DNA of 64,000 bases. Origin: a virus. Shown piece after piece: positions 1 through 64,000 of this stretch. How positions within the stretch are numbered: the first letter of the stretch is position 1; each line of letters begins with the position of its first letter. The notes under the pieces were generated by a model. That model did no database searches. It had not been told where the DNA came from and saw only the letters and a program-made list of their open reading frames with translations. The translations under genes and the position numbers were made by a program. The DNA is taken from positions 1 through 64,000 of IMG/VR virus record IMGVR_UViG_3300049734_000086; one strand, given 5' to 3'.

Positions 1-56
1 CGCCACTCATGCATCCCAGGCATGGTGGCGGGCCGACACGTGTACCGAGACTGGGC

Positions 57-308
57 TTACTGGCCGGGCGGGATGCCGGGGATCTCGGAGCCACGGCCCA
101 GGGCGGCCAGATCCCTGGCCTGCTCCAGCTCGTTGCGGTCGATGCGGTCCAGGTAGTCCTCGAAGTTGGATCGGAAGTTGGCCTCCTGCTCGGCGGACCA
201 TTCGAGCTTGGCGGCGAATTTCTGGATGGCGAGATTGACCAGCGACTTGCCGATCTCCGTGCCGTAGGCCTGCTTGGCCAGTTGATAGATGGCGAGTAGT
301 GCGCCCAT
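57..308 (-). CDS. Small helical protein, 83 aa, unknown
   Basis: I do not recognise this protein. It starts at an ATG with a good ribosome site (AAAGGAG about 9 nt upstream) and is predicted mostly helical and charged, with no signal peptide or membrane helix. It is the last complete gene of the leftward virion operon, after the lipoprotein gene. Position suggests a late structural or lysis accessory, but nothing in the sequence fixes a function. Confidence 0.6.
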   Translation of the reverse strand: MGALLAIYQLAKQAYGTEIGKSLVNLAIQKFAAKLEWSAEQEANFRSNFEDYLDRIDRNELEQARDLAALGRGSEIPGIPPGQ

Positions 309-356
309 GTTTGTGTCTGCTCCTTTGCTGTGGATGAACGGGTCAGCGAGCCGTGG

Positions 357-827
357 TCAGTGAGCCGGGACCTGCAGCGCAGGCTGGTAATCGAAGGCCG
401 CGACCGGCTTCCCACTCACCGCCCCGACCCCCACCTTCCCGCCCAGCAGCCGGTACATCTCGGCAACCACCCGGGCGATCTCCAATCCCAGTTTCACGCT
501 CTCGCTCCCCGGCAGCTTCTTGACCTGCTCGGCCAGTCTCCCGGCCGCCGCCACCATCTCGTTGACGTGCTCGATCTTCTTGTCCGCGACCGACTGGTTG
601 AAGGCCGCGCCCACCTTCAGGGCCTCGATCAGACTGGGCCGGATGTCCACGCACACAGTACGAATGGTATCGCTGGCCGGGGCGCTGCAGTACTTCTGCA
701 CCCCGTTGTCGACACTGGCCAGGGCGTCATGCACGGCGTCCTCGGCTGCCGCCAGTTGCGCGGCATTGGTCGACGCACACCCCGAGAGCCCCGCCGCAAG
801 TAGTCCGACGATCAGTACCCTCATCAT
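357..827 (-). CDS. Phage lipoprotein, 156 aa
   Basis: The product starts MMRVLIVGLLAAGLSGCAS, a type II signal peptide with lipobox LSGC, so the mature chain should begin with a lipidated Cys near residue 17. The rest is hydrophilic and helical. The start at 827 has GGAGG 6-8 nt upstream; a longer frame to 989 lies inside the hub gene and is rejected. It follows the tail hub gene. Phage lipoproteins in this place can be outer spanins, superinfection-exclusion or tail-tip lipoproteins; the 140-residue mature chain is long for an Rz1-type o-spanin. A Gram-negative host would fit but is not proven. Confidence 0.75.
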   Translation of the reverse strand: MMRVLIVGLLAAGLSGCASTNAAQLAAAEDAVHDALASVDNGVQKYCSAPASDTIRTVCVDIRPSLIEALKVGAAFNQSVADKKIEHVNEMVAAAGRLAEQVKKLPGSESVKLGLEIARVVAEMYRLLGGKVGVGAVSGKPVAAFDYQPALQVPAH

Positions 828-846
828 TGATGTCCTCCCCCTCTGT

Positions 847-3800
847 TTAGAATCCCGGCCCACCGAATCCAGGCCCCGTGCCCCCGCCCAGTCCCACCGA
901 CAATCCACCCGACACCGACAGCTCCTGCGCCTCCAGGTCCACGTCCACGATCTCCAAGACCGGCCCTTCGAGCCACACATTGTAGTCAAGCGGCTTGATG
1001 ATCAGGTCCCAGACTTCCATCTTGGCGATGGCGGTGGGGTGGAACGACTCGGGATGCACGACCTTGATGACCGAGCCGAGATCGACCGGGTAGAACGTGC
1101 CGTCGTAGGTCTTCCCCAGCCCCTGGATCCGCGTCATGAACCCGATCGCCAGCCGCCCGTCGTTGCTCTGCACCCCCGGCGACACCCCCTGCCAGAACTC
1201 CCGCACTCGTGTGGCCCACTCCTCGTACACCTCTTCATCCCGCAGGACGTAGTTCTCGAAGCTGTGACGGTAGACCCCGTTGACCTGGGCCTGGGCCGCT
1301 GTGTCCTCGTCGACCAGTTGCCCGGAGAGCCAGAGGTGGAGATCGTCGGTCGGGGACCCCTTGGCCACACTGGGGACGTGGCGGTACCCGGCCACGTACT
1401 CGAGCCTGTTCATGTACTGGTTGTGATGCCGGTAGGTCTTGAAGTTCTGATCCCCCTTCAGGATGTCCAGGCCCGCGCGGTACGTGATGTTGGCCGTGGC
1501 CGTGGGGTCGGTGACGTGCAGGGTGATCTGACCATGCCGGTTCTCGCCGATCTTGATGAAGTAGCCCTGGCAGATCTCCCGCAGGTCCTCGATGCCCCGG
1601 CGCTGCCGTCCGTCCCGGCCCAGGACGATGGCGGCCCGGGCGCTGATCGAGGGGTTGACCTCGAAGCCGAAGTCGTGCGCGGCCTCGACACTGTCGGTGT
1701 CGAAGATCGAGTAGTGGCCCTCGGGCCCGTGCCAGATCGGCATGGGTGCGTAGGTGATCCAGTCGGTGGTGCCGGTGATGCAGTTCTGGATGATGAACTG
1801 GATCAGGCGGGCCGGGTTGGTGATGATCTTGCCGGTGCCGTTGGGGTTCTCGGCCAGTCCGTAGACCAGGGCCCCGAGCTGGATGTCCCCGGTGCGGATC
1901 TTCTCCGCGTAGGGGTGCGTGCGGAGGAAGAAGACGATGGTGTAGCGGCGGGGAGATCCGGTCGGGTAGTCGATGTACTGAGTCGCCAGTCCCGTGCCCA
2001 GTCCCCAGTTGTTCTTGAACGGGGCCAGGATCCCACCGGCCAGGGTGCCGTAGGCGGACTCGGGGACCACCAGCCGGACATCGTCGGTGGTGATGGTCGA
2101 GTGGACCGTCCAGACCACACTGCCGTCGGCCACCGTGCCACTGAGAGGCCATGTCGGTTCGGTACTCCCCGTGGTGCCAGCGGTGGTGCAGACGAACATC
2201 CGGCCCATGAAGGTGCGCGGGCGGATCAGGGAGCCGACCGTGATGACCTCGTCCTCTTCCCACGACGGCGGGTTGTAGGTCATGCCCGAGAGCAGCCCGA
2301 TCGCGCCCATCGAGACGAGATAGACATCGAAGTCCAGGTCCACGGCCGCGCCCCCGAATACGTCCTGGAGATTGGCCGGGCCGCCCAGGTACTTCAGATG
2401 CACGGCCCCCTCGGGGTCGTTGGTGAAGTCGCCCAGGACCACCGGGGCGGCCGTGTTCTCCAGGGAGGGGTCCATGGAGGCGAACCCACTGGGCCCGGTG
2501 CGGGAGAGGGCGTAGTTGGGGACCAGGGCCTCGGCGTTGCGGCGGCGGAGGAGATCGCCGAGCTTGGAGCTGACCTTGAGGGTGTAGGTCATGCGGGCCG
2601 TCGGGTCGCCTTCCTTCACGATCCCCACGGCGATGCGCCACGGGTCACCCTCCGCGCGCCGTACCGAGTCGTCCACCCAGTAGCTGAAGACCTCCGCGCC
2701 CTTCAGGGTTCCGGCTAGTGACGCGGCTCTCAAAGCCCCCGAGCGGTCGTCCAGCACGATGTCGTAGGGGAACTCCTCGACCGCCCCTTCCAGGGAGTAC
2801 CGGCGGCGTACGTCCGAGAAGGCCAGAATGGCTGGCGTCTTCTTGCCGTGGAACCAGACATCGCGGTCGTTGAACTGCGCGCGGTAGGCGTACTTCAGCC
2901 AGTCCCCGGTGGTCAGACGGAGATTGATGAACGTGAGCGGGCCATAGATCGGCAGTACCCCATCCTCGGGGTTGTCCCCAGGGTCCACTTCTCCGTCCAA
3001 CTGGGTGCTGATGCCCACGAATTGGACTGTGGCGACACCGGCCGAGGTGAACACGGACTCCGACAGCACATCGACCGAGGCGGTGAGCGCCACGGCCAGG
3101 AAGGGGGTACTGCCACCACCGGGCGGGGTGGTCTTGACCGACCACACGCTGTCGGGGCCGATGGCGACCAGGGGGTTGGCCAGATCGTTGGCGAACAGAC
3201 TGCCGCCGGTAAAGGTGGCCTCGGCGTTGGTGTCCCCGTCCACACGCAAGGTGATGGTGCGGTTGTCGTCGGCGACACTGAGCCGCCCCCGGACGCCCGT
3301 GACGAAGAAGGGGGTGACGCCGCCCAGGTTCGAGAAGTTCGATTCGGTATTGGTCCAGCCCTCGCCGCAGGGCGCGCAGTAGTTCGCCACCACGCCGCTC
3401 GGGTTGGCATCGGGCGTGATGGCGAACACGAACTCCCCATCGGTGTCGGCCAGGAAGGCCAGACCGATGGAGCCCAGGGCGTTGGTGGGCGTCCCGGTCG
3501 GGGTGATCTCGACCGAGAGCAGATCGTCTGGCGCGAGATCGAGCGAGAAGGTGGAGACGGCGGTCGTCTGGGCCGCGCCGCTGATCGTGGCGGTGGTGTC
3601 GGGGGTGCCGCCCGTGCCGTCCTGCTTGACTAAGTTCTTGTACAGAACAGCAATCCATGAGTCACCGGCCCCTGGGGCTTGGTGGACCCGGAACCGAAAC
3701 TTGGTGAGCGTCCCGGCGACCGACCACAGCGCCAGGGCCTTCTGGGCATTGGTGTTCTCGGTCTGCCCTGGCGAGGTCAGCGGGTTGACGTACTGGACCG

Positions 3801-4242
3801 CCACCGTGTTGAGCTGATCGATGTGGCCGCCGTAGATGCTCTCGTTGGCGGTGGCCGATTCGATCTCGATGGAGATGTGCTTCTCGGAGGCGGCAGGGGT
3901 GCCGCCCGAGGTCGACCGCCGGATCGAGATGGTGTCCCCGTCCGAGAACGAAATATCGTTGGAGGTGTCCTCGGCCTCGATGTTGGAGTCGGAGATGGTG
4001 CAGGTCAGCGCCGTGGCCGACCCGTTCTTCATGATGGTGTAGATCGCCGAGATCCCCGAGCCGGGTGCCGTGGTGAGCACGACCTTCAGGTTGCGGATCG
4101 TGACCGTCGAGGCGCAGGTGATCTGATGGCAAACACTGCTGTCGAGACTGGACCACGGGTTCAGACCACCGCCCATCGGGTTGTGGAACCGATCGCCCGT
4201 GTTATTGAGCGAGACCGTGCGCTTGACGCAGACCTGCTTCAT
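847..4242 (-). CDS. Tail hub / tail-tip protein, 1131 aa
   Basis: Very large beta-rich virion protein at the end of the tail module. The N-terminal ~450 residues are Thr/Ser/Gly-rich repeats of beta-strand character. The middle and C-terminal parts contain Tyr/Trp-rich blocks. Near the C-terminus the block FYPVDLGSVIKVVHP resembles hub proteins that line the tail tip. It ends in a Gly-rich tail. The ATG at 4242 lies one base past the stop of the upstream distal-tail gene (TGAGATG), which decides the start over an upstream frame. Position after tape measure and distal-tail genes is that of hub or host-recognition proteins. Hub versus receptor binding cannot be separated by eye. Confidence 0.65.
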   Translation of the reverse strand: MKQVCVKRTVSLNNTGDRFHNPMGGGLNPWSSLDSSVCHQITCASTVTIRNLKVVLTTAPGSGISAIYTIMKNGSATALTCTISDSNIEAEDTSNDISFSDGDTISIRRSTSGGTPAASEKHISIEIESATANESIYGGHIDQLNTVAVQYVNPLTSPGQTENTNAQKALALWSVAGTLTKFRFRVHQAPGAGDSWIAVLYKNLVKQDGTGGTPDTTATISGAAQTTAVSTFSLDLAPDDLLSVEITPTGTPTNALGSIGLAFLADTDGEFVFAITPDANPSGVVANYCAPCGEGWTNTESNFSNLGGVTPFFVTGVRGRLSVADDNRTITLRVDGDTNAEATFTGGSLFANDLANPLVAIGPDSVWSVKTTPPGGGSTPFLAVALTASVDVLSESVFTSAGVATVQFVGISTQLDGEVDPGDNPEDGVLPIYGPLTFINLRLTTGDWLKYAYRAQFNDRDVWFHGKKTPAILAFSDVRRRYSLEGAVEEFPYDIVLDDRSGALRAASLAGTLKGAEVFSYWVDDSVRRAEGDPWRIAVGIVKEGDPTARMTYTLKVSSKLGDLLRRRNAEALVPNYALSRTGPSGFASMDPSLENTAAPVVLGDFTNDPEGAVHLKYLGGPANLQDVFGGAAVDLDFDVYLVSMGAIGLLSGMTYNPPSWEEDEVITVGSLIRPRTFMGRMFVCTTAGTTGSTEPTWPLSGTVADGSVVWTVHSTITTDDVRLVVPESAYGTLAGGILAPFKNNWGLGTGLATQYIDYPTGSPRRYTIVFFLRTHPYAEKIRTGDIQLGALVYGLAENPNGTGKIITNPARLIQFIIQNCITGTTDWITYAPMPIWHGPEGHYSIFDTDSVEAAHDFGFEVNPSISARAAIVLGRDGRQRRGIEDLREICQGYFIKIGENRHGQITLHVTDPTATANITYRAGLDILKGDQNFKTYRHHNQYMNRLEYVAGYRHVPSVAKGSPTDDLHLWLSGQLVDEDTAAQAQVNGVYRHSFENYVLRDEEVYEEWATRVREFWQGVSPGVQSNDGRLAIGFMTRIQGLGKTYDGTFYPVDLGSVIKVVHPESFHPTAIAKMEVWDLIIKPLDYNVWLEGPVLEIVDVDLEAQELSVSGGLSVGLGGGTGPGFGGPGF

Positions 4243-4243
4243 C

Positions 4244-5032
4244 TCAGTCGAGGACCAAGCCCATGGAGAGTTCCGCCACGGCAAAGATGACGGAGAGAAC
4301 GTTGCCAGTCGCGTTCTTCTGCTGCCACTTCAGCGAGGTGTGATCGACCTTCGCGTACCAGCAGTCGTTGACGGTGATGTCGGGGACGAACATGAACGGC
4401 TTGTTGATGCCGTGGCTGGACATCATCACGGCCTGGGCGATCAGGCGGTCGGCTTCACGCGCGAACAGCCCCCCGGCCCGCCGGAGACGGATGCCCCGGT
4501 CGTAGGTGAGGTCGAGTTCCAGGTAGGTCCGCTCGGCATTGTTGGGCCACTCGATCTCGTACTCCACCGCCCCCTGCTTCCCCACCTGCCAGCGCACGGT
4601 GTAGACCGCCGTGGGGAGACAGACGCGACCAATGGCGGGTGGCCCACTGCCGCCTTGAATGGCGATGGCGTGGTTGCTGGCGTTGAGCCCGGCGGTGAGG
4701 CGCAGGTCGAAGAAGACGTTGGTACATTGATCGTCGGCGCTGCGGGCCGGGATGGTCAGGGATTGGGTCCCACCCCCACCGCCCACGGCCACCAGTTGTA
4801 CGGCGCGGCCGGGCAGGTTGTGATTCATGATGCCCACAATGAGGGGTGTCCCGCCGCCGTGCGAGATGGTCAGGTCGGCGGTGGCGGCCCCCGCCTTGGT
4901 GACGTTCTGCGGGTTGAAGTCGGTCACATTCTCGGCGGCGTACTCCGGGTCGGCGTTGGGCACGTCCCAGGTGGCTGTGGAGCCGTTGACCAAGTCGTCG
5001 TCGGCCAGGGTGATCAGACAGGTCTTGGCCAT
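4244..5032 (-). CDS. Distal tail / upper baseplate-type protein, 262 aa
   Basis: Beta-rich protein without signal peptide, lying two bases after the tape-measure stop and just before the hub gene. This is the usual slot of the distal tail protein that caps the tube and anchors the hub. It starts MAKTCLITLADDDLVNGS and contains repeated strand-rich stretches; the C-terminal third reads like a galectin/hub-binding fold (TYLELDLTYDRGIRL). The family assignment is from gene order and character, not a specific motif. Confidence 0.55.
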   Translation of the reverse strand: MAKTCLITLADDDLVNGSTATWDVPNADPEYAAENVTDFNPQNVTKAGAATADLTISHGGGTPLIVGIMNHNLPGRAVQLVAVGGGGGTQSLTIPARSADDQCTNVFFDLRLTAGLNASNHAIAIQGGSGPPAIGRVCLPTAVYTVRWQVGKQGAVEYEIEWPNNAERTYLELDLTYDRGIRLRRAGGLFAREADRLIAQAVMMSSHGINKPFMFVPDITVNDCWYAKVDHTSLKWQQKNATGNVLSVIFAVAELSMGLVLD

Positions 5033-5034
5033 GG

Positions 5035-8000
5035 CTAGGCGCTCCCCTTACCCGACGGCACACCGTTCAAGGCTTTGGCGACAGCGTCGATGACAGTGGT
5101 CTGCAGGCCGTTCTCGTCGCGGTCGAACTGGCCCGGGAACTCGGTACGGATGATGTCCATGACTTTGATCTTGGTGCCGGTGTCGACACTCTCCCCGGTG
5201 ACGACCACGACGGCGACGTTGTTGGTAGTCTTGCCTCCTGGGCCTCCAGGCGAGGTGATGGGGCCGCCGGTCCCAGGGCCGACCCCCGCGCCGGAGAGCG
5301 CCGAGCCGCCGCCGAACACCGGCATCAGGCCGTTGCGGGGCGTGAGGATCGAGGCGGAGAACGGGCTGAACTCCGGCGGGACGAACACGCCAGGACCCGT
5401 GTCGGGCAACCGGCGGTCGAGCACCCAGTTGCGGGTCGGGTCCGGCACTTCATCTGGGATCGAGCGGATCCGCCGAATCAGGTCCAGCACCGCATCGCCG
5501 GTATCGTGAATGGCCTGGGTCGTGGCGTCCGCGCCCCGTGGCCCGCTGATCTTCCACTGGTCCAGGGCCTCGGACGACTCCGCAATGAGCTGCGTATTCG
5601 CGTCGAGCGGGGTGCCCAGACTGGTCGCGTTGGCCCTGACCGCCTGGAGGGTGGACTGGAACCCCTCGACCTGTCCCTGGAGGCCCGCGATCACCCGGTC
5701 GGGGTTACCCTCGATGTCGACGGCCAGGGTGGTCGTGACTGAGGAGGGCAGGCTGCTCAGGGCGGTGGTGGCCAGATCGACGGCGGGCGCGGCACGAGTG
5801 GCGGCCGTGGTGGCCAGACTGTTCAGGGCATCTTCGGTCGCCCCGACCTGGGCCGCCGTCTCGCTCCAGGCGGCTGCGGCTTGGTTCGCCGCCGCTGTCG
5901 TGTGCTGGATGTCTCCAGGCCCGGGGAATGGCTGGGTCCCGGTGCCCTGGTCCGGGAGCCTCCGGTCGATGTCCCAGTTGCGGGTCGGGTCGGGGATCTC
6001 GTCCGGGATGCCTTTGAGCTGCCGGATCAGCGCCTTGATCGCCTCCACCATGTCGTTGATGCCGTTCCGCATCTCCTCGAACACGGTCGGGCCCTTGTCC
6101 TGCCAGATGCCCAGTTCCTTCGACTGCGCGATCATCTCGGCCGTCACCGGGTCCAGGGCCACGCCCAGATCCTTCGCCCGCTTCTCGGCCTCGTGCAGGT
6201 AGTCCTGCATCGGCATCAGGGCCGCCCGCTGATCGCCGCCAAGCTGCGCGACCTCGCCCTGGATCCGGCGGAACATATTGATGCCGGTGCGCTCCATGGC
6301 GCGGAAGGTGTCGACGTTCTGGTCGTTCATGTTGCCCAGGGCGATGAACGACTGGGTCAGGCCGGTGACTCCGTTGATGACCGACGGGATGCGGGTCAGC
6401 AGGTCGGACTGCATGACCAGACTCTTCAGCCCGGTGTCCTCGATGTTGATGCCGAGGTCCTTGTAGGCCTGCGAGATCTTCTGCAGCGCCGGTTGCGAGG
6501 CGGCCAGGGCCTCGTTGAAGGACAGGCCCGCGTTAAGGGCAGCGTTGAAGGTGCCGACGGCGATCACGCCCAGGTCGGCCAGTTCCTGCTTGGCACCCTC
6601 GGCGGCGTCGGCTTGGTCTTCCAGCGCCCGGGTCAGGGCGTCCTGATCGCCGCCCGACCGACTCAGCTCGCGGACCTTCTCCCCGAGGTCGTGCCACTTC
6701 TTGAACTGCTCGTCCAGGGCCCCGACGATGGCGTTGGACCCGGCGATGGCGGTGGAGGCTTGGTTCTTCAGCGCCTCGGTAATGGCCTTGGATTCGATCC
6801 CGGCCTCCCGCGCCATCTGCACGACTTCCTTCAGCCCCTCGACCCAGTGCCCCGCCGCGTCGACGCCGTGCTCGAACGCCTCGCCCCACACATCGTCGAT
6901 GAGCCGCCCGGCGGTCGCGACATCGATCTCCTTCTTCTCCAGCATGACGAACACGTCGAGAAGGTTGCGCCACGCTTCGACGTGTGGAGGGACCTGGGAC
7001 AGGACCTTCTGGATCTCCGCCATCGCCTCGGCGACACGCTTGGGGTTGTCGGTGTCCCACAGCTTTTGCACCACGGCTTCGGCCTCGGCGGCGGAGCGGC
7101 CGGTGGCGAGGTAGGCGTCACGCACGGCGATGAGGGTGCCCTTCCACCGCTCGTTCCCGGCTTCGAGCCTCTGCGTGAACCCGAGGGTGCCAATGAGCTG
7201 GTCCTGGTACTTCTCGCTCTCCTCCCGTGCCTTCTTGACCGCCTCACTGACCCCGAAGAAGTGCTTGGCCAGCATGAACACGCCGACTCCGGCCAGCCCG
7301 ATGCCTGCCGTGGCAGCACTGAGTCCGACCGCGCCCAGGGTGGTCGAGGCCATGGCCTTGCCGAATGCCGTGGTGGCCAGAGCAGCCCCGCCAATGGTGG
7401 AGACCGTGGAGCCGATCGCCGCACCCCACTGGCCCGCCGCCGCCCCACCCACAGCCGCTGCCGCTGCCGCCCCGGCGCTCACGGCCTTGAAGGCGTTCTT
7501 GATGGCCTCGGTGGCCTTGAGGAGCGGTTTGGCGATGGCGTCGGCGATCTGCATCCCGATAGCGGCGAAGGCCCCACCGACCCCACCGCCTCCGGTGAAG
7601 GCCTGGGAGAACAGATCGGGCAGGTCGGTGAGGAGTCCCTTGAGGTTGGCGCGGATCTGCTCGCCGGTCTCGTTCTTCTTTCCGCTCGTGGCGGTGTTCT
7701 GGAACAGGAACTTCTGGGCGGCCTCGTCGGCGGCAATCAACGCCTGCTCGGCCACGAAGGCCTGCTCGGCGATGGCCATGATCCTCCGCTCGGTGCCCGC
7801 CGGGTCGTCCTTGTGGCCCAGCATCGCCAGGGCGATCTCGGCCTGGGCCACGCGACGGAGCTGGAGGATCTTGAAGTTCGCCTCCGACATCGACTGCTGC
7901 ATGGCCTCGTCGGACATCGTGCGCTCGATGTCGCGGACACGGAGGGCGTTGGCGATGATGGCCTCGCCGATGCGCTTGGTCTGGACTTCCAGTTCCGCCG

Positions 8001-9633
8001 TGAACTCCTTCCAGGTCGCGGCCCCCTTGACCAGATCGCGGTTCAGCTTCTCGATCTCCAGCTTGTCCATCGCCGCCGCGATTTCCAGGAAGATAGGCGG
8101 GATCGCGGCCCCGGCGATCTGCAGGTCGATGATGGCCTGCTTGACCTTGGAGCCGAACTCCGCAATCAACTGCGACTGGGTCATGAACCCCTTGGCGGCG
8201 GTGAGTTCCTTCTCCAGCTCCTTGGTCTTCTCCAGCAACTTCTGCGTCGAGTCCGTCTGCTGGTTCTGGGTATCGGTGACGGTACGGCCCGCATTGCCAT
8301 ACTCCATCGTCTTGCCGCGTGTGGCTTCGAGACTGACCGCCAGGGCATCGAGCTTGATGGCCCCCGACTGCAAGGCGTTCCCCCACCGGGCCTGCCGTTC
8401 GAGATCGGAGTTGGTCGCCTCGGACAGGCTGTTGTAGGCCTTCTCCAGGTTCTCGACGAACCGGGCGGTGTCCTCCATCGCCTGCCGACGGGCCGGGAGC
8501 CACGCCGCCGGGTTGGTGAACTGGGTCCATCGATCAAAGGCCAGTAAGGCTCGGAGGGTCATGGCCGCGAGGTTGATGAACCCCCCGGCCAGCTCCTGGA
8601 TCACGATCTTGACGGCGTGTGCGCCCACCTGGACCAGATCGAGCCCGCGCAGGAACCCGGCCAGGGCTTTGACGATCTGAATGACCGCATCGGAGACGAA
8701 CAGGAACGCCGCCCCGTTGTCGGACAGACTGGTCGTCATGTCCTGCAGCATGTCGGTGACGAACCGCATGGCCTCGCCGACCGTCTTGTTCTCGGTGATC
8801 GCCGCGCCCCAGGTGCCGAGCAGATTGTTGTAGACCGTCTGCAGACGGGTGAGGTTGCCCTGATAGGTCTGACTGACCCGAGAGGCGTCTCCGGTGAAGG
8901 CGATGGTCTCCTTGAGGATGCCGTTGTAGAGCGCCAGTCTGACCTTGGCGTCCGACTGCACCTTCGACAGGTCCGACGCCTTGAACCCCGCCTCGACCAG
9001 GATGTTGGAGAGGTTCTTGGTGACACCGACGTTGTCGACCATCATCGACAACTGGTTCTTGAGGCCCTGCGTGGCCCCGACGATGGACTCCCCGAAGGCC
9101 AGGGTCCCCTGCCGTCCGAACGCCGCAGCGTCCTTGAAGGCCAGCATCAGGTTGGTGGCTTGGTCGAGATTGAAGCGGGTGCCGAGCAGGTTCTTGAGCC
9201 CTTCGGCTGCTTGCCCGACCGTCATCAGACCATCGGCGGCCAGACTCTTGGCGGCTTTCTTCGCCGCATCCGCATCGACCCCGAACGCCCGGGCCACCGA
9301 GCTGAGGCCCAGCATGGCGTTGGTGGTCTTGATGGACTGGTCGATGGCCGTGGAGAAGGCGTCACGGGCCAGACTGAAGATCCCCGTGGCCAGTCGGCCG
9401 ATCACCCCGGCGAGGATCTGCCCGGCCGCGACCCCGCCCGTGATCATGGCGAACATGCGACCGCCCGACCCGGTGGCCCGTTCCAGGGCCAGTTGCAGCC
9501 GGGTCATCGCAGGCGTCACCTTGGTGTCGGAGGTGTTGCCGACCCGCTCAACCGCTTTGTCGAGATCGACGAACTTGGCCTTCGCGCCCTTGTCGTCGAA
9601 CTCGACCTCGATATAGATTTTGCGGTCAGCCAC
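5035..9633 (-). CDS. Tape measure protein, 1532 aa
   Basis: Sets the length of the non-contractile tail and helps DNA ejection. It is the longest gene. It starts MADRKIYIEVEFDDKG and is mainly long alpha-helical, Ala-rich stretches. A hydrophobic block at about residues 690-790 (rich in AAAAAVGGAAAG, then STIGGAALATTAFGKAM and VGLSAATAGIGLAGVGVFML) gives the membrane-inserting segment typical of the family. At ~0.15 nm per residue a tail of about 230 nm is expected. The C-terminal quarter has a tandem duplication of ~95 residues, each copy ending in PDPTRNW and RRLPD (near residues 1210 and 1390). It follows the frameshifted chaperones, as is standard. Confidence 0.93.
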   Translation of the reverse strand: MADRKIYIEVEFDDKGAKAKFVDLDKAVERVGNTSDTKVTPAMTRLQLALERATGSGGRMFAMITGGVAAGQILAGVIGRLATGIFSLARDAFSTAIDQSIKTTNAMLGLSSVARAFGVDADAAKKAAKSLAADGLMTVGQAAEGLKNLLGTRFNLDQATNLMLAFKDAAAFGRQGTLAFGESIVGATQGLKNQLSMMVDNVGVTKNLSNILVEAGFKASDLSKVQSDAKVRLALYNGILKETIAFTGDASRVSQTYQGNLTRLQTVYNNLLGTWGAAITENKTVGEAMRFVTDMLQDMTTSLSDNGAAFLFVSDAVIQIVKALAGFLRGLDLVQVGAHAVKIVIQELAGGFINLAAMTLRALLAFDRWTQFTNPAAWLPARRQAMEDTARFVENLEKAYNSLSEATNSDLERQARWGNALQSGAIKLDALAVSLEATRGKTMEYGNAGRTVTDTQNQQTDSTQKLLEKTKELEKELTAAKGFMTQSQLIAEFGSKVKQAIIDLQIAGAAIPPIFLEIAAAMDKLEIEKLNRDLVKGAATWKEFTAELEVQTKRIGEAIIANALRVRDIERTMSDEAMQQSMSEANFKILQLRRVAQAEIALAMLGHKDDPAGTERRIMAIAEQAFVAEQALIAADEAAQKFLFQNTATSGKKNETGEQIRANLKGLLTDLPDLFSQAFTGGGGVGGAFAAIGMQIADAIAKPLLKATEAIKNAFKAVSAGAAAAAAVGGAAAGQWGAAIGSTVSTIGGAALATTAFGKAMASTTLGAVGLSAATAGIGLAGVGVFMLAKHFFGVSEAVKKAREESEKYQDQLIGTLGFTQRLEAGNERWKGTLIAVRDAYLATGRSAAEAEAVVQKLWDTDNPKRVAEAMAEIQKVLSQVPPHVEAWRNLLDVFVMLEKKEIDVATAGRLIDDVWGEAFEHGVDAAGHWVEGLKEVVQMAREAGIESKAITEALKNQASTAIAGSNAIVGALDEQFKKWHDLGEKVRELSRSGGDQDALTRALEDQADAAEGAKQELADLGVIAVGTFNAALNAGLSFNEALAASQPALQKISQAYKDLGINIEDTGLKSLVMQSDLLTRIPSVINGVTGLTQSFIALGNMNDQNVDTFRAMERTGINMFRRIQGEVAQLGGDQRAALMPMQDYLHEAEKRAKDLGVALDPVTAEMIAQSKELGIWQDKGPTVFEEMRNGINDMVEAIKALIRQLKGIPDEIPDPTRNWDIDRRLPDQGTGTQPFPGPGDIQHTTAAANQAAAAWSETAAQVGATEDALNSLATTAATRAAPAVDLATTALSSLPSSVTTTLAVDIEGNPDRVIAGLQGQVEGFQSTLQAVRANATSLGTPLDANTQLIAESSEALDQWKISGPRGADATTQAIHDTGDAVLDLIRRIRSIPDEVPDPTRNWVLDRRLPDTGPGVFVPPEFSPFSASILTPRNGLMPVFGGGSALSGAGVGPGTGGPITSPGGPGGKTTNNVAVVVVTGESVDTGTKIKVMDIIRTEFPGQFDRDENGLQTTVIDAVAKALNGVPSGKGSA

Positions 9634-9675
9634 GGGGGCCCTCCGACGCCGAGTTAGACGACTGGCCGTATTGGC

Positions 9676-10469
9676 TTACTCGCCGTCCTCCCGGTCGTTG
9701 CCCTGTGTGGCCTTCTGGTCCCCACGGGGCTGGTTCCGGTGGATCACGTCGAGCTTGTCGAGCAGTCGTGTCGCGTCGTCGTAGGTCAGCTTCGGTCGTC
9801 GGATGTCAAAGACGAATTGCGGGCCCAGCACATCGCGCACAATCGGCCGGGTGAGGTCTCGGTAGAGATCGAAGGCCTCGTAGTCGGCCACACTGAGCGC
9901 ACTGAACATCAGCGCATATTCGCAGTCTTCGTCGTTCAAGCACGGATAAGCGTCCGGGTCCTCCCTGATCGTCGCTTCGCTGACTAGTTGACAGCAGGTG
10001 ACGAGGTTGTGGTTTTCACTCCACCACTCGCAGAAGACCCGGAGCTGGCGTTTGGGTCCTGCTCCTCCGACTCCCCGCCCCCGTCCTCGTCCCGCCCAAT
10101 CTGGCCTGCCTGGATTTCCCCAAGCTCACGCCCCACGCACAGCCGGACGATCTCCGACTTGACGATCTCCGGGAGCATGTTCTTGTAGACCGACTCGCAC
10201 GGCAGCTCCTTGCCTTCGTGCCGGACGCCCGTCCAGTTGACGATGCAGTAGTCGAGGCACTTCTCCACGAACCCCTGCCAGTCGAACCGCTCCTCGCGTC
10301 CCCGCCGGGTCTGCTCGTAGGTCGTCGCCTCCTGCCGGTACCGCTTCTGCGTGTCGTTGGGCACCACCCGGATGTCGAACACCGAGTCGTACTTGACCTT
10401 GGTGTCCGGGTCCACGAACTGGTACTTCCGCACTTCGTTGGGCTGAACAATCTCAATCATGCGTGCCAT
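9676..10469 (-). CDS. Tail assembly chaperone, -1 frameshift fusion, ~264 aa
   Basis: Long form of the tail assembly chaperone (gpGT type). Reading starts at the ATG at 10469, slips one base back on CCCAAAC (10056-10050) after codon 140, and continues in the -1 frame to 9676. The post-shift frame is open for 124 codons and gives convincing protein (RQLRVFCEWWSENHNL, then SEATIREDPDAYPCLNDED). An independent start for the downstream part would need TTG at 9939 without a ribosome site, so fusion is the better model. The long form normally binds the tape measure during tail assembly. Its place between major tail protein and tape measure matches the family. Confidence 0.85.
9984..10469 (-). CDS. 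Tail assembly chaperone, short form, 161 aa
   Basis: Zero-frame product of the chaperone gene (gpG type), starting MARMIEIVQPNEVRKYQF. The first ~120 residues are the folded helical domain. The tail beyond residue 140 is low-complexity Ser/Thr/Gly and ends at TAG just before the -1 frame takes over, as expected for the terminated product. It lies directly after the major tail protein gene. In the family the short form is made in large excess over the fusion. Confidence 0.85.
   Translation of the reverse strand: MARMIEIVQPNEVRKYQFVDPDTKVKYDSVFDIRVVPNDTQKRYRQEATTYEQTRRGREERFDWQGFVEKCLDYCIVNWTGVRHEGKELPCESVYKNMLPEIVKSEIVRLCVGRELGEIQAGQIGRDEDGGGESEEQDPNASSGSSASGGVKTTTSSPAVN
10050..10056 (-). promoter_or_regulatory. 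-1 ribosomal slippery heptamer C CCA AAC
   Basis: The heptamer fits X XXY YYZ exactly in the zero frame (GAC CCA AAC to CCC AAA C). It sits 69-75 nt before the zero-frame stop of the chaperone gene, and the -1 frame is open through it to 9676. A GC-rich stretch follows and could form the stimulating structure; I did not fold it. Confidence 0.8.
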
Positions 10470-10598
10470 GTCATCGTCTCCATCGTCGGGTCCTGGGAGG
10501 GGTGCTGGGAAACGGCGGCGGTAAGGCTCCCAGCACCCGAGAGTGCGCCTCCACCGCCGCCTGACTGCTCGCCTGTTCTTGGTAGCAGGGGCTACGCC

Positions 10599-11663
10599 TC
10601 AGGCCAGCAGGTTCGTCGAGCGAGTGTTGACCACCGTGATCCGCAGCGGGGCGGTCAGACTCGTCATGCCCGCAGGCGGTCCCGGAGGCATGTAGAGGTC
10701 GAAGTCCACCACCGGGCGGACCTGTCCGTGCCCGACGACCACCGCCTTGTAGCCCCCAGTCTGGACTTGCAGGTTGGGGATCTCGAAGAACAGCGAGCGT
10801 TGGGTCGTGGAGTTGACGTAGGTCCCGCGCATGTGCAGGTCGGCCTTGAACCTCTGGCTGGCGTGCATCCCGGCCTGGAGCGAGTTGGCCGAGGCCGAGG
10901 TCATGCGGGCGTAGGTGATCTGCATGGTGCCGGTCCAGAAGCCGTCGTCCTCGGCCTCGATGATGCCGTCGGAGTTGAGGACGAAGTCCTGGGCCAGGGG
11001 CCGGGTGATGTCCAGACTGAACTCCTTGGCCACGGGCACTTCATCGGTGGCGGTCAGCGAGTTGCCGGACTGGATGTTCATCCGCAGCCGGGTGAGGCGG
11101 CGGAAGGCTCGGTTGCCGGGCGTGGCGGGGACGGCCCCGGCCAGGGTCGCCGAGTTGTTGATGACCGAGTCGTAGGTGGTGCGGTTGCCGACGATGGCGA
11201 AGTTCACCTCCATCCGGCCCTGCGCGCCGACCTTGATGCCGAACCCCATCACCTTGAACGAGGGAATCTCCTGGACGTAGTTCTGGAAATTCGCCGCGTA
11301 GGTGAACATGGGGACCAGACTGGGGCTCAGCGTCAGGACGTGCTCGTAGGCCACCAGGGACCCGGCCGCCTGAGAGCTGACGACCACGGGAGTGGCGGCC
11401 GATCCCATGGCCCCGGCCAGAAACACGTCGGGGCCCTGCTCGAAGCGGAGCTGCATGGCCATGGTCGGGGTCACGGGCTGGTAGTCGCCGACCTCCGAAG
11501 GGCCGATGAAGTCCTGGGAGAAGGATTCGTCAATCACCATCTCAGGGCGGTTGTCGAACCCTTCGGTATTCATGATCAAGAGCTGGTTGGTGACCGAGGC
11601 GGGCACCGCCCAAGTGTTACAGCGGGCAAACCCCGCATCGATCAAACGTCCGACAACACCCAT
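10599..11663 (-). CDS. Major tail tube protein, 354 aa
   Basis: Forms the stacked rings of the tail tube. Beta-rich, no signal peptide, starting MGVVGRLIDAGFARCNTW. It immediately precedes the chaperone genes, the standard tube-protein slot. The ATG at 11663 has AAGGAG 9 nt upstream and replaces a longer frame to 11711 without a ribosome site. The internal stretch VGDYQPVTPTMAMQLRFEQGP and the conserved strand-turn-strand pattern (KVMGFGIKVGAQGRMEVNF) fit a tube monomer. The size is at the upper end for tube proteins, so an extra surface domain is possible. Confidence 0.75.
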   Translation of the reverse strand: MGVVGRLIDAGFARCNTWAVPASVTNQLLIMNTEGFDNRPEMVIDESFSQDFIGPSEVGDYQPVTPTMAMQLRFEQGPDVFLAGAMGSAATPVVVSSQAAGSLVAYEHVLTLSPSLVPMFTYAANFQNYVQEIPSFKVMGFGIKVGAQGRMEVNFAIVGNRTTYDSVINNSATLAGAVPATPGNRAFRRLTRLRMNIQSGNSLTATDEVPVAKEFSLDITRPLAQDFVLNSDGIIEAEDDGFWTGTMQITYARMTSASANSLQAGMHASQRFKADLHMRGTYVNSTTQRSLFFEIPNLQVQTGGYKAVVVGHGQVRPVVDFDLYMPPGPPAGMTSLTAPLRITVVNTRSTNLLA

Positions 11664-11790
11664 GAGGCTGACTCCTTGCCTAGACTCCCGCGCGAGGGAG
11701 CTATGGCGCAATACGGGTTACGAGTCTTGTTGGTCAGTCTGAGACAGGTCGCCGGTCGGGTCACAGGACGGGTCATCGTACGCATCGGTG

Positions 11791-12198
11791 CTAGTCCAGG
11801 GTGACGGCAATCTGCAGCCGCCCCACGGCAAAGTCTTGGTCGTCTTCGGGTTCGGGGATGTCCGAGCCAGGAGCGGGCTCGTCCATCACGGAGTACGGGT
11901 ACTGCGGGTAGTCGTCGGTGATCGCATCCTCCAGCGCATCGAGGTCCACTTTCAACTGGCGGGCGGCTCCCCACCCGTCCCGTTGAATCCGCCGGGCCAC
12001 GTGGATGAACAGCAGGTACTCGTCGTTCTGCGCTCCGCCCACGTAGTCGATGGACCCGACTCGCTCGGCGCTGAGATGATACACCCGGTGCATCTGCGTC
12101 GAGGGCTGGAGATCGAAGTCGAACGGCTCGATCGACTTGTGAAAGCCCAGGGCCTCGGTCAGGACGGCGATGCGGAGGACCAGTTCGTCGGCGGTCAT
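11791..12198 (-). CDS. Neck / tail-completion-type protein, 135 aa, paralogue A
   Basis: Small alpha/beta protein just upstream of the major tail protein, where tail-terminator and head-tail completion proteins are encoded. Its block FDFDLQPSTQMHRVYHLSAERV matches FNFDLQPDTRLDQVFHMTSERV in the preceding gene, so the two arose by tandem duplication. The start ATG overlaps the preceding stop (ATGA). Acidic C-terminus. Tail terminator is an inference from position. Confidence 0.6.
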   Translation of the reverse strand: MTADELVLRIAVLTEALGFHKSIEPFDFDLQPSTQMHRVYHLSAERVGSIDYVGGAQNDEYLLFIHVARRIQRDGWGAARQLKVDLDALEDAITDDYPQYPYSVMDEPAPGSDIPEPEDDQDFAVGRLQIAVTLD

Positions 12199-12584
12199 GA
12201 GGGATTGCTCTCCCGGATGAACTCCACCGTGAAGCGGAGGCGGGCGACCAGGAAGTCCCCGACCTTGGTCGGCGGCTGGATCATCTTCTCGGGCACGGGC
12301 TCGTCGGCGACGTTGTAGCCACCGGCAATGGCGTCCAGGTGGACCTGATCCAGGGCCGTGTCCAGGTCCTGGTGCATCTTGACTCTGGTCTCCCAGGCCC
12401 CGAGGCGGCGTGTGCGCCGGGCCATGAAGATCGTGAACTCGTGCTGCTCGATCCGGTAGCCCGCGTCGGTCTGCAGGACCGGCTCGTGGTTGACCCGCTC
12501 ACTGGTCATGTGGAACACCTGATCCAGCCGGGTATCGGGTTGGAGATCGAAGTTGAACGGTTCGCGGGCGCGGGCGTATCCCAT
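12195..12584 (-). CDS. Neck / tail-completion-type protein, 129 aa, paralogue B
   Basis: Paralogue of the next downstream gene: both share an FxFDLQPxT core followed by a short linker and ARRxRR/ARRIQR. The ATG at 12584 overlaps the stop of the repeat protein gene (ATGA). A longer frame to 13049 lies inside the repeat gene and is rejected. Two adjacent copies suggest one acts at the tail end and one elsewhere in the neck, but this is inference. Confidence 0.6.
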   Translation of the reverse strand: MGYARAREPFNFDLQPDTRLDQVFHMTSERVNHEPVLQTDAGYRIEQHEFTIFMARRTRRLGAWETRVKMHQDLDTALDQVHLDAIAGGYNVADEPVPEKMIQPPTKVGDFLVARLRFTVEFIRESNPS

Positions 12585-14059
12585 CACGCCGTCCCCATGC
12601 CTTCGATGACCAGGATGATGCGGTCCCACACCAAGCCGACAGCGGTGGTTTCGAGGACCGGCGGGGGAATCGGGGCGTCCCCGGCGAAGGTCGAGGAGCC
12701 GGTGGCTTGGAAGACCGCGTTGACGGTACGGCCCCCGGCCATGGCCATCGTGGCGCTGCCGGTGGAGGTCAGGACCGAGGCGGTGGTACTGGCTCCGGTC
12801 GCCGAGAGGGCGGCGGTGGCTGCCGAGGACAGGACTCCGGCAGCCGTGGCACGTCCGACCCCGGCCGCAGTGGCCACGCCAGCAGACGACAGTGCCCCAG
12901 GTTTGACGCCCGTGCCCACGGTGAGGCAGGTGGCCACCCCCGAGGCGTTGAGGACTGCAGCGGCCGTGGAGCGGCCCACGGTGGTGACTGTGGCGGACCC
13001 ACTGGAGGCCAGGGCGGAGGCAGCCGTGGACCGGCCAGTCGCCGAGCACGTGGCGGACCCCGAGGCCGAGAAGACCCCGGCAGTGACGCCAGCGTTCGAG
13101 GCCGCGAAGGTCCCGACACCAGCCGCGTTGAGGACCGAGGCGGCGGTACTGCGACCGACCGTGGAGACCGTGGCTTGACCCGAGGAGGCCAGAACGGACG
13201 CCGCCGTCGAGCGACCGACCGTGGTGACACTGGCCGCGCCACTGGAACTGAAGACGGCCGAGGCAATGGCCTGCCCGGTGAAGGCGACCGAGGCCGACCC
13301 ACTGGCGGAGAAGGCGGCGGGGGAGGCCCCACCTTCGCCGACCCCACCAATCGTGGCTTGCCCGGCGGCCGAGAACACAGCAGCCGCCGTACTGCGGCCG
13401 ACCGCCGAGAGTGCGCCGGTCCCGGCCGAGGAGAAGGCCGAGGAGGCGGTGGACTGGGCCGTGAAGGCGGCGGTACTCGAACCACTAGCCGCGAGGACCC
13501 CGGCTGCAAGTCGGGCCCCGACGAAGGTGGCGGTGCTGGTGCCACTACTACTGAGGACCGACGCCGCTGTCGACTGCCCCACCCCGGTGAGCGCCCCACT
13601 GCCTGCCGACGTGAAGACGGAGGCGGCCGTACTCCGCCCCACGGCACTGAGCGAGCCGACACCACTGCTACTGAGAATGGAGGCGGCCGTCGACCGCCCC
13701 ACCATGGACACGGAGGCCGCGCCACTGGAGGACAGAACGCCGGTCCCAATCGTGGCTCCGACTGCCGAGAACGTACCCGCGCCACTGCTGCTGAAGACCG
13801 ACGACGCGATCCCACTGCCGACCGTGGTGACCGTGGCCGACCCGCTGGAGCTGAGCACCGAGGCGGCCGTCGACCGTCCCGTGTGGGACACGGTGGCCAC
13901 ACCACTGCTGGCGAACACCGCAGCGGCGATGCTGGCCCCGACAAAGGCGGCCACCGCCACGCCGCTGGCGCTGACCGATGCGCTCTCGATCCCCGGCGCG
14001 GGCGGTGTGACCGCCAGGGTGTTGTTGAAGCGCGGAGACCGGAGTTGATGGAAGGACAT
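12584..14059 (-). CDS. Protein of ~22 tandem 20-residue Ala/Ser/Gly repeats, 491 aa
   Basis: After a 22-residue head (MSFHQLRSPRFNNTLAVTPP) the chain is about 22 copies of a 20-residue unit with consensus GRSTAASVLSSSGSATVTTV, then a short proline-containing tail. The pattern (G-R-S-T-A-A at the turn, alternating small/hydrophobic residues) suggests a beta-solenoid or silk-like rod. It lies among fibre-type genes (LamG protein upstream, neck genes downstream). A virion fibre or surface decoration is likely. At DNA level the units are 60-bp repeats, prone to copy-number change. Confidence 0.75.
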   Translation of the reverse strand: MSFHQLRSPRFNNTLAVTPPAPGIESASVSASGVAVAAFVGASIAAAVFASSGVATVSHTGRSTAASVLSSSGSATVTTVGSGIASSVFSSSGAGTFSAVGATIGTGVLSSSGAASVSMVGRSTAASILSSSGVGSLSAVGRSTAASVFTSAGSGALTGVGQSTAASVLSSSGTSTATFVGARLAAGVLAASGSSTAAFTAQSTASSAFSSAGTGALSAVGRSTAAAVFSAAGQATIGGVGEGGASPAAFSASGSASVAFTGQAIASAVFSSSGAASVTTVGRSTAASVLASSGQATVSTVGRSTAASVLNAAGVGTFAASNAGVTAGVFSASGSATCSATGRSTAASALASSGSATVTTVGRSTAAAVLNASGVATCLTVGTGVKPGALSSAGVATAAGVGRATAAGVLSSAATAALSATGASTTASVLTSTGSATMAMAGGRTVNAVFQATGSSTFAGDAPIPPPVLETTAVGLVWDRIILVIEGMGTA

Positions 14060-14070
14060 GGAGGTCTAGC

Positions 14071-14787
14071 CTACAAAGCCCTCCCGGGTGTGAAGGCAGC
14101 CGGGCGCAGGATGTTACCGGGCTGGAAGCGCCCGTAGAACGGATGGTCTTCGACTGCCGTTGTCCCGTTATTCGTGGGGCTCAGACCGCCGACCAAGTCT
14201 GTCAGTCCCAGGGCCTCGGTCAGCGGCCAGTACCCGACTGGCGAGTCGATGATGCGCGCATCGCGCCCTCGGGCTAGCATGAACATCTGGTCCGACGACA
14301 GTTCGACATCGCGCCAGATCGCAACCTCCGCGATCACGCCGTCGAAATAGTTCGTCCCGTTGGAGAGCGCCCCAAACGTCAGATTGACTGCCGGTTCTGT
14401 GGTGGGGCCACCCATGGTCCCCTGCATCGTGATGGACCCGTTGATGTACGACCGCGCACGCGCATCCGAAATTCGCCACGACGCACCCACCGCAACCCAT
14501 CGGTCGTAGAAGGCAGACACATCACCGCTGTCTTGGCCGACCTGCCATCCGAGTCCTTCAATGGGCCACGTCATGATGAGTCGAGTGTTCGGACTAGTAC
14601 CGGCCACCTTCAGCGACCAGCCATTCGTTCCAGCATCCTCCTTGCTGATGATGTAGCGTTCTAAGCCGTCAGACCCCGAGGTGGCCTTGATCCACGCATG
14701 CACCGTCCACGCCGTGATACCCACATTGTCGTGGGCATCCCCGACGTGAAACGACTGCGATGATCCCCGGACGAACTGTCTGCCCAT
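14071..14787 (-). CDS. LamG / concanavalin-like virion protein, 238 aa
   Basis: Jelly-roll lectin-like fold: the order TAWTVHAWIKATSG, YIISKEDAGTNGWSLKV, WVAVGASWR, RSYINGS, DGVIAEVAIWRDVELSSDQ is the typical strand order of LamG/laminin-G-like domains used by phage fibres to bind glycans. The C-terminal ~70 residues form a separate cap. No signal peptide. It sits between two other fibre-type genes in the virion operon. Probable role is carbohydrate binding on the particle. Confidence 0.75.
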   Translation of the reverse strand: MGRQFVRGSSQSFHVGDAHDNVGITAWTVHAWIKATSGSDGLERYIISKEDAGTNGWSLKVAGTSPNTRLIMTWPIEGLGWQVGQDSGDVSAFYDRWVAVGASWRISDARARSYINGSITMQGTMGGPTTEPAVNLTFGALSNGTNYFDGVIAEVAIWRDVELSSDQMFMLARGRDARIIDSPVGYWPLTEALGLTDLVGGLSPTNNGTTAVEDHPFYGRFQPGNILRPAAFTPGRAL

Positions 14788-14801
14788 AGTGGTCTGGCCT
14801 A

Positions 14802-16685
14802 CTAGACAACCTCAAACACCATCACGGCATAGCGGCCGTGGGGCGGATGCGTCACACGGTCGGCTGTCCGCAGGGGCACGTAGAGTCGCCGGGTCGCCGC
14901 GTCGAACACCACGCCCCCGAAGACTCCAGCAGTCCACTGCGTGCTGACGCCAAGGGTCGGGACGAGGTGACGAACTTCAAACTGATTCGTCGTCGGGACA
15001 CGGGACCATAGATCGGCCGTGCCCTTCGCCGTCGCAATCAGATCATCCGGGTTGTAGATCCACGCGAGTGGCACCCGCAAATGCGCGCCCGGCCCGGTGC
15101 CCTGCCACCAGTCGTCGAATTGGCCATGGCAGCAGGTCTTTGCCGCCGAGCCGTCACTGCGGAACGGATCGCCGTACCACAGATGCACGAACCCATCAGG
15201 GTCGCCCGGCGCTTGATAGCCCTGGGGCGTGGTGACGAGTTGTCCGAAGTAGAGGAGGCCGTGCTTGTCTGGGAGGTCGATCCAGATGCACGAATTCATG
15301 GTGTCGTCCTGGCCCGCTGCTGGGTCCTCGCCGCCAAAGAGCCCGAGACCCGGCTTGATGAACGAGCCCTGCCGACAGTCGTACTTCACGTTCCAGCCGC
15401 AGGTCTTGAAGCGCGTGTCGCGGGTCTGCCGGTGCTGGTAGTCGTGGAGGATCAGCCCGTGGTTGTCGACGCTCCAGTCGGCGTAATCGGTCGCGCCGTC
15501 CGGTGGCGTGTTGAGGGCGGGGAGATTGACCGCCGAGAGGATCGCGCCGAAAGGGGAATGGAAATTTCCGCTGGCCTGCGTCGACATCATGCCCGTGCGC
15601 TTGCCACTGAGATGGGCGTCGGCAAAGGCCTGGGGGATCTCGCAGAACGCTCCACGGGTCTTCTGGGAGTTCCACTTGGTGCGCCAGTTGCCGAAGGTGG
15701 CCGTGGTGCCGTCCGCTTTGAGTTGGACTGCGCCGATCGAGGGGTCGTGACCCGTGGGGATGTAGCCTTCCCCGTAGGTGTAGAAGATGGCTTGTTTCGA
15801 CTCGTCCCAGTGCAGACCGCCAAGCCACGAGGAATTGTTGCCGCCCCCGGTCAAGGTTTTGGTGAACGGCATACCCCACGACTTGATCTTCGGCATGAAC
15901 GGCGCGGACGCGACATCAGGCGCTGGGTCGGCAGACGGGAGGCCGTACTCAATCAGTTCGTTGCCTTGCGTCTCATTGCCGAGCGCGAAGAACTGCCGCT
16001 TGCCGTTCACGACACGGGACGTGAAGCCGCCACGCGAGTAGTAGCCTTCGGTGTAGGGGTCGAAGCGGTAAAAGCCCTTGAAGACCAGATCGCCGGGCAC
16101 CAGCACCCGCTTGGTCCCGCCACCACCACCGGGGTCGGTGCAGGCCTGGGTCGCGGTACGGGTCTCGATGCCGCTCAGGGGGCCACAGGCCGCGCCGCCA
16201 TTGGCCGGGGCCGTCACGATGCTCTTGGTCCAGGTCCTCTGCTCGCTGCGGGTCTGCTGTCCGCCCGCGCAGGCGGTCCAGGCCGTGACCGGCTCCCAGG
16301 CCCCGAAGGTCGGCTCGGAGATCACGCAGTCGACAGGGAGAGAGGGCGCGGAGGCGGTCTTGAAGCTGAAGACATCGCTCTTGGTCGCCCCGGCCCGGTT
16401 GAATGCCACGACCATCCAGTAGTAGACCGTGTTGGGCTGGGTCTTGCCGGTCAGGTCGAATGAGGTGGCGAAGGTGTCATTGGCGATACGAACTTCCGCT
16501 CTGGCCCCGGTGACCAGACTCCTGTCCGTGCTGCCGTAGAGGTCGTAGAAATCCGCGCCGTCGCAGGCCCACACCAGTCCGACTTCGGCATAGTTCTGCT
16601 GGCCGTTGGTCGGCTTCACCGCCACGGGCTTGGTTGGCTTGAGATACGTGCCCACCCAACGCTGCATTGATTCGTAATCACCCAT
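14802..16685 (-). CDS. Virion protein with FN3-like, thrombospondin-1-like and propeller-like parts, 627 aa
   Basis: Residues ~15-112 read as a fibronectin type III-like domain (YYWMVVAFNRAG). Residues ~118-185 match a thrombospondin type 1 repeat: FGAWEPVTAWTAC, GGQQTRSEQRTW, then further Cys residues. A Gly linker leads into a ~430-residue Trp/Tyr/Gly-rich C-terminal domain with repeated blade-like segments (FYRFDPYTEGYY, LGGLHWDESKQAIFYTY, VFDAATRRLYVPLRTADR), probably a beta-propeller. Likely a tail fibre or adhesin acting at the host surface. TSP1-like modules are uncommon in phages. Confidence 0.65.
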   Translation of the reverse strand: MGDYESMQRWVGTYLKPTKPVAVKPTNGQQNYAEVGLVWACDGADFYDLYGSTDRSLVTGARAEVRIANDTFATSFDLTGKTQPNTVYYWMVVAFNRAGATKSDVFSFKTASAPSLPVDCVISEPTFGAWEPVTAWTACAGGQQTRSEQRTWTKSIVTAPANGGAACGPLSGIETRTATQACTDPGGGGGTKRVLVPGDLVFKGFYRFDPYTEGYYSRGGFTSRVVNGKRQFFALGNETQGNELIEYGLPSADPAPDVASAPFMPKIKSWGMPFTKTLTGGGNNSSWLGGLHWDESKQAIFYTYGEGYIPTGHDPSIGAVQLKADGTTATFGNWRTKWNSQKTRGAFCEIPQAFADAHLSGKRTGMMSTQASGNFHSPFGAILSAVNLPALNTPPDGATDYADWSVDNHGLILHDYQHRQTRDTRFKTCGWNVKYDCRQGSFIKPGLGLFGGEDPAAGQDDTMNSCIWIDLPDKHGLLYFGQLVTTPQGYQAPGDPDGFVHLWYGDPFRSDGSAAKTCCHGQFDDWWQGTGPGAHLRVPLAWIYNPDDLIATAKGTADLWSRVPTTNQFEVRHLVPTLGVSTQWTAGVFGGVVFDAATRRLYVPLRTADRVTHPPHGRYAVMVFEVV

Positions 16686-16706
16686 TCGAGTCCTCCCCTC
16701 CTCTGG

Positions 16707-17384
16707 TTATGCGATGCCCCGGGACATCCCGACGCCCTTGATCGCTTTGTAGTTCTCCAACTGGTTCACCGGCAGCTCGGTGTACCCCACGGCGATGGCT
16801 CCCCAGTCCTCTGATGTGCCGAAGGTCCAGCTCAGGGTGACCCCGCCCGGGACTTCGGTGAGGAGGTACTGCTCCCCACCGCCGTGCGTGCCGTCGTCGG
16901 TGTTGGCGATGATGGTGCCGACCTGCGCCGAGGGGTTCCAGGTCTGCGCGCCCGAGCCGACGATGGCGAAGACGATGCCCGGGTCCTGCATCGTGACTGA
17001 CCCGGGCGTGGGGTTGGTCGAAGTGCCGTTGCTGGACGAGACCTGACGCAGGACGCCCGTGCCGCCCCGCGCCTCGACCATCGTGATGAAGATGGTCAGC
17101 GCCCCGGTGTTCGGGACCGTGATGGTGTAGTCCCCAGGCACGGGGTTGAGGACATCCCAGTACTCGACCGAGGTCTCCGGGCTCGCTGCCGCCTTGACCA
17201 CCCCCGCCCGTACCGTGAAGGCGGTGGAGCCCAGGGTCGGGCTCCCCCCGGCCCGGTTGGTGGCCCCGGCGACCTTCATCAGCAGGGCGAGCACCGACAC
17301 CCCGGGCAGCACCTCGTAGGTGAAGGTGATCGGGTTCCCGGCGGACGACGTACGGACTCGCCCGAGGCGGTAGGTGAACGCCAT
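16707..17384 (-). CDS. Beta-rich structural protein, 225 aa
   Basis: No known family recognised. Thr/Ser/Val/Gly-rich, all-beta in character, no signal or membrane segments, ending in a short charged helix. It starts MAFTYRLGRVRTSS at an ATG after a GGACC spacer. Lies between two fibre-type genes in the virion operon, so a small fibre, spike or decoration protein is likely. Confidence 0.55.
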   Translation of the reverse strand: MAFTYRLGRVRTSSAGNPITFTYEVLPGVSVLALLMKVAGATNRAGGSPTLGSTAFTVRAGVVKAAASPETSVEYWDVLNPVPGDYTITVPNTGALTIFITMVEARGGTGVLRQVSSSNGTSTNPTPGSVTMQDPGIVFAIVGSGAQTWNPSAQVGTIIANTDDGTHGGGEQYLLTEVPGGVTLSWTFGTSEDWGAIAVGYTELPVNQLENYKAIKGVGMSRGIA

Positions 17385-17402
17385 GGTCCTGGGTGGCCAG
17401 AA

Positions 17403-18233
17403 TCAGTTCAGGGACTCCAGCCCGTAATCCATCCCGGTGATGGTGTTGGACGCCGAGTTGGCCGACCAGTCCCCGGTGAAGGACAGGGCGGTGTCGGCGG
17501 TCAGGTCGACGGTCACGGCGGCCGGGGCGTCGAAGCCCGAGACGCCATACACGTTGGTCGACACGGCCGTCGACGACGTATGCACCGCAAGGCTGCCAAA
17601 TACCAGCAGCGTGCCCGTGGCACCGTTCAAGCGGGTCTGGATGTCCAGTACCGTGCGCCAGTTGACGTTGGTGACGCCCGAGCCCATGGTGATGGCTTCG
17701 GTGTTGGCCAGGATGGTACCGCTCACCCCGCCCCACCTGAGGGCCCAGACCATGGTGGGCGTGCCCGTGGTACTGAGCTTCCCCGAGCACGTCAGCCGCA
17801 TCCGGCGGCCGTCCTGCATGTAGTTGGCCGGGATGGTCACATTGGGGAAGAGAATGGTCTCGGTCGTGGTCGTGTGGACCGCCGTCCCATCGGCAGTCGA
17901 CCATGCGATCAGCTCCTCCCAGTACTGGCGGCTGTTCTGGATGTCCAGCGGCCACTTCCTGGGATTGAAGGGCCGCGCCGACTTCGGGATCCCCAGCTTC
18001 TTCTCCAGCTCCAGGATCCGGTTGGTCAGCAGCCCCGTTTCCGTCATCCGGGTCCACCGGGGGTCGATGCCGGTGCCGCCGCAGTGGCGGTCCCGGGAGG
18101 CGTGACGGGTGACCCGGCCCGAGGCCCCAGGGAGGGTGAGCAGGGAGCCGAGGCCGGAGCAGTCTGGACACCGGGGCCCGTGCTGGCCTTGCAGGTTGTG
18201 CGGCGGTCGTGCGCCGACAGTAGCGAGTGACAT
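17403..18233 (-). CDS. Fibre-type protein with N-terminal zinc-ribbon motif, 276 aa
   Basis: The N-terminus carries CPDCSGLGS and, some 26 residues later, HCGGTG, a zinc-ribbon layout often seen in phage fibre anchors. A short helix (NRILELEKKLGI) follows, then a jelly-roll-like beta domain of ~170 residues. The short coiled coil suggests trimerisation. Adjacent genes are also fibre-like. Exact role unknown. Confidence 0.55.
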   Translation of the reverse strand: MSLATVGARPPHNLQGQHGPRCPDCSGLGSLLTLPGASGRVTRHASRDRHCGGTGIDPRWTRMTETGLLTNRILELEKKLGIPKSARPFNPRKWPLDIQNSRQYWEELIAWSTADGTAVHTTTTETILFPNVTIPANYMQDGRRMRLTCSGKLSTTGTPTMVWALRWGGVSGTILANTEAITMGSGVTNVNWRTVLDIQTRLNGATGTLLVFGSLAVHTSSTAVSTNVYGVSGFDAPAAVTVDLTADTALSFTGDWSANSASNTITGMDYGLESLN

Positions 18234-18241
18234 GGTGTGGG

Positions 18242-18547
18242 CTACTCCTTCTCCGGTTGCGGGTGATCGGTCCTGTCGGCGGCTGGGGTCTCGGTGTCGG
18301 CATCGGCGGTGTCGGGGAGTGCAGCCAGTCCCTGACGCACCCGCTCCAGGACGCCTTCACGGGCTTCGAGCATCCGCTGCCGGATGATGTCGGGCTGGTC
18401 CATCGAGATGCCCTCCTGCGAGCACCGCTTGACCGCATCGGCCATAGCCTTCTCGATCTGGGCGCTGACCGACGCGCCCCCGCCCCACTTGGCGGCGCTG
18501 GACAGTGTGGCCACGGCGGACACAATCTTGGGTTCCTTCTTGGCCAT
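18242..18547 (-). CDS. Small helical protein, 101 aa
   Basis: Unrecognised. It starts MAKKEPKIVSAVATL, is helical with a long amphipathic segment (residues 30-75), and ends with a Pro/Thr/Asp-rich tail. The start at 18547 has GGAGG 8 nt upstream and lies directly after the tail-fibre-like gene. A longer frame to 18763 has no ribosome site and is rejected. Confidence 0.55.
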   Translation of the reverse strand: MAKKEPKIVSAVATLSSAAKWGGGASVSAQIEKAMADAVKRCSQEGISMDQPDIIRQRMLEAREGVLERVRQGLAALPDTADADTETPAADRTDHPQPEKE

Positions 18548-18549
18548 GG

Positions 18550-19020
18550 TCAGTCCTCCGTGATGGTCGAGGCGGTGGTCAGGCGGGGCGTGATGCCGTC
18601 GCCGGTGACGATGTTGGGAGTGACCGTGCCCTTGTAGAGGATCTTGCCGGTCGAGGACGAGGCGGTGCCGACGTGGGCGTGGGTGGCGGTACCCGAGCCC
18701 CCGGTCCCGGCCGGGAAGTCGATATTGGCCACCGGGGACACACTGTTGGCGGAGACCGTCCACCCACCCGTGGTCCTGGCGACGGCGACCCGGGCGTAGG
18801 AGGTGTAGGTGATCTCGTTGGTGGTCTGGTCGCCCGCCTCACCCGGGTCGGCCGTGTGCAGACCCATCTGCAGGTTGGCCAGCGGGGACGAGGCCGCGTT
18901 GTCGGCGATGTTGGCGATGGCGGTGGCGTTGAAGATCAGCTTCAGCAGGTCGTTCTCGAAGGTGTTGCCCTTGGACCGTGCCATGCTGACGAGCGGTCGC
19001 AGGCGAATGGGGTAACGCAT
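18550..19020 (-). CDS. Phage tail fibre-like protein, 156 aa
   Basis: Belongs to a common small phage family often annotated tail fibre: the core MGLHTADPGEAGDQ, then TSYARVAVARTTGGWTVS, then THAHVGTASSSTGKIL is characteristic. The N-terminal helix (FENDLLKLIFNA) packs on a beta sandwich. The ATG at 19020 has AAGGAG 7 nt upstream. Lies downstream of the connector gene. Structural, but the exact place in the virion is unknown. Confidence 0.7.
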   Translation of the reverse strand: MRYPIRLRPLVSMARSKGNTFENDLLKLIFNATAIANIADNAASSPLANLQMGLHTADPGEAGDQTTNEITYTSYARVAVARTTGGWTVSANSVSPVANIDFPAGTGGSGTATHAHVGTASSSTGKILYKGTVTPNIVTGDGITPRLTTASTITED

Positions 19021-19093
19021 CAGATACTCCTTGAGTGGGTGACGGGAACCGCTGGTGTCTGCATGGTCAGTCTGGTCAGCACAGTCATCGGAA

Positions 19094-19969
19094 TCATCCA
19101 CGCTCGATGATGAACAGCGATTGGTCGATCGGGGCCGCCGGGGAGCTGGGCACCACCTGCTCCTCCTCCGGCAGCGTGAACTCGTTGAGGCCGATGAGCG
19201 CATCAGCCAGCATGTTGTCGGCCATGGTGTGGTACTCGCGGGACTTCTCTTTCCACTCCCCGCGCTGCGCGCCCCAGCCCTCGCCGTACATCATCGCCAT
19301 GACCTTGTAGGCCGAGGGCAGGGTCAGGCGCGAGCGGCGGACGGGCAGGGCCTGGGAGATGGCGGTGGGTACCGAGGGGGTGCGATTGGCCCCCACCCGC
19401 ATCCAGTAGCGCCATGTCGACTGGTCGTTCAGTGAGCGCCGAGCCCAGTTGGTCGGGTGCTGCCAGCCGATCTGGCCACCGCCCGAGAAGGCAATGGAGT
19501 TGACCAGGGTGGCGTCAGAGAGGGAGGACATCGCCGACCAGCCCGTGCCGGTCCAGTACTCGTAGGTCCCCACGGTCAGACTGTTCACGTTGGGCGTGCT
19601 CTGCATGGTGAGCCAGAGCTTGCGCGGCGCTTCGGGCATCCCCAGGTAGAGGAAGTCCGAGCCGACGGTGACCAGGGTGGTGGCCAGACTGACATCGTCC
19701 AGCGTCTTGTTGGTCACCGCCTCCAGGACATCGGTGAAGACCCCTCCGGTGTAGCCCAGCGCGGACTCGGGCGCGAAGCGGACGGAGTGGTTGTGCGGGG
19801 AGTACCCGGCTTTGACGAGGCGCGAGTAGAGCCAGTCGTCGACCACCGACACCCGCTTCTGCGCCATGTTGGTGCTGACGACGGCCGGAGAGTTGCCGAA
19901 CACCTCCAGGGCGTCGTAGTCGACGGTCAGCACGTCGAGTTCGGAGATGATGTCGTCGACCCTGAGCAT
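19094..19969 (-). CDS. Head-tail connector-like protein with inserted beta domain, 291 aa
   Basis: The N-terminal ~60 and C-terminal ~80 residues are helical (DDWLYSRLVKAGYSP; YKVMAMMYGEGWGAQRGEWK). Between them is a ~130-residue beta domain of the type widespread in phage connectors (YEYWTGTGWSAMSSLSD, ending WRYWMRVGAN). Placement after the capsid block and before the tail genes suits a neck/head-completion protein. Family not proven. Confidence 0.5.
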   Translation of the reverse strand: MLRVDDIISELDVLTVDYDALEVFGNSPAVVSTNMAQKRVSVVDDWLYSRLVKAGYSPHNHSVRFAPESALGYTGGVFTDVLEAVTNKTLDDVSLATTLVTVGSDFLYLGMPEAPRKLWLTMQSTPNVNSLTVGTYEYWTGTGWSAMSSLSDATLVNSIAFSGGGQIGWQHPTNWARRSLNDQSTWRYWMRVGANRTPSVPTAISQALPVRRSRLTLPSAYKVMAMMYGEGWGAQRGEWKEKSREYHTMADNMLADALIGLNEFTLPEEEQVVPSSPAAPIDQSLFIIERG

Positions 19970-19981
19970 GCGTCGTGCCTC

Positions 19982-22900
19982 CTAGTCCACCAGGACCAGT
20001 TCCGGTTTCGCGGGCTGTGGATCCGGCGCGGGGACATCGGAGGGCCGTGCCCCTGCGTAGACCATGGTGTCGAACTCCGGGTTCTTGAGCGGCGTCAGGA
20101 AGTGCTTGGTGTGCCACGCGAGGAGGGACTGCGCCTCCTCTACGGTGCGGGCGTAGAAGACCTCGGGTTTCAGTTGGTGCGTGTTGAGACGTGGACGCCC
20201 CGCGCCGACACCCCAGAGGACCTCGAAGCCGACGCCGAGCCACTTCAGCGCCAGTTGGTACGACTTGTAGGCCAGGGGGTGGAGGCGGTGCGCCGGGTCT
20301 GAGAAGCCGTACTTGTCGTAGTAGGCGATGGTCGAGGTCAGGTACTGGTAGATCTTCGGCGTGAGCTGGGAGTCCGCGCCTTCGTATCCGGCCAGGACGG
20401 TCAGATCGCGCATGATCAGCACGTAGGCCAGCTCCCTGGGCTCTGGATCCTCGATCAGCTCCCGTTGCAGCAGGGGGAGGTTCCGCTGCGCCATCTTGTG
20501 GATGCGAATGGGTTCCGTTTCGTAGCCGTAGTGGACGATGTTGACCGAGGGCACATCGAGGGCCGGGAACACCGCCTCGTTCTTCTTGGTCTCGGGCTGT
20601 TCGTGGACCAGTCCGTAGAACTGGATGCCCCGGTTGGCGCGGAAGACGCGACAGGGGACATCGAAGAACTGGTCGAAGTCGAGCATCAGGTGGTGCTGCC
20701 GGATGATGTAGCCGAGATAGGGCCCCGCGCCGGTCAGTAGCGTGTGAAGCAGGTGCCCGCCCTGGAGATGTTCGTCGGCGTCAATCCACAGGATCCAGTC
20801 GGCTTGGTGGTCCTGCTCGGCCAGTCTGACAGACTGGTTGCGGACGGCCGAGAAGCCGCATTGCGGCCACTGGAGCCCCAGGGCGGTATGGTCGTGGACG
20901 TGGACGTGCGGGAACTGGGCGGCGACCGCCTTGGTCCCGTCGGTGGAGCCCGTGTCGATGATGACCGTGGCGTCGACCAGCGGCCAGATCGAGTGGAGGC
21001 ACCTGAACAGCCACTCCTCGGAGTCCCGGACCATCATCGTGGCGATGAGGCGCTGGTAGGGCCGGGTGGTCAGAATGGTGTGCCAGTGGTCGCAGGACAT
21101 CGACGGGTGAGCCTCGACGCCAGCCTCGGCCCGCCGCCACTGGATGATCCAGTGCCCGCACGAGTTCCCCCGGGGGCTGGGCCCGAAGTCGATGTGCTCC
21201 CACTTGGAGTGCTGCTTGCCCTGGAACAGCATCGTGATGTCCCGGAGCTGGAAGTGGTGCGTGTGGCCGCGTTGGAGCCGGGTGCGGAAGGGGATGTGCT
21301 CGGACAGGGGGCCGTGGGGGCAGGTGATGAGGCACAGGCCGCCGGGCTTGACGTGGGATTCGAGCCAGTCGATGACGAGGTGAGGCTCGGCGGTGTGTTC
21401 GAGGTACTCCCCGCAGAAGACCGCATCGTACCCCTCGCCGGGGACGGGCAGTGAGGGCATGGCGCTGAGATTGGCGTCGAGGAAGGTGACCCGGTCCTTC
21501 AGCCCCTCCTTGTCGATGGCGGTGAGGGCTTTGGCCAGGACGCCTTGCGAGTAGTCGACCAGACATACGCGGAGATCGGGCATGGCGCGGAGGGCCGCCA
21601 AGGCCAGACTGCCATTGCCGCAGGCCACGTCGAGTAGGGTCTTGATCCCCGCCTCCTTGAGGTAGTTGACGATGGCCAGCAGCCGGTAGGAGGTCCTGGC
21701 CTCCAGCTCGGTGTCCATCGAGAACTCCGCGTAGTCCTCGGCGGTCTGCTCCTCCTGGCGGATGACACGGTCGCAGAACTGATGCGCCTGCCACGCCTCC
21801 TGGGCCCATGGCTCGGTAGCGGTGTCGACGTGGCCTTCCCGGACAGCCGGGCCCTCGCCCTGGCGCTCCCAGTCGATGATGAGGTCACGGGCCACCAGCT
21901 TGGCTGCCACATGGTGGTCGTCATGGAGCAGCCGCCGGAGGACCTTCAGCTTCTCGGCCTGGTACCTCCGCTCGAACGACTCGACCAGGAACGTCTCCCA
22001 CTCCTGGGCGATGGTCTCGAACGTGTAGGCCGGGAACACGTGGGCCTTCCCCGCCTGCTGCATGTCGGAGTACAGCTCGTCGGCCTCCTCCTGGCTCTCC
22101 CCCTCGTCCCCGCCCGAGAGCGTGAACACGGCTTCGAGGAACGAGTCCTGGTAGGCCGCACTCATGGCGTCCCCTTCGATCAGGACGCCCGCGCCCTCGC
22201 CCACGGTCTCGGGGAGTGCGCCCTTGTAGGAACCGATCAGGACGCAGCCGCAGGCCTGGGCTTCCAGGGCGGCGATGCAGGAGGTCTCGGCGAAGTTGTC
22301 GACGCCCGGGTAGAGCATCAGGCGGGACGTGGTGAGGAGCTGGTAGAGGTCCGGCTTGGCCAGATTGCCGTGCCAGACGATGCCGCCGACCTTCTCGTTG
22401 ACGGCCGCGACCCGGCGGTCGTACTGCTCACAGACCTTGTGCCAGCCCTGGGCGTCGTACATCGAGTCGTAGCGACAGAGATGGAGTTCAGCGTCCGGGT
22501 AGCGTTCGCGGATCCGGGGCCACATCTTGAGCAGGGGGTCGAGGCCGCGCTCGGGACGCGAGATGTAGCAGTACTTGTGGCGGTTGCGTACCGGGTGAGG
22601 GACCTCGCGCCCCTCGAACGCCGCCAACCCGCCAGCGAGAGCTGCCTCGATGGACGAGGGCTGGTAGTGCTCGGGCCACACCGGGATCAGCGTGTGGTCG
22701 AAACCGTTCTTGGTCACCCACGACGGCGTCCCCCCGACAATGTCCTTCTGCTTCCCTTCCCACTGCTGGCGGTGGTACTGCGAGACGTAGACCAGGGTGT
22801 CGACCTGGGTCAGGGCCGAGGCGACCTGGGCCACGTCCGCGAGCATGTCCTGGTTCCACAGCAAATTGAGACCGGCCCGGGTCCTCATGGCGAACGGGCT

Positions 22901-23221
22901 GGTCATACGGAGGCTGACGAACACGTCCGGGGCGCAGACGCTGAGGGTTTCGGGCAGGTGCTCGGCCGGATGCCAGGAGACCCCGTCGTACTCACTGGGG
23001 TCCGTGGGGTCGAGCGTCAACTGCGCCGCAAAGATGTGGACATCATGGCCGCGCGAGGCAAGGTGCTTGGCCAGTCCGACGGCGGCCGACTCACTGCCGC
23101 CCAGGGAAGTCTTCCCCTCGATGACGGCACGGGAAAAGGGGACGGACTCGATGTAGAAGACGATGTTGAGGTTGGTCAGACGATAGTCGTCTGGCCGCAC
23201 GCCACTCGGAAGCATGATCAT
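19982..23221 (-). CDS. Glycosyltransferase-methyltransferase-glycosyltransferase fusion, 1079 aa
   Basis: Three enzymes in one chain. Residues ~18-430 are a GT-B (family 4-like) glycosyltransferase: GGSESAAVGLAKHLASRGH for the N-terminal Rossmann half and FAETSCIAALEAQACGCV for the sugar-nucleotide Glu motif. Residues ~500-640 are an SAM methyltransferase with motif I LLDVACGNGSL and a following acidic VCLVDYS. Residues ~715-950 are a GT-A (family 2-like) glycosyltransferase: MMVRDSEEWLFRCLHSIW, IIDTGSTDGT, and WILWIDADEHL with its metal-binding DxD. It starts near an AGAAGGA site; ATG 23221 or 23215. It lies between head genes and the connector, so the likely substrate is a virion protein glycan, perhaps O-methylated; DNA or host-surface substrates are alternatives. 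Confidence 0.88.
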   Translation of the reverse strand: MIMLPSGVRPDDYRLTNLNIVFYIESVPFSRAVIEGKTSLGGSESAAVGLAKHLASRGHDVHIFAAQLTLDPTDPSEYDGVSWHPAEHLPETLSVCAPDVFVSLRMTSPFAMRTRAGLNLLWNQDMLADVAQVASALTQVDTLVYVSQYHRQQWEGKQKDIVGGTPSWVTKNGFDHTLIPVWPEHYQPSSIEAALAGGLAAFEGREVPHPVRNRHKYCYISRPERGLDPLLKMWPRIRERYPDAELHLCRYDSMYDAQGWHKVCEQYDRRVAAVNEKVGGIVWHGNLAKPDLYQLLTTSRLMLYPGVDNFAETSCIAALEAQACGCVLIGSYKGALPETVGEGAGVLIEGDAMSAAYQDSFLEAVFTLSGGDEGESQEEADELYSDMQQAGKAHVFPAYTFETIAQEWETFLVESFERRYQAEKLKVLRRLLHDDHHVAAKLVARDLIIDWERQGEGPAVREGHVDTATEPWAQEAWQAHQFCDRVIRQEEQTAEDYAEFSMDTELEARTSYRLLAIVNYLKEAGIKTLLDVACGNGSLALAALRAMPDLRVCLVDYSQGVLAKALTAIDKEGLKDRVTFLDANLSAMPSLPVPGEGYDAVFCGEYLEHTAEPHLVIDWLESHVKPGGLCLITCPHGPLSEHIPFRTRLQRGHTHHFQLRDITMLFQGKQHSKWEHIDFGPSPRGNSCGHWIIQWRRAEAGVEAHPSMSCDHWHTILTTRPYQRLIATMMVRDSEEWLFRCLHSIWPLVDATVIIDTGSTDGTKAVAAQFPHVHVHDHTALGLQWPQCGFSAVRNQSVRLAEQDHQADWILWIDADEHLQGGHLLHTLLTGAGPYLGYIIRQHHLMLDFDQFFDVPCRVFRANRGIQFYGLVHEQPETKKNEAVFPALDVPSVNIVHYGYETEPIRIHKMAQRNLPLLQRELIEDPEPRELAYVLIMRDLTVLAGYEGADSQLTPKIYQYLTSTIAYYDKYGFSDPAHRLHPLAYKSYQLALKWLGVGFEVLWGVGAGRPRLNTHQLKPEVFYARTVEEAQSLLAWHTKHFLTPLKNPEFDTMVYAGARPSDVPAPDPQPAKPELVLVD

Positions 23222-23370
23222 CAGTCCTTCTGCGGCAGTGTGACCGCCGTGGCCACAAGGCGCGGTAAGTGGGTCTGCGAGTGAGGCCGTCAGCCCGCCG
23301 ATGGGCTCCGTGGGCCAGTGAGGTCAGCGTCTGGGGTCAGCGTCTGGGGTCGTCGAGGTCAGCGGGCAGG

Positions 23371-23511
23371 TCAGCGGCGTCGTCGGGATCGGCGTTTTAC
23401 AGGCTTACGAGCCCACCCGCCAGTCGCGTAGTAGGCGCGGACTTGGCGGGCGGTGTAGGTACGGCCCGAAGGTGAGCGGTAGCGGTTCTTACCGACCTTC
23501 TTGAAGGGCAC
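23371..23511 (-). CDS. Small basic phage protein, 46 aa
   Basis: Very basic peptide starting with GTG and reading VPFKKVGKNRYRSPSG, then RTYTARQVRAYYATGG and an Arg-rich C-terminus. Short proteins with this KKVGKNRYxSPSGR pattern are common near phage capsid genes; their role is not established. Weak ribosome site. It is too short for normal gene calling but the family pattern is strong. Confidence 0.7.
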   Translation of the reverse strand: MPFKKVGKNRYRSPSGRTYTARQVRAYYATGGWARKPVKRRSRRRR

Positions 23512-23527
23512 GGGTCGGTCATCCCGG

Positions 23528-23722
23528 CTACGGAATCACCTTGGTGTTGACGTAACCCTGAGTCGTAATCGACACCGGGATCGCCGCCCCGGTCGTCGGA
23601 TGAATGCCCATCAGCACGACCCGGGTGCCGGGCGACTGTGCCTCGGCCGGGGTGGTCAGATTGTCGGCGAGCATGCCGACGATGATGCCGATGAGTACGC
23701 CGATTGCGATCTTGGCCCGCAT
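23528..23722 (-). CDS. Exported small protein with signal peptide, 64 aa
   Basis: The N-terminus MRAKIAIGVLIGIIVGMLADN is followed by TPAEAQS, so a Sec signal with cleavage after AEA or a one-helix membrane anchor. The remaining ~30 residues are beta-like (RVVLMGIHPTTGAAIPVSI). Start ATG 23722 has AAGGAG 6 nt upstream. Lies in the head gene cluster. Function unknown. Confidence 0.6.
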   Translation of the reverse strand: MRAKIAIGVLIGIIVGMLADNLTTPAEAQSPGTRVVLMGIHPTTGAAIPVSITTQGYVNTKVIP

Positions 23723-23724
23723 GG

Positions 23725-23982
23725 TCACTCCTTCTTGGTCCGGTCATCCGTCACGGGTGTACTCGAGCCTCGCCGGGGCAGTTCCGCCTTCTCGACCAGC
23801 TCGGACACCGGCTTGGTCGGTTCGGCGGTGTCCTCGGGCTTGCGGTTCTCCGGGTGTTCAGCCTCGGGCCCCAGCAGCTCGTTTGCCGCCTGCTTGAGGT
23901 CCTGGACTAGTTCGACGGTCACTTGACTGAGACTGGTCACGGCCTGCAGCTTCTTGAGCGCCTGTTTGGTCTTGTCGGTCAT
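23725..23982 (-). CDS. Small charged helical protein, 85 aa
   Basis: Starts MTDKTKQALKKLQAV and is helical for ~40 residues, then Pro/Glu-rich and disordered. The start has GGAGGG 6 nt upstream. Its first 125 bases overlap the 3' end of the upstream frame. Role unknown; gene order suggests a head accessory. Confidence 0.6.
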   Translation of the reverse strand: MTDKTKQALKKLQAVTSLSQVTVELVQDLKQAANELLGPEAEHPENRKPEDTAEPTKPVSELVEKAELPRRGSSTPVTDDRTKKE

Positions 23983-24325
23983 TGGGTCCCTCCGGGTGTG
24001 GGTGTGTTTCGAGATCCGGGCTGCAGGTGCAAGTTGTGCGCCTGAATCTCAATTCCCCCAGCAGCCGCGTCAGTACTTCACGTGCCCCCTCCGGCTGCCC
24101 GGTTTCCCCTGCAAACGGCAGGAGGCTTTCCGAGAGTGACCCGAGGAGCGCACACGACTCTTCGATTTGCTTGAGGACCGCCGGGTTCTGATTCTTGAGC
24201 GCATCGTCGGCCTGCTCCAGTCGTTCACGGATCCGCTTGGTGCGATGCGGACTCGCGCCCTTGTCGTCCTGGGCCTGCAAGTCCAGTTCGCGTAGCACGG
24301 GGTCGAAATACACTCTCTGTCGCAT
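23858..24325 (-). CDS. Small helical protein, up to 155 aa, C-terminus uncertain
   Basis: Residues 1-90 read as genuine protein, helical and charged (DALKNQNPAVLKQIEESCALL). Beyond that the frame runs 125 bases into the next gene and becomes Gln/Arg/Gly-rich, typical of an out-of-frame reading. Either the true product has a fortuitous tail or a sequencing error removed its stop. Function unknown. Confidence 0.45.
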   Translation of the reverse strand: MRQRVYFDPVLRELDLQAQDDKGASPHRTKRIRERLEQADDALKNQNPAVLKQIEESCALLGSLSESLLPFAGETGQPEGAREVLTRLLGELRFRRTTCTCSPDLETHPHPEGPNDRQDQTGAQEAAGRDQSQSSDRRTSPGPQAGGKRAAGARG

Positions 24326-24405
24326 CGGGGGTCTCCCAGGGGTCTGCAGCGGTCGTCGTGGCTCAGTCGGCGCGGGGAGTGTACGCTAAAAGGGTGGGTG
24401 TACGC

Positions 24406-24441
24406 AAAAGGGCGGTGACCGGGTTTCTGCCGATCACCGCC
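24406..24441 (-). terminator. Probable intrinsic terminator (leftward)
   Basis: Exact 8-bp stem GGCGGTGA / TCACCGCC (24411-24418 with 24434-24441) with a 15-nt loop. On the leftward transcript it is followed by CTTTTGCG, a short T-run. A direct repeat of GTACGCnAAAAGGG lies next to it (24381-24412). It is about 45 nt after the stop of the 57-residue gene. Confidence 0.55.
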
Positions 24442-24484
24442 AAAGTCAGTAGCGGGTTGTAACCGCCTTGACGCTACCACACTC

Positions 24485-24658
24485 TCAGGACACCTCCTCG
24501 GGCGGCTCGGTCTCATCGACCGGGGCCCACCCCTCGGCCCGCAGCGTCTTGCCCTGCGTGCGCCACTCTTCGTTGGTGACCGTCTTGTGTTCGCCCGTGT
24601 TGGCGTTGACCAGTTCCTTGGTGTTCTGCTGTCCGGGCGGGCCGTCTGGCTTTGGCAT
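24485..24658 (-). CDS. Small conserved-type phage protein, 57 aa
   Basis: Starts MPKPDGPPGQQNTKELVNAN and includes TGEHKTVTNEEWRTQG, a pattern seen in small proteins next to capsid genes. Start ATG 24658 has a strong GGGAGGA site 8 nt upstream. Acidic C-terminus. Function unknown. Confidence 0.6.
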   Translation of the reverse strand: MPKPDGPPGQQNTKELVNANTGEHKTVTNEEWRTQGKTLRAEGWAPVDETEPPEEVS

Positions 24659-24711
24659 GAGTGGTTCCTCCCTGGGTGACGTGTGAACCGTGACCGTGGC
24701 TGTGACCGTAC

Positions 24712-25230
24712 CTAGGACCGTCCGCTGCCGCCCGAGGTGCCCGTGGTGGCCAGTTGCTTGGCGGCGGGGATTCCAGCTTCCTGCTCTCGCTGTCTGATCT
24801 TCAGGGCCTCGGCCTGGGCCATGGAGAGCGTGCCGAACTCGGCGGGCTCGTTGCCGGGCAGAGGCACGCGACCGCCCTGGTCCAGTCCCTCGTCCAGCTC
24901 CTCGCCCGTGTGCGGGTCGACGGCAGGCGGGGCGGCCATGGCGCGGACTTGCTGAATCGGGATGACCTCGCTGGTCCTCAGCACGAAGCCCTGGGGCACA
25001 CGTACCGTGACGTGCATGCCGTGGATCTCGTGGACAACCAGCCCGCCATAGAGACGGTCACCCTTCTTGACAGCCATGTCGGCGACGGCCTTCTCCGACT
25101 CCTTGTCGGCCTTCTTCTCGTCGCGCGACTTGTCGGCTTGCGCTTCCTCGAACGCCTCGGTGCGGCGCTCGGCATCGAGTTCCTGGCGCTCGATGACAGG
25201 ATCAACCGGCGGTTCTTCCTTCTTGGCCAT
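24712..25230 (-). CDS. Head accessory-type protein, 172 aa
   Basis: Residues 1-50 are a highly charged helix (EEPPVDPVIERQELDAE). Residues 55-100 form a compact beta segment (GDRLYGGLVVHEIHGMHVTVRVPQG). The C-terminal 70 residues are Gly/Glu-rich with a helix. It is the first gene after the capsid terminator. A decoration or head-completion role is inferred from position only. Confidence 0.5.
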   Translation of the reverse strand: MAKKEEPPVDPVIERQELDAERRTEAFEEAQADKSRDEKKADKESEKAVADMAVKKGDRLYGGLVVHEIHGMHVTVRVPQGFVLRTSEVIPIQQVRAMAAPPAVDPHTGEELDEGLDQGGRVPLPGNEPAEFGTLSMAQAEALKIRQREQEAGIPAAKQLATTGTSGGSGRS

Positions 25231-25264
25231 AACGTGTTCAACCTCCGCAGTTTCCAGGTTGCAT

Positions 25265-25309
25265 AAAACGGGCCGGGTTCCCCTTGACAGAGGGTGGGAA
25301 CCCGGCCCG
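25265..25309 (-). terminator. Strong intrinsic terminator after the capsid gene
   Basis: Perfect 14-bp stem CGGGCCGGGTTCCC / GGGAACCCGGCCCG (25269-25282 with 25296-25309) with a 13-nt loop. On the leftward transcript it is followed by TTTTATGC. It begins about 35 nt after the capsid stop, so it would cap the abundant capsid mRNA and reduce read-through to the tail genes. Confidence 0.85.
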
Positions 25310-25343
25310 GTGTGTCGCGTAGAAGAAGCGAGTCAGTCTAGCA

Positions 25344-26528
25344 CTAGGCGCTGCGGGCCTGGAACATCTGCGCTTCCTGGTGCAGTTCCAGCGTGTACTC
25401 CCCGATGATGTGACGCCGTTCGTTGTCTCCCGTCTTGGCCAGATTCTGTCGCTGGAAGTTCCGGCCGGTGAGCGGCATGACGAAGATGCGGCGCGTGTCC
25501 ACGCCCATCATGGCCTGACGCGGCATCCAGGGCGAGACGATCTTGATCACGTCGCCGAAGTCGGTCGTGACTCGCTCGATGACCCGCTGCACGGTGCGGT
25601 CGGCCTGCTCGACCTGGATCTTGCTGGCGTTGGTGGCCGAGAGGGCCGCCGACCATTCCGAGCCCATGAGCAGTACGTTGAGGTTCCGCGCGCCAGCGTT
25701 CCACCCGACCTGCATCAGGGCATTGGTGTAGAACAGCGGGTCGGCGGTGAAGGAGCTGTTGACGATGATGCTGTTGTTGGTCGTCAGGATCGAGCGCAGC
25801 CCGTTCATGGTGCGGTAGGTGTTGTCGTCACCCAGGGAGCTGATGGCCACGGAACGGATGACGGCCTTTTCGAGGTCGCGTAGCAGTTCGATGGTCCGCA
25901 GGGTTTCCTGGTTCTCGATCTCCGAGCCCACGTTCGGGCGGGTCAGCACGGCCTGACGGGTGCCGCTGATCCGAATCGGCTTCTTGAAGATCTGGGTGAA
26001 GTTCTGCTTCGGGGTACGGGGCCGCGACACGTCACCGTCGGTGTCGTCGCCTTCCTTCTCCGCCGTCGAGATGACGAAGAGGGTACCGCCCGGGGCCAGG
26101 GAGTTCACACCCTGGGGGGTCAGACCGATGTTGCGGCTGACCAGGAGGCTGTTGGGCCCGGGAATCGAGGAGACCTGCACGATCTCACGGTTGCCCGAGG
26201 GCGGCTCGAACTCCAGGAGCATGCCGACCTGCAACAGGTGCGCGAGGCCGTCGGTCTGGAACCCGGTGGCGGCGGTGGCGCTGTTGATGGCGGTGGAGTT
26301 GATGATCCGGTCGGGGCCAATCGCCTGCTCGAACCACTGATGCACGGGCGAGATCGCCGGGCGCAGGGGCTGGGGCAGGAGGTCGAGGAACGGCGTCTCG
26401 AACGGGGACGCCAGGAGCAGGATTTCCGAGATGTCGGTGTCGATGACCTGGAAGTCATCGGAGGTGGCCAAGCCGGTGAAGACAGCGGCCCGGCTCACCT
26501 GCGGTGAAAGTCGGCGCGGGTATTTCAT
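25344..26528 (-). CDS. Major capsid protein, 394 aa
   Basis: Forms the icosahedral shell. The sequence fits the SU10/DUF5309-type capsid family (HK97 fold): ETPFLDLLPQPLRPAISPVHQWFEQ near the N-terminus, then DVSRPRTPKQNFTQIFKKPIRISGT, and WNAGARNLNVLLMG with a conserved C-terminal strand region. It follows the scaffold gene. The start has a textbook AAGGAGG 9 nt upstream, and a strong terminator follows. Length is normal for the family. Confidence 0.88.
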   Translation of the reverse strand: MKYPRRLSPQVSRAAVFTGLATSDDFQVIDTDISEILLLASPFETPFLDLLPQPLRPAISPVHQWFEQAIGPDRIINSTAINSATAATGFQTDGLAHLLQVGMLLEFEPPSGNREIVQVSSIPGPNSLLVSRNIGLTPQGVNSLAPGGTLFVISTAEKEGDDTDGDVSRPRTPKQNFTQIFKKPIRISGTRQAVLTRPNVGSEIENQETLRTIELLRDLEKAVIRSVAISSLGDDNTYRTMNGLRSILTTNNSIIVNSSFTADPLFYTNALMQVGWNAGARNLNVLLMGSEWSAALSATNASKIQVEQADRTVQRVIERVTTDFGDVIKIVSPWMPRQAMMGVDTRRIFVMPLTGRNFQRQNLAKTGDNERRHIIGEYTLELHQEAQMFQARSA

Positions 26529-26876
26529 AGATGTCGGGCCTCCTTAGCGGCCTGAAGCAACCCTAGAAACGGACTAAGCGCGGAAGTCGGTTCCCCGTGA
26601 TTGTTACGGCCTGCGGGAACAGGCGGCCCTCCGTCACAGTGGCCGAGGAGGTCCCGGCAATCGGCGTACGGGTCGTCAGGATCGGCGAGTGGTCTTCGTG
26701 GTCAGTCTGGCGGGTCGTCGGGGGTCAGCGTCGGGAGTCGTCGAGGTCGTCAGGAGGGCGGGCCGGTGATGGCTGGGCACCGGCCCGCCGCGCAATGGCT
26801 ACCAGGGAGGGGTGGGAGTCGAGGACCACCCGGACCAGTTAGCACCGAGCAGTCTACACTACTCGTCAAGCCCGTT
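26529..26876. other. 348-base spacer between scaffold and capsid genes, with hairpin
   Basis: No convincing gene. It holds a perfect 12-bp inverted repeat GGCGGGCCGGTG / CACCGGCCCGCC (26757-26768 with 26778-26789, 9-nt loop) without a T-run, one CAGTCTG word (26703-26709), and a stretch (26723-26752) that resembles the spacer at 23321-23366. It may set the ratio of scaffold to capsid protein by pausing or processing of mRNA. Confidence 0.6.
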
Positions 26877-27815
26877 CTACTTCTGGGCCGCCTTCTTCTT
26901 CTCCTTCAGTTCCTGGACCTTGGCGGCGGCCACCTTGCTGGCCTGCATGTCACCCAGATCACCCGTCTTCTGGGCCTTGGCGCGGGCCTCCTTGTGGACC
27001 GTTTCGGCCGCCGCGATCTCCTTGTCGATGTCCGACACCGTCGCGCCCGTGTCCGAGCCTGACGCCCCGGCCCCACCGGCCCCACTGGGCTCTCCGTTGG
27101 CCTCGGCCTTGTACATCCAGGGCTTGTCGTGGCGGTGCTTCTCGATCAGGTCCTTCACGGTGACGGGCTTCCCGGCCTTGAGCAGTGGCTTGCCGTCGTC
27201 GCCGAGGATCATGGGCTTGCGCTCGTTGTCCAGCGTCATACGGGCGGCGAGCAGGGCCGCTACGTCACTGGGGTCGACCGCGCCCTGGGCGGTGGCCTCC
27301 AGGGCCAGGGCGTTGAAGCAGCGGTCCTGCCGAATCTCGCCCATCAGGGTCTCGATGGTCTTCTGCCGCTCACTGAGCGTCGAGTCGTGGTCCGCCTTGA
27401 TGGAGGCGACGACTTGGTCGTACTTCCCCTTCTCCTCCAGGGCGAGCCGTTCCCGCTCCTTTTCGGCCGCCTTGAGCCGTTCCAGTTCCTTGGCCTGCTC
27501 GGGGTCGGGGCCGGGGTTCTGCCGCCGCCACTGGGCGAGACGGTTCTCGATCAGTTCATCGAGCTGCGTCTGGAGCTGGGGCTTGGCGCGCAGGATCTCG
27601 GTCAGATTGTCGGCGAGACGGTCGGCGCCACCGCCCTGGTTGCCGCCCTGGGTGCCACCGCCGCCAGCACCCCCATTGCCGCCTTGGCCCTGCTGGCCAG
27701 ACTGGGCTGCATCGGCAGCGGCACTGCGGGCGAGAGGGAGGGGGAGGCCGTACAGTCGATAGGCGTGGGTCTTGGTCGTGGTCTTGGCTGTCAACGTCAT
27801 CGTACGAATCACCAT
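26877..27815 (-). CDS. Capsid scaffolding protein, 312 aa
   Basis: Directly upstream of the capsid gene. Gly/Gln-rich N-terminal linker, then long charged coiled coil (residues ~70-155: LKAAEKERERLALEEKGKYD) and a Lys-rich helical C-terminus (KVQELKEKKKAAQK) that would bind the capsid. This layout is that of phage scaffolding proteins. Start ATG 27815 has AGGAG 9 nt upstream. Confidence 0.8.
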   Translation of the reverse strand: MVIRTMTLTAKTTTKTHAYRLYGLPLPLARSAAADAAQSGQQGQGGNGGAGGGGTQGGNQGGGADRLADNLTEILRAKPQLQTQLDELIENRLAQWRRQNPGPDPEQAKELERLKAAEKERERLALEEKGKYDQVVASIKADHDSTLSERQKTIETLMGEIRQDRCFNALALEATAQGAVDPSDVAALLAARMTLDNERKPMILGDDGKPLLKAGKPVTVKDLIEKHRHDKPWMYKAEANGEPSGAGGAGASGSDTGATVSDIDKEIAAAETVHKEARAKAQKTGDLGDMQASKVAAAKVQELKEKKKAAQK

Positions 27816-27834
27816 GGTCGGCGGTCTCCTCAAG

Positions 27835-28152
27835 TTACGGTTTTTCGGTCGGATTCTGGCCAGCCCCGCCCGATGGCGGGCTCATGGCTTTATGGACGGC
27901 CGCCCCGGTGGCGCGCGTGAAGCCGAAGACGCCAGCAGCCGATGTGGCCACGACGATCCAGGCGGCGAAGTACGAGAACAGTTGCGGGCGGCTCACCATG
28001 GCTTCCCGGCTGTAGCCCCACATCCCGCAGCCGATCGCGGCGATGGCCAGGACCAGCAGGGGGCCGTACTTGTCGGGGACCCCGCCCCATTTGACCAGAC
28101 TGGTCAGGGCGACGACGGCGGTGGAGACGGCGGCGATGGCTTCTGCGTCCAC
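27835..28152 (-). CDS. Small membrane protein, holin-like, 105 aa
   Basis: GTG start. Hydrophobic segments at ~7-22, ~30-46 and ~60-78 suggest 2-3 membrane helices, with a soluble C-terminus. Size and membership in a cluster with the amidase make it a holin candidate. Several membrane genes compete for that role here. Confidence 0.5.
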   Translation of the reverse strand: MDAEAIAAVSTAVVALTSLVKWGGVPDKYGPLLVLAIAAIGCGMWGYSREAMVSRPQLFSYFAAWIVVATSAAGVFGFTRATGAAVHKAMSPPSGGAGQNPTEKP

Positions 28153-28161
28153 GGAACCTCC

Positions 28162-28425
28162 CTATTCGACGTGTCCACCACGGGCGAAGGCCTCGGTGGT
28201 GTCGTGCAGTAAGTACTTCACAATCTGCCACACCAGGGGCCCGAACTCCCGGGCGGCGGAGCCCATGGCGATGTAGCTGAGCGCCTTGAGTTCGCTCGCG
28301 TCGAAGACCGTGGCGGTGCCCCACAGGGCCAGAGCGAACACCCCTACGAGGCCCGACAGGATGCCGAGCTTCTTCCACGTGACCGTCGAGAGCTTTTGTA
28401 GCCGATACGGCTGTGAGACCATCAT
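28162..28425 (-). CDS. Small membrane protein, 87 aa
   Basis: Starts MMVSQPYRLQKLSTVTWKKL. One clear membrane helix at residues 21-43 (GILSGLVGVFALALWGTATV), then a soluble helical C-terminus. The start is set by AGGAG 9 nt upstream. Possible holin or antiholin partner of the adjacent membrane proteins. Confidence 0.55.
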   Translation of the reverse strand: MMVSQPYRLQKLSTVTWKKLGILSGLVGVFALALWGTATVFDASELKALSYIAMGSAAREFGPLVWQIVKYLLHDTTEAFARGGHVE

Positions 28426-28436
28426 GGTCAGTCTCC

Positions 28437-29951
28437 TTAGTCCGGCGGCAGCCCGTATTCGGCTTTGTAGTCGTTGACGTGCTTCTTCTTGGACTCCTCC
28501 CAGGAGAGGTTCCCTGAGTAGTAGTCCCAGGCCGCGCGCTGGGAGTGGACCGAGATCATGCCAGGGTCGACGATGGGCGCTCCCGAGGCGTTGATGGCCA
28601 GTCCGAAGTCCACCGATTTCGATTCGTCGTAGGGAATCACGTCGTCTCCTCCTCCTCCACCGCCGCCCCCGTTGCCGCCCCCACCGCCACTGCCACTGGA
28701 TCCGGTCTTCCTGAGTTCCCTGAGCCGTTCCGCAATGGCCCCGGCGTTTTCCACGTCGAAGATGTTCTCCCACTGCCCCATGTCCGGGCGCGAGGCGTTG
28801 AGCCTGTTAGACCAGATCCCCGGGTCGGTGTGAAACGTGTAGCCCTTGAAGTGGGCGTCGATGGCCAGTTGGTACCGGCTCGCCAGCCAGCCGGGGTCGG
28901 TGCTGGAGACCACCGAGCTGTACGGGCCGATGGGTTCGGTCGACCACCGCTGCGCCGGGGCGTGGGGGCCGAGGTTCATGGGCCGGTGCAGGGAGAGGTC
29001 GCTGGAGTTGCGGCACCAATGCTCGGTGATCGCCGTGGCTGGGTGGCCAGAGTGCATCTTCTCGACTTCAGCGGCGATGACGGCCTCGTCGGGCCAGCCA
29101 CCCATGATGGAGTCCGGAGATGACAATGCGTACGGCACGCCAGGGAACTTTGGAATGATCTCCCAGCCGAGCATCCGCACGAAGTGCGAGGGCGAGAAGT
29201 TCGGGTGCGCGTTGACTTTGTACTCGTTCTGGGACTCGATCAGGACGAACATGTGAGCAATGTCCGCCAGCGAATCGCAGAAGCGGCGGCAGGAGTCCTT
29301 GATCTCCGACTCGGTCACCCATCCTGGATCCGCACCAGCAGTCACCACCTTGTGCTGCTTGAGGCCGTACTCCTCGAAACACATGCGGACGAAGTCGCGC
29401 ACGATCTGATCGTGGTTGGACCACGACATGAACACGCCTGCGTGCCGCCACGGATTGCTGGGATCGTCGGTGCCCACCGAGTTGAACGAGCGCACGTAGT
29501 CCGCGCCCAGGTCGTCGCGGATCCATTTGAGATTCGGACGGAGGCAGGGCCAGTTGTCCCGGAACGCGCGAGGGCCGTAGAAGAGGGAGCAGCCGAGCAG
29601 GGTACTGTGGACGGGGGCGGTCCCCAGGTGGTCCTTGGCGGTGACGGGGATGAAGTGCTGCCCGGTGATGTCCAGTTCCTCGGGGTGGAGATTCAGCGAG
29701 GCGTACGGCGCTCCCGCACTGACCACGCAGTCATAGCCGAGCAGACGCCCGCCGGTACTGATGGCGAAGGTGTCCGAGACCGGCGAGCCATTACTCGTGC
29801 TCTTGCACCCCCAGTTCTGCCCCGGATCGGAGAACCGGAACTGCTCCATGCACTGTCTCGTCCAGGGCTCGATCATCGGGCCGGAGGTCGGCAGCCCGAA
29901 GCGGTCGGCGAACTGCTGCAGCAAGGCACCGTGGGTGTTGGGATCGAACAT
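28437..29951 (-). CDS. Large soluble protein, TIM-barrel-like hydrolase candidate, 504 aa
   Basis: Residues 1-400 are Trp/His/Asp-rich and alternate strand-helix, reminiscent of glycoside hydrolase barrels (ALLQQFADRFGLP; WIRDDLGADYVRSFN; HMFVLIESQNEYKVN; ATAITEHWCRNSS). A glycine linker (residues ~425-445) leads to a ~60-residue C-terminal helical module (WDYYSGNLSWEESKKKH). No signal peptide. It sits next to the amidase and may be a particle-borne or lytic glycosidase. I cannot name a family or the catalytic pair. Confidence 0.5.
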   Translation of the reverse strand: MFDPNTHGALLQQFADRFGLPTSGPMIEPWTRQCMEQFRFSDPGQNWGCKSTSNGSPVSDTFAISTGGRLLGYDCVVSAGAPYASLNLHPEELDITGQHFIPVTAKDHLGTAPVHSTLLGCSLFYGPRAFRDNWPCLRPNLKWIRDDLGADYVRSFNSVGTDDPSNPWRHAGVFMSWSNHDQIVRDFVRMCFEEYGLKQHKVVTAGADPGWVTESEIKDSCRRFCDSLADIAHMFVLIESQNEYKVNAHPNFSPSHFVRMLGWEIIPKFPGVPYALSSPDSIMGGWPDEAVIAAEVEKMHSGHPATAITEHWCRNSSDLSLHRPMNLGPHAPAQRWSTEPIGPYSSVVSSTDPGWLASRYQLAIDAHFKGYTFHTDPGIWSNRLNASRPDMGQWENIFDVENAGAIAERLRELRKTGSSGSGGGGGNGGGGGGGGDDVIPYDESKSVDFGLAINASGAPIVDPGMISVHSQRAAWDYYSGNLSWEESKKKHVNDYKAEYGLPPD

Positions 29952-29964
29952 GGACGCTGGTCTC

Positions 29965-30570
29965 CTAGGCCGGGCGGGATTCTACACCATTGTTGACCTT
30001 GCCCTGGGCCCCGTTCGCCAGGACACGCTCGTAGGCCGCCTGGGCCACACTGCGGGTCTTGGCCCAGTTGAACTGCCCGAAGAAGCCGTCCGGGTCGATC
30101 TTGCGCCCCACCGGGCGGGCGATGGCCTTGTGTCCCACGACACGTTCCGGGGGGATCTTGTAGGCGGCCACGACCAGGGTCACGATCTCGTACAACGACG
30201 ACATCTGCACGTCGGTGAAGCCCGAATCGGGCGTGGCGACCAGCTCGATGCCCAGGGAGAAGGCGTTGACGTTCTTCCGGTTGTCTGGTGGGGGCATCTG
30301 GCTCACCCCGGCATGCCACGCCACCCGGTCGTCCTCGACACAGCGCACGATCTCCCCGTCCCGGCCGATGACGAAGTGGGCCGAGACCTTGGCGTCCTTG
30401 CGCGCGAACCACCGCAGGGTGGACTCGGTGGACAGTACCCCTGTGTAGTGGAGGACCAGGGTGTCGACAGGGAGCTTGCGGGCCGAGTGGTTCGGCGAGG
30501 GATGGTAGCGCCACGGCTTGGACTGGAAGATCGGCGGCGTGTGCGGGAAGTGCGGGACCAGTGGGGTCAT
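29965..30570 (-). CDS. N-acetylmuramoyl-L-alanine amidase, endolysin, 201 aa
   Basis: Cleaves the amide between MurNAc and L-Ala in peptidoglycan. Amidase_2 fold: TLVLHYTGVLS with the first zinc His, SAHFVIGRDGEIVRCVEDD, AWHAGVSQMP, ELVATPDSGFTDVQ, and the C-terminal zinc region VVGHKAIARPVGRKIDPDG. Start ATG 30570 overlaps the preceding stop (ATGA). No cell-wall-binding domain is visible. It lies beside several holin-like genes, a lysis cassette. Confidence 0.87.
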   Translation of the reverse strand: MTPLVPHFPHTPPIFQSKPWRYHPSPNHSARKLPVDTLVLHYTGVLSTESTLRWFARKDAKVSAHFVIGRDGEIVRCVEDDRVAWHAGVSQMPPPDNRKNVNAFSLGIELVATPDSGFTDVQMSSLYEIVTLVVAAYKIPPERVVGHKAIARPVGRKIDPDGFFGQFNWAKTRSVAQAAYERVLANGAQGKVNNGVESRPA

Positions 30571-31004
30571 GAACGGGGCTCTGCTGGGGACTCGACGGGT
30601 GGGACGTAGGTCTTGAGCCGCTGTCTGGCCACGTGGACCAGATACCCCTTCAGCAGCCAACCGGCCGAGATGAAGTTGGCGAGCAGGATACCGGGCACGA
30701 ACACCGCCGTGCGCTCGCGCACCGAGCCCACCGCCGCCAGACTGAGACAGAGCAGGACCTGGGTGATCACGACCATGACCGCCCCGATGAAGCGGTCGGT
30801 CGAGATCAGCAGGCGGACCCCGTTCTCGCCCGAGCGCAGAGCGCCCCGGAAGTCCCAGATCCAGCAGTCGTACACCGACTTGCAGGCCACGACCACCCCG
30901 ACGAGGCGGAGGACCAGCGAGGCGATCTCCAGGACCGAGAGGCCCTGCGGCGGCCCGGGGGTGATGAACCAGAGCCAGACCCAGTAGAGCAACGTATCGG
31001 TCAT
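30567..31004 (-). CDS. Membrane protein with ~4 helices, holin-like, 145 aa
   Basis: Hydrophobic stretches at ~3-14, ~22-42, ~70-95 and ~105-125 alternate with charged loops, a likely 4-helix membrane protein with a basic C-terminus. ATGA overlap at its start and with the amidase downstream. Co-expression with the endolysin suggests a holin role. Confidence 0.55.
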   Translation of the reverse strand: MTDTLLYWVWLWFITPGPPQGLSVLEIASLVLRLVGVVVACKSVYDCWIWDFRGALRSGENGVRLLISTDRFIGAVMVVITQVLLCLSLAAVGSVRERTAVFVPGILLANFISAGWLLKGYLVHVARQRLKTYVPPVESPAEPRS

Positions 31005-31291
31005 CGCGGCGGGGTCCCCAGGTGCTTGAGACTGTCGCGCATGTCGCGGATCTCCTTGTCCACGAGCCTCAGTTCGTGCCGGGTGTTCGCCTGCTGCGAT
31101 TCGAGGACGGCGTAGAGCTGGTGGCTCTCGGCCATGTCCTTGGCGTACTGCGGCGGGTAGCGGATGATCCGGTAGAGACGCATCATGACGGTCACCAAGG
31201 TCGACCAACGGGTTCTCGGGCGGCTTCTCCGCTCGGGGTGAGCGGGCCGCTCGGGCTGGGCTCTGGCGGCGGCGGGATTACGGTTGGGCAC
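31001..31291 (-). CDS. Small coiled-coil protein, 61-96 aa
   Basis: C-terminal 45 residues form an amphipathic coiled coil (LESQQANTRHELRLVDKE). The N-terminus is either GTG at 31291, overlapping the upstream stop, or ATG at 31186 (MMRLYRIIRYPPQY). It precedes a membrane protein and the amidase. Perhaps a lysis or neck accessory. Confidence 0.45.
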   Translation of the reverse strand: MPNRNPAAARAQPERPAHPERRSRPRTRWSTLVTVMMRLYRIIRYPPQYAKDMAESHQLYAVLESQQANTRHELRLVDKEIRDMRDSLKHLGTPPR

Positions 31292-31580
31292 TGCGTCCCC
31301 CTTCGACGATCACGGGCAAGGCTTGGGCTACCGTGGTCAGACCCTGCTTGCCGACGGTGACGCCTTCTTTGGCGACCACGGCATTCCGCATGGCCATCTC
31401 GCGCCAGCGGTCTCGATCCTCCTTCATGTCCAGGAACACCCACCGGGGGATGAAGATGGGGGCCTTGGCCACGAACGAGAAATAGATGATCGAGCCGAGG
31501 AGCAGGACCACGGCGTAGGGGCTGGTCAGGAGTTCGCCCCACGTCCGGGGGTCGGGCGCAGCTTGAGCCACGAGCCACAT
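31278..31580 (-). CDS. Single-pass membrane protein, 100 aa
   Basis: Starts MWLVAQAAPDPRTW, with one membrane helix at residues ~19-37 (YAVVLLLGSIIYFSF), then a charged helix and a soluble C-terminus. The ribosome site is weak, so a start upstream is possible. Its neighbours suggest lysis or membrane anchoring. Confidence 0.5.
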   Translation of the reverse strand: MWLVAQAAPDPRTWGELLTSPYAVVLLLGSIIYFSFVAKAPIFIPRWVFLDMKEDRDRWREMAMRNAVVAKEGVTVGKQGLTTVAQALPVIVEGGRSAQP

Positions 31581-31642
31581 GGTGGTGTACCGGGGGAGGG
31601 ATGCGGAGGTCAGTATGCCTGCGGTGGGGGACCAACGCAACC

Positions 31643-32044
31643 TCACAACCGCAGCCGCCGCATGATGATCTGTTTGACCTCCCGGACCCACGATTGTGGG
31701 ATGCCGAGGAACCGGCGCACGGGGAGATTGCCGTGGCCCTGTTCGTGCTTCTCGGCGATGTCGGCCGAGCGGGCCGTGGCCATCCCCAGGCCGACCCGGT
31801 TCTCGGTCAGCATGCCGATGCCGTAGTCCTCGTCGAGCATCTGCCCGGTGTCGTGCAGGTCGACAGGGCCAGGGCGGCCAGACTGGTATGGGGCGAAGGC
31901 CCGGCCGTCTTCGTCGCGGCCCGATTTGGTCCGCCGGACAGTGCGCTCGACCAAGTGCATGCCGACCTCGCGCATGGTGTCGCGGCCCGGGGTGAGCTTG
32001 ATGTCCTTGAAGGCGAAATTGCGGCGGATCTTGATACGGGCCAT
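31643..32044 (-). CDS. Virion morphogenesis / tail completion protein, 133 aa
   Basis: Fits the phage virion morphogenesis (P2 gpS-like) family: RTVRRTKSGRDEDGRAFAPY, then GPVDLHDTGQML and a C-terminal RRFLGIPQSWVREVKQ. These proteins help complete heads or tails. Start has GGGGG upstream. Small, basic, no membrane segment. Confidence 0.75.
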   Translation of the reverse strand: MARIKIRRNFAFKDIKLTPGRDTMREVGMHLVERTVRRTKSGRDEDGRAFAPYQSGRPGPVDLHDTGQMLDEDYGIGMLTENRVGLGMATARSADIAEKHEQGHGNLPVRRFLGIPQSWVREVKQIIMRRLRL

Positions 32045-32055
32045 GGGGGTCAGTC

Positions 32056-32343
32056 TCAGATCTCCGCCTGCGAGGCCTGCCCCACCGCCCAGTTCACCGG
32101 CCCGGCGGTCAGGAGAATGGGTTGCATGGGCTGGTTGAAGGTCAGGATGGTCAGATACAGGTCCTCCCCGGCCGCGATCAGGGCGCGTTCCTCGTCGCTG
32201 GGCTGCCAGCGGGTGATGACGCGGCCGTCGGGGGTGCAGACCGAGGGCAGGGGGCGGTACTCGGGCTGGTCCTTGGCGATGATGACGGCCTGCGAGCCCT
32301 TGGGGACCCAGGCCGGGTTGACGCGGGGATCGACGATGTCCAT
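32056..32343 (-). CDS. Small conserved-type phage protein, 95 aa
   Basis: Starts MDIVDPRVNPAWVPKGSQAV, the likely start being the ATG a few bases after the preceding stop; a GTG at 32370 is an alternative. The C-terminal half is helix then beta (EERALIAAGEDLYLTILTFNQP). Such proteins occur beside portal genes; function unknown. Confidence 0.5.
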   Translation of the reverse strand: MDIVDPRVNPAWVPKGSQAVIIAKDQPEYRPLPSVCTPDGRVITRWQPSDEERALIAAGEDLYLTILTFNQPMQPILLTAGPVNWAVGQASQAEI

Positions 32344-32348
32344 GACGG

Positions 32349-32459
32349 TTACGGGCTCCTTTTCCACCACCAGACGTAGGCCAGACGGACGAGGAGGAGG
32401 GCGAGGACCAGGACGATGGCCCGGTCCAGGGCGGTGATGGGCTCGACGAAGCCGGTCAT
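32349..32459 (-). CDS. One-helix membrane peptide, 36 aa
   Basis: MTGFVEPITALDRAIVLVLA then LLLVRLAYVWWWKRSP. A single hydrophobic helix with a basic end. The start overlaps the upstream stop (ATGA), which supports coupled translation. Function unknown. Confidence 0.5.
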   Translation of the reverse strand: MTGFVEPITALDRAIVLVLALLLVRLAYVWWWKRSP

Positions 32460-32665
32460 ATCCGCACGACCCCCTTGTGCTCCCCGCAGTAGTCGTACTT
32501 GCCGGTGACTGGGTGCCGGGTCTCGACTTCCGTACTCACGCTCCCCTGACTGATGCCGTGGTCGAAGTCCGTGGTGACAATAGCCACCAGTACGGGCGGG
32601 AAGCGGTGACAGTGGCCCAGTTCCCCGTCACCCGAGACCCAGTACTGACAGGTGTGGCAGTGCAT
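32456..32665 (-). CDS. Small zinc-ribbon protein, 69 aa
   Basis: Cys pattern MHCHTCQYW, LGHCHRFPP and YCGEHKG gives four zinc ligands. Such CxxCxxW...CxRxPP peptides are common in phages, of unknown role. It starts three bases after the portal stop. Confidence 0.65.
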   Translation of the reverse strand: MHCHTCQYWVSGDGELGHCHRFPPVLVAIVTTDFDHGISQGSVSTEVETRHPVTGKYDYCGEHKGVVRI

Positions 32666-32667
32666 CG

Positions 32668-34548
32668 CTACTTCCGCTTGGCGGTCTTCGGTTTCCGGCT
32701 CGGAGCCTGACGCACCCGGACCCTGGCCAGCCGCTCCTGGTGGTCTCTGTCCTCCTGGGCCCTCACGTCCTCACGCTCGGCCTTGATGGTCTCCTTCTCG
32801 TCCTCCCGGTCTTCCTGCTCCCGAGGGTTGCGACCGGCGATCAGGTCCTGCCGCTCCTTGTCCTGGGCCTGCTGGGCCAGTGTCGACTCCGCCTCCAGTT
32901 CCTTCTCGATGGTGTCGCGGGTCGTCTGGTCGAGATCCGGCAAGGCCAGTTGCAGTACCCCCGCCTTGAGGAGTTTGGCGGCGGTCGGGCCCACACCCAG
33001 TTCCAGTACCAGCTTGGTCTCCTCCGCCTTGGCCAGGAGCTGCTCGACGTGGAACTCGTCGGGGTGCGCGATCCGAATCCCGGCCGCCTTGTACGCCGCC
33101 AGTCCACGCTCGGGGCCCAGGGTGCCCTGGAAGTACATCCGGGCGGCGAAGTAGTCGATCTCCTCGGCGTTGTCGGCCAGGGAGGCCAGACTCGAATTGA
33201 GGTCGGCCGCCTTGAGCTGCCGCGACCCCTCCGCCTCGGCCTCCTTGGAATCACTCTCCCAGGGCAGGGACGTGAGCCTGAACGCCTTGCGCTCGACCCT
33301 GGCCAGTTCCTCGGTGTAGCGGGCAGCCGGGCCGTCCCCGGGAGCCACGTAGATGGCCTGCCCGCCCTTGGTGAACACCACCGAGTCGGTCCCGACGTGC
33401 TCGCCCATGCGGTTGCGGGCATCCTGCACGGTCTCGTCGTCCTGGAGCGGGATGTTGAGAATGTTGAAGGTCTGGGCACGGAAGATCTCACGCAGCTCGG
33501 AGATCAGGTTGAAGTGGTCCTTGAACAGCCGCCCATCGCCCAGCAGGCCCCGGCCGATGATCGGGATCCGCGCCCTCCGCTTGCAGTACCACAGGCGGAC
33601 GGGGAGTTCCCCGAAGCCGTGCGGGCGGACCTGGACCTGCGCCCCGAAGGTGTCGAACTGGGTGGCGTACTGGCCATTCCAGGTGAAGTACCACCGCTCG
33701 GCGGGGAGGGGCTGATCGAGGAGTGAGGCCCGCTCGACAGGCTCCTCGACCTTGATGGCCGCCAGTTGGTTGCGCGGGGCCAGCCAGTCGGGGATGTCCA
33801 GGGGCGAGTAGCAGCGCAGGACCGGGCGGCCCAGTTGGGCCAGCGTGGTCAGACCCGTCTTGCCCCCGTTGGGGGTGATGTTGGTGCGGAGGGTGTTGGG
33901 GGGCTGGCGGTCGACCACGATGGCTTGGTGGCCGTAGACGTTGGTCAGGGTCTGCCACCGCTTGAGCCAGTCGTCCATGTGGGTGCCGTAGCCGTCCACG
34001 TCCTCCAGCCACTCCAGGTACGGGGAGCGGTCGAGGAGGGCAGGCTGGTTGGTCACTTCCCGCTTGGGCAGCTTGGCGTACTGGTAGTCGACGAACAGGT
34101 CGGTGATGGTGGCGGCGAAGTTCTCGTAGCGCGCAATCTGCTGGCGCTGGAGGTACTTCCGTTTCCGGCTCACGACCACCGTGTAGTCGGTCGACCCGTC
34201 GGTGTTCTGCTTGAAGTTCAGCTCACGGGGGTGCGGGACCAGGGCCTCACCCGACAGGTAGGGCCCATCCCCTTCGTAGACGTGTCCCAGCTCGGTCCAC
34301 ACCGAGGCCCACTCGATGTAGCGCGGATGCTTGATCGAGACGATGCCGGAGAGGGCGGACTGGGGGAGGCCACGGGCCCGGGCCGCTGCCAGGGCGGTCG
34401 ACTGGGTGATCGGGGTCCCAATGGGGATGGAGCGGCCGGTGGAGCCCAACGACTGTCCCGTGTCGCTGACGATGTTGAGACCCACGCCGACCCCGTAGGA
34501 GGTGCGGGGGGCGGCGGCGATGGGGCGGACTTTCGGGGTCTTGGCCAT
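32668..34548 (-). CDS. Portal protein, 626 aa
   Basis: Dodecameric DNA gate of the head. Mixed alpha/beta middle (YVVDYQYAKLPKREV-like core; VLRCYSPLDIPDWLAP; WYFTWNGQYATQF) and a C-terminal acidic, Lys/Glu-rich coiled coil (residues ~540-615). The pattern VNRMGEH...RYTEELARVERKAFRLTSLPWESDSKEAEAEG, seen here as VERKAFRLTSLPWESDSKEA, fits portal proteins of the DUF4055/SPP1 type. Second after terminases among the large genes, as expected. Length 626 is normal for a portal with a C-terminal tail. Confidence 0.8.
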   Translation of the reverse strand: MAKTPKVRPIAAAPRTSYGVGVGLNIVSDTGQSLGSTGRSIPIGTPITQSTALAAARARGLPQSALSGIVSIKHPRYIEWASVWTELGHVYEGDGPYLSGEALVPHPRELNFKQNTDGSTDYTVVVSRKRKYLQRQQIARYENFAATITDLFVDYQYAKLPKREVTNQPALLDRSPYLEWLEDVDGYGTHMDDWLKRWQTLTNVYGHQAIVVDRQPPNTLRTNITPNGGKTGLTTLAQLGRPVLRCYSPLDIPDWLAPRNQLAAIKVEEPVERASLLDQPLPAERWYFTWNGQYATQFDTFGAQVQVRPHGFGELPVRLWYCKRRARIPIIGRGLLGDGRLFKDHFNLISELREIFRAQTFNILNIPLQDDETVQDARNRMGEHVGTDSVVFTKGGQAIYVAPGDGPAARYTEELARVERKAFRLTSLPWESDSKEAEAEGSRQLKAADLNSSLASLADNAEEIDYFAARMYFQGTLGPERGLAAYKAAGIRIAHPDEFHVEQLLAKAEETKLVLELGVGPTAAKLLKAGVLQLALPDLDQTTRDTIEKELEAESTLAQQAQDKERQDLIAGRNPREQEDREDEKETIKAEREDVRAQEDRDHQERLARVRVRQAPSRKPKTAKRK

Positions 34549-34569
34549 AGGCTCGGGCTCGAGTACTGA

Positions 34570-34872
34570 CTAGGGAGACACGGGATGTCCGTTGCCATTT
34601 GCGCCGGTACTGGTCCCGGAGGCCTGGGCCTTGGGCAGGTTCCCCGGGGTGTTCCCCAGCAGTCTGACCATGATGGCTCGCGGGCCCTTCTCGTGCAGGA
34701 CCGGCGTGAAGTCGACCAGCAGGCCCGGGACCAGGACCCGGGTCAGGTCGAACAGCTCCAGGCGGTGATCGTTGATGATGTCGTCGCGGTAGAAGAAGCG
34801 CGCGACCTCGGGCTCACGATCACTGACCACGAAGGCGTAGGCGTATTGGACGGATTTGATGCGGCCGGTCAT
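34570..34872 (-). CDS. Cold-shock-domain-like protein, 100 aa
   Basis: Order of strands resembles CspA: GRIKSVQYAYAFVVSD, FFYRDDI, LVPGLLVDFTPVLHEKGPRAIMVRL, and then a disordered Gly/Asn tail. RNP-like motifs appear but aromatic residues partly differ. Probable single-stranded nucleic acid binder. A cold-shock-like protein in front of the portal gene is odd and may act as an RNA chaperone for late mRNA. Confidence 0.65.
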   Translation of the reverse strand: MTGRIKSVQYAYAFVVSDREPEVARFFYRDDIINDHRLELFDLTRVLVPGLLVDFTPVLHEKGPRAIMVRLLGNTPGNLPKAQASGTSTGANGNGHPVSP

Positions 34873-34878
34873 GGGGTC

Positions 34879-35154
34879 TTAGTCCTCGTCTGAGTCATCG
34901 TGGGCAGCGGGGGTGTCCGTGTCGGAGTCGTCGAGGTCGTCTTCGTCGTTGTCACCGGCGATGGTGAAGCCGCCGGGATCGCCGACCCGAATCAGCCGGT
35001 CGTGGCGTTCGAGCAGGGCCTCGAAGGCGTCGGTCATGCCGTCGAGGACATCGGGATCGTCGCCGCTGTCGCCGTACAGATCGACTTCTAGATCCTCGTC
35101 GAACTCCTCATCGCGGCTCGGGCAGGCGCGACGAGTGCTGGGGCGCTGTGCCAT
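34879..35154 (-). CDS. Acidic small protein, 91 aa
   Basis: Strongly acidic with Asp/Glu-rich ends and a short folded centre (VLDGMTDAFEALLERHDRLIRVG). Unknown. May be a DNA mimic or binding partner of a basic protein, but nothing decides this. Confidence 0.5.
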   Translation of the reverse strand: MAQRPSTRRACPSRDEEFDEDLEVDLYGDSGDDPDVLDGMTDAFEALLERHDRLIRVGDPGGFTIAGDNDEDDLDDSDTDTPAAHDDSDED

Positions 35155-35231
35155 GGTCCGGGTCTCCTGGGGCGTAAGGGAGAAAGCCCGGACACGATAG
35201 CACAGGTAGTGGCGATGGTCGGGGTGGGGCC

Positions 35232-35285
35232 CTATTGGTTGGGGATTCTAGGGGATTCTGTCCTTGGTGACCTTGTCCTGCTCAT
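35232..35285 (-). CDS. Candidate 17-residue peptide
   Basis: ATG at 35285 with a ribosome site identical to that of the preceding gene (AGGAGCCGACCC, 35287-35298 and 35417-35428). Product would be MSRTRSPRTESPRIPNQ. Reported because of the duplicated ribosome site; the peptide itself may be a leader or not translated. Confidence 0.3.
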   Translation of the reverse strand: MSRTRSPRTESPRIPNQ

Positions 35286-35301
35286 AGGGTCGGCTCCTAT
35301 G

Positions 35302-35415
35302 CTAGCGGCCAGCAATGCCGTGAGTCTTGCGCCAAATAGACCAACAGACCTTGCAGTCCTTAGGCGGTCGCTTAGCTTGGTAACTGGGATGCTTTGAGCA
35401 CTTCTTCGTAATCAT
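35302..35415 (-). CDS. Tiny zinc-ribbon-like protein, 37 aa
   Basis: MITKKCSKHPSYQAKRPPKD then CKVCWSIW. Small phage proteins with CxxHPxYxAxRxPxxDCKVC are widespread. Start ATG 35415 has AGGAG 9 nt upstream. Function unknown; zinc binding by Cys/His is likely. Confidence 0.65.
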   Translation of the reverse strand: MITKKCSKHPSYQAKRPPKDCKVCWSIWRKTHGIAGR

Positions 35416-35446
35416 GGGGTCGGCTCCTGTGCGGAGGAAAGGGCGG

Positions 35447-35836
35447 CTACTCCTTCGCATTGCGTGTGATCCACCAGTCGAGGAAATACGCCCCCGGTGG
35501 GTCGTGAACCGGCTCGCGCGGCAGGTTCTTACCATCGCCGCAGTTGTGGTCGTAGCGCCAACCGAACCAGACGCGCAAGTATCGACCCTCCTCCCGCCGC
35601 AGACGTACCTGAAAGAGCGGCGGCCACTGCACGCCCGCGTAGCCGTCTTCACCGAGAGGCACGCGGACCAGCCACTTCGCTTGGTAGAGGGAGTACACCA
35701 TGCTCGCCCGCTGAATGCCCCCAAGCAGCAGCCCGAGCGGCCCGCCCAAGCGCCAATCGGTCCCCATGTTGACGTACCGGAAGGCCAGCGGCTCGTCGCC
35801 CGTGGCCTGCGGCAGATAGCGGCGCAAATCAATCAT
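35447..35836 (-). CDS. Uncharacterised protein, 129 aa
   Basis: Trp/Arg-rich soluble protein beginning MIDLRRYLPQATGDEPLAF. C-terminal half has repeated aromatic pairs (RVWFGWRYDHNC; YFLDWWITRN). It resembles small phage proteins of unknown role near terminase genes. ATGA-type overlap with its upstream neighbour. Confidence 0.5.
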   Translation of the reverse strand: MIDLRRYLPQATGDEPLAFRYVNMGTDWRLGGPLGLLLGGIQRASMVYSLYQAKWLVRVPLGEDGYAGVQWPPLFQVRLRREEGRYLRVWFGWRYDHNCGDGKNLPREPVHDPPGAYFLDWWITRNAKE

Positions 35837-36110
35837 CGGCCGTAACTGACTCCGCCAGTCTGGCCAGCGTGTTCAGGGCGTCCCGCAACTGGCTCTCGAC
35901 GTTGGCCAGCCGCTTGTCGAACGCCGACAGGAGCCGGGTCTGCGCCTCCCCATCGGCCCGTACCCGTACCAGGTCGACCCGGATGCTGTCGACCGTGTTG
36001 GTCAGTCTGGCCAAGCGGTTCGTCGCGGCCCTGGTGTTGCGGAGCGTGGTGTCCTGGGGGTTGCGCTTCTTCTTCGGGGTCCGTGTCGGCGGCGTCATAG
36101 TCTCAGTCAC
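35829..36110 (-). CDS. Coiled-coil protein, 93 aa
   Basis: Residues 25-90 form a long amphipathic helix with heptads (ATNRLARLTNTVDSIRVDLV and RLANVESQLRDALNTLARL). The basic N-terminus KKKRNP may bind nucleic acid. Overlaps its upstream neighbour by 8 bases. Function unknown. Confidence 0.5.
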   Translation of the reverse strand: MTETMTPPTRTPKKKRNPQDTTLRNTRAATNRLARLTNTVDSIRVDLVRVRADGEAQTRLLSAFDKRLANVESQLRDALNTLARLAESVTADD

Positions 36111-36669
36111 AGTAGCCTCCTTCGTTCCGCACCTTCAGCCGGATCATCTTCTTCTCCCACACTAGATTCCGCTCCTCGGTCCAGTCCAACCGACCGGGCC
36201 GGTTCCCGACCACGTTGAAGCGGGCATCCTCGCCACGCGCCCGACGGTTCCACTGCACCGCCATGCGCTTGAGCCGATTGCGCTCGGTCTTACTGAGCCC
36301 GAACCCGCCTTCGTGCTCGCTGAACGTGGCCTCGTCCAAGGCGCGTTCGACCTTGCGGGCAAAGATAGCAGCGGCCTGCAGGTCCCTGGGGCGGCACTTG
36401 GGGGCGCTCCCCGTGATGTGGCGGTACCCGGAGCGGAACTTCCCACCATGGGCTTCCAGCTCCACCTTGTCACTGGCGCGAGCCGGGTCAGGGTACCGTT
36501 CCTTGCGGTGCGGGTTGGCCTTCTTGACATGCGCCCGCATCTGGTCCGCTGTCTTGGTGGTCAGTTTGGGGAAGCAGACCGGGCACCACCGCTTCGAGTA
36601 CAAGGGGTCGGTGGGCAGCCTGAGCCAGTACGGCCCGCCACAGTTCTGGCAGGTGCGCTGCTCGATCAC
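36103..36669 (-). CDS. Zinc-finger basic protein, 188 aa
   Basis: GTG start overlapping the upstream stop (GTGA). N-terminal CQNCGG and CPVCFPKL give a four-Cys zinc ribbon. The rest is basic with helices (NRLKRMAVQWNRRARGED). Probably nucleic-acid binding. Located in the cluster between terminase and portal. A DNA-packaging or transcription accessory is possible. Confidence 0.55.
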   Translation of the reverse strand: MIEQRTCQNCGGPYWLRLPTDPLYSKRWCPVCFPKLTTKTADQMRAHVKKANPHRKERYPDPARASDKVELEAHGGKFRSGYRHITGSAPKCRPRDLQAAAIFARKVERALDEATFSEHEGGFGLSKTERNRLKRMAVQWNRRARGEDARFNVVGNRPGRLDWTEERNLVWEKKMIRLKVRNEGGYCD

Positions 36670-36950
36670 AGGTCGTACTCCTTCGCCGCCCGCTCCCGCA
36701 CCGCCTTGTTGCTGGTGCGCCGGGTGCGATCCGTGATGCAGGCCACGCAGGCCCCATTGGAGAAGTACCGTCGTGTCCCCCCGCACCGCTTGCACGGACG
36801 GCCCTCGAACTGGGTGATGTTGTCCTGGCAGGGCGGGGGCTTGGGTGCAGGGCCCGTGACCACCGAGGCCAGCGCCTCCTGCATCTCCCGGTGGAACTCG
36901 TCATCGCCCATCACCTCGCGGACGGGCGGCGGCATGGGAGGCTTCAACAT
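36666..36950 (-). CDS. Zinc-ribbon protein, 94 aa
   Basis: Pro-rich start (MLKPPMPPPVREVMG) then CKRCGGTRRYFSNGACVAC, a four-Cys zinc ribbon near residues 54-72, and a basic C-terminus. No Shine-Dalgarno; a promoter lies just upstream, so the mRNA may be leaderless. Confidence 0.55.
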   Translation of the reverse strand: MLKPPMPPPVREVMGDDEFHREMQEALASVVTGPAPKPPPCQDNITQFEGRPCKRCGGTRRYFSNGACVACITDRTRRTSNKAVRERAAKEYDL

Positions 36951-36958
36951 AGAACGAT

Positions 36959-36987
36959 AGATTAGAGATTCGGGGGGTATTAGGCAA
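36959..36987 (-). promoter_or_regulatory. Candidate leaderless sigma-70-type promoter (leftward)
   Basis: TTGCCT and TAATCT spaced by exactly 17 nt on the minus strand (36987-36982, 36964-36959). Eight bases separate the -10 box from the ATG at 36950, so the transcript would begin at or within a base or two of the start codon. No ribosome site precedes that ATG, which agrees with leaderless initiation. Confidence 0.45.
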
Positions 36988-37115
36988 GGGGAAACAAACG
37001 GCCGTCGGGTCGAGGGTATTTAGCACTCTGGGCACTACAGGTTACTGGGCACTCCAGGAGACTTAGCACCGAAGGCACAATTTCCAGGGCTTGTTAGTAC
37101 TACTAAACTAAGAGA

Positions 37116-37137
37116 GCGGACGGATTCCGTGGTCCGC
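37116..37137 (-). terminator. Hairpin after the large terminase gene
   Basis: GCGGAC / GTCCGC stem (37116-37121 with 37132-37137) with an inner pairing of the GGATTCC type, followed leftwards by TCTCTTAGTTT. It starts 9 bases after the terminase stop. Weak T-run, so a weak terminator or mRNA processing site. The 195-base spacer 36951-37145 otherwise holds only the promoter. Confidence 0.3.
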
Positions 37138-37145
37138 ACCCAGGC

Positions 37146-38759
37146 TCAGTACTCCCCGCCGGACCAGAAATTCGTCTCCGTGAACTCCTGCTGCAGGAAC
37201 AGCCGCTTGTCCGCCTGCGTGGTCCCGTCGACTTGGTCGTCATTGGCGGAGTTGGGGAACATGGTGTGCTCGTTGAGGAAGGACCCCACGGCCAGGAACC
37301 CCCCGGGCTGGTACGGCGGGGGGTTGTCGTTGTGGGCGTTGCCGGTACGGGCCACCCATTCGTACCCCGGGAGGGCGGGGTAGGGGATGACGTAGTTCCC
37401 CGCCTGCAGTCGTGGACTCATGGCGTGGGCCCTGGCCTCCTTACTCGTGTCGACCTCGATGCTCAGGATCCCCGGGACCTCGTCTTGGAGGGTCCGAATG
37501 ATGGCCGTGCCGTTGGCCTTGTCCTCGACCAGGATCGCGTTGGGGATCTGGCGGTGACAGAGTCGGAGGGCGCGGACCTGGGTCTGTGACTCGATGAAGT
37601 CGAAGTGGCCGCGCTTCTGGTTGATGAGGAACGCCAGCGCCCCGGTACGGCCCCAGGCTTGGCCTACGACATACGAGTGCTCCTCACGGTCCTTGAAGGC
37701 CATGTCCCACGAGTCGATACGTTCCTCGAAGCGTGGGGGGAGGGGCAGGATCGGACGGCCATTCTCATCGGGGGTACCGCAGAGTTCGTGTCCGGCCGGG
37801 GCCCAGTACCGCCACCACGACCGCTTCAGAATCCCACCCTCGGCTGGTGTGGGGTCTTGTTGGAATTGGGCGGCGTAGGCGTTCCCGAGGTCGATCTTGA
37901 GGCGGTCGATCACGGGCTGGGGGAAGCGTTCGGGGAAGAGGAGTTCCCCGGGCTCGGTGCGCGGGTCGGTGAAGAACGGGCGGCCGTCGTTGAGGTGGGT
38001 GAAGCAGCGGCGCTTGGGGTCGAACTCGGCCTGGAGATTGAGGTGGACGTACCCCGCCTTGTTGTTGAGCACGTGGCCTGAGAGGTCAGACTCGTGCCCC
38101 CTCTGCATGATGATCACCTTGGCGACCTTGCGCTGGTCGTTGATTCTGGTGGCCATGACCTCGTCCCACCACTGCACCACCGCCGCGCGCATGTTCTCGG
38201 AGTGGATCTCCTTCATGTTGTGCGGGTCGTCCGCCACCAGCCGGTCGCCGCCCTCTCCCGTGTTGGAGCCCGAGACTGACGTACTGAGGTGGTACCCCAT
38301 CTTGTCGTTCTGGTACTTGATCTGACCATCCGGGGTGAACTTCTGCTTCCCCAGTTGGAACACGTGCGACCACCCGGACTTGTACCAGGGCGTGTCCATG
38401 ATCAGGCGGCGGCGCTGGGAGTCCCGTTGGCTGAGAGTCTGGGCGTACGAGCTGAAGATCCAGCGCGTGTGGGGCAGTCCGCCCGGTCCCCACTCCCAGG
38501 TGGGCCACATGATGGCCACCAGGGTCGATTTGGCGTGGCGGGGCGGGATGTTGATGAGGAGCAGGTTGATGTCCCCGAACGTCACCGCCTCCAAATGGTC
38601 ACAGATGGCGTCGTGGAACCACGTCCAGGCCAGGGGGGTCCTGGGCTCGACGATGGGCCACGCCAGCTTGGTGTATTCACGGAGGCCGCCCCGGGTCTCG
38701 GACAGGCGGTACCCCAGCTCGTTGCGGACATCCTCGTAGGTCAGGGCGGTGAGAGGCAT
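37146..38759 (-). CDS. terL: Large terminase subunit (ATPase and nuclease), 537 aa
   Basis: DNA-packaging motor. Start MPLTALTYEDVRNELGYRL at 38759 overlaps the upstream stop (TGATG). Walker A region LLINIPPRHAKST, arginine finger and the strand SSYAQTLSQRDSQRRR, Walker B-like RLVADDPHN, and a C-terminal RNase H-type nuclease with acidic residues (DSWDMAFKDREEHSYVVG and NAILVEDKANGTAII). Length matches family. It belongs to the SPP1/T4-like packaging group, but headful versus cohesive ends cannot be told. Confidence 0.93.
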   Translation of the reverse strand: MPLTALTYEDVRNELGYRLSETRGGLREYTKLAWPIVEPRTPLAWTWFHDAICDHLEAVTFGDINLLLINIPPRHAKSTLVAIMWPTWEWGPGGLPHTRWIFSSYAQTLSQRDSQRRRLIMDTPWYKSGWSHVFQLGKQKFTPDGQIKYQNDKMGYHLSTSVSGSNTGEGGDRLVADDPHNMKEIHSENMRAAVVQWWDEVMATRINDQRKVAKVIIMQRGHESDLSGHVLNNKAGYVHLNLQAEFDPKRRCFTHLNDGRPFFTDPRTEPGELLFPERFPQPVIDRLKIDLGNAYAAQFQQDPTPAEGGILKRSWWRYWAPAGHELCGTPDENGRPILPLPPRFEERIDSWDMAFKDREEHSYVVGQAWGRTGALAFLINQKRGHFDFIESQTQVRALRLCHRQIPNAILVEDKANGTAIIRTLQDEVPGILSIEVDTSKEARAHAMSPRLQAGNYVIPYPALPGYEWVARTGNAHNDNPPPYQPGGFLAVGSFLNEHTMFPNSANDDQVDGTTQADKRLFLQQEFTETNFWSGGEY

Positions 38760-39052
38760 CAGTTGACCGTGTCCGTGTGGCCAGTGTCCGCCTTGGCCTT
38801 GACGGTCCTGGCCTTCGCCGTCTGGTAGTAACCACGGCACGCCTCGACGAGGACGAGCCCGGTGGTCTGCACGTTCCGATCGTTGAGTACCCACTGGTAC
38901 CGCAGGCAGATCTCCAGTCGAACGACCAGCCCGTGGACCATGGCGAGCAACTGGTCCCGTTCACTGCCTCCTATCGCCTCTGCGGATTCGATCAGCGCGT
39001 CCACGACTTCGGTCTGCAGGCTCTCTAGGCTGGGTGTGTCGTCTTGGTTCAT
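38759..39052 (-). CDS. Small helical protein between terminase genes, 97 aa
   Basis: Starts MNQDDTPSLESLQTEVVDAL. Helical; a hydrophobic patch (DQLLAMVHGLVVRLEICLRYQ) suggests a small domain or dimer. Placed between terS-like and terL genes; stop overlaps the terL start. Function unknown, probably a packaging accessory. Confidence 0.55.
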   Translation of the reverse strand: MNQDDTPSLESLQTEVVDALIESAEAIGGSERDQLLAMVHGLVVRLEICLRYQWVLNDRNVQTTGLVLVEACRGYYQTAKARTVKAKADTGHTDTVN

Positions 39053-39056
39053 GGTG

Positions 39057-39959
39057 TCAGGGCTCCTCACTCGGCGTGGGCGGGGTTTCCTCGGTGAACT
39101 GGTCGAACGGGGCTGCGATGTCCGCCCGCAACACCTCATCGACCCTGCGCGCCTCCCCTTCGATCACCAGCGGGGTGCTGGTACTCAGTGTCGCTTGGGG
39201 GATCGGTCTGGACTCCTGCAGCCGTCTGGCCAGGGAGACCAGATCGTCCATCGTCGCCTCCGCTAACGGCCGCCGGATGTTGAGGTCCACTTCGACTGGT
39301 GCGTCGAGTCCGAGCATCTTGGCCCTCCGGCTCATGATGTTCAGGGCCTGGGCGATGGAGTACGTCTCTCCCCGTTCGATGGCGGGCCACAGGTAGGTCA
39401 TCATCTTGTCGAGCCGCGTCAGGTCCAGGGCCCGGATGTCCTCGGCCAGGATGCGCTCGTACTTCCGCAAGTACGCCAACGCCTCCTGCACGTCCTGGTG
39501 CGCCGTCTTGACACTGACCCCCAGGGCCACACCGATCTCGCGGTAGTCGTACCCTGCCGCCCGGTAGTTGAGGGCCTCGACCCGGCGCTGCTCCTTGGTC
39601 AGCCGCTGGGGCTTGGCGTCGTCATGCGGGATCTTGTCGGGTTCGAGCGGCACGGCCTCTTCGACTTCCGGGAGTGGCTTGCCGAGGTCGATGCGCGGGA
39701 GCTTACCGACGAGACTGGCCTTCCCGGCCTCAGTCTGACCTTGGGGGCCGGGGCCATCAGATGGGGAAGTGTCAATGCCGTTACTCGGGGCGGGCCCTGT
39801 GGGCTCACCCGTCACACCCCCATCGTCACCGTGCGGGGGCTCGGGGTTGGTCAGGTGGTCCAGGCCGCCCTTGAACTCGCCGGGGATCTTCTTACGAGTC
39901 TTGCCTTTACGAGCGTTGGCGGCGTTGCGGCGGTGGGTGGTGGTACGGTGGCCGGGCAC
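39057..39959 (-). CDS. terS: Small terminase subunit-like protein, 300 aa
   Basis: Recognises phage DNA for packaging. GTG start. A disordered first ~120 residues precede a helix-turn-helix (RRVEALNYRAAGYDYREIGVALGVSVKTAHQDV) with the recognition helix VSVKTAHQDV, followed by helices typical of the oligomerisation core (ALDLTRLDKMMTYLWPAI) and a C-terminal region with LARRLQESRP. Two genes upstream of terL, the usual place. It is longer than most TerS at the N-terminus. Confidence 0.75.
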   Translation of the reverse strand: MPGHRTTTHRRNAANARKGKTRKKIPGEFKGGLDHLTNPEPPHGDDGGVTGEPTGPAPSNGIDTSPSDGPGPQGQTEAGKASLVGKLPRIDLGKPLPEVEEAVPLEPDKIPHDDAKPQRLTKEQRRVEALNYRAAGYDYREIGVALGVSVKTAHQDVQEALAYLRKYERILAEDIRALDLTRLDKMMTYLWPAIERGETYSIAQALNIMSRRAKMLGLDAPVEVDLNIRRPLAEATMDDLVSLARRLQESRPIPQATLSTSTPLVIEGEARRVDEVLRADIAAPFDQFTEETPPTPSEEP

Positions 39960-40198
39960 GGGGAATTAGGCTCCAGAATCAGGGGTCATCGACGGGTCTG
40001 GGCAGGCAGGGTAACAGGAATTCGGTGTTACCGGGTAGCCCTGGGCTGCCAGCGGGGTACTGCGGCGGGGTCTGGCAAGGGTACTGCGGGCCGGGCCAGG
40101 GAGGTCAGTTACTGGGCTCTGGGGCTTATGGCTGAGCTAGGTCCTGGCAGCCTGGAAAGTGTCTCAAAATAGGACAGTCTGGCCTAGGTGGTTGGGTG

Positions 40199-40204
40199 TA
40201 TAAT
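40199..40204 (+). promoter_or_regulatory. Consensus -10 box TATAAT, rightward promoter
   Basis: Exact TATAAT in a GC-rich background, preceded directly by TG (partial extended -10). No clear TTGACA at 16-18 nt; GACAGT at 40174-40179 is the nearest. It would start transcription near 40211, driving the non-coding region and the rightward early operon. Confidence 0.6.
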
Positions 40205-40488
40205 GTGGGCTTGTCTGGTCAGTCTGAGCCTTGATTGCAGCTACTGACCACGACGTGACAACTGAATCTGAGCATGCCCTGGATGACCCCGCCACAACGG
40301 AGGGCCAGGGACAGGCCGCCAAGTAGACATGGCGATGACCCAGCCGCTCACCCCAACGACCCGAGACCGCGATTCGGAACGGCCGCTGACGAATGGCTTC
40401 TGTGACTGAGACACGGGAGCCGTGAGGAGTACTGGTGCCTTGTGAGAAGCAAGGCCGACCGCCTGAGAGCGTGTGCCGCAAGCGCCCC

Positions 40489-40510
40489 GAGACCGAGCCA
40501 CCGGAACGGG
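40489..40510 (+). repeat. 22-nt repeat, copy 1 of 2 (copy 2 at 40964-40985)
   Basis: GAGACCGAGCCRCCGGAACGGG occurs twice, differing at one base (A/G). Shorter relatives lie at 40363, 40723 and 41140. Each unit can form CCG-loop-CGG. See the non-coding RNA entry. Confidence 0.75.
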
Positions 40511-40811
40511 TGCGGCACTCATCCTCCCAGGCGTGGAGCCGTCGAGTGGGGCCGACCGACACATGAGGACCAGCGTGGAGCACCCGCTCTGGAGCTACGA
40601 GACCAGGGTTGCGACGGGGATGAGCCGACCACGCCATGTGGACTAGAGTGACAGTGATGGCGCGGCAGCACGGAAGCAAGCAAGGACGTGCGCGCAGTGC
40701 TCGCGGGTGACTGGCAAGCCGAGAGACCGGGTGACCGGGGAGCTTGGATCGGTGGGACGAGAGGACAAGGCCCTCGTACTTCCCGCAACGCCAGAGCACG
40801 GAGGCGGGTGT

Positions 40812-40842
40812 GCCGGTTCGATCCCGGCCCCTTCATCCACCA
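40812..40842 (+). other. tRNA-like T-arm with 3' CCA
   Basis: GCCGG TTCGATC CCGGC is a perfect T-arm (5-bp stem, 7-nt TTCRANN loop), followed by CCCTTCATCCACCA with CCA at both 837-839 and 840-842. No 5' partner for the acceptor strand, D-arm or anticodon arm fits a normal cloverleaf within 100 bases upstream; GGATGAG at 40618 could pair with TTCATCC but is 225 bases away. So a tRNA mimic or decayed tRNA, not a functional tRNA. Confidence 0.4.
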
Positions 40843-41253
40843 GTCGGTATCAAGGCCGACCCGCGCCATCGCCAGCTCCTAGAAACCAACCACCAAACAC
40901 GCACGGCCGATGGAGGAGAGTAGGGCCATCATTCACCCGTGCCGCGACGACGAGCCGCGCCCTGAGACCGAGCCGCCGGAACGGGCACCACGGCCACGTC
41001 ATGCGACCAAGCAGCCAATCGAAGTGTGAAGCAAGCCGCCATGAGGCGTCCGAGCCAGTGTGACTGGGCGTGGGTGGGGGGTCTCCCGAATGGACGGGAT
41101 TGAAGAGGGAGCCATTCAACAAGAACTGGCGGGAACGGGGAGACCGGCAACGGTCGATGAACCGCCGCGAGTGCCGCCCCTGACTGTGAGTCGCGGTACG
41201 CCGAGGGTGAAGCAGGATAGCCCTCGACATGGAAGTGAGGAGGGAGCCGAGCA

Positions 41254-41433
41254 ATGGCCGACAAGATGACGAAGTTCGAGGCCCAGGTCACGGTCGTGAT
41301 CTTCGCCGACTCGCAGGGCGATGCGGTGATGGAGATCGAGCGGAGGCTGACAGGCGACAAGCCGCCGGGCCGGGACCAGTACGCCCTGATCGTGCAGGAC
41401 ACGCACTGCAGGCGGGTGAGGGAGACACGGTAA
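41254..41433 (+). CDS. Small protein, 59 aa, unknown
   Basis: MADKMTKFEAQVTVVIFADSQ opens a short alpha/beta protein. Start has GAGGAGG 10 nt upstream and the stop overlaps the next ATG (TAATG), showing coupled translation. First gene of the rightward operon. Confidence 0.55.
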   Translation: MADKMTKFEAQVTVVIFADSQGDAVMEIERRLTGDKPPGRDQYALIVQDTHCRRVRETR

Positions 41434-42101
41434 TGATCATCAAACGACAACTCTTGAACGCCGCCAAGCAGGCGGTGACGGGCGAGGACACACGGTACTA
41501 CCTGAGCGCCGTGCAGGTGCAGCCGGATGGGGCGCTGGAGTCGACCAACGGGCATCTGGCGCTCATTCTCACAGACACCAGTGCTGGGTACCAAGACCCC
41601 GACTTCCCCAAGGTGGAGGGCGCAGGGAAGGCCACCAAGATCACCAAGCCGGTACTGGTACCGGCGGACATGATCGAGCGGCTGGTCAAGGGGACGGCGC
41701 GGAAGGCGACGATCCCGATCCTGCAGACGGTCCAGGTCACCCGGGACGAGGCCAAGAAGGCCACCGTGCTGGTGTCCACGGACCTCAGTGTCCCGACGGT
41801 GGTGACGCTGAAGGACGAGACGGTGGAGGGCCTTGGGACGTTCCCGACGCTGGAGAAGGTCAAGCCGAAGTGGGACAAGAAGACCAAGACCTTGAAGGTC
41901 AGACTCAGCGCCGAGGTGCTGACGGTGTTGATCAAGGCGGTGATGGCCCTGCGGTCGGAGGGGAAGGCGACCCGGAATACGAGCTTGGACTTCGAGTTCC
42001 GGGTACCGGAGGGCGAGAAGCCGGTCGAGGACCAGTTCTGGGTGCGGTCGGAGTACGACGGACTGAAGATGGAAGCCATCGTCATGCCCATGCGGGTGTG
42101 A
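41433..42101 (+). CDS. Possible sliding-clamp-like protein, 222 aa
   Basis: Starts MIIKRQLLNAAKQAVTGEDT. ALESTNGHLALIL and, later, LGTFPTLEKVKPKW resemble conserved parts of beta-clamp subunits (STNGHRL, FPDYEKVIP). Around 220 residues is shorter than a three-domain clamp (370), so a two-domain or clamp-derived protein is likely. If right, it tethers a polymerase encoded outside this window or from the host. Confidence 0.5.
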   Translation: MIIKRQLLNAAKQAVTGEDTRYYLSAVQVQPDGALESTNGHLALILTDTSAGYQDPDFPKVEGAGKATKITKPVLVPADMIERLVKGTARKATIPILQTVQVTRDEAKKATVLVSTDLSVPTVVTLKDETVEGLGTFPTLEKVKPKWDKKTKTLKVRLSAEVLTVLIKAVMALRSEGKATRNTSLDFEFRVPEGEKPVEDQFWVRSEYDGLKMEAIVMPMRV

Positions 42102-42112
42102 GGGGGGACGTG

Positions 42113-42346
42113 ATGGCCGACGGGATCTTCAAATCGGAGGACATCGAGCTGGTCGTCCGGGTGCTCAATGACCCGGAGTGCCCTGCACACATTCGGAGCA
42201 TCACCACCGAGCATGACCATCAGCAGGCGGTGCTCGACCATGCCCGCCGCCTCCTGAATCAGGCGGGGGACAGGCAGCGTGAGATAGAGGGTCGGCTGCT
42301 CAAGGCGTGCCAGGAGTACGTACGGGAGAAGGAGAAGGGAGACTGA
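42113..42346 (+). CDS. Small helical protein, 77 aa
   Basis: Starts MADGIFKSEDIELVVRVLND; a helical hairpin (AVLDHARRLLNQAGDRQREIE). No family recognised. Follows the clamp-like gene at 12 bases with a G-rich ribosome site. Confidence 0.5.
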   Translation: MADGIFKSEDIELVVRVLNDPECPAHIRSITTEHDHQQAVLDHARRLLNQAGDRQREIEGRLLKACQEYVREKEKGD

Positions 42347-42348
42347 TC

Positions 42349-42900
42349 ATGCTGACTGACTACGAACGAGAGAACATCACGGCGCTCATCACGGTGATCG
42401 AGCGCGAGGACGAGGTCCAGTGCTACATGGGCGACTGGCTCAGGGTCGACGGGCTCATGGAGCAGTTGAAGCCCGTGAGCGAGCGGGGGCGGCCCGGGTG
42501 CGGCACCGTGGGGTGTCTGGCCGGGACTGCCGTGGTGAACCTGCTGCCCTCGCTGCTCATGCCCGGCACGGGGCTCAACACCGGGGCGAGGCGGTCGTAC
42601 GAGCACGTTCTGGTGCCCTACGAGTGGGCCCTGAGCAACAACGTCGAGATACGCGAGGTAGTCGACGGCGTGGAGTTCGAGCTGACGCCAGGGACCATGA
42701 CCAAGACGACAGCGGCCAGGGTCCCGATCTCTCATGCGGCCCAGGTCCTGCTGGGGGAGACGGTGGCGCGGGCCTTCTACCTGACCGACGCGCCCCATGA
42801 CGAGCAGATGAGCGACAAGGAGTGGATGCTGATGGTCCTGCGTCTGGCCTTGAGGGGCCGGTTGGACGAGTACATCGACGACCGCATCTACGAGAACTAG
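42349..42900 (+). CDS. Uncharacterised protein with CGTVGCLAG motif, 183 aa
   Basis: Mixed alpha/beta. The motif GCGTVGCLAGTAVVN near residue 50 recurs in phage and plasmid proteins of unknown role (CGTxGCxAG). It could bind a metal with its paired Cys. Starts MLTDYERENITALI three bases after the preceding stop. Confidence 0.55.
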   Translation: MLTDYERENITALITVIEREDEVQCYMGDWLRVDGLMEQLKPVSERGRPGCGTVGCLAGTAVVNLLPSLLMPGTGLNTGARRSYEHVLVPYEWALSNNVEIREVVDGVEFELTPGTMTKTTAARVPISHAAQVLLGETVARAFYLTDAPHDEQMSDKEWMLMVLRLALRGRLDEYIDDRIYEN

Positions 42901-42913
42901 AGGGGAGGACACT

Positions 42914-43150
42914 ATGCGCTACCAGACACACGGACGCAGTGGGGTACGGAGACTCCAGGGCTGGGCCTGCACGACCAGACTGGTGATTGACGGCTGGTCG
43001 AGTACCGGCTGGACAGGGGACGGGGAGGTTGCGTACGTACACGTGGCCGGGTTCACCGCCCAGCCCATCATGGGGGGCCTGTTGCTGTCGGTGTTCGACG
43101 AGCACCGGCAGTTCCTCGGGACGGTGGGGAACGTGCGGGAGCTGCCATGA
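42914..43150 (+). CDS. Small protein, 78 aa
   Basis: Beta-rich, Trp/Gly-rich (WACTTRLVIDGWSSTGW); the stop overlaps the next ATG. Strong GGGGAGGA site. Function unknown. Confidence 0.5.
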   Translation: MRYQTHGRSGVRRLQGWACTTRLVIDGWSSTGWTGDGEVAYVHVAGFTAQPIMGGLLLSVFDEHRQFLGTVGNVRELP

Positions 43151-43368
43151 TCCGGGCGCTTCTGAGCCTGGGTGGCCGGTTGCGGTGGCACCCGAGACGG
43201 CCGCACCAGTGGAGCCGGTGGGCCATCGGGGAACGGACGCTGTTCGGGCCGTATGGGACGACCAAGGACCCGATCAATGTGCGGAGGTGCGAGCGGTGCG
43301 GCATGAGCCAGCATGCCCGGATTGATGAGAAGGTGCCGCAGTCGTGCGGCGGGGAGGAGCTGCCATGA
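43147..43368 (+). CDS. Small zinc-binding-like protein, 73 aa
   Basis: Basic N-terminus (SLGGRLRWHPRRPHQW), then RRCERCGMSQHARID and CGGEE, a Cys-based zinc knuckle. ATGA overlaps at both ends. Function unknown. Confidence 0.5.
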   Translation: MIRALLSLGGRLRWHPRRPHQWSRWAIGERTLFGPYGTTKDPINVRRCERCGMSQHARIDEKVPQSCGGEELP

Positions 43369-43562
43369 AGGCCACGACCCCAGCGGGGCTGGTGAAAGGC
43401 GCGGGGATTCCCCAGGGCCCGCGCGTGAACACGTTCGTCGAGTGCGGCTGCTGTGGGCAGTACCACCGCACCGACTTCCGGGGCGACTGCCGGGAGGACA
43501 GCGAGCGGTACCCCGACCTGCCTGTGGGGGCCGAGTTGGTGGAGGAGGAGGAGTTGCCATGA
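43365..43562 (+). CDS. Small Cys-containing protein, 65 aa
   Basis: MKATTPAGLVKGAGIPQGPR, then VECGCCGQYHRTDFRGDC, a likely zinc knuckle, and an acidic C-terminus. ATGA overlaps at both ends. Function unknown. Confidence 0.5.
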   Translation: MKATTPAGLVKGAGIPQGPRVNTFVECGCCGQYHRTDFRGDCREDSERYPDLPVGAELVEEEELP

Positions 43563-43987
43563 CCAAGGACCAGCAGGCCAGACCGGCCAGACCGGCCACG
43601 GTGTTCGTCGAGTTCACCGTCCAGATCAGACTGGAGACGCTGCAGGACCTGCTCAGTACCGCCGTGGAGCAGGGGTGCCCGTACTGGGCCGAGTTCGACG
43701 AGGTGCAGACCAACCGTGACACCAACGCACCGGTCCAGAGCTGTGGGTGGTACTACACATCGGTACGTGTGGCCGAGCGCGAGCCCAGTAAGGGGGCGGC
43801 GCGGAAGCGGTTCGTGGTGACCCCGCGCCGGATGGTGGAGGGGCTGGAGAAGCTGGCCCGGGCCGACCACGAGAAGTTCCCGGCGGCCGGGAAGCACCTC
43901 GCCGACGCCTTGACCGGGGACTGGGACGCCGTGACGGCCGACGTGGTCCTGCAGATGGCGACGTTCGGGGAGCTGGTGTACGGCTGA
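43559..43987 (+). CDS. Uncharacterised protein, 142 aa
   Basis: Starts MTKDQQARPARPATVFVEF; beta-alpha fold with YWAEFDEVQTNRDTNAPVQ and a C-terminal helical part (RMVEGLEKLARADHEKF). Of a type frequent in phage early operons; role unknown. Confidence 0.5.
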   Translation: MTKDQQARPARPATVFVEFTVQIRLETLQDLLSTAVEQGCPYWAEFDEVQTNRDTNAPVQSCGWYYTSVRVAEREPSKGAARKRFVVTPRRMVEGLEKLARADHEKFPAAGKHLADALTGDWDAVTADVVLQMATFGELVYG

Positions 43988-44000
43988 TGGAGGCGATGTC

Positions 44001-44288
44001 ATGACAGTCAAGGAGTTCATTCGCGTGCTCAGGAAATTCCCGCCTGACGCCCTAGTGGTGACCACACGCCACAGCGATTCGGTGGAGGCTGCCGCGCCGA
44101 TCGCGGAGAAGGGGATCAAGCGGCAGGCCGGGGCGTACGTCGAGGTGCTGACCACCCGCCGCTACGGTCTCCTGCATAAGACCCCGGCGCAATACAAGGC
44201 GGACTGGGAGGCGTACGAGGCCTCGATGTCGGCCCAGGATCGGGCGTTGCTGGTGGATGTGGCCTACATCGAGGGGGAGGACGGCTGA
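44001..44288 (+). CDS. Small protein, 95 aa
   Basis: Starts MTVKEFIRVLRKFPPDALVV, a pattern seen in small phage proteins annotated only as hypothetical. Alpha/beta. Its stop overlaps the next start. Confidence 0.5.
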   Translation: MTVKEFIRVLRKFPPDALVVTTRHSDSVEAAAPIAEKGIKRQAGAYVEVLTTRRYGLLHKTPAQYKADWEAYEASMSAQDRALLVDVAYIEGEDG

Positions 44289-44494
44289 TGGACCCCGACG
44301 CCAATCTCAAGGAGCAGCGGGAGCTGGTACGGGACATCCGGCGCTACATCGAGAACGAGGGCCGCGCGCCGACCGACGACACCGACCGGCTGGTCGATCT
44401 CGTCGAGGCCCTGGACGAGTGGATCGTGAAAGGAGGATTCCTGCCGCGTGACTGGCGTCAATGGGAACGCCGCCGCGACCTGACCAAAGACTGA
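44288..44494 (+). CDS. Small helical protein, 68 aa
   Basis: Helical hairpin (EQRELVRDIRRYIENEG and RLVDLVEALDEWIVKGG) with a basic C-terminus. ATG overlaps the preceding TGA. Unknown. Confidence 0.5.
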   Translation: MDPDANLKEQRELVRDIRRYIENEGRAPTDDTDRLVDLVEALDEWIVKGGFLPRDWRQWERRRDLTKD

Positions 44495-44562
44495 CCACGG
44501 AGACCGTAGACTGTAGAGTACGACGCACGGAACATTACCTCGTGACACGAATGGAGAGACCG

Positions 44563-44563
44563 A
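44563..44563 (+). promoter_or_regulatory. Start choice by ribosome site, 148-aa gene
   Basis: GGAGAGACCG lies directly before this ATG. An in-frame ATG at 44551 and longer frames upstream lack such a site, so 44563 is preferred. Confidence 0.5.
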
Positions 44564-45009
44564 TGACCAAGCACACTACGTCGAGACGGATGACGAAGCG
44601 ACCCAATCAGAAGGCCCAGCCACGGGCGGTGAAGGGGGATCTGGTCAAGACGCCCAGTACCCCGAGCCGGTTGCTGGCGACCAAGGCGCAGCTCCAGGCC
44701 CAGGCCGAACAGGGCGCTGCGGTGGCGGGGACCGGCAAGACCACGACCATCACCACCAAACCCACGCACAAGCCCACAGCCTCGGCGGTCAGTCTGGTGG
44801 CGCAGTTCATCACCGACCGCATCGAGGGCGAGCTGCTGCTCCGCGACCCGCTGGTGTTCGTCAAGGACGCCATCGTGCATCAGGGGCAGATCACGTTCGT
44901 CAAGTACGTCCTCCGGCGCGAGGGGGTGAATACCCCGTACGGGTTCATCTACCTCACCGAGCGGCAGGCCGAGGGCGTGGGGACGATGGTGGCACTGGGG
45001 GTGCGGTGA
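44563..45009 (+). CDS. Uncharacterised protein with basic disordered N-terminus, 148 aa
   Basis: Residues 1-75 are Lys/Thr/Gln-rich and disordered. Residues 80-148 form a domain (VAQFITDRIEGELLLRDPLV, YVLRREGVNTPYGFIYLTE). Possibly a nucleic-acid-binding tail on a small enzyme; not recognised. Confidence 0.45.
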   Translation: MTKHTTSRRMTKRPNQKAQPRAVKGDLVKTPSTPSRLLATKAQLQAQAEQGAAVAGTGKTTTITTKPTHKPTASAVSLVAQFITDRIEGELLLRDPLVFVKDAIVHQGQITFVKYVLRREGVNTPYGFIYLTERQAEGVGTMVALGVR

Positions 45010-45263
45010 TGGCGCTGACCCACCAAGACCGCGCCGCGATCACCTTCGATGCGCTGCTCTCATTCATTGCCCAAGCCGAACTCGGCAACGCTCGGCACGA
45101 CACCCATCGGCTCGGGGTGCTGCTGGAGGAGGCGGTGGCTGTGGCACAGCGAGAGGCCAAAGGGCCGTCAGGGCCGGTGGATAGACAGTACCAAATGCTC
45201 CTAACGACGGCATTGCGGTTCGTCCGGGAGCTGGAGAAGGAAGAACGAGAGGGGGTGCGGTGA
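45009..45263 (+). CDS. Small helical protein, 84 aa
   Basis: MALTHQDRAAITFDALLSFI begins a wholly helical chain ending in an acidic/basic tail. GTG/ATG pair at the start overlaps the preceding stop. Unknown. Confidence 0.5.
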   Translation: MALTHQDRAAITFDALLSFIAQAELGNARHDTHRLGVLLEEAVAVAQREAKGPSGPVDRQYQMLLTTALRFVRELEKEEREGVR

Positions 45264-45469
45264 TGACTTCCACTGAGTACGAGCTGTACACCGAGCAGTC
45301 GCTCCAGGCCGCGACACGGATCGCTGCCAAGTACGGCGGCGCGTCGGTGATGCACAATGCCCCGCTCATTGTGGCCTTGGTGGCTGGAATGACCGCCGGG
45401 TTCATGGCGGTGGGGATGCGAGTGGCCGAGGCCATTGAGGCCCATGCGAAAGCGACGAGGGAGAAGTGA
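45263..45469 (+). CDS. Small membrane protein, 68 aa
   Basis: One membrane helix around residues 32-54 (APLIVALVAGMTAGFMAVGM). ATGA overlaps at both ends. Such early-operon membrane peptides are often host-takeover or exclusion factors, but no role can be assigned. Confidence 0.5.
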   Translation: MTSTEYELYTEQSLQAATRIAAKYGGASVMHNAPLIVALVAGMTAGFMAVGMRVAEAIEAHAKATREK

Positions 45470-45669
45470 TGCTACCACCCAGACAGATTGGTCAGACCTA
45501 CGAGGACCGGGCCTTCAAGGCCCTGCAGCGGGCCGAGTCGAACAAGCTCGAAGTCGAGGGCAACGCGATTGAGGTGGCGTACTACCTCACTGAGGCGCTG
45601 GTGTTCGCCATCCTGGCCGCCAGCCGGGACGTGTGTGATGCGATTCGGGATCACCAGGAGGGGAAGTGA
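45469..45669 (+). CDS. Small helical protein, 66 aa
   Basis: Amphipathic helices (EDRAFKALQRAESNKLEVE; YYLTEALVFAILAASRDV). Overlaps neighbours. Unknown. Confidence 0.45.
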   Translation: MLPPRQIGQTYEDRAFKALQRAESNKLEVEGNAIEVAYYLTEALVFAILAASRDVCDAIRDHQEGK

Positions 45670-45671
45670 CC

Positions 45672-46085
45672 ATGGGGACCAAAGACTCAATACGTATCTC
45701 CGAGCGCCACGGCATCAACCCGAGCCTGATGCAGTGCTTCGTGTGCATGCAGCCCATGGGCGTGGTCCTGTTCGGTCGACTCAAGGACGACGCCGAAGCT
45801 CCCAGGGGGGTGTGTCTGAACCAGGAGCCGTGCGACAAGTGCAAGGCGTTGATGGCGAAGGGCGTGATCCTGATCTCGGTCAGGGAGACCACCGACCCCG
45901 AGGAGCAGAAGAACCCGTACCGGACGGGGGGCTGGGTGGTGGTGAAGGAGGAGGCCGTGGAGCGGATCTTCGACCCTGCCAGTGCCAAGGCGGTCCTGAA
46001 GCGCCGGATGGCGTTTGTGACCGACGAGACCTGGGACCAGTTGGGGATCCCCCGTGGGGCGGTGGAGGGGGTGCCTAGTGAATAG
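45672..46085 (+). CDS. Conserved-type phage protein with two CxxC pairs, 137 aa
   Basis: Starts MGTKDSIRISERHGINPSLM; CFVC near residue 23 and CDKC near residue 54 suggest a zinc-ribbon core; C-terminal half VVVKEEAVERIF. Proteins beginning with this RxSExHGxNPS pattern occur across phages of diverse hosts; role unknown. Confidence 0.6.
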   Translation: MGTKDSIRISERHGINPSLMQCFVCMQPMGVVLFGRLKDDAEAPRGVCLNQEPCDKCKALMAKGVILISVRETTDPEEQKNPYRTGGWVVVKEEAVERIFDPASAKAVLKRRMAFVTDETWDQLGIPRGAVEGVPSE

Positions 46086-46317
46086 GACCAAGTTCTACCC
46101 GCTGCACAGCGACAGCCTCATATCCGTACTCGGCAAGCGGCCACAGCGCCACGGGATACTGACCGGGGAGTTCAGACCGCCGAAGGCGGGGGAGTGGTAC
46201 TTGAGCGGGGCCATCCCCGAGTGCTACCGCGCGCCCAATGACCTGACCACGGCCTACCAGATTGTACGGATCGCGGAGACCGAGACCGTGACGGAGATCA
46301 GGGAGAAACGGACATGA
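46078..46317 (+). CDS. Small protein, 79 aa
   Basis: GTG start (VNRTKFYPLHSD) 8 bases before the preceding stop. Contains an alpha/beta core and charged C-terminus. The stop overlaps the next ATG. Unknown. Confidence 0.45.
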   Translation: MNRTKFYPLHSDSLISVLGKRPQRHGILTGEFRPPKAGEWYLSGAIPECYRAPNDLTTAYQIVRIAETETVTEIREKRT

Positions 46318-46496
46318 GTGACACCGACACCGTCTACCGGGGCGAGCGCATCTACTGGCACACGGTCCCGCACCCCGACGGCCAGCCGCAACTGGTGTGC
46401 AGCGTGCGGAACTGGAGCGGGATCTGGAACAGCGAGCAGGCCGCCAAGGACTACATCGACTGGGTGCTGCAGACCCGGGGGAGGTACCGGACATGA
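46314..46496 (+). CDS. Small protein, 60 aa
   Basis: MSDTDTVYRGERIYWHTVPH is beta-rich with Trp residues, ending in a helix (AAKDYIDWVLQT). ATGA overlaps at both ends. Unknown. Confidence 0.5.
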   Translation: MSDTDTVYRGERIYWHTVPHPDGQPQLVCSVRNWSGIWNSEQAAKDYIDWVLQTRGRYRT

Positions 46497-46630
46497 CCCC
46501 GGACCAAGCAGACCAGATCATCCGCCTCCTCAGAGGCATCCTGTTCGCCATCGACTTCCTCGCCGTAATTGTGGCGGGTGCGGGCATCGCCATCTGGGGT
46601 GCGACCAGACGCCTCGCCTCGAAGTCCTGA
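46493..46630 (+). CDS. Membrane peptide, 45 aa
   Basis: MTPDQADQIIRLLRGILFAI then DFLAVIVAGAGIAIWGA, one membrane helix with a basic C-terminus (TRRLASKS). ATGA overlap with the preceding gene. Unknown. Confidence 0.5.
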   Translation: MTPDQADQIIRLLRGILFAIDFLAVIVAGAGIAIWGATRRLASKS

Positions 46631-46697
46631 CGAGGAAGTGGCGGTAAGGCTCGGACTCTACCGGCGATTTCGACGACTCACACGGAGGCAACGCGCA

Positions 46698-48311
46698 ATG
46701 ACCCTACAGACCGTACGACACTGGAGCCCTGCCCAGCAGGCCATCTTCGAGTGGATCGAGCATCCCGAACGTAACACTAAGCGCAATCTGGTCGTGGAGG
46801 CCAAGGCGGGAACCGGCAAGACCACCACCATCATCGAGGGTGTCAACCGTGCCCCCGACCCCCTGGCCCTGCTCTCGGCCTTCAACAAGTCCATCGCTAC
46901 CGAACTCCAGCGCCGCCTGACCCGGCCCGGAGCCGAGGCTTTCACACTCCATTCCATCGGCTTCCAGTGCGTGAAGCGGGTGTGGCGTGGGGTGCGGGTG
47001 GACGAGAACCAGAACCGTCACTGGAATCTGGCCAGGACGGTGGTGGGGTGCGCGGACAGGCGGGGGATCCTGAGCCTGGAGCCCGGGGCGGTGCAGGCCC
47101 CGTTCTCCGTGGTCAGACTGATGGCCAGTCTCAACCAGCAGGTCCGGGAACTCACCGCCTTCCCGACCCGCGACGACATCATGGACATCATGGTGGAGTA
47201 CGAGCTGTCGCCGGACGACCAGCTCAAGATGATGGGCTGGCAGCCCGAGCGGCTGGCGGAACTGACCCTCCAGGTCCTGGAGACGGCCGCCACCGTCCGT
47301 CCCCCGGCGGGGATCGACTTCGCCGACATGCTGTTCCTGCCGGTCAGGAACAACTGGATGGTCCCCGCCTACGACCTCGTAGTCATCGACGAGCGCCAGG
47401 ACATGAACCCACTACAAGTGGCCATCGCCAAGGGGGTGTGCAAGCCCGGTGGGCGCATCATCGCGGTCGGGGACACCCGGCAGGCCATCTACGGGTTCAG
47501 GGGCGCGGACACCAAGTCCCTCGATGCCCTGCAGCAGGAGCTGGATGCTGATGTACTCCCGCTCAACACCACGTACAGGTGCGGCAAGGCCATCGTGGCC
47601 GTGGCCAAGGAGCTGGTGCCCGAGTTCGAGGCCGGGGAGGAGAACCCAGAAGGGGTAGTACGGACTGTGGGCATGGACCAGATGCTGGAGCAGATCGGGC
47701 CGGAGGACTTCATGCTCTCCCGGATCAACGCCCCGATGATTGCCGTGGCCATGAGCCTGATCCGCGCCGGGAAGCGGACCCGGGTGCAGGGCAACGAGCT
47801 GGGCAAGGGGCTCAAGGCCCTGGCGGTGAGACTGGCCAAGGAGGCCGGGAGCGTGGAGGACTGGCTCGACGCCCTGGGACGGTGGGAGATGGAGGAGGTG
47901 CGGCGGGCCGAGGAGCGGGACATGCAGCGCCGGGCCGACTTCGTCAGGGATCAAGCCGAGACCCTGAGAGTGGTAGCGGACGGCATCACGTCGGTGAGTG
48001 AGGTGTCGACCCGGCTCTCCCAGTTGTTCGACGTAAACCCCAACCTGCCCGGGTTCATCGTCTGTAGCTCCGTGCATCGGGCCAAGGGGCTGGAGGCCGA
48101 GCGGGTGTTCGTGCTCCGGGACACCCTGGACCTGCCAGTACCGTGTGACTGCGGGCATCGGCACCAGGGGAAGGAAGCGTGTCCGAAGGGGTGCGGGTGT
48201 ACCAAGTACCGGGTCAATGCCGTGGCGCAGCAGGAGGAGAAGAATCTGACCTACGTGGCCGTGACCCGGGCCAAGCAGGAATTGGTGTGGGTGGTCGGGG
48301 AGAAGGAGTAG
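46698..48311 (+). CDS. UvrD/Rep-type superfamily 1 helicase, 537 aa
   Basis: DNA-unwinding ATPase. Motif I AKAGTGKTTT (~36-44), Ia LSAFNKSIA, II VVIDERQDMNPLQ, III GDTRQAIYGFRGAD, IV-V region VHRAKGLEAERVFVL, VI NLTYVAVTRAKQEL. An inserted Cys cluster CDCGHRHQGKEACPKGCGC near residue 495 looks like a zinc site and is uncommon in UvrD. Start ATG 46698 follows CGGAGG. It heads the second half of the early operon; likely replication/repair. Shorter than cellular UvrD (~720), as in other phage homologues. Confidence 0.88.
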   Translation: MTLQTVRHWSPAQQAIFEWIEHPERNTKRNLVVEAKAGTGKTTTIIEGVNRAPDPLALLSAFNKSIATELQRRLTRPGAEAFTLHSIGFQCVKRVWRGVRVDENQNRHWNLARTVVGCADRRGILSLEPGAVQAPFSVVRLMASLNQQVRELTAFPTRDDIMDIMVEYELSPDDQLKMMGWQPERLAELTLQVLETAATVRPPAGIDFADMLFLPVRNNWMVPAYDLVVIDERQDMNPLQVAIAKGVCKPGGRIIAVGDTRQAIYGFRGADTKSLDALQQELDADVLPLNTTYRCGKAIVAVAKELVPEFEAGEENPEGVVRTVGMDQMLEQIGPEDFMLSRINAPMIAVAMSLIRAGKRTRVQGNELGKGLKALAVRLAKEAGSVEDWLDALGRWEMEEVRRAEERDMQRRADFVRDQAETLRVVADGITSVSEVSTRLSQLFDVNPNLPGFIVCSSVHRAKGLEAERVFVLRDTLDLPVPCDCGHRHQGKEACPKGCGCTKYRVNAVAQQEEKNLTYVAVTRAKQELVWVVGEKE

Positions 48312-48313
48312 GG

Positions 48314-48448
48314 ATGCGGGCCATGGTCGTCACGGCGATCCTGCTCTCCCACTTGGCGGTGGGTCTGGCCAAGTCGGCCAGTGAGTTGGCGGAGACGGTG
48401 TGGGAGTGGTGGAGGGACAGCAGGGACGGGAGGGAGGGGGAGTCATGA
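48314..48448 (+). CDS. Short hydrophobic peptide, 44 aa
   Basis: N-terminus MRAMVVTAILLSHLAVGLAK is a signal peptide or membrane helix, then a charged tail. Starts two bases after the helicase stop; stop overlaps the next ATG. Unknown. Confidence 0.45.
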   Translation: MRAMVVTAILLSHLAVGLAKSASELAETVWEWWRDSRDGREGES

Positions 48449-48984
48449 AGCGTTCCATCGATGTCGAGGTCAGGAAGCAGAAGGGGATCCGAGGCGTCAT
48501 CACCGGCTACGTCGCCAGTGTCGGGCCCATCGAGGCCTACGGGACCACCGAGGAGGGGGCCGTGGAGGGGGTCGAGGAGCTGGTCCGGCAGGCGTTGGGA
48601 CGGCTGGACCAGGGCCCATTGACCGGACAGGTCTACGGCAACTGGTACGTGGTGTTCCCGACGGCCCAGGGCTGGGGCACATGGTGCGACGTGTACTCGG
48701 GGCAGAACTACTACACCGAGAACGGGTGTGACAGCCGGGACGAGGCCGAGAGGAGCATCATCAGGCATCTGGCCTTGCAGTCCTGGACGTTCGAGGCCGC
48801 CAGTGACGAGGAGTACGTCCTGGGGGTGCCGAAGCTGACCGAGCGGGAGAGGAAGGAGGTGCTGGCCCAGCTCCGGTGGTACCGGGAGATGAAGCGGCTG
48901 GTGGGGAAGGGGTACACGGACCACGAGGCCAGACAGATCATCGGCGGGTTCATGACAGAGACGGCGGAGGGGCCCCATGCCTAG
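48445..48984 (+). CDS. Uncharacterised protein, 179 aa
   Basis: Starts MKRSIDVEVRKQKGIRGVIT. Aromatic and Gly-rich core (GNWYVVFPTAQGWGTWCDVY), then a C-terminal helical domain (LRWYREMKRLVGKGYTDHEA). ATGA coupling. Unknown. Confidence 0.5.
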   Translation: MKRSIDVEVRKQKGIRGVITGYVASVGPIEAYGTTEEGAVEGVEELVRQALGRLDQGPLTGQVYGNWYVVFPTAQGWGTWCDVYSGQNYYTENGCDSRDEAERSIIRHLALQSWTFEAASDEEYVLGVPKLTERERKEVLAQLRWYREMKRLVGKGYTDHEARQIIGGFMTETAEGPHA

Positions 48985-49216
48985 GAACGTGCGGAACTGG
49001 TGGCTGGAGCTGGACATCGACGGCAAGACACAGCGCATCGAGGCCGGGCCCCAGTCGAGAGTGGGCGGGTTCACCCTGACCATCAAGCAGCGGGACCAGG
49101 GGGACATCGTGACGGCCCTGGAGGTCACAGGGCTGGCCGACGGGCGTGGGAATCTACTCCTGCGGGCCGAGATGGACGCCTGTGAGCCGCTGGAGTTCCG
49201 GTCGACGAGGGACTAA
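48977..49216 (+). CDS. Small beta protein, 79 aa
   Basis: MPRNVRNWWLELDIDGKTQR opens a beta sandwich-like domain common in small phage proteins. Eight-base overlap with its upstream gene. Unknown. Confidence 0.5.
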   Translation: MPRNVRNWWLELDIDGKTQRIEAGPQSRVGGFTLTIKQRDQGDIVTALEVTGLADGRGNLLLRAEMDACEPLEFRSTRD

Positions 49217-49220
49217 AGCC

Positions 49221-49346
49221 ATGAAGCGGATCAGAGACTGGCTGTCGTCGCTGGACCTGGAGGACTGGGCCGCCCTGGCGTGCCTGGGGAGCCTGCTGTT
49301 CCTGCTGTTCATCTTCGCGGACTATCTGATGTGGAGGACGCTATGA
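49221..49346 (+). CDS. Membrane peptide, 41 aa
   Basis: Acidic/basic head (MKRIRDWLSSLDLEDWAA) and one helix (LACLGSLLFLLFIFADYLMW). Stop overlaps the next ATG. Unknown. Confidence 0.5.
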   Translation: MKRIRDWLSSLDLEDWAALACLGSLLFLLFIFADYLMWRTL

Positions 49347-50002
49347 GTCGAGAGTACGAAGTCGAGCGGTTCGACGTAGAGGGCCTGACGGTGCGGATCG
49401 TCCAGGACCCCGACCCCCAGGACCCACGGGAGGATGACAACCTGGGCACCATGGTGTGCTGGCACCGGAGGGCCACACTGGGCGACGGGGGGCTGTACAC
49501 ACGGAAGGGGATGGAGCAGTTCAAGTTCGCCGAGCCCCAGGACTACTACCGCTGGAAGGAACTGACCAGTGAGGACGGCGACCCCGTGGCCGTGGAGCTG
49601 CCCCTCAGCCTCTACGAGCACGGCGGCATGACCATGTGGGCGGGGCGGCCGGGCGAAGGGCCACCGGGGACCAACTGCCAGTGGGACAGCGGGCAGGTCG
49701 GGTACATCTTCGTGACCCGGAAGAAGGCCCTGGCGGACATGGGCTGGAAGCTGCTGACGATGACCCGGCTGCAGAAGCTGACCGAGATACTGACCAGCGA
49801 GGTCAAGACCTACGACCAGTTCCTCCAAGGCGACATCTACGGCTACGTGGTGGAGGACGTGGAGGGGGAGTCCCTGGACTCGTGCTGGGGGTTCTACGGG
49901 ATGGAGGAGGTCAGGAGCGAGGGGAAGGGCGCGGCCGAGTGCATCCTGGCCGAGCGGGAGAAGGCCAGGAAGGACGAGCAGGAGGAGCGTGATGGAGCTT
50001 GA
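49343..50002 (+). CDS. Conserved-type phage protein, 219 aa
   Basis: The N-terminus contains DNLGTMVCWHRRATLGDGG, a motif seen in many phage genomes of unknown role; central ELPLSLYEHGGMTMW and GYIFVTRKKA; C-terminal helical (KLTEILTSEVKTYDQFLQGD). The motif conservation is high but no function is established. Confidence 0.6.
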   Translation: MSREYEVERFDVEGLTVRIVQDPDPQDPREDDNLGTMVCWHRRATLGDGGLYTRKGMEQFKFAEPQDYYRWKELTSEDGDPVAVELPLSLYEHGGMTMWAGRPGEGPPGTNCQWDSGQVGYIFVTRKKALADMGWKLLTMTRLQKLTEILTSEVKTYDQFLQGDIYGYVVEDVEGESLDSCWGFYGMEEVRSEGKGAAECILAEREKARKDEQEERDGA

Positions 50003-50186
50003 CGCCAAGCGGGTCTACAAGGGGCTGCGCGGACTGGTCCGGCGGGTACGGATCCTGGAGAACGACCGCAATCTCAAACGCCACTGCAGCGCCAAGAGCA
50101 TGAAGGCCTTGGCGGAGCTGTCCTTGATGGCCGACAAGCTGGAGGCGGTGTTCCAGATGGCTGTGGAGGAGAGCGATGGCGCATGA
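49992..50186 (+). CDS. Small helical protein, 64 aa
   Basis: MELDAKRVYKGLRGLVRRVR starts a basic helix, then a second helix (KALAELSLMADKLEAVF). Overlaps both neighbours. Unknown. Confidence 0.45.
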   Translation: MELDAKRVYKGLRGLVRRVRILENDRNLKRHCSAKSMKALAELSLMADKLEAVFQMAVEESDGA

Positions 50187-50388
50187 TCGCAACCCGCACC
50201 TCCCGGCCATTGGCAGCCCCTGGACCCACGCCATCAAGAAGCGGCTGTGGCCCAGACCACTGCTCAACCAGGCGGCGAGGCCGGTGCGGCGGAGGCCGCT
50301 GAGGAAGCTGCTCGCGGATCTGCGGAAGCAGTCACTGCAACGGTGGATGAATCTGTCGCGCTACAGCCGAAAGAGGTATCGACCATGA
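50176..50388 (+). CDS. Small very basic protein, 70 aa
   Basis: Arg-rich (LRKLLADLRKQSLQRWMNL), overlapping both neighbours by a few bases. Could bind nucleic acid. May be an out-of-frame reading; the ATGA-like start supports it. Confidence 0.4.
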   Translation: MAHDRNPHLPAIGSPWTHAIKKRLWPRPLLNQAARPVRRRPLRKLLADLRKQSLQRWMNLSRYSRKRYRP

Positions 50389-50624
50389 GCACTCCCTACT
50401 GGACCATCGAACGAGCCTTCAAGGCCGGGTTCAATGCCGGGTTCGCCGTGACGGGAGAGGGCTGGAACCAGGAGTACCCGTTCAGCACCCAGGATCCGTC
50501 TGACCAGAGCCGTGAGAAGGAGCGGGCAGACGACCTGGAGAGATACATCCACGAGCGGCAGGCCGCCTGGGAGCAGTTCCAGCGAGACCTGAAGGCTGGG
50601 AAGACACCGGAGACCGACCAATGA
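50385..50624 (+). CDS. Small protein, 79 aa
   Basis: MSTPYWTIERAFKAGFNAGF, then a helical acidic C-terminus (DLERYIHERQAAWEQFQRDL). Both ends overlap neighbours. Pattern found in many small phage proteins; function unknown. Confidence 0.5.
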   Translation: MSTPYWTIERAFKAGFNAGFAVTGEGWNQEYPFSTQDPSDQSREKERADDLERYIHERQAAWEQFQRDLKAGKTPETDQ

Positions 50625-51640
50625 AAACCTTCGACTACATCCGCGCCTGGGACCGCATCGCCTATCCGGCGTGGCAGACCCTGAGTCCTGACATCAAAGC
50701 CCTGGTCTTACGGACCCACGTGGTCGCCAAGGATCTGGGGCAGGGGGACGATCTCCAGATGCTGTGGCCCGAGGTTCTGAAGACCAGGGTCCACTTCCGT
50801 ATGTCGTTCGAGGACTTCACCTCGGCCGATCTGGCCTTCGCGGCCCGGGTTGTCAATGCCCTGGGCCACTGGTACCACGCCCGGGCCGAGCACCAGGAGC
50901 CGTGGCTCGACGACCGGCTTGGGACGCACTGGAAGTTCGCCCGCTACTGCGACCAAGTCCTGCAGGCCAGACTGCAGATCCCACAGCCCGTGGGCTCGAG
51001 TACCACCGGGTTCGGCCTGGAGATCCACGAGGGGGCCATCCGGCTCACCTACGCCTCCACCCGCTCGTGGTCCTGGCGGGAGGTGGCCGTGGCGACCGAG
51101 GAGGGCAAGACGCTGGCCGAGCAGATCAAGGCCGACAGCCAGCGGAGGATCAGTAACATCAACCGCTCCTGGGCTGCCCGCCGTGACAGGGAGGCCTGGA
51201 CCTACATGGAGTACCTGAAGTCCCCGGGCGTCATCGACTGGCCCGAGCCGTGGCGGCCGTTCATGAACCTGGAGCCGATGATGATCGACGAGGAGGAGTT
51301 CAAGGCCCGGGAGGCCCAGCACCCGGACGTGAAGGAGCAGACAGTCAAGGCCCTGATCACGAGGCACCAGAAGCAGGTCGCCGAACTGGACACGGAACTG
51401 GCAGGCAAGATCTGGCTGCTGAATCACGGCCAGGACCTGAGCAACTGGATCTACTATGCCCACACCGAGACGTTCACGTGCGGGTGGTACCGGCCCGTGA
51501 GCCCCGAGCGGCTGGAGGTGATCCGGCGGCAGGTGGCGGGGATACCCTGGAAGGCCACAGTGAAAGTGGAGGGGCAGGGGGAAGTGACACTGACGACGAC
51601 AGGCATGGCGCTGCATACGGAGACCAAGATCCATGGATGA
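50621..51640 (+). CDS. Uncharacterised protein, 339 aa
   Basis: Not recognised. Helix-rich N-terminal half (residues 1-140), beta segment (EIHEGAIRLTYASTRSWSW), then helices and a short beta tail (ATVKVEGQGEVTLTTTG). No membrane segment. It is the largest unknown of the early operon and lies between small genes and RadC. Confidence 0.5.
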   Translation: MKTFDYIRAWDRIAYPAWQTLSPDIKALVLRTHVVAKDLGQGDDLQMLWPEVLKTRVHFRMSFEDFTSADLAFAARVVNALGHWYHARAEHQEPWLDDRLGTHWKFARYCDQVLQARLQIPQPVGSSTTGFGLEIHEGAIRLTYASTRSWSWREVAVATEEGKTLAEQIKADSQRRISNINRSWAARRDREAWTYMEYLKSPGVIDWPEPWRPFMNLEPMMIDEEEFKAREAQHPDVKEQTVKALITRHQKQVAELDTELAGKIWLLNHGQDLSNWIYYAHTETFTCGWYRPVSPERLEVIRRQVAGIPWKATVKVEGQGEVTLTTTGMALHTETKIHG

Positions 51641-51974
51641 CAAACCGACGACTTCGACGATGGACAAGTTCGACCGCGCCCTCCACAACCTGGATGGCCG
51701 ACCCGACGTACTGACGACCGCCGCCACCACCGTGGTGACCGTGCCCTATCTGACCGGGCCGGTCACGACCTTCATCGTCCAGACCAAGCGTGTCATGAAG
51801 GAAGGCGACACCATCTTCCTGCAGTACCTCGACGAGGAGGGCTCCCGGCGCATCGTCATCCCCGCCAAGGTGGCCAACGTGATGGCCAGACAGCGGGAGA
51901 GTCTGACCGCCAAGAGCCGGAAGCGGGCCGCGCAGCAGGGCCAGCAGACCAAGAAGGAGAAGGCCGGGAAGTGA
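51633..51974 (+). CDS. Uncharacterised protein with basic tail, 113 aa
   Basis: Central beta segment (TVVTVPYLTGPVTTFIVQT and LQYLDEEGSRRIVIPAKVA) then a Lys/Arg/Gln-rich tail. Overlaps neighbours by 8 and 4 bases. Perhaps a small DNA-binding protein. Confidence 0.45.
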   Translation: MDDKPTTSTMDKFDRALHNLDGRPDVLTTAATTVVTVPYLTGPVTTFIVQTKRVMKEGDTIFLQYLDEEGSRRIVIPAKVANVMARQRESLTAKSRKRAAQQGQQTKKEKAGK

Positions 51975-52105
51975 TCCTGACGTGGCTGCTGCGGATGTTC
52001 TTCCGCTGGCGCTGGCATCGCCGGGCCCCCACGCACGACTACGTCAACAGCCACGCCAAGGGTCCCTACTACCACAGCAAGTACGACCGCACAGACGAAG
52101 ACTGA
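51971..52105 (+). CDS. Basic peptide, 44 aa
   Basis: GTG start overlapping the preceding stop (GTGA). VILTWLLRMFFRWRWHRRAP then HDYVNSHAKGPYYHSKY. Trp/Arg-rich first half could insert in a membrane interface. Unknown. Confidence 0.45.
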   Translation: MILTWLLRMFFRWRWHRRAPTHDYVNSHAKGPYYHSKYDRTDED

Positions 52106-52118
52106 TCATGGAGACTCA

Positions 52119-52898
52119 ATGGATCACACCACGTTCTCTTGGCTCGACCCACCGACCCTGACCGTCATGCCCAAGGGCCTCGCCATCCGCGAGCGCCTGC
52201 ACCGGCACGGGCGAGCCACCCTGGCCGACCGCCCCACCATCCCCAACACCGGGGCGCTGGTCCGGTTCGTCATGCCGTACCTCGCCTACCTCCCCCGCGA
52301 GCGGATGGTGGCGGTGTTCACCGACTCGAACATGCAGGTCAACGGGGCCGCCGTGATGGGCGAGGGCACCTCGGTCGGGGTCCTCTGTGACCTCAAGGCC
52401 CTGGTGCGCTACGCCTCCTACACCAACGCCTCGGGGGTGTTTTTGGCCCACAACCACCCCAGCGAGCTGCCCGAGCCCTCGCCCGAGGACGAGGCGTTGA
52501 CCAGAAACGTCCGGGTGGTGCTCAACGTCCTGGGCGTGGAGCTGGTCGACCACGTGATCCTCTCCCAGGACCACTACTGGTCGTTCGCCGACGCCCAGCA
52601 CCCGGCGATTGTGGCCAACCGGGGTGTGAGCCAGCAGATTCTGGCCATCGGGGTCAGGATGGGGGTTCACACCGGGGTGGTACCGAGTGATAATACGGAT
52701 GACACAAGTGATGACGCACGAACACTGACCAAGGAGACCGACGATGGCCAAGACGACGAAGACCAAGACCAAGACCGCCAAGACCAAGACCGCCAAGCCC
52801 AAGAAGCAGCCGAAGCAGGCGACGGGACCCGCGCAGGTGAAGCCCCAGGCCAGGGCCCGGAAGGCCAAGGCCCCCAAGGCCCCCAAGGCCGCCAGTAA
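52119..52898 (+). CDS. RadC-like JAB domain protein, 259 aa
   Basis: JAMM/JAB-type metal site: VFLAHNHPSELPEPSPEDEA with His-x-His-Pro-Ser and a downstream Asp, as in RadC-family proteins; upstream E in NGAAVMGEG-type region. The fold suggests a metal-dependent deubiquitinase-like or nuclease-like enzyme; RadC's role is unsettled. A ~70-residue acidic/Gln/Gly-rich tail after residue 190 overlaps the next gene by 155 bases and may be partly non-functional. Neighbours are DNA-binding and PP-loop proteins. Confidence 0.75.
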   Translation: MDHTTFSWLDPPTLTVMPKGLAIRERLHRHGRATLADRPTIPNTGALVRFVMPYLAYLPRERMVAVFTDSNMQVNGAAVMGEGTSVGVLCDLKALVRYASYTNASGVFLAHNHPSELPEPSPEDEALTRNVRVVLNVLGVELVDHVILSQDHYWSFADAQHPAIVANRGVSQQILAIGVRMGVHTGVVPSDNTDDTSDDARTLTKETDDGQDDEDQDQDRQDQDRQAQEAAEAGDGTRAGEAPGQGPEGQGPQGPQGRQ

Positions 52899-53172
52899 CG
52901 GCATCCCCATCATCGTGGCTGGGCGCACCCTGACCGACATCGCCAACGGAGTCGGCAGCTCGGTGGCCTTCATCGCCCGCTGCTACAAGGGACGCAGGGC
53001 CCCGAGCCTTGCCACCTACTTCGACATCGTGGACTTCACCGGCATGGACTACGCCGAGGCCCGCACGACCTTCTGCAGCTTCGCCAAGCGCACCCGGCAG
53101 ACCCCGGTGGCGCTCAAGGCGATGAAGGCCATCCGGGGCGGCAAGGCCCTGAAGTCCCAGCAGGCGGCCTGA
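52744..53172 (+). CDS. HTH protein with lysine-rich N-terminus, 142 aa
   Basis: Residues 1-45 are Lys/Ala/Thr/Pro-rich (KTKTAKTKTAKPKKQPKQ), like a histone tail. Residues 50-100 form a Cro/XRE-type helix-turn-helix (TLTDIANGVGSSVAFIARCY then KGRRAPSLATYFDIVDFTGM). A strong AAGGAG precedes the ATG. Likely regulator or DNA-organising protein. It overlaps the RadC gene tail in another frame. Confidence 0.7.
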   Translation: MAKTTKTKTKTAKTKTAKPKKQPKQATGPAQVKPQARARKAKAPKAPKAASNGIPIIVAGRTLTDIANGVGSSVAFIARCYKGRRAPSLATYFDIVDFTGMDYAEARTTFCSFAKRTRQTPVALKAMKAIRGGKALKSQQAA

Positions 53173-53178
53173 CCCCCC

Positions 53179-54093
53179 GTGGCCCGCACCTACAACTGGT
53201 CCTGGCCCCCCAAAGGGGTCAGGCCCGAGGCCTGGAAAGCCACCGAGACCATCTGCAAAGAGGCGATCAAGCGGAGCGGGACCACCACCTGCTCCTGCGC
53301 CTTCTCCACCGGCAAGGACTCGCTGGCGATGATGATTGCGCTCCACCACTTCTTCGAGACCGTGGTCCCCGTGTTCTGGTACCACGTGCCCAACCTCGGG
53401 TTCATCGAACGGAGCCTGGAGTACTACGAGCGGGTGTTCAAGACCCAGACGGTCAGACTGCCTCACCCGTACCGCTTCTACCACTTCTCCTACTTCCAGC
53501 TCCAGCCGCCCGACCGGATCGCGGCCATGGACTGGATCATGGCGGAGGTTCCTGATTTCACCATGGACTCCCTGTTCGGCGAGGTGCGGACCCAGTACGG
53601 CCTCGACAAGCTGGGAGGCTCGAAGATCGGGGCGATGCACGCCACCGGGATCCGGGCGGCCGACTCCCCGATCCGGGCCAGTCTCTACCGCAAGCACGGC
53701 GGGTTCGCGCCCGCTGGCCTGCTGTTCTACCCAGTGATCACCTGGAACCTCGACGACATCGAGGCGGCCTTGGACCACACCGGCCTGATGCTGCCGCCCG
53801 AGTACCGCTTCATCGGCCGCAGCTTCGACGGCATCATGCGGCGCTACACGACACCAGTGAAGGAGCATTGGCCGGAGGACTGGGTCAAGATCCTCGACGA
53901 CTTCCCGCTGGCCGACCTGGAGTTCTTCCGGGCCGAGAAGGTCACACCGCCGGAGCTGCTGAAGCCGCTCTACAAGTTCATCGGACGCGAGGGACCGAAG
54001 ATGAGCGATACTCTCCGCCGGGAGGAGACCGCACATGCAACCGACTCGACTCGCCCTGGTGACCGCCCTCGTCGCCGTCGCCCTGACCGCTAG
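53179..54093 (+). CDS. PP-loop ATP-pyrophosphatase, PAPS-reductase-like, 304 aa
   Basis: GTG start, then CAFSTGKDSLAMMIALHHF, the PP-loop signature SxGKDS for adenylating a substrate. VPVFWYHVPNLGFIERSLEY and FEVRTQYGLDKLGGSK-like stretches fit the PAPS reductase family. The C-terminal 60 residues are Arg-rich. In phages such enzymes may activate sulfur or modify DNA or nucleotides; no partner for queuosine or DndCDE is visible here. Neighbours are HTH and RadC-like proteins. Confidence 0.75.
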   Translation: MARTYNWSWPPKGVRPEAWKATETICKEAIKRSGTTTCSCAFSTGKDSLAMMIALHHFFETVVPVFWYHVPNLGFIERSLEYYERVFKTQTVRLPHPYRFYHFSYFQLQPPDRIAAMDWIMAEVPDFTMDSLFGEVRTQYGLDKLGGSKIGAMHATGIRAADSPIRASLYRKHGGFAPAGLLFYPVITWNLDDIEAALDHTGLMLPPEYRFIGRSFDGIMRRYTTPVKEHWPEDWVKILDDFPLADLEFFRAEKVTPPELLKPLYKFIGREGPKMSDTLRREETAHATDSTRPGDRPRRRRPDR

Positions 54094-54982
54094 AGGCCAC
54101 ACGCAAGTCCGCGAACTCGAACTGCTGGTGGTGATGGACGGGGAGTTCACCCAGCGCATCGCCCCCACCACGCCCCAGCAGTGGCTCGACGCCCTGGTGA
54201 CGGAGTCCAATGTCTGGTGGGAGAGGGACCTGGGCATCCGGCTCAAGGTCGTCCGCCTCGACGCCTTTCCCGACCCGGCGACCGACCCGTTCACGGCGGC
54301 CACGGACAACCCACAGGGCACGCTCGACGAGATCTCGGCCTACGGCAATGCAGTCAGTACCCCCCGAGACGCCGCGCATCTGTTCACCGGCCGCGCGATG
54401 ATGTACGGCGGCTACACCTACGTCGGGGTGACGTGCAAGCACCCGGCGTTCAGTTATGGCTGGTCGCAGTTGGGGTTCTGGGGCTACAACTGGACGATTG
54501 CCGTGGCGAGCGTGGAGCTGGCCCACCAGTTGGCGGGTGTCTACTACGACAACATCCCGAGCTGTGACGGGGCCTTGTTGGGCAAAGGGCCAGCGCCGGA
54601 GGACTACCACCAGTACTGGTTCTGCGCCGCAGCCAAGGCCGACATCGACGCCCACTTGGCGGCCAACCCCCCATGTCTGACCACCGAGGGCGGACCCCCG
54701 CCCACCGACACGCAGTCCCCAGTGGTCAGTATCATCGAGCCGTCGGGCAATAGGATCCCGGCGGGCCCGACCTTCACCATCTCGGCCCAGGCCACCGACA
54801 ATGTCGCCGTGGCGCGGGTGGACATGGCGGTCAATGGCGTGCTGGCGTGTACCGACGACCTGTCGCCCTACGCCTGCACCGCCCCGCAGAACGCGAAGAA
54901 CAAGAACTACCGGATCGAGGTCCGCGCCTACGACACGGCGGGGAACGTCGGGACGGCCAGTAAGACGGTACGAGCACGATGA
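54035..54982 (+). CDS. Secreted adamalysin-like protein with broken zinc site and Ig-like domain, 315 aa
   Basis: Signal peptide (MQPTRLALVTALVAVALTA). The mature N-terminal ~190 residues follow reprolysin/adamalysin (M12B): DAAHLFTGRAMMYGG, TYVGVTCKHPAFSYGWSQ, and the site ASVELAHQLAGVYYDN. Compared with HExxHxxGxxHD, the first His is Val and the third is Tyr; only Glu and the middle His remain, so protease activity is doubtful. A Pro/Thr linker leads to a ~90-residue bacterial Ig-like domain (SPVVSIIEPSGNRIPAGPT). It overlaps the PP-loop gene by 59 bases. May act outside the cell as an adhesin or sequestering decoy. Confidence 0.8.
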   Translation: MQPTRLALVTALVAVALTARGHTQVRELELLVVMDGEFTQRIAPTTPQQWLDALVTESNVWWERDLGIRLKVVRLDAFPDPATDPFTAATDNPQGTLDEISAYGNAVSTPRDAAHLFTGRAMMYGGYTYVGVTCKHPAFSYGWSQLGFWGYNWTIAVASVELAHQLAGVYYDNIPSCDGALLGKGPAPEDYHQYWFCAAAKADIDAHLAANPPCLTTEGGPPPTDTQSPVVSIIEPSGNRIPAGPTFTISAQATDNVAVARVDMAVNGVLACTDDLSPYACTAPQNAKNKNYRIEVRAYDTAGNVGTASKTVRAR

Positions 54983-55095
54983 GTCGGATGACCCGAATGA
55001 TCAAGGAGACGCGCAACCCCTATGGCGAAGAAACCCCTACCCCCGATGCGGCACATGGTGCGGACCAGCGGCCCTGGTGCCCGCCCGATGACTAA
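54979..55095 (+). CDS. Candidate 38-aa peptide
   Basis: ATG overlaps the preceding stop (ATGA), giving MSRMTRMIKETRNPYGEETP and a stop at 55095. It overlaps the next gene in another frame, so one of the two is probably not made. Coupled start argues for it; the longer protein argues against. Confidence 0.35.
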   Translation: MSRMTRMIKETRNPYGEETPTPDAAHGADQRPWCPPDD

Positions 55096-55531
55096 GCCGA
55101 AGTCCGGCATCCAGAGCAAAGCGCAGAAGCAGGCCGAGGAGGACCTGGAGATGACGCCGCTGGAACTGGTCCAGCAGGCCGAGGTCGAACTGGCCAGTAT
55201 CGCCGCCAGCCGGAACGACCCGAAGAACGTCGAGTGGCGCAAGGCGCGGATGAAGTCGCAGCAGCAGATGGCCGACGCCAACAATACCGAGTACTGGTGC
55301 TGCGTGTGCTTCCAGAGCGAGGAGCAGAAACTGGACTTCCTGAAGCAGTCTGGCCTCCTCCGCCACGACGAGGACAAGTACTTCACCGCCCAGGAAGTCG
55401 TCGACGCATGGAACGAGGGGAGGAGCCGCAAGCCCCTGAAGTTGACAGCGGACAGTCGTGGGCACCATACTCTGCCGGTGAACCGGCGATGGTCGCGCTT
55501 CGCCATGCCCATTGAGGGGCCTGGGGAATAG
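55022..55531 (+). CDS. Uncharacterised protein with CxxC, 169 aa
   Basis: Basic N-terminus (MAKKPLPPMRHMVRTSG), helical Glu-rich middle (EEDLEMTPLELVQQAEVELA), then EYWCCVCFQSEEQKLDFLKQ, which looks like a zinc-knuckle or conserved phage motif, and a C-terminal alpha/beta part. Start spacing from AGGAG is long (about 14), so an internal start at 55088 is possible. Unknown. Confidence 0.5.
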   Translation: MAKKPLPPMRHMVRTSGPGARPMTKPKSGIQSKAQKQAEEDLEMTPLELVQQAEVELASIAASRNDPKNVEWRKARMKSQQQMADANNTEYWCCVCFQSEEQKLDFLKQSGLLRHDEDKYFTAQEVVDAWNEGRSRKPLKLTADSRGHHTLPVNRRWSRFAMPIEGPGE

Positions 55532-55596
55532 GTCGCGTCAAGGACCCAGCCGGTCAGAATGCTCACCCCGGAGCCAAGCGGGGAGGGAGACAGAAT

Positions 55597-55794
55597 ATGC
55601 AGTACGCATTCACCGGCAAAAATCTCGTGTCCATGGCGTGTGTCCCGGCGACGGGCGGGGGCCGTGGTGGCCGTCGGCGTCGAGCGGGTCGTCAACCGAA
55701 TGGCCGTCCCCTCCTGCGTGGGGCTGCGGCTCGGAGAAGTAACGCGGCGTTCCGGCGTCGACTTCTGAGACTCCAGGAGGCGGGGATCCGCTAA
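55597..55794 (+). CDS. Arg-rich small protein, 65 aa
   Basis: MQYAFTGKNLVSMACVPATG then a run of Gly/Arg. Ribosome site GGGAGGGAGA is good. Last rightward gene before the terminator. Could be real or a fortuitous frame; the Arg-rich half has little complexity. Confidence 0.4.
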   Translation: MQYAFTGKNLVSMACVPATGGGRGGRRRRAGRQPNGRPLLRGAAARRSNAAFRRRLLRLQEAGIR

Positions 55795-55853
55795 CGGACT
55801 GAGGGCAGTCGGCAGTCGGCAACGGTCGACGGCCGCAGTCGGCGTACAAGAAA

Positions 55854-55890
55854 AAACCCCTAACAGGTTCTAAGGGCCTGTTAGGGGTTT
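55854..55890. terminator. Bidirectional intrinsic terminator
   Basis: AAACCCCTAACAGG / CCTGTTAGGGGTTT, a perfect 14-bp stem with 9-nt loop (55854-55867 with 55877-55890). Rightward it is followed by TTTCTTACT, leftward by TTTTTTCTTG. It separates the rightward operon from the converging leftward genes of the 56-kb island, and lies 2 bases from the stop of the last of these. Confidence 0.88.
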
Positions 55891-55891
55891 C

Positions 55892-56086
55892 TTACTCTGA
55901 GGGTTCAGCCAGTGGTCTACACTGCACTGGCCCTATAATCCTGCAGCATGTCTCAGGGCCCTGCAGTGGCCAGTACCAGAGGAATAGCAGGCCACAGAAG
56001 TTAATGGCCTGCCACTGCTCCACAGCTACTGTGATTGGGGATCCTAGGTTGGTCCTGTAGGTCAAGAGCTTAGGCTCGATTCTCAT
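55892..56086 (-). CDS. CpG-poor island protein, 64 aa
   Basis: MRIEPKLLTYRTNLGSPITV, a Trp/Leu-rich middle (FCGLLFLWYWPLQ, one possible membrane helix) and Cys pairs. Start ATG overlaps the preceding stop (TGATG). Unknown. Codon use lacks CpG, unlike the rest of the genome. Confidence 0.5.
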   Translation of the reverse strand: MRIEPKLLTYRTNLGSPITVAVEQWQAINFCGLLFLWYWPLQGPETCCRIIGPVQCRPLAEPSE

Positions 56087-56205
56087 CTCAGCACCTTGAT
56101 TGCTGGCATGTGCTTAGCCTGCCACTGGTCTACAGCCTGCCTTGCCCCAGTTGCCAGCATGGCAGCCAGGGCAACTAGGACAAGGCCCAGTGTTAGAGTT
56201 TTCAT
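56083..56205 (-). CDS. Exported peptide, 40 aa
   Basis: MKTLTLGLVLVALAAMLATG is a signal peptide or membrane helix; then DQWQAKHMPAIKVLR. Good AAGGGAG ribosome site. Coupled to the next gene by TGATG. Unknown. Confidence 0.55.
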   Translation of the reverse strand: MKTLTLGLVLVALAAMLATGARQAVDQWQAKHMPAIKVLR

Positions 56206-56248
56206 TCTGTTCTCCCTTGGGTTGGTCAGACTGACCTAGCTGGGTTCT

Positions 56249-56276
56249 CTGCCTTTGGTACTGCCCCTGAGAGTGC
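56249..56276 (+). repeat. Inverted repeat arm, left
   Basis: Exact 28-bp reverse complement of 56851-56878. The arms extend imperfectly on their outer sides through GAACC and AGGTCAGTCTGAC, so the pair spans about 56225-56276 and 56851-56900. Confidence 0.85.
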
Positions 56277-56283
56277 AGGTTAA

Positions 56284-56487
56284 CTACTCTGACTCTGTGC
56301 CCCTGATCTCTAGCCAGTGGGTTGTACTGGCAGCCTTGATTGCCTCTGCAGGCCTTGCCATGGTTAGCAAGTCTGGTTGTTCGTCTGCTCTGTAGCACAG
56401 GCCACAGTAGCATCTAAGGGCCTGTAGTCTGGCCTTGGGGGTTCTCGACTGCAGCTTGCTACTTGAGCTTTGCTGTGATCTCAACAT
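56284..56487 (-). CDS. Small Cys-containing protein, 67 aa
   Basis: Includes RCYCGLCYRADEQPDLLTMA, a possible metal knuckle, and EAIKAASTTHWLEI. Starts inside the end of the lysine-rich gene in another frame, with no clear ribosome site. Probably coupled to that gene; start uncertain. Confidence 0.4.
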   Translation of the reverse strand: MLRSQQSSSSKLQSRTPKARLQALRCYCGLCYRADEQPDLLTMARPAEAIKAASTTHWLEIRGTESE

Positions 56488-56824
56488 TGTCCAAGGTCCA
56501 GACTTGCCCTTTGTGACAAGGCAGGTTGGCCAGTGCTCTGTTGATGGCTGCAACCTGGTTAGCTGCTAGCTGCTTTGGCTGGAGGTAGTAGTTGTCCCCA
56601 TACTGGGAGGCAGCCTTGAGATCTGAGGCAAGTTCGGCACCCTGAAAAATCATAGAGTGCTTCTTCTTCCCCTTCTCCCCTGCCTTGGTTGCCTCTGTCC
56701 TAGCTGGCACCTTGCCCTTGGCTTGGACTGCCTTGCCCTTGCCCTTGGCTTGGACTGCCTTGACTGCCTTGCCCTTGCCCTTGCCCTTGTTCGACACTGC
56801 CTTAACTGGATTCTGCTTAGCCAT
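56459..56824 (-). CDS. Lysine-rich histone-tail-like protein, 121 aa
   Basis: Residues 1-57 are K/A/G/V repeats (KGKGKGKAVKAVQAKGKG, VQAKGKVPART) similar to histone H1 tails and bacterial AlgP-type repeats. Residues 58-121 form a small domain (IFQGAELASDLKAASQYGDN then LAANQVAAINRALANLPC). AGGAG 9 nt upstream of ATG. Probably binds and condenses DNA or RNA. Flanked by exact 28-bp inverted repeats; encoded with almost no CpG. Confidence 0.75.
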   Translation of the reverse strand: MAKQNPVKAVSNKGKGKGKAVKAVQAKGKGKAVQAKGKVPARTEATKAGEKGKKKHSMIFQGAELASDLKAASQYGDNYYLQPKQLAANQVAAINRALANLPCHKGQVWTLDNVEITAKLK

Positions 56825-56850
56825 TGGTCTCTACTCCTGAAATCTGAAAA

Positions 56851-56878
56851 GCACTCTCAGGGGCAGTACCAAAGGCAG
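56851..56878 (-). repeat. Inverted repeat arm, right
   Basis: Reverse complement of 56249-56276, lying just upstream of the ribosome site of the lysine-rich gene. Together the arms enclose that gene and the Cys-containing gene (~575 bases between them). No transposase or target duplication is visible. Confidence 0.85.
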
Positions 56879-56934
56879 GAACCTGTAAGGTCAGTCTGAC
56901 TTAGGTATTCAGTTGTAAAGAGCATAGGCAGCCT

Positions 56935-56963
56935 ACCATAGGCCTAGGAGGTCAGATGTTAAA
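56935..56963 (-). promoter_or_regulatory. Candidate leftward promoter of the island
   Basis: TTTAAC and TATGGT with 17 nt spacing on the minus strand (56963-56958, 56940-56935), about 110 nt upstream of the lysine-rich gene. A second TTTAAC lies adjacent. Sequence is AT-richer than surroundings. Confidence 0.35.
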
Positions 56964-57039
56964 TCCATGTTAAATGTGGCCTAGGTGGTCAGACTGTGCA
57001 GTCTGGCCTAGCTGGCCAGTTCTCGGCAGCCAGGGCCAG

Positions 57040-57290
57040 GGCCAGACATGGCAGCCAGGGCCCTAGGATGGCCCTAGGATGGCCAGGGCCAGGACACTAG
57101 CAGTCTGGCCAGGGAGGCAGCCAGGGCCCAAGGGCCAGGGCCAGGGCCCAAGGGCCAGGGCCAGGGCCCAAGGGCCAGGGCCCAAGGGCCAGGGCCAGGG
57201 CCAGGGCCAGGGCCAGGGAGGCAGGGAGGCAGGGAGGCACCATTGATCAGAGTTGGCAGCCAGGGCCAGGGCCAGGGCAGTAGTAGCAGT
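57040..57290. repeat. GGCCAGGGCC-type low-complexity tract
   Basis: About 250 bases made mainly of GGCCAGGGCC, GGGCCCAAGGGCC and AGGGAGGC units in tandem. No start, ribosome site or credible protein; the frame on the minus strand is only Pro/Trp/Gly/Leu repeats. It borders the CpG-poor island. Possibly an origin-like or recombination tract. The stretch 57291-57580 that follows returns to normal composition, with no gene until 57581. Confidence 0.8.
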
Positions 57291-57580
57291 AGCAGGGCCC
57301 TGAGACGCCCGTCACCACGCCCCACCGTCCCGCTGACGGCCAGGGTACGATTCGTCAATCGGGCAGCCAGGACCGCAGCCAGGACCGCCCGCGCACGCCC
57401 CAGACCCAAGCCCTACCGCTAGTGGTCCGGGCCGCTAAACCCCCCTACATTGTGGGACTTCCCACGGTCGGGCTTTCCCTCATACACTGCCGCTCGTTCC
57501 CATGCGACGGTCTCTCAATCGTCACGCTGGCCGCCCCACCTCTGCCCGGTCAGCGCCGCCCCTTCCCTGGAGCTACGTAC

Positions 57581-58135
57581 ATGCCGCGACACGCTTCGAC
57601 CAACGCCGACGACATCGACGCTCGGCGATCTCAGTACGCACCCGAGGACTTCATCATCCCGAGCAAGGACCATAAGGGCGACTCGGTGCGCGTCTGGAAC
57701 CGGATCCAACCGGGCCACGACCGCGCCGTGGCCGTCATCGTCGGCAGTAAGCGGTTCCCCTTCAAGACCCCTGGTGACTGCGTGCGCTGGTGCATCCATC
57801 GTGGGCTCAAGACCCTGGAGCAGATGGAGCCGGTCCCCAGCGTCACCCAGCAGCTCGACGCGATGATGGGGGCGCTGCGTGACGAGGAGTTCCACCAGGA
57901 GTTCCAGACCTTCATCCAGCACGCGCAGTCGGTGATCCAGCGCCACGTGACCGAGGGGTCGCACGGAGAGGCCCGGCGGCTCATCGCCACGCTCAAGGCG
58001 GAGGTCCTGAAGATGCCCAAGGGCTACTGGCGCGAGAAGTACCTCACGGCGATCCAGAGTCAGTTCAAGCACATCCTCGACGAGAAGCGGGCGCGCGTCC
58101 ACCTGCTCCGCGCCGTCGACGAGGACGAGTCGTGA
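57581..58135 (+). CDS. Uncharacterised protein, 184 aa
   Basis: Starts MPRHASTNADDIDARRSQY; GGAG 9 nt upstream. An N-terminal beta segment (HDRAVAVIVGSKRFPFKTPGD) precedes a long helical C-terminus (VTQQLDAMMGALRDEEFHQE; EARRLIATLKAEVLKMPKGY). Resembles small phage DNA-associated proteins with an arc-like start but no family recognised. First gene of the recombination/replication module. Confidence 0.5.
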   Translation: MPRHASTNADDIDARRSQYAPEDFIIPSKDHKGDSVRVWNRIQPGHDRAVAVIVGSKRFPFKTPGDCVRWCIHRGLKTLEQMEPVPSVTQQLDAMMGALRDEEFHQEFQTFIQHAQSVIQRHVTEGSHGEARRLIATLKAEVLKMPKGYWREKYLTAIQSQFKHILDEKRARVHLLRAVDEDES

Positions 58136-58272
58136 ACTGGCTCCTCCTCTTTGCCTTCCTCGGTCTGATCTTCCAGGCCGTCAGTCCACTGGCGGTGATC
58201 CAGGACATGCTCATCCTGCTGGCGGCGGTGCTGCTGGTGCTGGCGGTGAGTGGGAGGAAGCCATGGGCGTGA
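58132..58272 (+). CDS. Membrane peptide, 46 aa
   Basis: GTG start overlapping the preceding stop (GTGA). Two hydrophobic stretches (LLLFAFLGLIFQAV; DMLILLAAVLLVLAV). Overlaps the next gene by 10 bases. Unknown. Confidence 0.5.
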   Translation: MNWLLLFAFLGLIFQAVSPLAVIQDMLILLAAVLLVLAVSGRKPWA

Positions 58273-58499
58273 GGAACAAGGCCGAATGGGCGGCCGAGAT
58301 GAACGGGGTCGCCGCCATTGTCCATCAGGCGATTCGTGGCGGGATGCGACTGGGACTGAGCCGGGAAGCGGCGGCGCTGGGGGCCCAGATCGGGGTCCTC
58401 AGCTTCATGCGCGTGGATGGCGTGAACGAGGACGATGTGATTCGGGAGGCCAAGAAGGCAGTGCCGGTCGGGCCTCCCGGACGGGTGACGCAGGTATGA
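58263..58499 (+). CDS. Small helical protein, 78 aa
   Basis: MGVRNKAEWAAEMNGVAAIV; helices with LGLSREAAALGAQIGVLSFM. No family recognised. Overlaps the membrane peptide gene. Confidence 0.45.
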   Translation: MGVRNKAEWAAEMNGVAAIVHQAIRGGMRLGLSREAAALGAQIGVLSFMRVDGVNEDDVIREAKKAVPVGPPGRVTQV

Positions 58500-58542
58500 C
58501 CGGCGGCGACGGCCGATGACCACGGTGACCACGGAGACCAGT

Positions 58543-58743
58543 ATGACTGCCGATGAAGCACGCAACGCAACGATCGAGGCCCTGGTGCGGGAGGTGGATT
58601 ACCTGCTCCCCAACGACTATCCGGCGTGGCTCGAACTCGCCCGTCGCGCCGTTACCACTGAGCGCAAGATCGAGAGCATCGAGGCCCGGGTCACGGCGGC
58701 CCTGACCGAGCTGGTGGATGCCGGGTACGGCCACGGTGTCTGA
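58543..58743 (+). CDS. Small helical protein, 66 aa
   Basis: MTADEARNATIEALVREVDY, a helical hairpin. Start chosen at 58543 because GGAG lies 6 nt upstream, while ATG 58516 has no site. Two bases separate it from the helicase gene. Unknown. Confidence 0.45.
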   Translation: MTADEARNATIEALVREVDYLLPNDYPAWLELARRAVTTERKIESIEARVTAALTELVDAGYGHGV

Positions 58744-58745
58744 CC

Positions 58746-60458
58746 GTGCGTAGTCGCCAAGTCTATGCCCGCTACCAGCGGCCCAGGGAACCTCTCTTCC
58801 CGCCGCCCAACCTCCTCGGAGCGCCCCAGCGGTTCGCCGAGTGGCGGGCCTTCCAGGACCAAGCCATCTGGGACGCCAGTGAGGCCGACGCCCGCTTCGT
58901 CATGCAGGTCGTGCCCACAGGCGCGGGGAAGTCGCTCATCTACACGATGCTGGCCGTGCTCCTCAAGGCCCGCACCATGGTGCTGACCCGGACCAAGGCC
59001 CTGCAGGACCAACTGACGCGGGACTTCGCCTCCATCGGCCTCAAGTCCATCAAGGGCATGAACGCCTACGTCTGCAACGCCATGCAGCCCGGTGGGGAAC
59101 TCTACGGCATCTTCGGCCAGCAGCAGATCAAGGCCGGGCACATCATCGGCTGCGACGAGGGGCCGTGTCGTGTGGGGGCCCACTGCACACTGAAATCCGG
59201 GGGGTGCGACTACTACGATGATGTCGAGCGGGTGAAGCAGGCAGCGTTGGGGGTCTCCAACTACACCTACTGGATGCACCAGCACAAACACGGCAAGGGA
59301 CTCGGCAAGTACGATCTGTTGGTCCTGGACGAAGCCCACGACGCGCCCGACGCCCTCTCCGAGTTCCTGACCGTGAGCCTGGAGGCGTGGCAGTTGGCCA
59401 AGATGGGAGCCCAGCCCCTCGACGGGGACGCCGACTACGACCAGTGGGCGCAGTGGGCCGGGCACTACTGGGTGAAGATCGCGGGCAAGGCCGAGCAACT
59501 GGCCATGGAGATCAGACAGGCCCACTCCGAGCGCCGCAGGGTCAACATGGCCGACGTGGGGGAAGCCAGGATCCTGGGCCAGCTCTCGACCATCCTGGAC
59601 ACCATCCGCAAGATGGACAGCACGTGGGTCTGCTACACCAGGACCGAGCCGAAGAAGCAGTGGGTGTTCACGCCCGCATGGCCCGCGCCGTGGGCCGAGA
59701 AGTCCCTGTTCCTGGGCATCCCCCGGATCATCCTGACCTCGGCGACCGTGCGCCCCAAGACGGCTCACTACCTGGGCATCCAGGACAAGGACCTGCACCT
59801 GACCGAGTACCCGGCGATCTTCCCGGCAGGCCGCCGTCCCGTGGTCCACATCCCCACGGCCCGGGTCGTCCACACCTGGGAGCACACCGCCCAGCGCAGG
59901 TGGCTGGCGCGCATCGACCAGATCCTTGCCGCGCGCCCGGATCGCAAGGGCATCATCCACACGGTGTCCTACGCGCGGGCCAAGCAAATCTACTTGAACT
60001 CGGAGCACCGGGAGCGCATGATTACGCACTCGACGGAAGGCACCCGGCTCGCCATCACCAAATTCAAGCAGGCCGACCAGGACTCCGGCAAGGTCCTGGT
60101 GAGCCCAAGTGTGACCACGGGGTACGACTTCCCGTACGAGGAATGCGAGTTTCAGATCATCGTCAAGATCCCGTTCCCCGACTCGCGGGATCCGGTCCTC
60201 AAGGCCAGACAGGCCAGCGATGCGGAGTACGGGATGTATCAGACCCTGCAGACCCTGGTCCAGGAGTGCGGACGGGGGATGCGGGCCGAGGACGACTACT
60301 GCGAGACCTTCATCATCGACGATCTGGTCAAGTGGGCCGTCTGGCGGCACAAGCATCTGGTGCCCGAATGGTTCCTGGGCACCCTGAAAACCGTGGAGGT
60401 GATTCCGGCACCGCCCCCACGGATCAACCGGAAGCGTGCCGGTGACACTGAGGAGTGA
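58746..60458 (+). CDS. DinG/XPD-like superfamily 2 helicase, 570 aa
   Basis: 5'-3' type helicase likely with an iron-sulfur cluster. Walker A VVPTGAGKS (~56-63), then a Cys set in AYVCNAM and GCDEGPCRVGAHC, CDYYDD that would hold 4Fe-4S between motifs Ia and II; motif II LLVLDEAHDAPDAL; motif III-like LTSATVRPKT; motif V-VI YDFPYEECEF and QECGRGMRAEDDYC. GTG start just after the preceding stop. Neighbours (PD-(D/E)XK nuclease, RecA-like ATPase) suggest replication or recombination. Confidence 0.85.
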   Translation: MRSRQVYARYQRPREPLFPPPNLLGAPQRFAEWRAFQDQAIWDASEADARFVMQVVPTGAGKSLIYTMLAVLLKARTMVLTRTKALQDQLTRDFASIGLKSIKGMNAYVCNAMQPGGELYGIFGQQQIKAGHIIGCDEGPCRVGAHCTLKSGGCDYYDDVERVKQAALGVSNYTYWMHQHKHGKGLGKYDLLVLDEAHDAPDALSEFLTVSLEAWQLAKMGAQPLDGDADYDQWAQWAGHYWVKIAGKAEQLAMEIRQAHSERRRVNMADVGEARILGQLSTILDTIRKMDSTWVCYTRTEPKKQWVFTPAWPAPWAEKSLFLGIPRIILTSATVRPKTAHYLGIQDKDLHLTEYPAIFPAGRRPVVHIPTARVVHTWEHTAQRRWLARIDQILAARPDRKGIIHTVSYARAKQIYLNSEHRERMITHSTEGTRLAITKFKQADQDSGKVLVSPSVTTGYDFPYEECEFQIIVKIPFPDSRDPVLKARQASDAEYGMYQTLQTLVQECGRGMRAEDDYCETFIIDDLVKWAVWRHKHLVPEWFLGTLKTVEVIPAPPPRINRKRAGDTEE

Positions 60459-60463
60459 ATCGC

Positions 60464-61294
60464 ATGGCGAAAAATGAGAAGCGCGTCTCCCTGCGGCCCG
60501 AGGATGCCGTCCAGGGCGGGCTGATCGAAGACGTGGATGTCACGTTCAAGGCAGCGGGGTTTCAGTTGTTCGACTACAACGGCAAGGCCGATCCGTGGGT
60601 CTGCCTCCGCATCGACATGGAGGACAGTGAAGGGGATCTGCACGAGCAGTTCTTCTCGGCGGCCAACCCCGATCACTTCGCGCCCTCCAGCGATGGGGAC
60701 TACATCGTCTCGACCGGCGAGAAGGGATCACTGAACAAGGGCTCGAATTACATCGAGTTCATGACCTCGCTGATCAACGCGGGATTCCCCTCCCCGGCGT
60801 TGGACGAGGGGATCAGTGCCATCGTGGGGACCAAGGTCCACGTGGTCCGCAGGCCCGCGACCGTGCGCCGGGGGATCATCAATCAGGCCGGTGGGGAGAA
60901 CCAGCGCGAGAAGACTGTGTTGGAAGTGAGCAAGATCCTGGAGCTGCCCGAGGCCTTGAGGGGGAAGGGTGCGAAGGCGGCGAAGGGGGGTACCAAGACC
61001 ACGACGGCTACCGCGAGTGGGAAGACCAACGGCAAGGCCAAGCAGGTCGAGGAGAGCGAGCTGGACGAGGACGATGTGACGTTGGCCGAGTACGTCAAGG
61101 AGCTGCTGGCGGAGGCGGACGGTGAGGACATCAAGGTGACCGATCTGGTCCAGAAGGTCTTCGCCGGGTACCCGAAGGGGGAGAACAAGAAGGCCGCCAC
61201 CAAGCGGGTGATCAAGGAGGACTTCCTGCAGGCGGCGGCGTCGGCTGGGTACTTCCTCTACGCTGACGGGGAAGTGTCGGCGGTCCCGGAGTAA
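60464..61294 (+). CDS. Probable ssDNA-binding or recombination partner, 276 aa
   Basis: N-terminal ~130 residues are beta-rich (LIEDVDVTFKAAGFQLFDYN, KADPWVCLRIDMED), consistent with an OB-like fold but not proven. Then a flexible Ala/Lys/Thr linker and an acidic/helical C-terminus (LAEYVKELLAEADGEDIKVT). Start ATG 60464 has GAGGAG 8 nt upstream; GTG 60455 is the alternative. Position between helicase and nuclease supports a DNA-metabolism role. Confidence 0.55.
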   Translation: MAKNEKRVSLRPEDAVQGGLIEDVDVTFKAAGFQLFDYNGKADPWVCLRIDMEDSEGDLHEQFFSAANPDHFAPSSDGDYIVSTGEKGSLNKGSNYIEFMTSLINAGFPSPALDEGISAIVGTKVHVVRRPATVRRGIINQAGGENQREKTVLEVSKILELPEALRGKGAKAAKGGTKTTTATASGKTNGKAKQVEESELDEDDVTLAEYVKELLAEADGEDIKVTDLVQKVFAGYPKGENKKAATKRVIKEDFLQAAASAGYFLYADGEVSAVPE

Positions 61295-61309
61295 GGCGAA
61301 GGATGCTGA

Positions 61310-61344
61310 GGGGGTCGGGGCTAATTGTTCGGCCCCAGACCCCC
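61310..61344 (+). other. Strong hairpin in the 97-base spacer
   Basis: GGGGGTCGGGGC / GCCCCAGACCCCC pairs over 12 bp with one bulged A, loop TAATTGTTCG. No T-run follows, so mRNA stability or attenuation rather than a terminator. Confidence 0.55.
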
Positions 61345-61391
61345 GTTCGTCACCCACGGCCCACAAGGTCAGTCTCCCCCAACGAGACCCC

Positions 61392-62036
61392 ATGCTCATC
61401 GTCCCGCGCGCCGAGCCTCTGCCTACACTCCCCCGGACGGCGCGGCCGTACCGCGACCCCGGCATCCACGTCTCGGCCATCATCAAGGACCTGTGCGTGG
61501 CCCTGGACCCCGAGCGGTTCGGGGACAACAAGACCGAGCGGCAACAAGCAGCGGACGGGCGGGACGAGTTCTACGAGGACCTGGAAGAGAACCCCAAGAT
61601 CTGGCTCGGGCAGGCGGTGGACCAGTACCTCACCGCTTGCCGCAGCCGGTCGGGGTCCCTGGCCTTCCGCCCCCTGGCCGTGAAGCACCAAGGCGTGTGG
61701 GCCAGCACCGATCTCATCGTCCTGACCGACGAGCCGCCACGGCCCAGGCTCCCGGGGGACTCAGACGACCTGCTGGTCGAGGAATTCAAACTGACCTGGA
61801 TGTCCGTCCGGTCTGGGATCGAGGACCGCAAGTTCGTTCATTGGTTCTGGCAGATCAAGTGGTACGCCTGGGTCCTAGAGACGGTGCGGGCCCGGCTGCG
61901 GGTCTACTTCGTCAACGGGGACTACGGGCCGCCGAGGCCGCAGTACCGGGTCTGGGATCTGCTGTTCACGTATCGGGAATTGGAGACCAACGCAATGATG
62001 TTGCTCGGGCACGCACGGAAGCGAGGCTTACTCTGA
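61392..62036 (+). CDS. PD-(D/E)XK exonuclease, RecB/Cas4-like, 214 aa
   Basis: Motifs: GIHVSAIIKDLCVAL near the N-terminus, then LLVEEFKLTWMSV with E-x-K catalytic residues, and HWFWQIKWYAWVLE with the QxxxY-like motif. Such enzymes process DNA ends in phage recombination with an annealing protein. The ATPase gene follows two bases downstream. Length typical. Confidence 0.8.
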   Translation: MLIVPRAEPLPTLPRTARPYRDPGIHVSAIIKDLCVALDPERFGDNKTERQQAADGRDEFYEDLEENPKIWLGQAVDQYLTACRSRSGSLAFRPLAVKHQGVWASTDLIVLTDEPPRPRLPGDSDDLLVEEFKLTWMSVRSGIEDRKFVHWFWQIKWYAWVLETVRARLRVYFVNGDYGPPRPQYRVWDLLFTYRELETNAMMLLGHARKRGLL

Positions 62037-62037
62037 C

Positions 62038-62877
62038 ATGGCCATCACCACGACGACTAGTACCAGTACCACCATCACCGCCCCCGCCGGGTCCTCGTTC
62101 AAGGAACTCAAGGAGGCCGATCCCCCGCGCCATCTCATCGCCGCCATCGACGGGCTCCCCCGGGAGGGCCGGACCCATTTCAGTCTGACCGCCCCGTACC
62201 CCCTGGCCTACATGCAGATGGACCCAGGGGGCGACGACGTGCTGCCGAAGTTCCTGCCCGGCGGCCCCTTCCACCGCAGCAAGTCCAAACTGTTCCACTC
62301 CGCCTACTACGTCGATGTGCGGCCGGGGCTCTCACCGCTGGAGGTGTCCAAGATCGCCAACGACATTTGGCTCCGCAGCGCCCAGGACTTCGAGGCGGCG
62401 CTCAAGACCATGCGGACCCTGGTGGTCGACACCGCCAGTGAGTGGTTCACGTGCCTGAAGCTGGCCCGGTTCGGCAAGCTCACCCAGGTCATGCCTGAGG
62501 ACTACGGCCCGGTCTACGCCGAGTTCCGCAGACTGATCCGCAAGGCCTACAACTACGAGTGCAACGTCCTGCTGCTGCACAAGCTCAAGGACGAGTACAC
62601 CCGGGACGAGAAGACCACCGACGGCAGTGGGAACAGTCGGCGGAAGCCTGGGAAGAAGACCGGCAATCTGGTCCGCGACGGGTGGAACGGGCTGAAGTAC
62701 GAGGTTCAGATCGAGGCCCGCTGCTTCAAGGACGAGGACCGGGAGTTCTGCCTGGAGGTGGTGAACTGCCGACAGCGGCCCGAGCTGGACGGCGAGGTGC
62801 TACCGCAGGAGATGTGCAACTTCCAGCAGTTGGCGATGCAGGTGTACCCCGGGACCAAGGAATCGGACTGGCGGTAA
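62038..62877 (+). CDS. RecA-like (AAA_24/Sak4-type) ATPase, 279 aa
   Basis: Thr/Ser-rich first 20 residues, then IAAIDGLPREGRTHFSLTAP at the Walker A position. Here the invariant Lys is Arg (GREGRT-like EGRTH), so ATP hydrolysis may be weak. TLVVDTASEWF is Walker B. Downstream CNVLLLHKLKDEY and RDGWNGLKYEVQIEAR. Resembles Sak4-type single-strand annealing proteins. Pairs with the nuclease gene upstream as an annealing/exonuclease module. Confidence 0.7.
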   Translation: MAITTTTSTSTTITAPAGSSFKELKEADPPRHLIAAIDGLPREGRTHFSLTAPYPLAYMQMDPGGDDVLPKFLPGGPFHRSKSKLFHSAYYVDVRPGLSPLEVSKIANDIWLRSAQDFEAALKTMRTLVVDTASEWFTCLKLARFGKLTQVMPEDYGPVYAEFRRLIRKAYNYECNVLLLHKLKDEYTRDEKTTDGSGNSRRKPGKKTGNLVRDGWNGLKYEVQIEARCFKDEDREFCLEVVNCRQRPELDGEVLPQEMCNFQQLAMQVYPGTKESDWR

Positions 62878-62897
62878 GGGAGAGGGGGCCGATAACC

Positions 62898-63470
62898 GTG
62901 CGCCACTACATCAAAGGGACCTTGTGGGACCGCTTCTGGGCCCGGGTACGTACAGGAGATCCCGACGAGTGCTGGCCATGGACGGGCGGGGTCTCCCTGG
63001 ACCGCCATGGGAACCCGAAGCGGGGGGTGGTCCGCGAGGCCGGGCAGGGATCGAGGCTTCTGCTCGCTCACCGGCTCGCCCTGGCCTTCGCCGGGTCTGG
63101 CCTGCCTGACTACGATCTGAAAGTCTTCCCCGAGGGGCCGAGGGCCGGGCAACAGCGGCTCGCCTGCCACGTGTGCAATAACCGGCTCTGTTGCAATAAT
63201 CTCCGGCACCTGTACTGGGGCACGGAGGAGGAGAACATCCATGACCGTATCCGTTGGCATCAGGAGCAACGGTACCGAGAGATCTTCATTGCCCTCTGCG
63301 GGCGCGAACCGACACCCGCAGAACTCCTGGCCGGAGTCGTGGCCGAAGATCCCGGTGATCGTGGTGGAGCAGTCGAGCAACAACAAGATCTCGGACCCCA
63401 AGGGCCGGGGGATGAGCACGACCTACGTGGCCCAGGACACCTGCCCGGAGAGCTGTCCGTTGAGGAATGA
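62898..63470 (+). CDS. HNH homing-type endonuclease, up to 190 aa
   Basis: GTG start. CWPWTGGVSLDRHGN, then the HNH core LACHVCNNRLCCNNLRHLYW and GTEEENIHDRI: His-Asn-His with Cys for structure, as in phage HNH homing endonucleases. The last ~75 residues overlap the next gene in another frame and may be fortuitous. Free-standing homing gene inserted between the ATPase and the next conserved gene. Confidence 0.75.
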   Translation: MRHYIKGTLWDRFWARVRTGDPDECWPWTGGVSLDRHGNPKRGVVREAGQGSRLLLAHRLALAFAGSGLPDYDLKVFPEGPRAGQQRLACHVCNNRLCCNNLRHLYWGTEEENIHDRIRWHQEQRYREIFIALCGREPTPAELLAGVVAEDPGDRGGAVEQQQDLGPQGPGDEHDLRGPGHLPGELSVEE

Positions 63471-64000
63471 GGGGTGTTATGCCGAGACCGGGTGGGCGGG
63501 GCTGCAGACCTACCGGATCAACACGGTCCAGAAAGCCCTGCGGTGGAGTGTGACCAAGCTGGCCCAGGTGGAGGCCATGATGATCGGACGGCTGACCGGG
63601 ACCCGAAGGCTGAGAGCCCATGTCGTGGGCGACTGCTCGACGGTCATGGGAGCCAGACACGTCGGTGGGGCACTCAGGCGGCACGAGGCCAAGCACGGGA
63701 TGCGGGCCTGGACCTACACCCATGCGTGGCGCGAGGTGCATGCACTCGACTGGGCCGGGGCTCGAGTACTGGCCAGTTGCGGTACCGTGGGGGAGCTGCA
63801 GGAGGCGCACGACCGGATGTACGCGGCGACCGTCATCATTCCCAGGACCGAGAGCCGGAAAGCCTACCAGTCCGGTGGGTTCACCATCATCCCCTGCCCC
63901 GCGCAGTTCAAGGACGCCAGGACCGGCCAGCGGCAGACCACCTGTGAGCGGTGCAACTTGTGCTCGGACACCAAGCGGAACTGGGCCCGCAAGCGGGTAG
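63241..64000 (+). CDS. Conserved-type phage protein, partial at right edge
   Basis: Not closed in the window. From ATG 63241 (GGAGGAG upstream) or a later start, reading PVIVVEQSSNNKISDPKGRG, then TTYVAQDTCPESCPLRNEGC, AHVVGDCSTVMGA and WTYTHAWREV, ending with CERCNLCSDT near the edge. The Cys-rich pattern TCPxSCPxRxxGCY occurs in a phage family with no known function. The 5' part overlaps the HNH gene in another frame. Confidence 0.65.
   Translation, partial: MTVSVGIRSNGTERSSLPSAGANRHPQNSWPESWPKIPVIVVEQSSNNKISDPKGRGMSTTYVAQDTCPESCPLRNEGCYAETGWAGLQTYRINTVQKALRWSVTKLAQVEAMMIGRLTGTRRLRAHVVGDCSTVMGARHVGGALRRHEAKHGMRAWTYTHAWREVHALDWAGARVLASCGTVGELQEAHDRMYAATVIIPRTESRKAYQSGGFTIIPCPAQFKDARTGQRQTTCERCNLCSDTKRNWARKRV

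Follow-up and report, generated by a model that had tools for sequence, protein, structure and literature searches.

How a phage genome with an otherwise ordinary CpG content has come to contain a segment of 1462 bp in which this dinucleotide is nearly absent is the question raised by IMGVR_UViG_3300049734_000086, a phage record of 74,430 bp that ends in a direct terminal repeat of 24 bp. The window analyzed here is a stretch of 64,000 nucleotides that forms part of this record (its positions 1 to 64,000), and all coordinates refer to it. Minus the segment, which we call the CpG desert, the phage genome has a GC content of 65.5% and a CpG observed/expected ratio (O/E) of 0.96. The best explanation that we can offer, and one that we hold with moderate confidence, is that the desert is an orphan leftward operon of the "moron" type, recently acquired from a CpG-avoiding replicon with GC-rich codon usage.

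Setting of the CpG desert in the phage genome

The genome is organized in two arms. Structural genes (terminase, portal, major head protein) make up one, which is read leftward; the other, for replication, is read rightward, begins at ~41 kb and encodes helicases and DNA polymerase. The desert is the sole clear leftward gene block in the rightward arm (41-74 kb). To its right lies a module of conserved order (the 57422 ORF, helicase, 60455, 61392, an AAA protein, an ERCC4 nuclease and DNA polymerase), and each gene of this module has homologues in 36-85 uncultured phage loci. On the left side, at 48-55.5 kb, almost all that is encoded is specific to this phage: the genes there have homologues in at most one uncultured phage locus. 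The 10.4 kb of the genome that extend beyond the window are without a second large desert, and most of the intergenic DNA outside the desert has normal CpG.

Several observations on the neighborhood may be recorded here. The replication module runs from 57422 to the end of the window at 64000 and continues up to 73 kb in the full record (L005), its helicase is DinG/Rad3-like, and its gene order is kept in dozens of uncultured phages. At 53179-54982, a protein of the PAPS-reductase family adjoins a reprolysin-like metalloprotease with a bacterial Ig domain, and there is one tiny Arg-rich ORF at each edge of the desert (55597-55794 and 57243-57422). Scans with single sequences yielded no relatives of the genes that neighbor the desert; alignments were required for this purpose.

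Extent and strength of the CpG depletion

By exact counting, the last CpG to the left of the desert is at 55843 and the first to the right at 57306, and both edges are sharp to about 10 bp. The first-pass annotation of this locus had placed a CpG-poor island at 55892-57300, with roughly seven CpGs in about 1.4 kb; the region was correctly recognized, its true bounds are slightly larger (55844-57305), and the exact number of CpGs is six (56077, 56382, 56446, 56635, 56792 and 57024). The depletion holds on exact counting, with a CpG O/E of 0.06-0.07 in the desert vs 0.96 in the rest of the genome, and when the runs without CpG in the window are ranked by length, five of the top six are inside the desert. 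All six CpGs have the context TCG on the plus strand, as had been described, but in these six cases, noticed post hoc, the context is less telling because TCG and TCGA are the favored CpG contexts of the phage itself.

The deficit is not confined to any one class of positions. The four ORFs of the desert contain 5 CpGs, as compared to 71.8 expected from the codon usage of the phage (the lowest of 2000 simulations gave 54), and a C is followed by a G across codon boundaries 3 times vs 19.9 in codon shuffles (the lowest of 5000 being 11). Arginine is always encoded by AGA or AGG, and the only NCG codons are TCG (n = 2). The non-coding promoter region of the desert has 1 CpG vs 12.6 expected. The avoidance extends to every codon phase, codon boundaries included, and to the DNA outside the genes, so that it acts on the nucleic acid and not on the protein.

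Anatomy of the desert

The features assigned to the desert are as follows.

55844-57305, no strand assigned: the CpG desert as a whole, 1462 bp with 6 CpGs (O/E about 0.06)
55854-55893, minus strand: intrinsic terminator of the leftward operon, right after the last stop codon; hairpin of -28.2 kcal/mol, z -4.4
55892-56086, minus strand: 64-aa orphan ORF, its start overlapping the stop of the 40-aa ORF; no family match
56083-56205, minus strand: 40-aa ORF with a GGGAGA ribosome site, by inspection a membrane-type peptide, its N-terminus being hydrophobic; no family match
56225-56276, plus strand: inverted repeat of ~50 bp that encloses the 121-aa gene, left arm; perfect over 28 nt, longest in 100 shuffles 16 nt
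56284-56487, minus strand: 67-aa orphan ORF that shares sequence with the end of the 121-aa gene; the least certain of the four ORFs
56459-56824, minus strand: 121-aa ORF with a basic N-terminal half rich in Lys, Gly and Ala and an AGGAG ribosome site; without homologue
56851-56900, minus strand: right arm of the same ~50-bp inverted repeat, with the same shuffle result
56935-56962, minus strand: leftward promoter-like site, TTAACA-N16-TATGGT, sigma-70-like; 1 found, 0.4 expected
57030-57290, no strand assigned: GC-rich (73%) CpG-free repeat tract, unit GCCAGG

The desert thus has its own leftward genes with ribosome sites and a possible promoter, much as the first-pass annotation had it. The terminator that had been called bidirectional is strong, but its bidirectional character is weak, the scan calling it on the leftward strand alone. 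Weak Rfam matches to NsiR1 and SpF44, below the gathering score, were taken as similarity to a terminator.

The inverted repeat with arms of ~50 bp flanks 56277-56850, i.e., the 121-aa gene together with the 67-aa ORF. It could serve as an inversion site for the 121-aa gene, or its arms could pair in the transcript as a long stem; no site-specific invertase or recombinase was recognized among the phage proteins scanned. A shorter inverted repeat of 15 nt is found at 55950-55964 and 57292-57306 (1 of 100 shuffles reaches 15 nt), with the left copy 100 bp inside the desert. Inspection by eye for signs of insertion at the desert gave no clear target-site duplication, nor was a clear integrase seen. 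An AlphaFold2 model of the 121-aa protein, made without alignment, had a pLDDT of 52 and was unusable.

Composition beyond CpG

Overall, the GC content of the desert is ~54% (53.7%). In two-fold codons, which are free of CpG effects, GC3 is 84.4% in the desert vs 85.6% in the phage, so that the desert is not ordinary AT-rich foreign DNA, in line with what its moderate GC content had suggested at the outset. This phage-like codon choice suggests a donor, or a history in a host, with the same codon preference; it can also be read as the outcome of evolution in place.

Two tetranucleotides set the desert apart from the phage. TTAA is present 5 times in 1457 bp of the desert and only once in 60 kb of phage coding DNA, where codon shuffles predict 19.7, while CTAG is 15-fold denser in the desert (8.5 vs 0.56 per kb). 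A constraint on CpG alone predicts neither of these differences, and they therefore count in favor of a separate history. The strong avoidance of TTAA across the coding DNA of the phage genome is a trait worth recording in its own right.

Comparison with related phages and searches for a donor

Homology searches with the four desert proteins and a comparison with related phages had both been proposed in the first-pass annotation, and both were run. The proteins have no detectable relative: the desert ORFs gave nothing usable against viral contigs, phages, plasmids, Pfam, PHROGs and NCBIfam, and neither did the 121-aa ORF against PDB or against bacterial genomes, for which it was the only query. 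DNA matches of the desert in Aeromonas phage BUCT551 and in a Rhodobacter plasmid consisted solely of GCCAGG-type repeats and were rejected as low complexity. The pattern CAGTCTGGCCTAGSTGG had one match among viral contigs, in a contig with near-normal CpG, and this was judged to be due to chance.

In about 30 loci that carry the syntenic module, the corresponding place has normal CpG upstream and no match to the desert ORFs, although these relatives are mostly 25-45% identical and the term "empty site" is accordingly approximate. We also surveyed 160 related phage loci, ~1.9 Mb in all. Once runs that merely reflect AT-richness are set aside, the remaining long stretches without CpG are repeat arrays: L054 has a pentapeptide-repeat gene of this kind, and L117 a tract of the GATACA type. 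For whole related loci with a length of 9 kb or more, CpG O/E lies between 0.34 and 1.55, with none near 0.06. No donor-like genome (GC near 54%, CpG O/E near 0.07) was seen, the lowest values among the sampled relatives being 0.34-0.48.

The L054 locus (IMG/VR phage 3300033743_000015) is one of the closest parallels: a CpG-free pentapeptide-repeat gene (L054:1227-2120) in a 74.9-kb phage with otherwise normal CpG. Like the desert, it presents a CpG-free run (650 bp) in a phage with a CpG O/E of 1.06 and a related helicase module; unlike the desert, it is mostly a repeat array, is read rightward, has AT-type codons in its non-repeat part and shares no sequence with the desert. The domain of the pentapeptide gene was also tried as a guide to a CpG-poor donor and was set aside, having no relatives outside the L054 phage.

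Proposed origin of the desert as an acquired operon

Morons, as known from lambdoid phages, are transcriptionally autonomous accessory cassettes that usually stand out by their AT-richness. The desert resembles them in having its own promoter and terminator, a reverse orientation, an odd composition, a position between modules and no counterpart in relatives, and the sequence bears out a leftward promoter-like site and terminator, the absence from the same place in distant relatives and the distinct composition. It differs from known morons in its moderate GC content, in codons that fit the phage, in its lack of homologues and in the nature of the anomaly, which is the near-total loss of a single dinucleotide.

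Acquisition, the type of donor and the cause of the CpG avoidance are the parts of this explanation that we infer. The operon would be self-contained, with its own leftward promoter, four orphan ORFs and a strong terminator of its own. Transcription from the putative promoter at ~56935-56962 would yield a single transcript of ~1.05 kb ending at 55854 and encoding products of 121, 67, 40 and 64 aa, where the stop of the 40-aa ORF overlaps the start of the 64-aa one. The block would have been gained recently and inserted in reverse between accessory genes and the conserved replication module. It probably came from a replicon that was under very strong CpG avoidance and whose host had the GC-rich codon preferences seen in the phage, the avoidance being perhaps the product of long residence in a cell that attacks CpG, i.e., under a regime of CpG-directed restriction or modification, and the dialect of the donor would have been kept for want of time for amelioration. 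The likely role of the operon would be an accessory function borne by the basic 121-aa protein and the putative 40-aa membrane peptide, and by analogy the 121-aa protein may be a histone-like protein that binds DNA or RNA.

The first-pass annotation had offered two possibilities, and its interpretation as a whole is supported in part. That the segment is a transferred cassette with a separate history is supported by its abrupt boundaries, by a gene orientation opposite to that of the arm, by a location where accessory genes give way to core genes, by its absence in about 30 distant relatives and by the TTAA and CTAG frequencies. The special constraint that had been offered as the other possibility is real, in that it extends to all codon phases and to the non-coding part; we favor a constraint that acted in the donor over one acting in the phage.

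CpG avoidance this strong is a hallmark of vertebrate-type methylation or antiviral sensing, and CpG-depleted DNA is typical of vertebrates and of small vertebrate viruses. The desert shares with such DNA the CpG deficit, an excess of CAG/CTG and CCT/AGG, GC-ending codons and arginine encoded as AGA or AGG; its O/E of 0.06, its bacterial-style genes, ribosome sites and intrinsic terminator and its place in a tailed phage are all unlike that DNA, and the likeness is one of composition. We know of no description of a phage coding cassette with such CpG avoidance, and the literature searched for CpG depletion in phages yielded none.

If a bacterial replicon has been purged of CpG and has kept its GC-rich codons, then some bacterial process acts on CpG itself, in DNA or RNA, and the cassette offers a concrete sequence for tracing this process and where it comes from. 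Should the cassette be no more than a moron, composition anomalies besides AT-richness can mark a recent gene gain. More speculatively, there may be a class of nearly CpG-free replicons in GC-rich bacteria, with the codon preference of the host and shaped by a CpG-directed defence not described so far, of which the cassette and perhaps the patch at 40.1 kb described below are pieces, unless these are parts of the phage that are actively kept CpG-free.

A second CpG-free patch and a possible local constraint

One further feature bears on the origin of the desert.

40092-40251, no strand assigned: second CpG-free patch ("mini-desert") of 159 bp, where the two genome arms meet at the divergent promoter; k-mer dialect similar to that of the desert, membership uncertain

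With CpG removed from the comparison, only 0.2% of genome windows rank as high as this patch in desert-like k-mers (the windows that follow it, 36951 and 35226, are both intergenic), and the 8-mer TGGCCTAG is found only in the patch and the desert. Direct alignment of the two is not significant (10 of 300 dinucleotide shuffles reach the score). The patch also holds TATAAT and the motif CAGTCTGGCCTAGGTGG, which recurs in the desert with one change.

The patch suggests that the dialect is not confined to the cassette, which speaks against acquisition, and its weak resemblance to the desert keeps alive the idea that the cassette evolved in the phage and that CpG is excluded there and at the divergent promoter for the sake of some function, e.g., freedom from CpG-directed DNA modification or from a nuclease acting on the leftward transcript. 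The codon preferences of the desert, being those of the phage, fit this idea as well. We nevertheless regard it as unlikely: the alignment falls short, TTAA and CTAG differ too, the rest of the phage has normal CpG, most of its intergenic DNA included, and among the ORFs scanned no CpG methyltransferase was recognized, the only matches of this type being to a Dam-like enzyme and to a general methyltransferase domain.

Less probable explanations

It is improbable that the desert is an ordinary phage segment whose CpGs were lost by C-to-T change at methylated CpG, i.e., by deamination like that of RIP in fungi. Converting all CpGs of the rest of the genome to TpG or CpA would lower its GC content from 65.5% to 55.4%, near the observed 53.7%, and the CAG/CTG and CAA/TTG frequencies fit; however, CTA/TAG is observed at 19.0 per 1000 vs 4.1 predicted and TAA/TTA at 9.5 vs 0.9, while GTG/CAC and ATG/CAT are at less than half of the prediction. 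Moreover, the third base before G is A in 34 codons and T in 19, where C-to-T change predicts mostly T, arginine as AGA or AGG requires transversions, and the reading frames and ribosome sites are intact. The deamination model was rejected on the trinucleotides and the third-base pattern.

That an assembly chimera or contaminant lies within the phage contig is a shade less credible still. The composition changes abruptly at both edges, and no second contig over the desert was found: a second metagenome contig of the same phage (L096), 100% identical over 11.9 kb, covers only 28119-40033. It comes from another sample, and sample 3300045953 contains the phage. Two false junctions in one phage would be required, however, both of them intergenic and the left one just past the cassette's own terminator, in DNA that has the codon preference of the phage and a desert-like patch elsewhere in the same genome.

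Expansion of repeat units (GCCAGG, AAGGGC) that are CpG-free by chance, as in the L054 gene and the L117 tract, is very improbable for the desert as a whole: the tract at 57030-57290 is of this kind, AAGGGC repeats occur in part of the 121-aa gene and the other long non-AT-rich CpG-free runs of related phages are repeat arrays, but the 1.19 kb from 55844 to 57030, with all 6 CpGs, is largely non-repetitive, and the same deficit marks the promoter region and three of the ORFs (40, 64 and 67 aa), all of them free of such repeats, which account only for the right end of the desert (57030-57290).

Other observations in the window

Next to the CpG-free patch, ~1 kb at 40252-41230 is without convincing genes. 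Its sequence includes GGTTCGATCCCGGCCCCTTCATCCACCA, which resembles the 3' end of a tRNA, as well as a duplicated GAGACCGAGCC.CCGGAACGGG; ARAGORN and Rfam gave no match in this region, and its folding energy is ordinary. In the structural arm, 19982-23221 encodes a 1079-aa protein with two glycosyltransferase regions.
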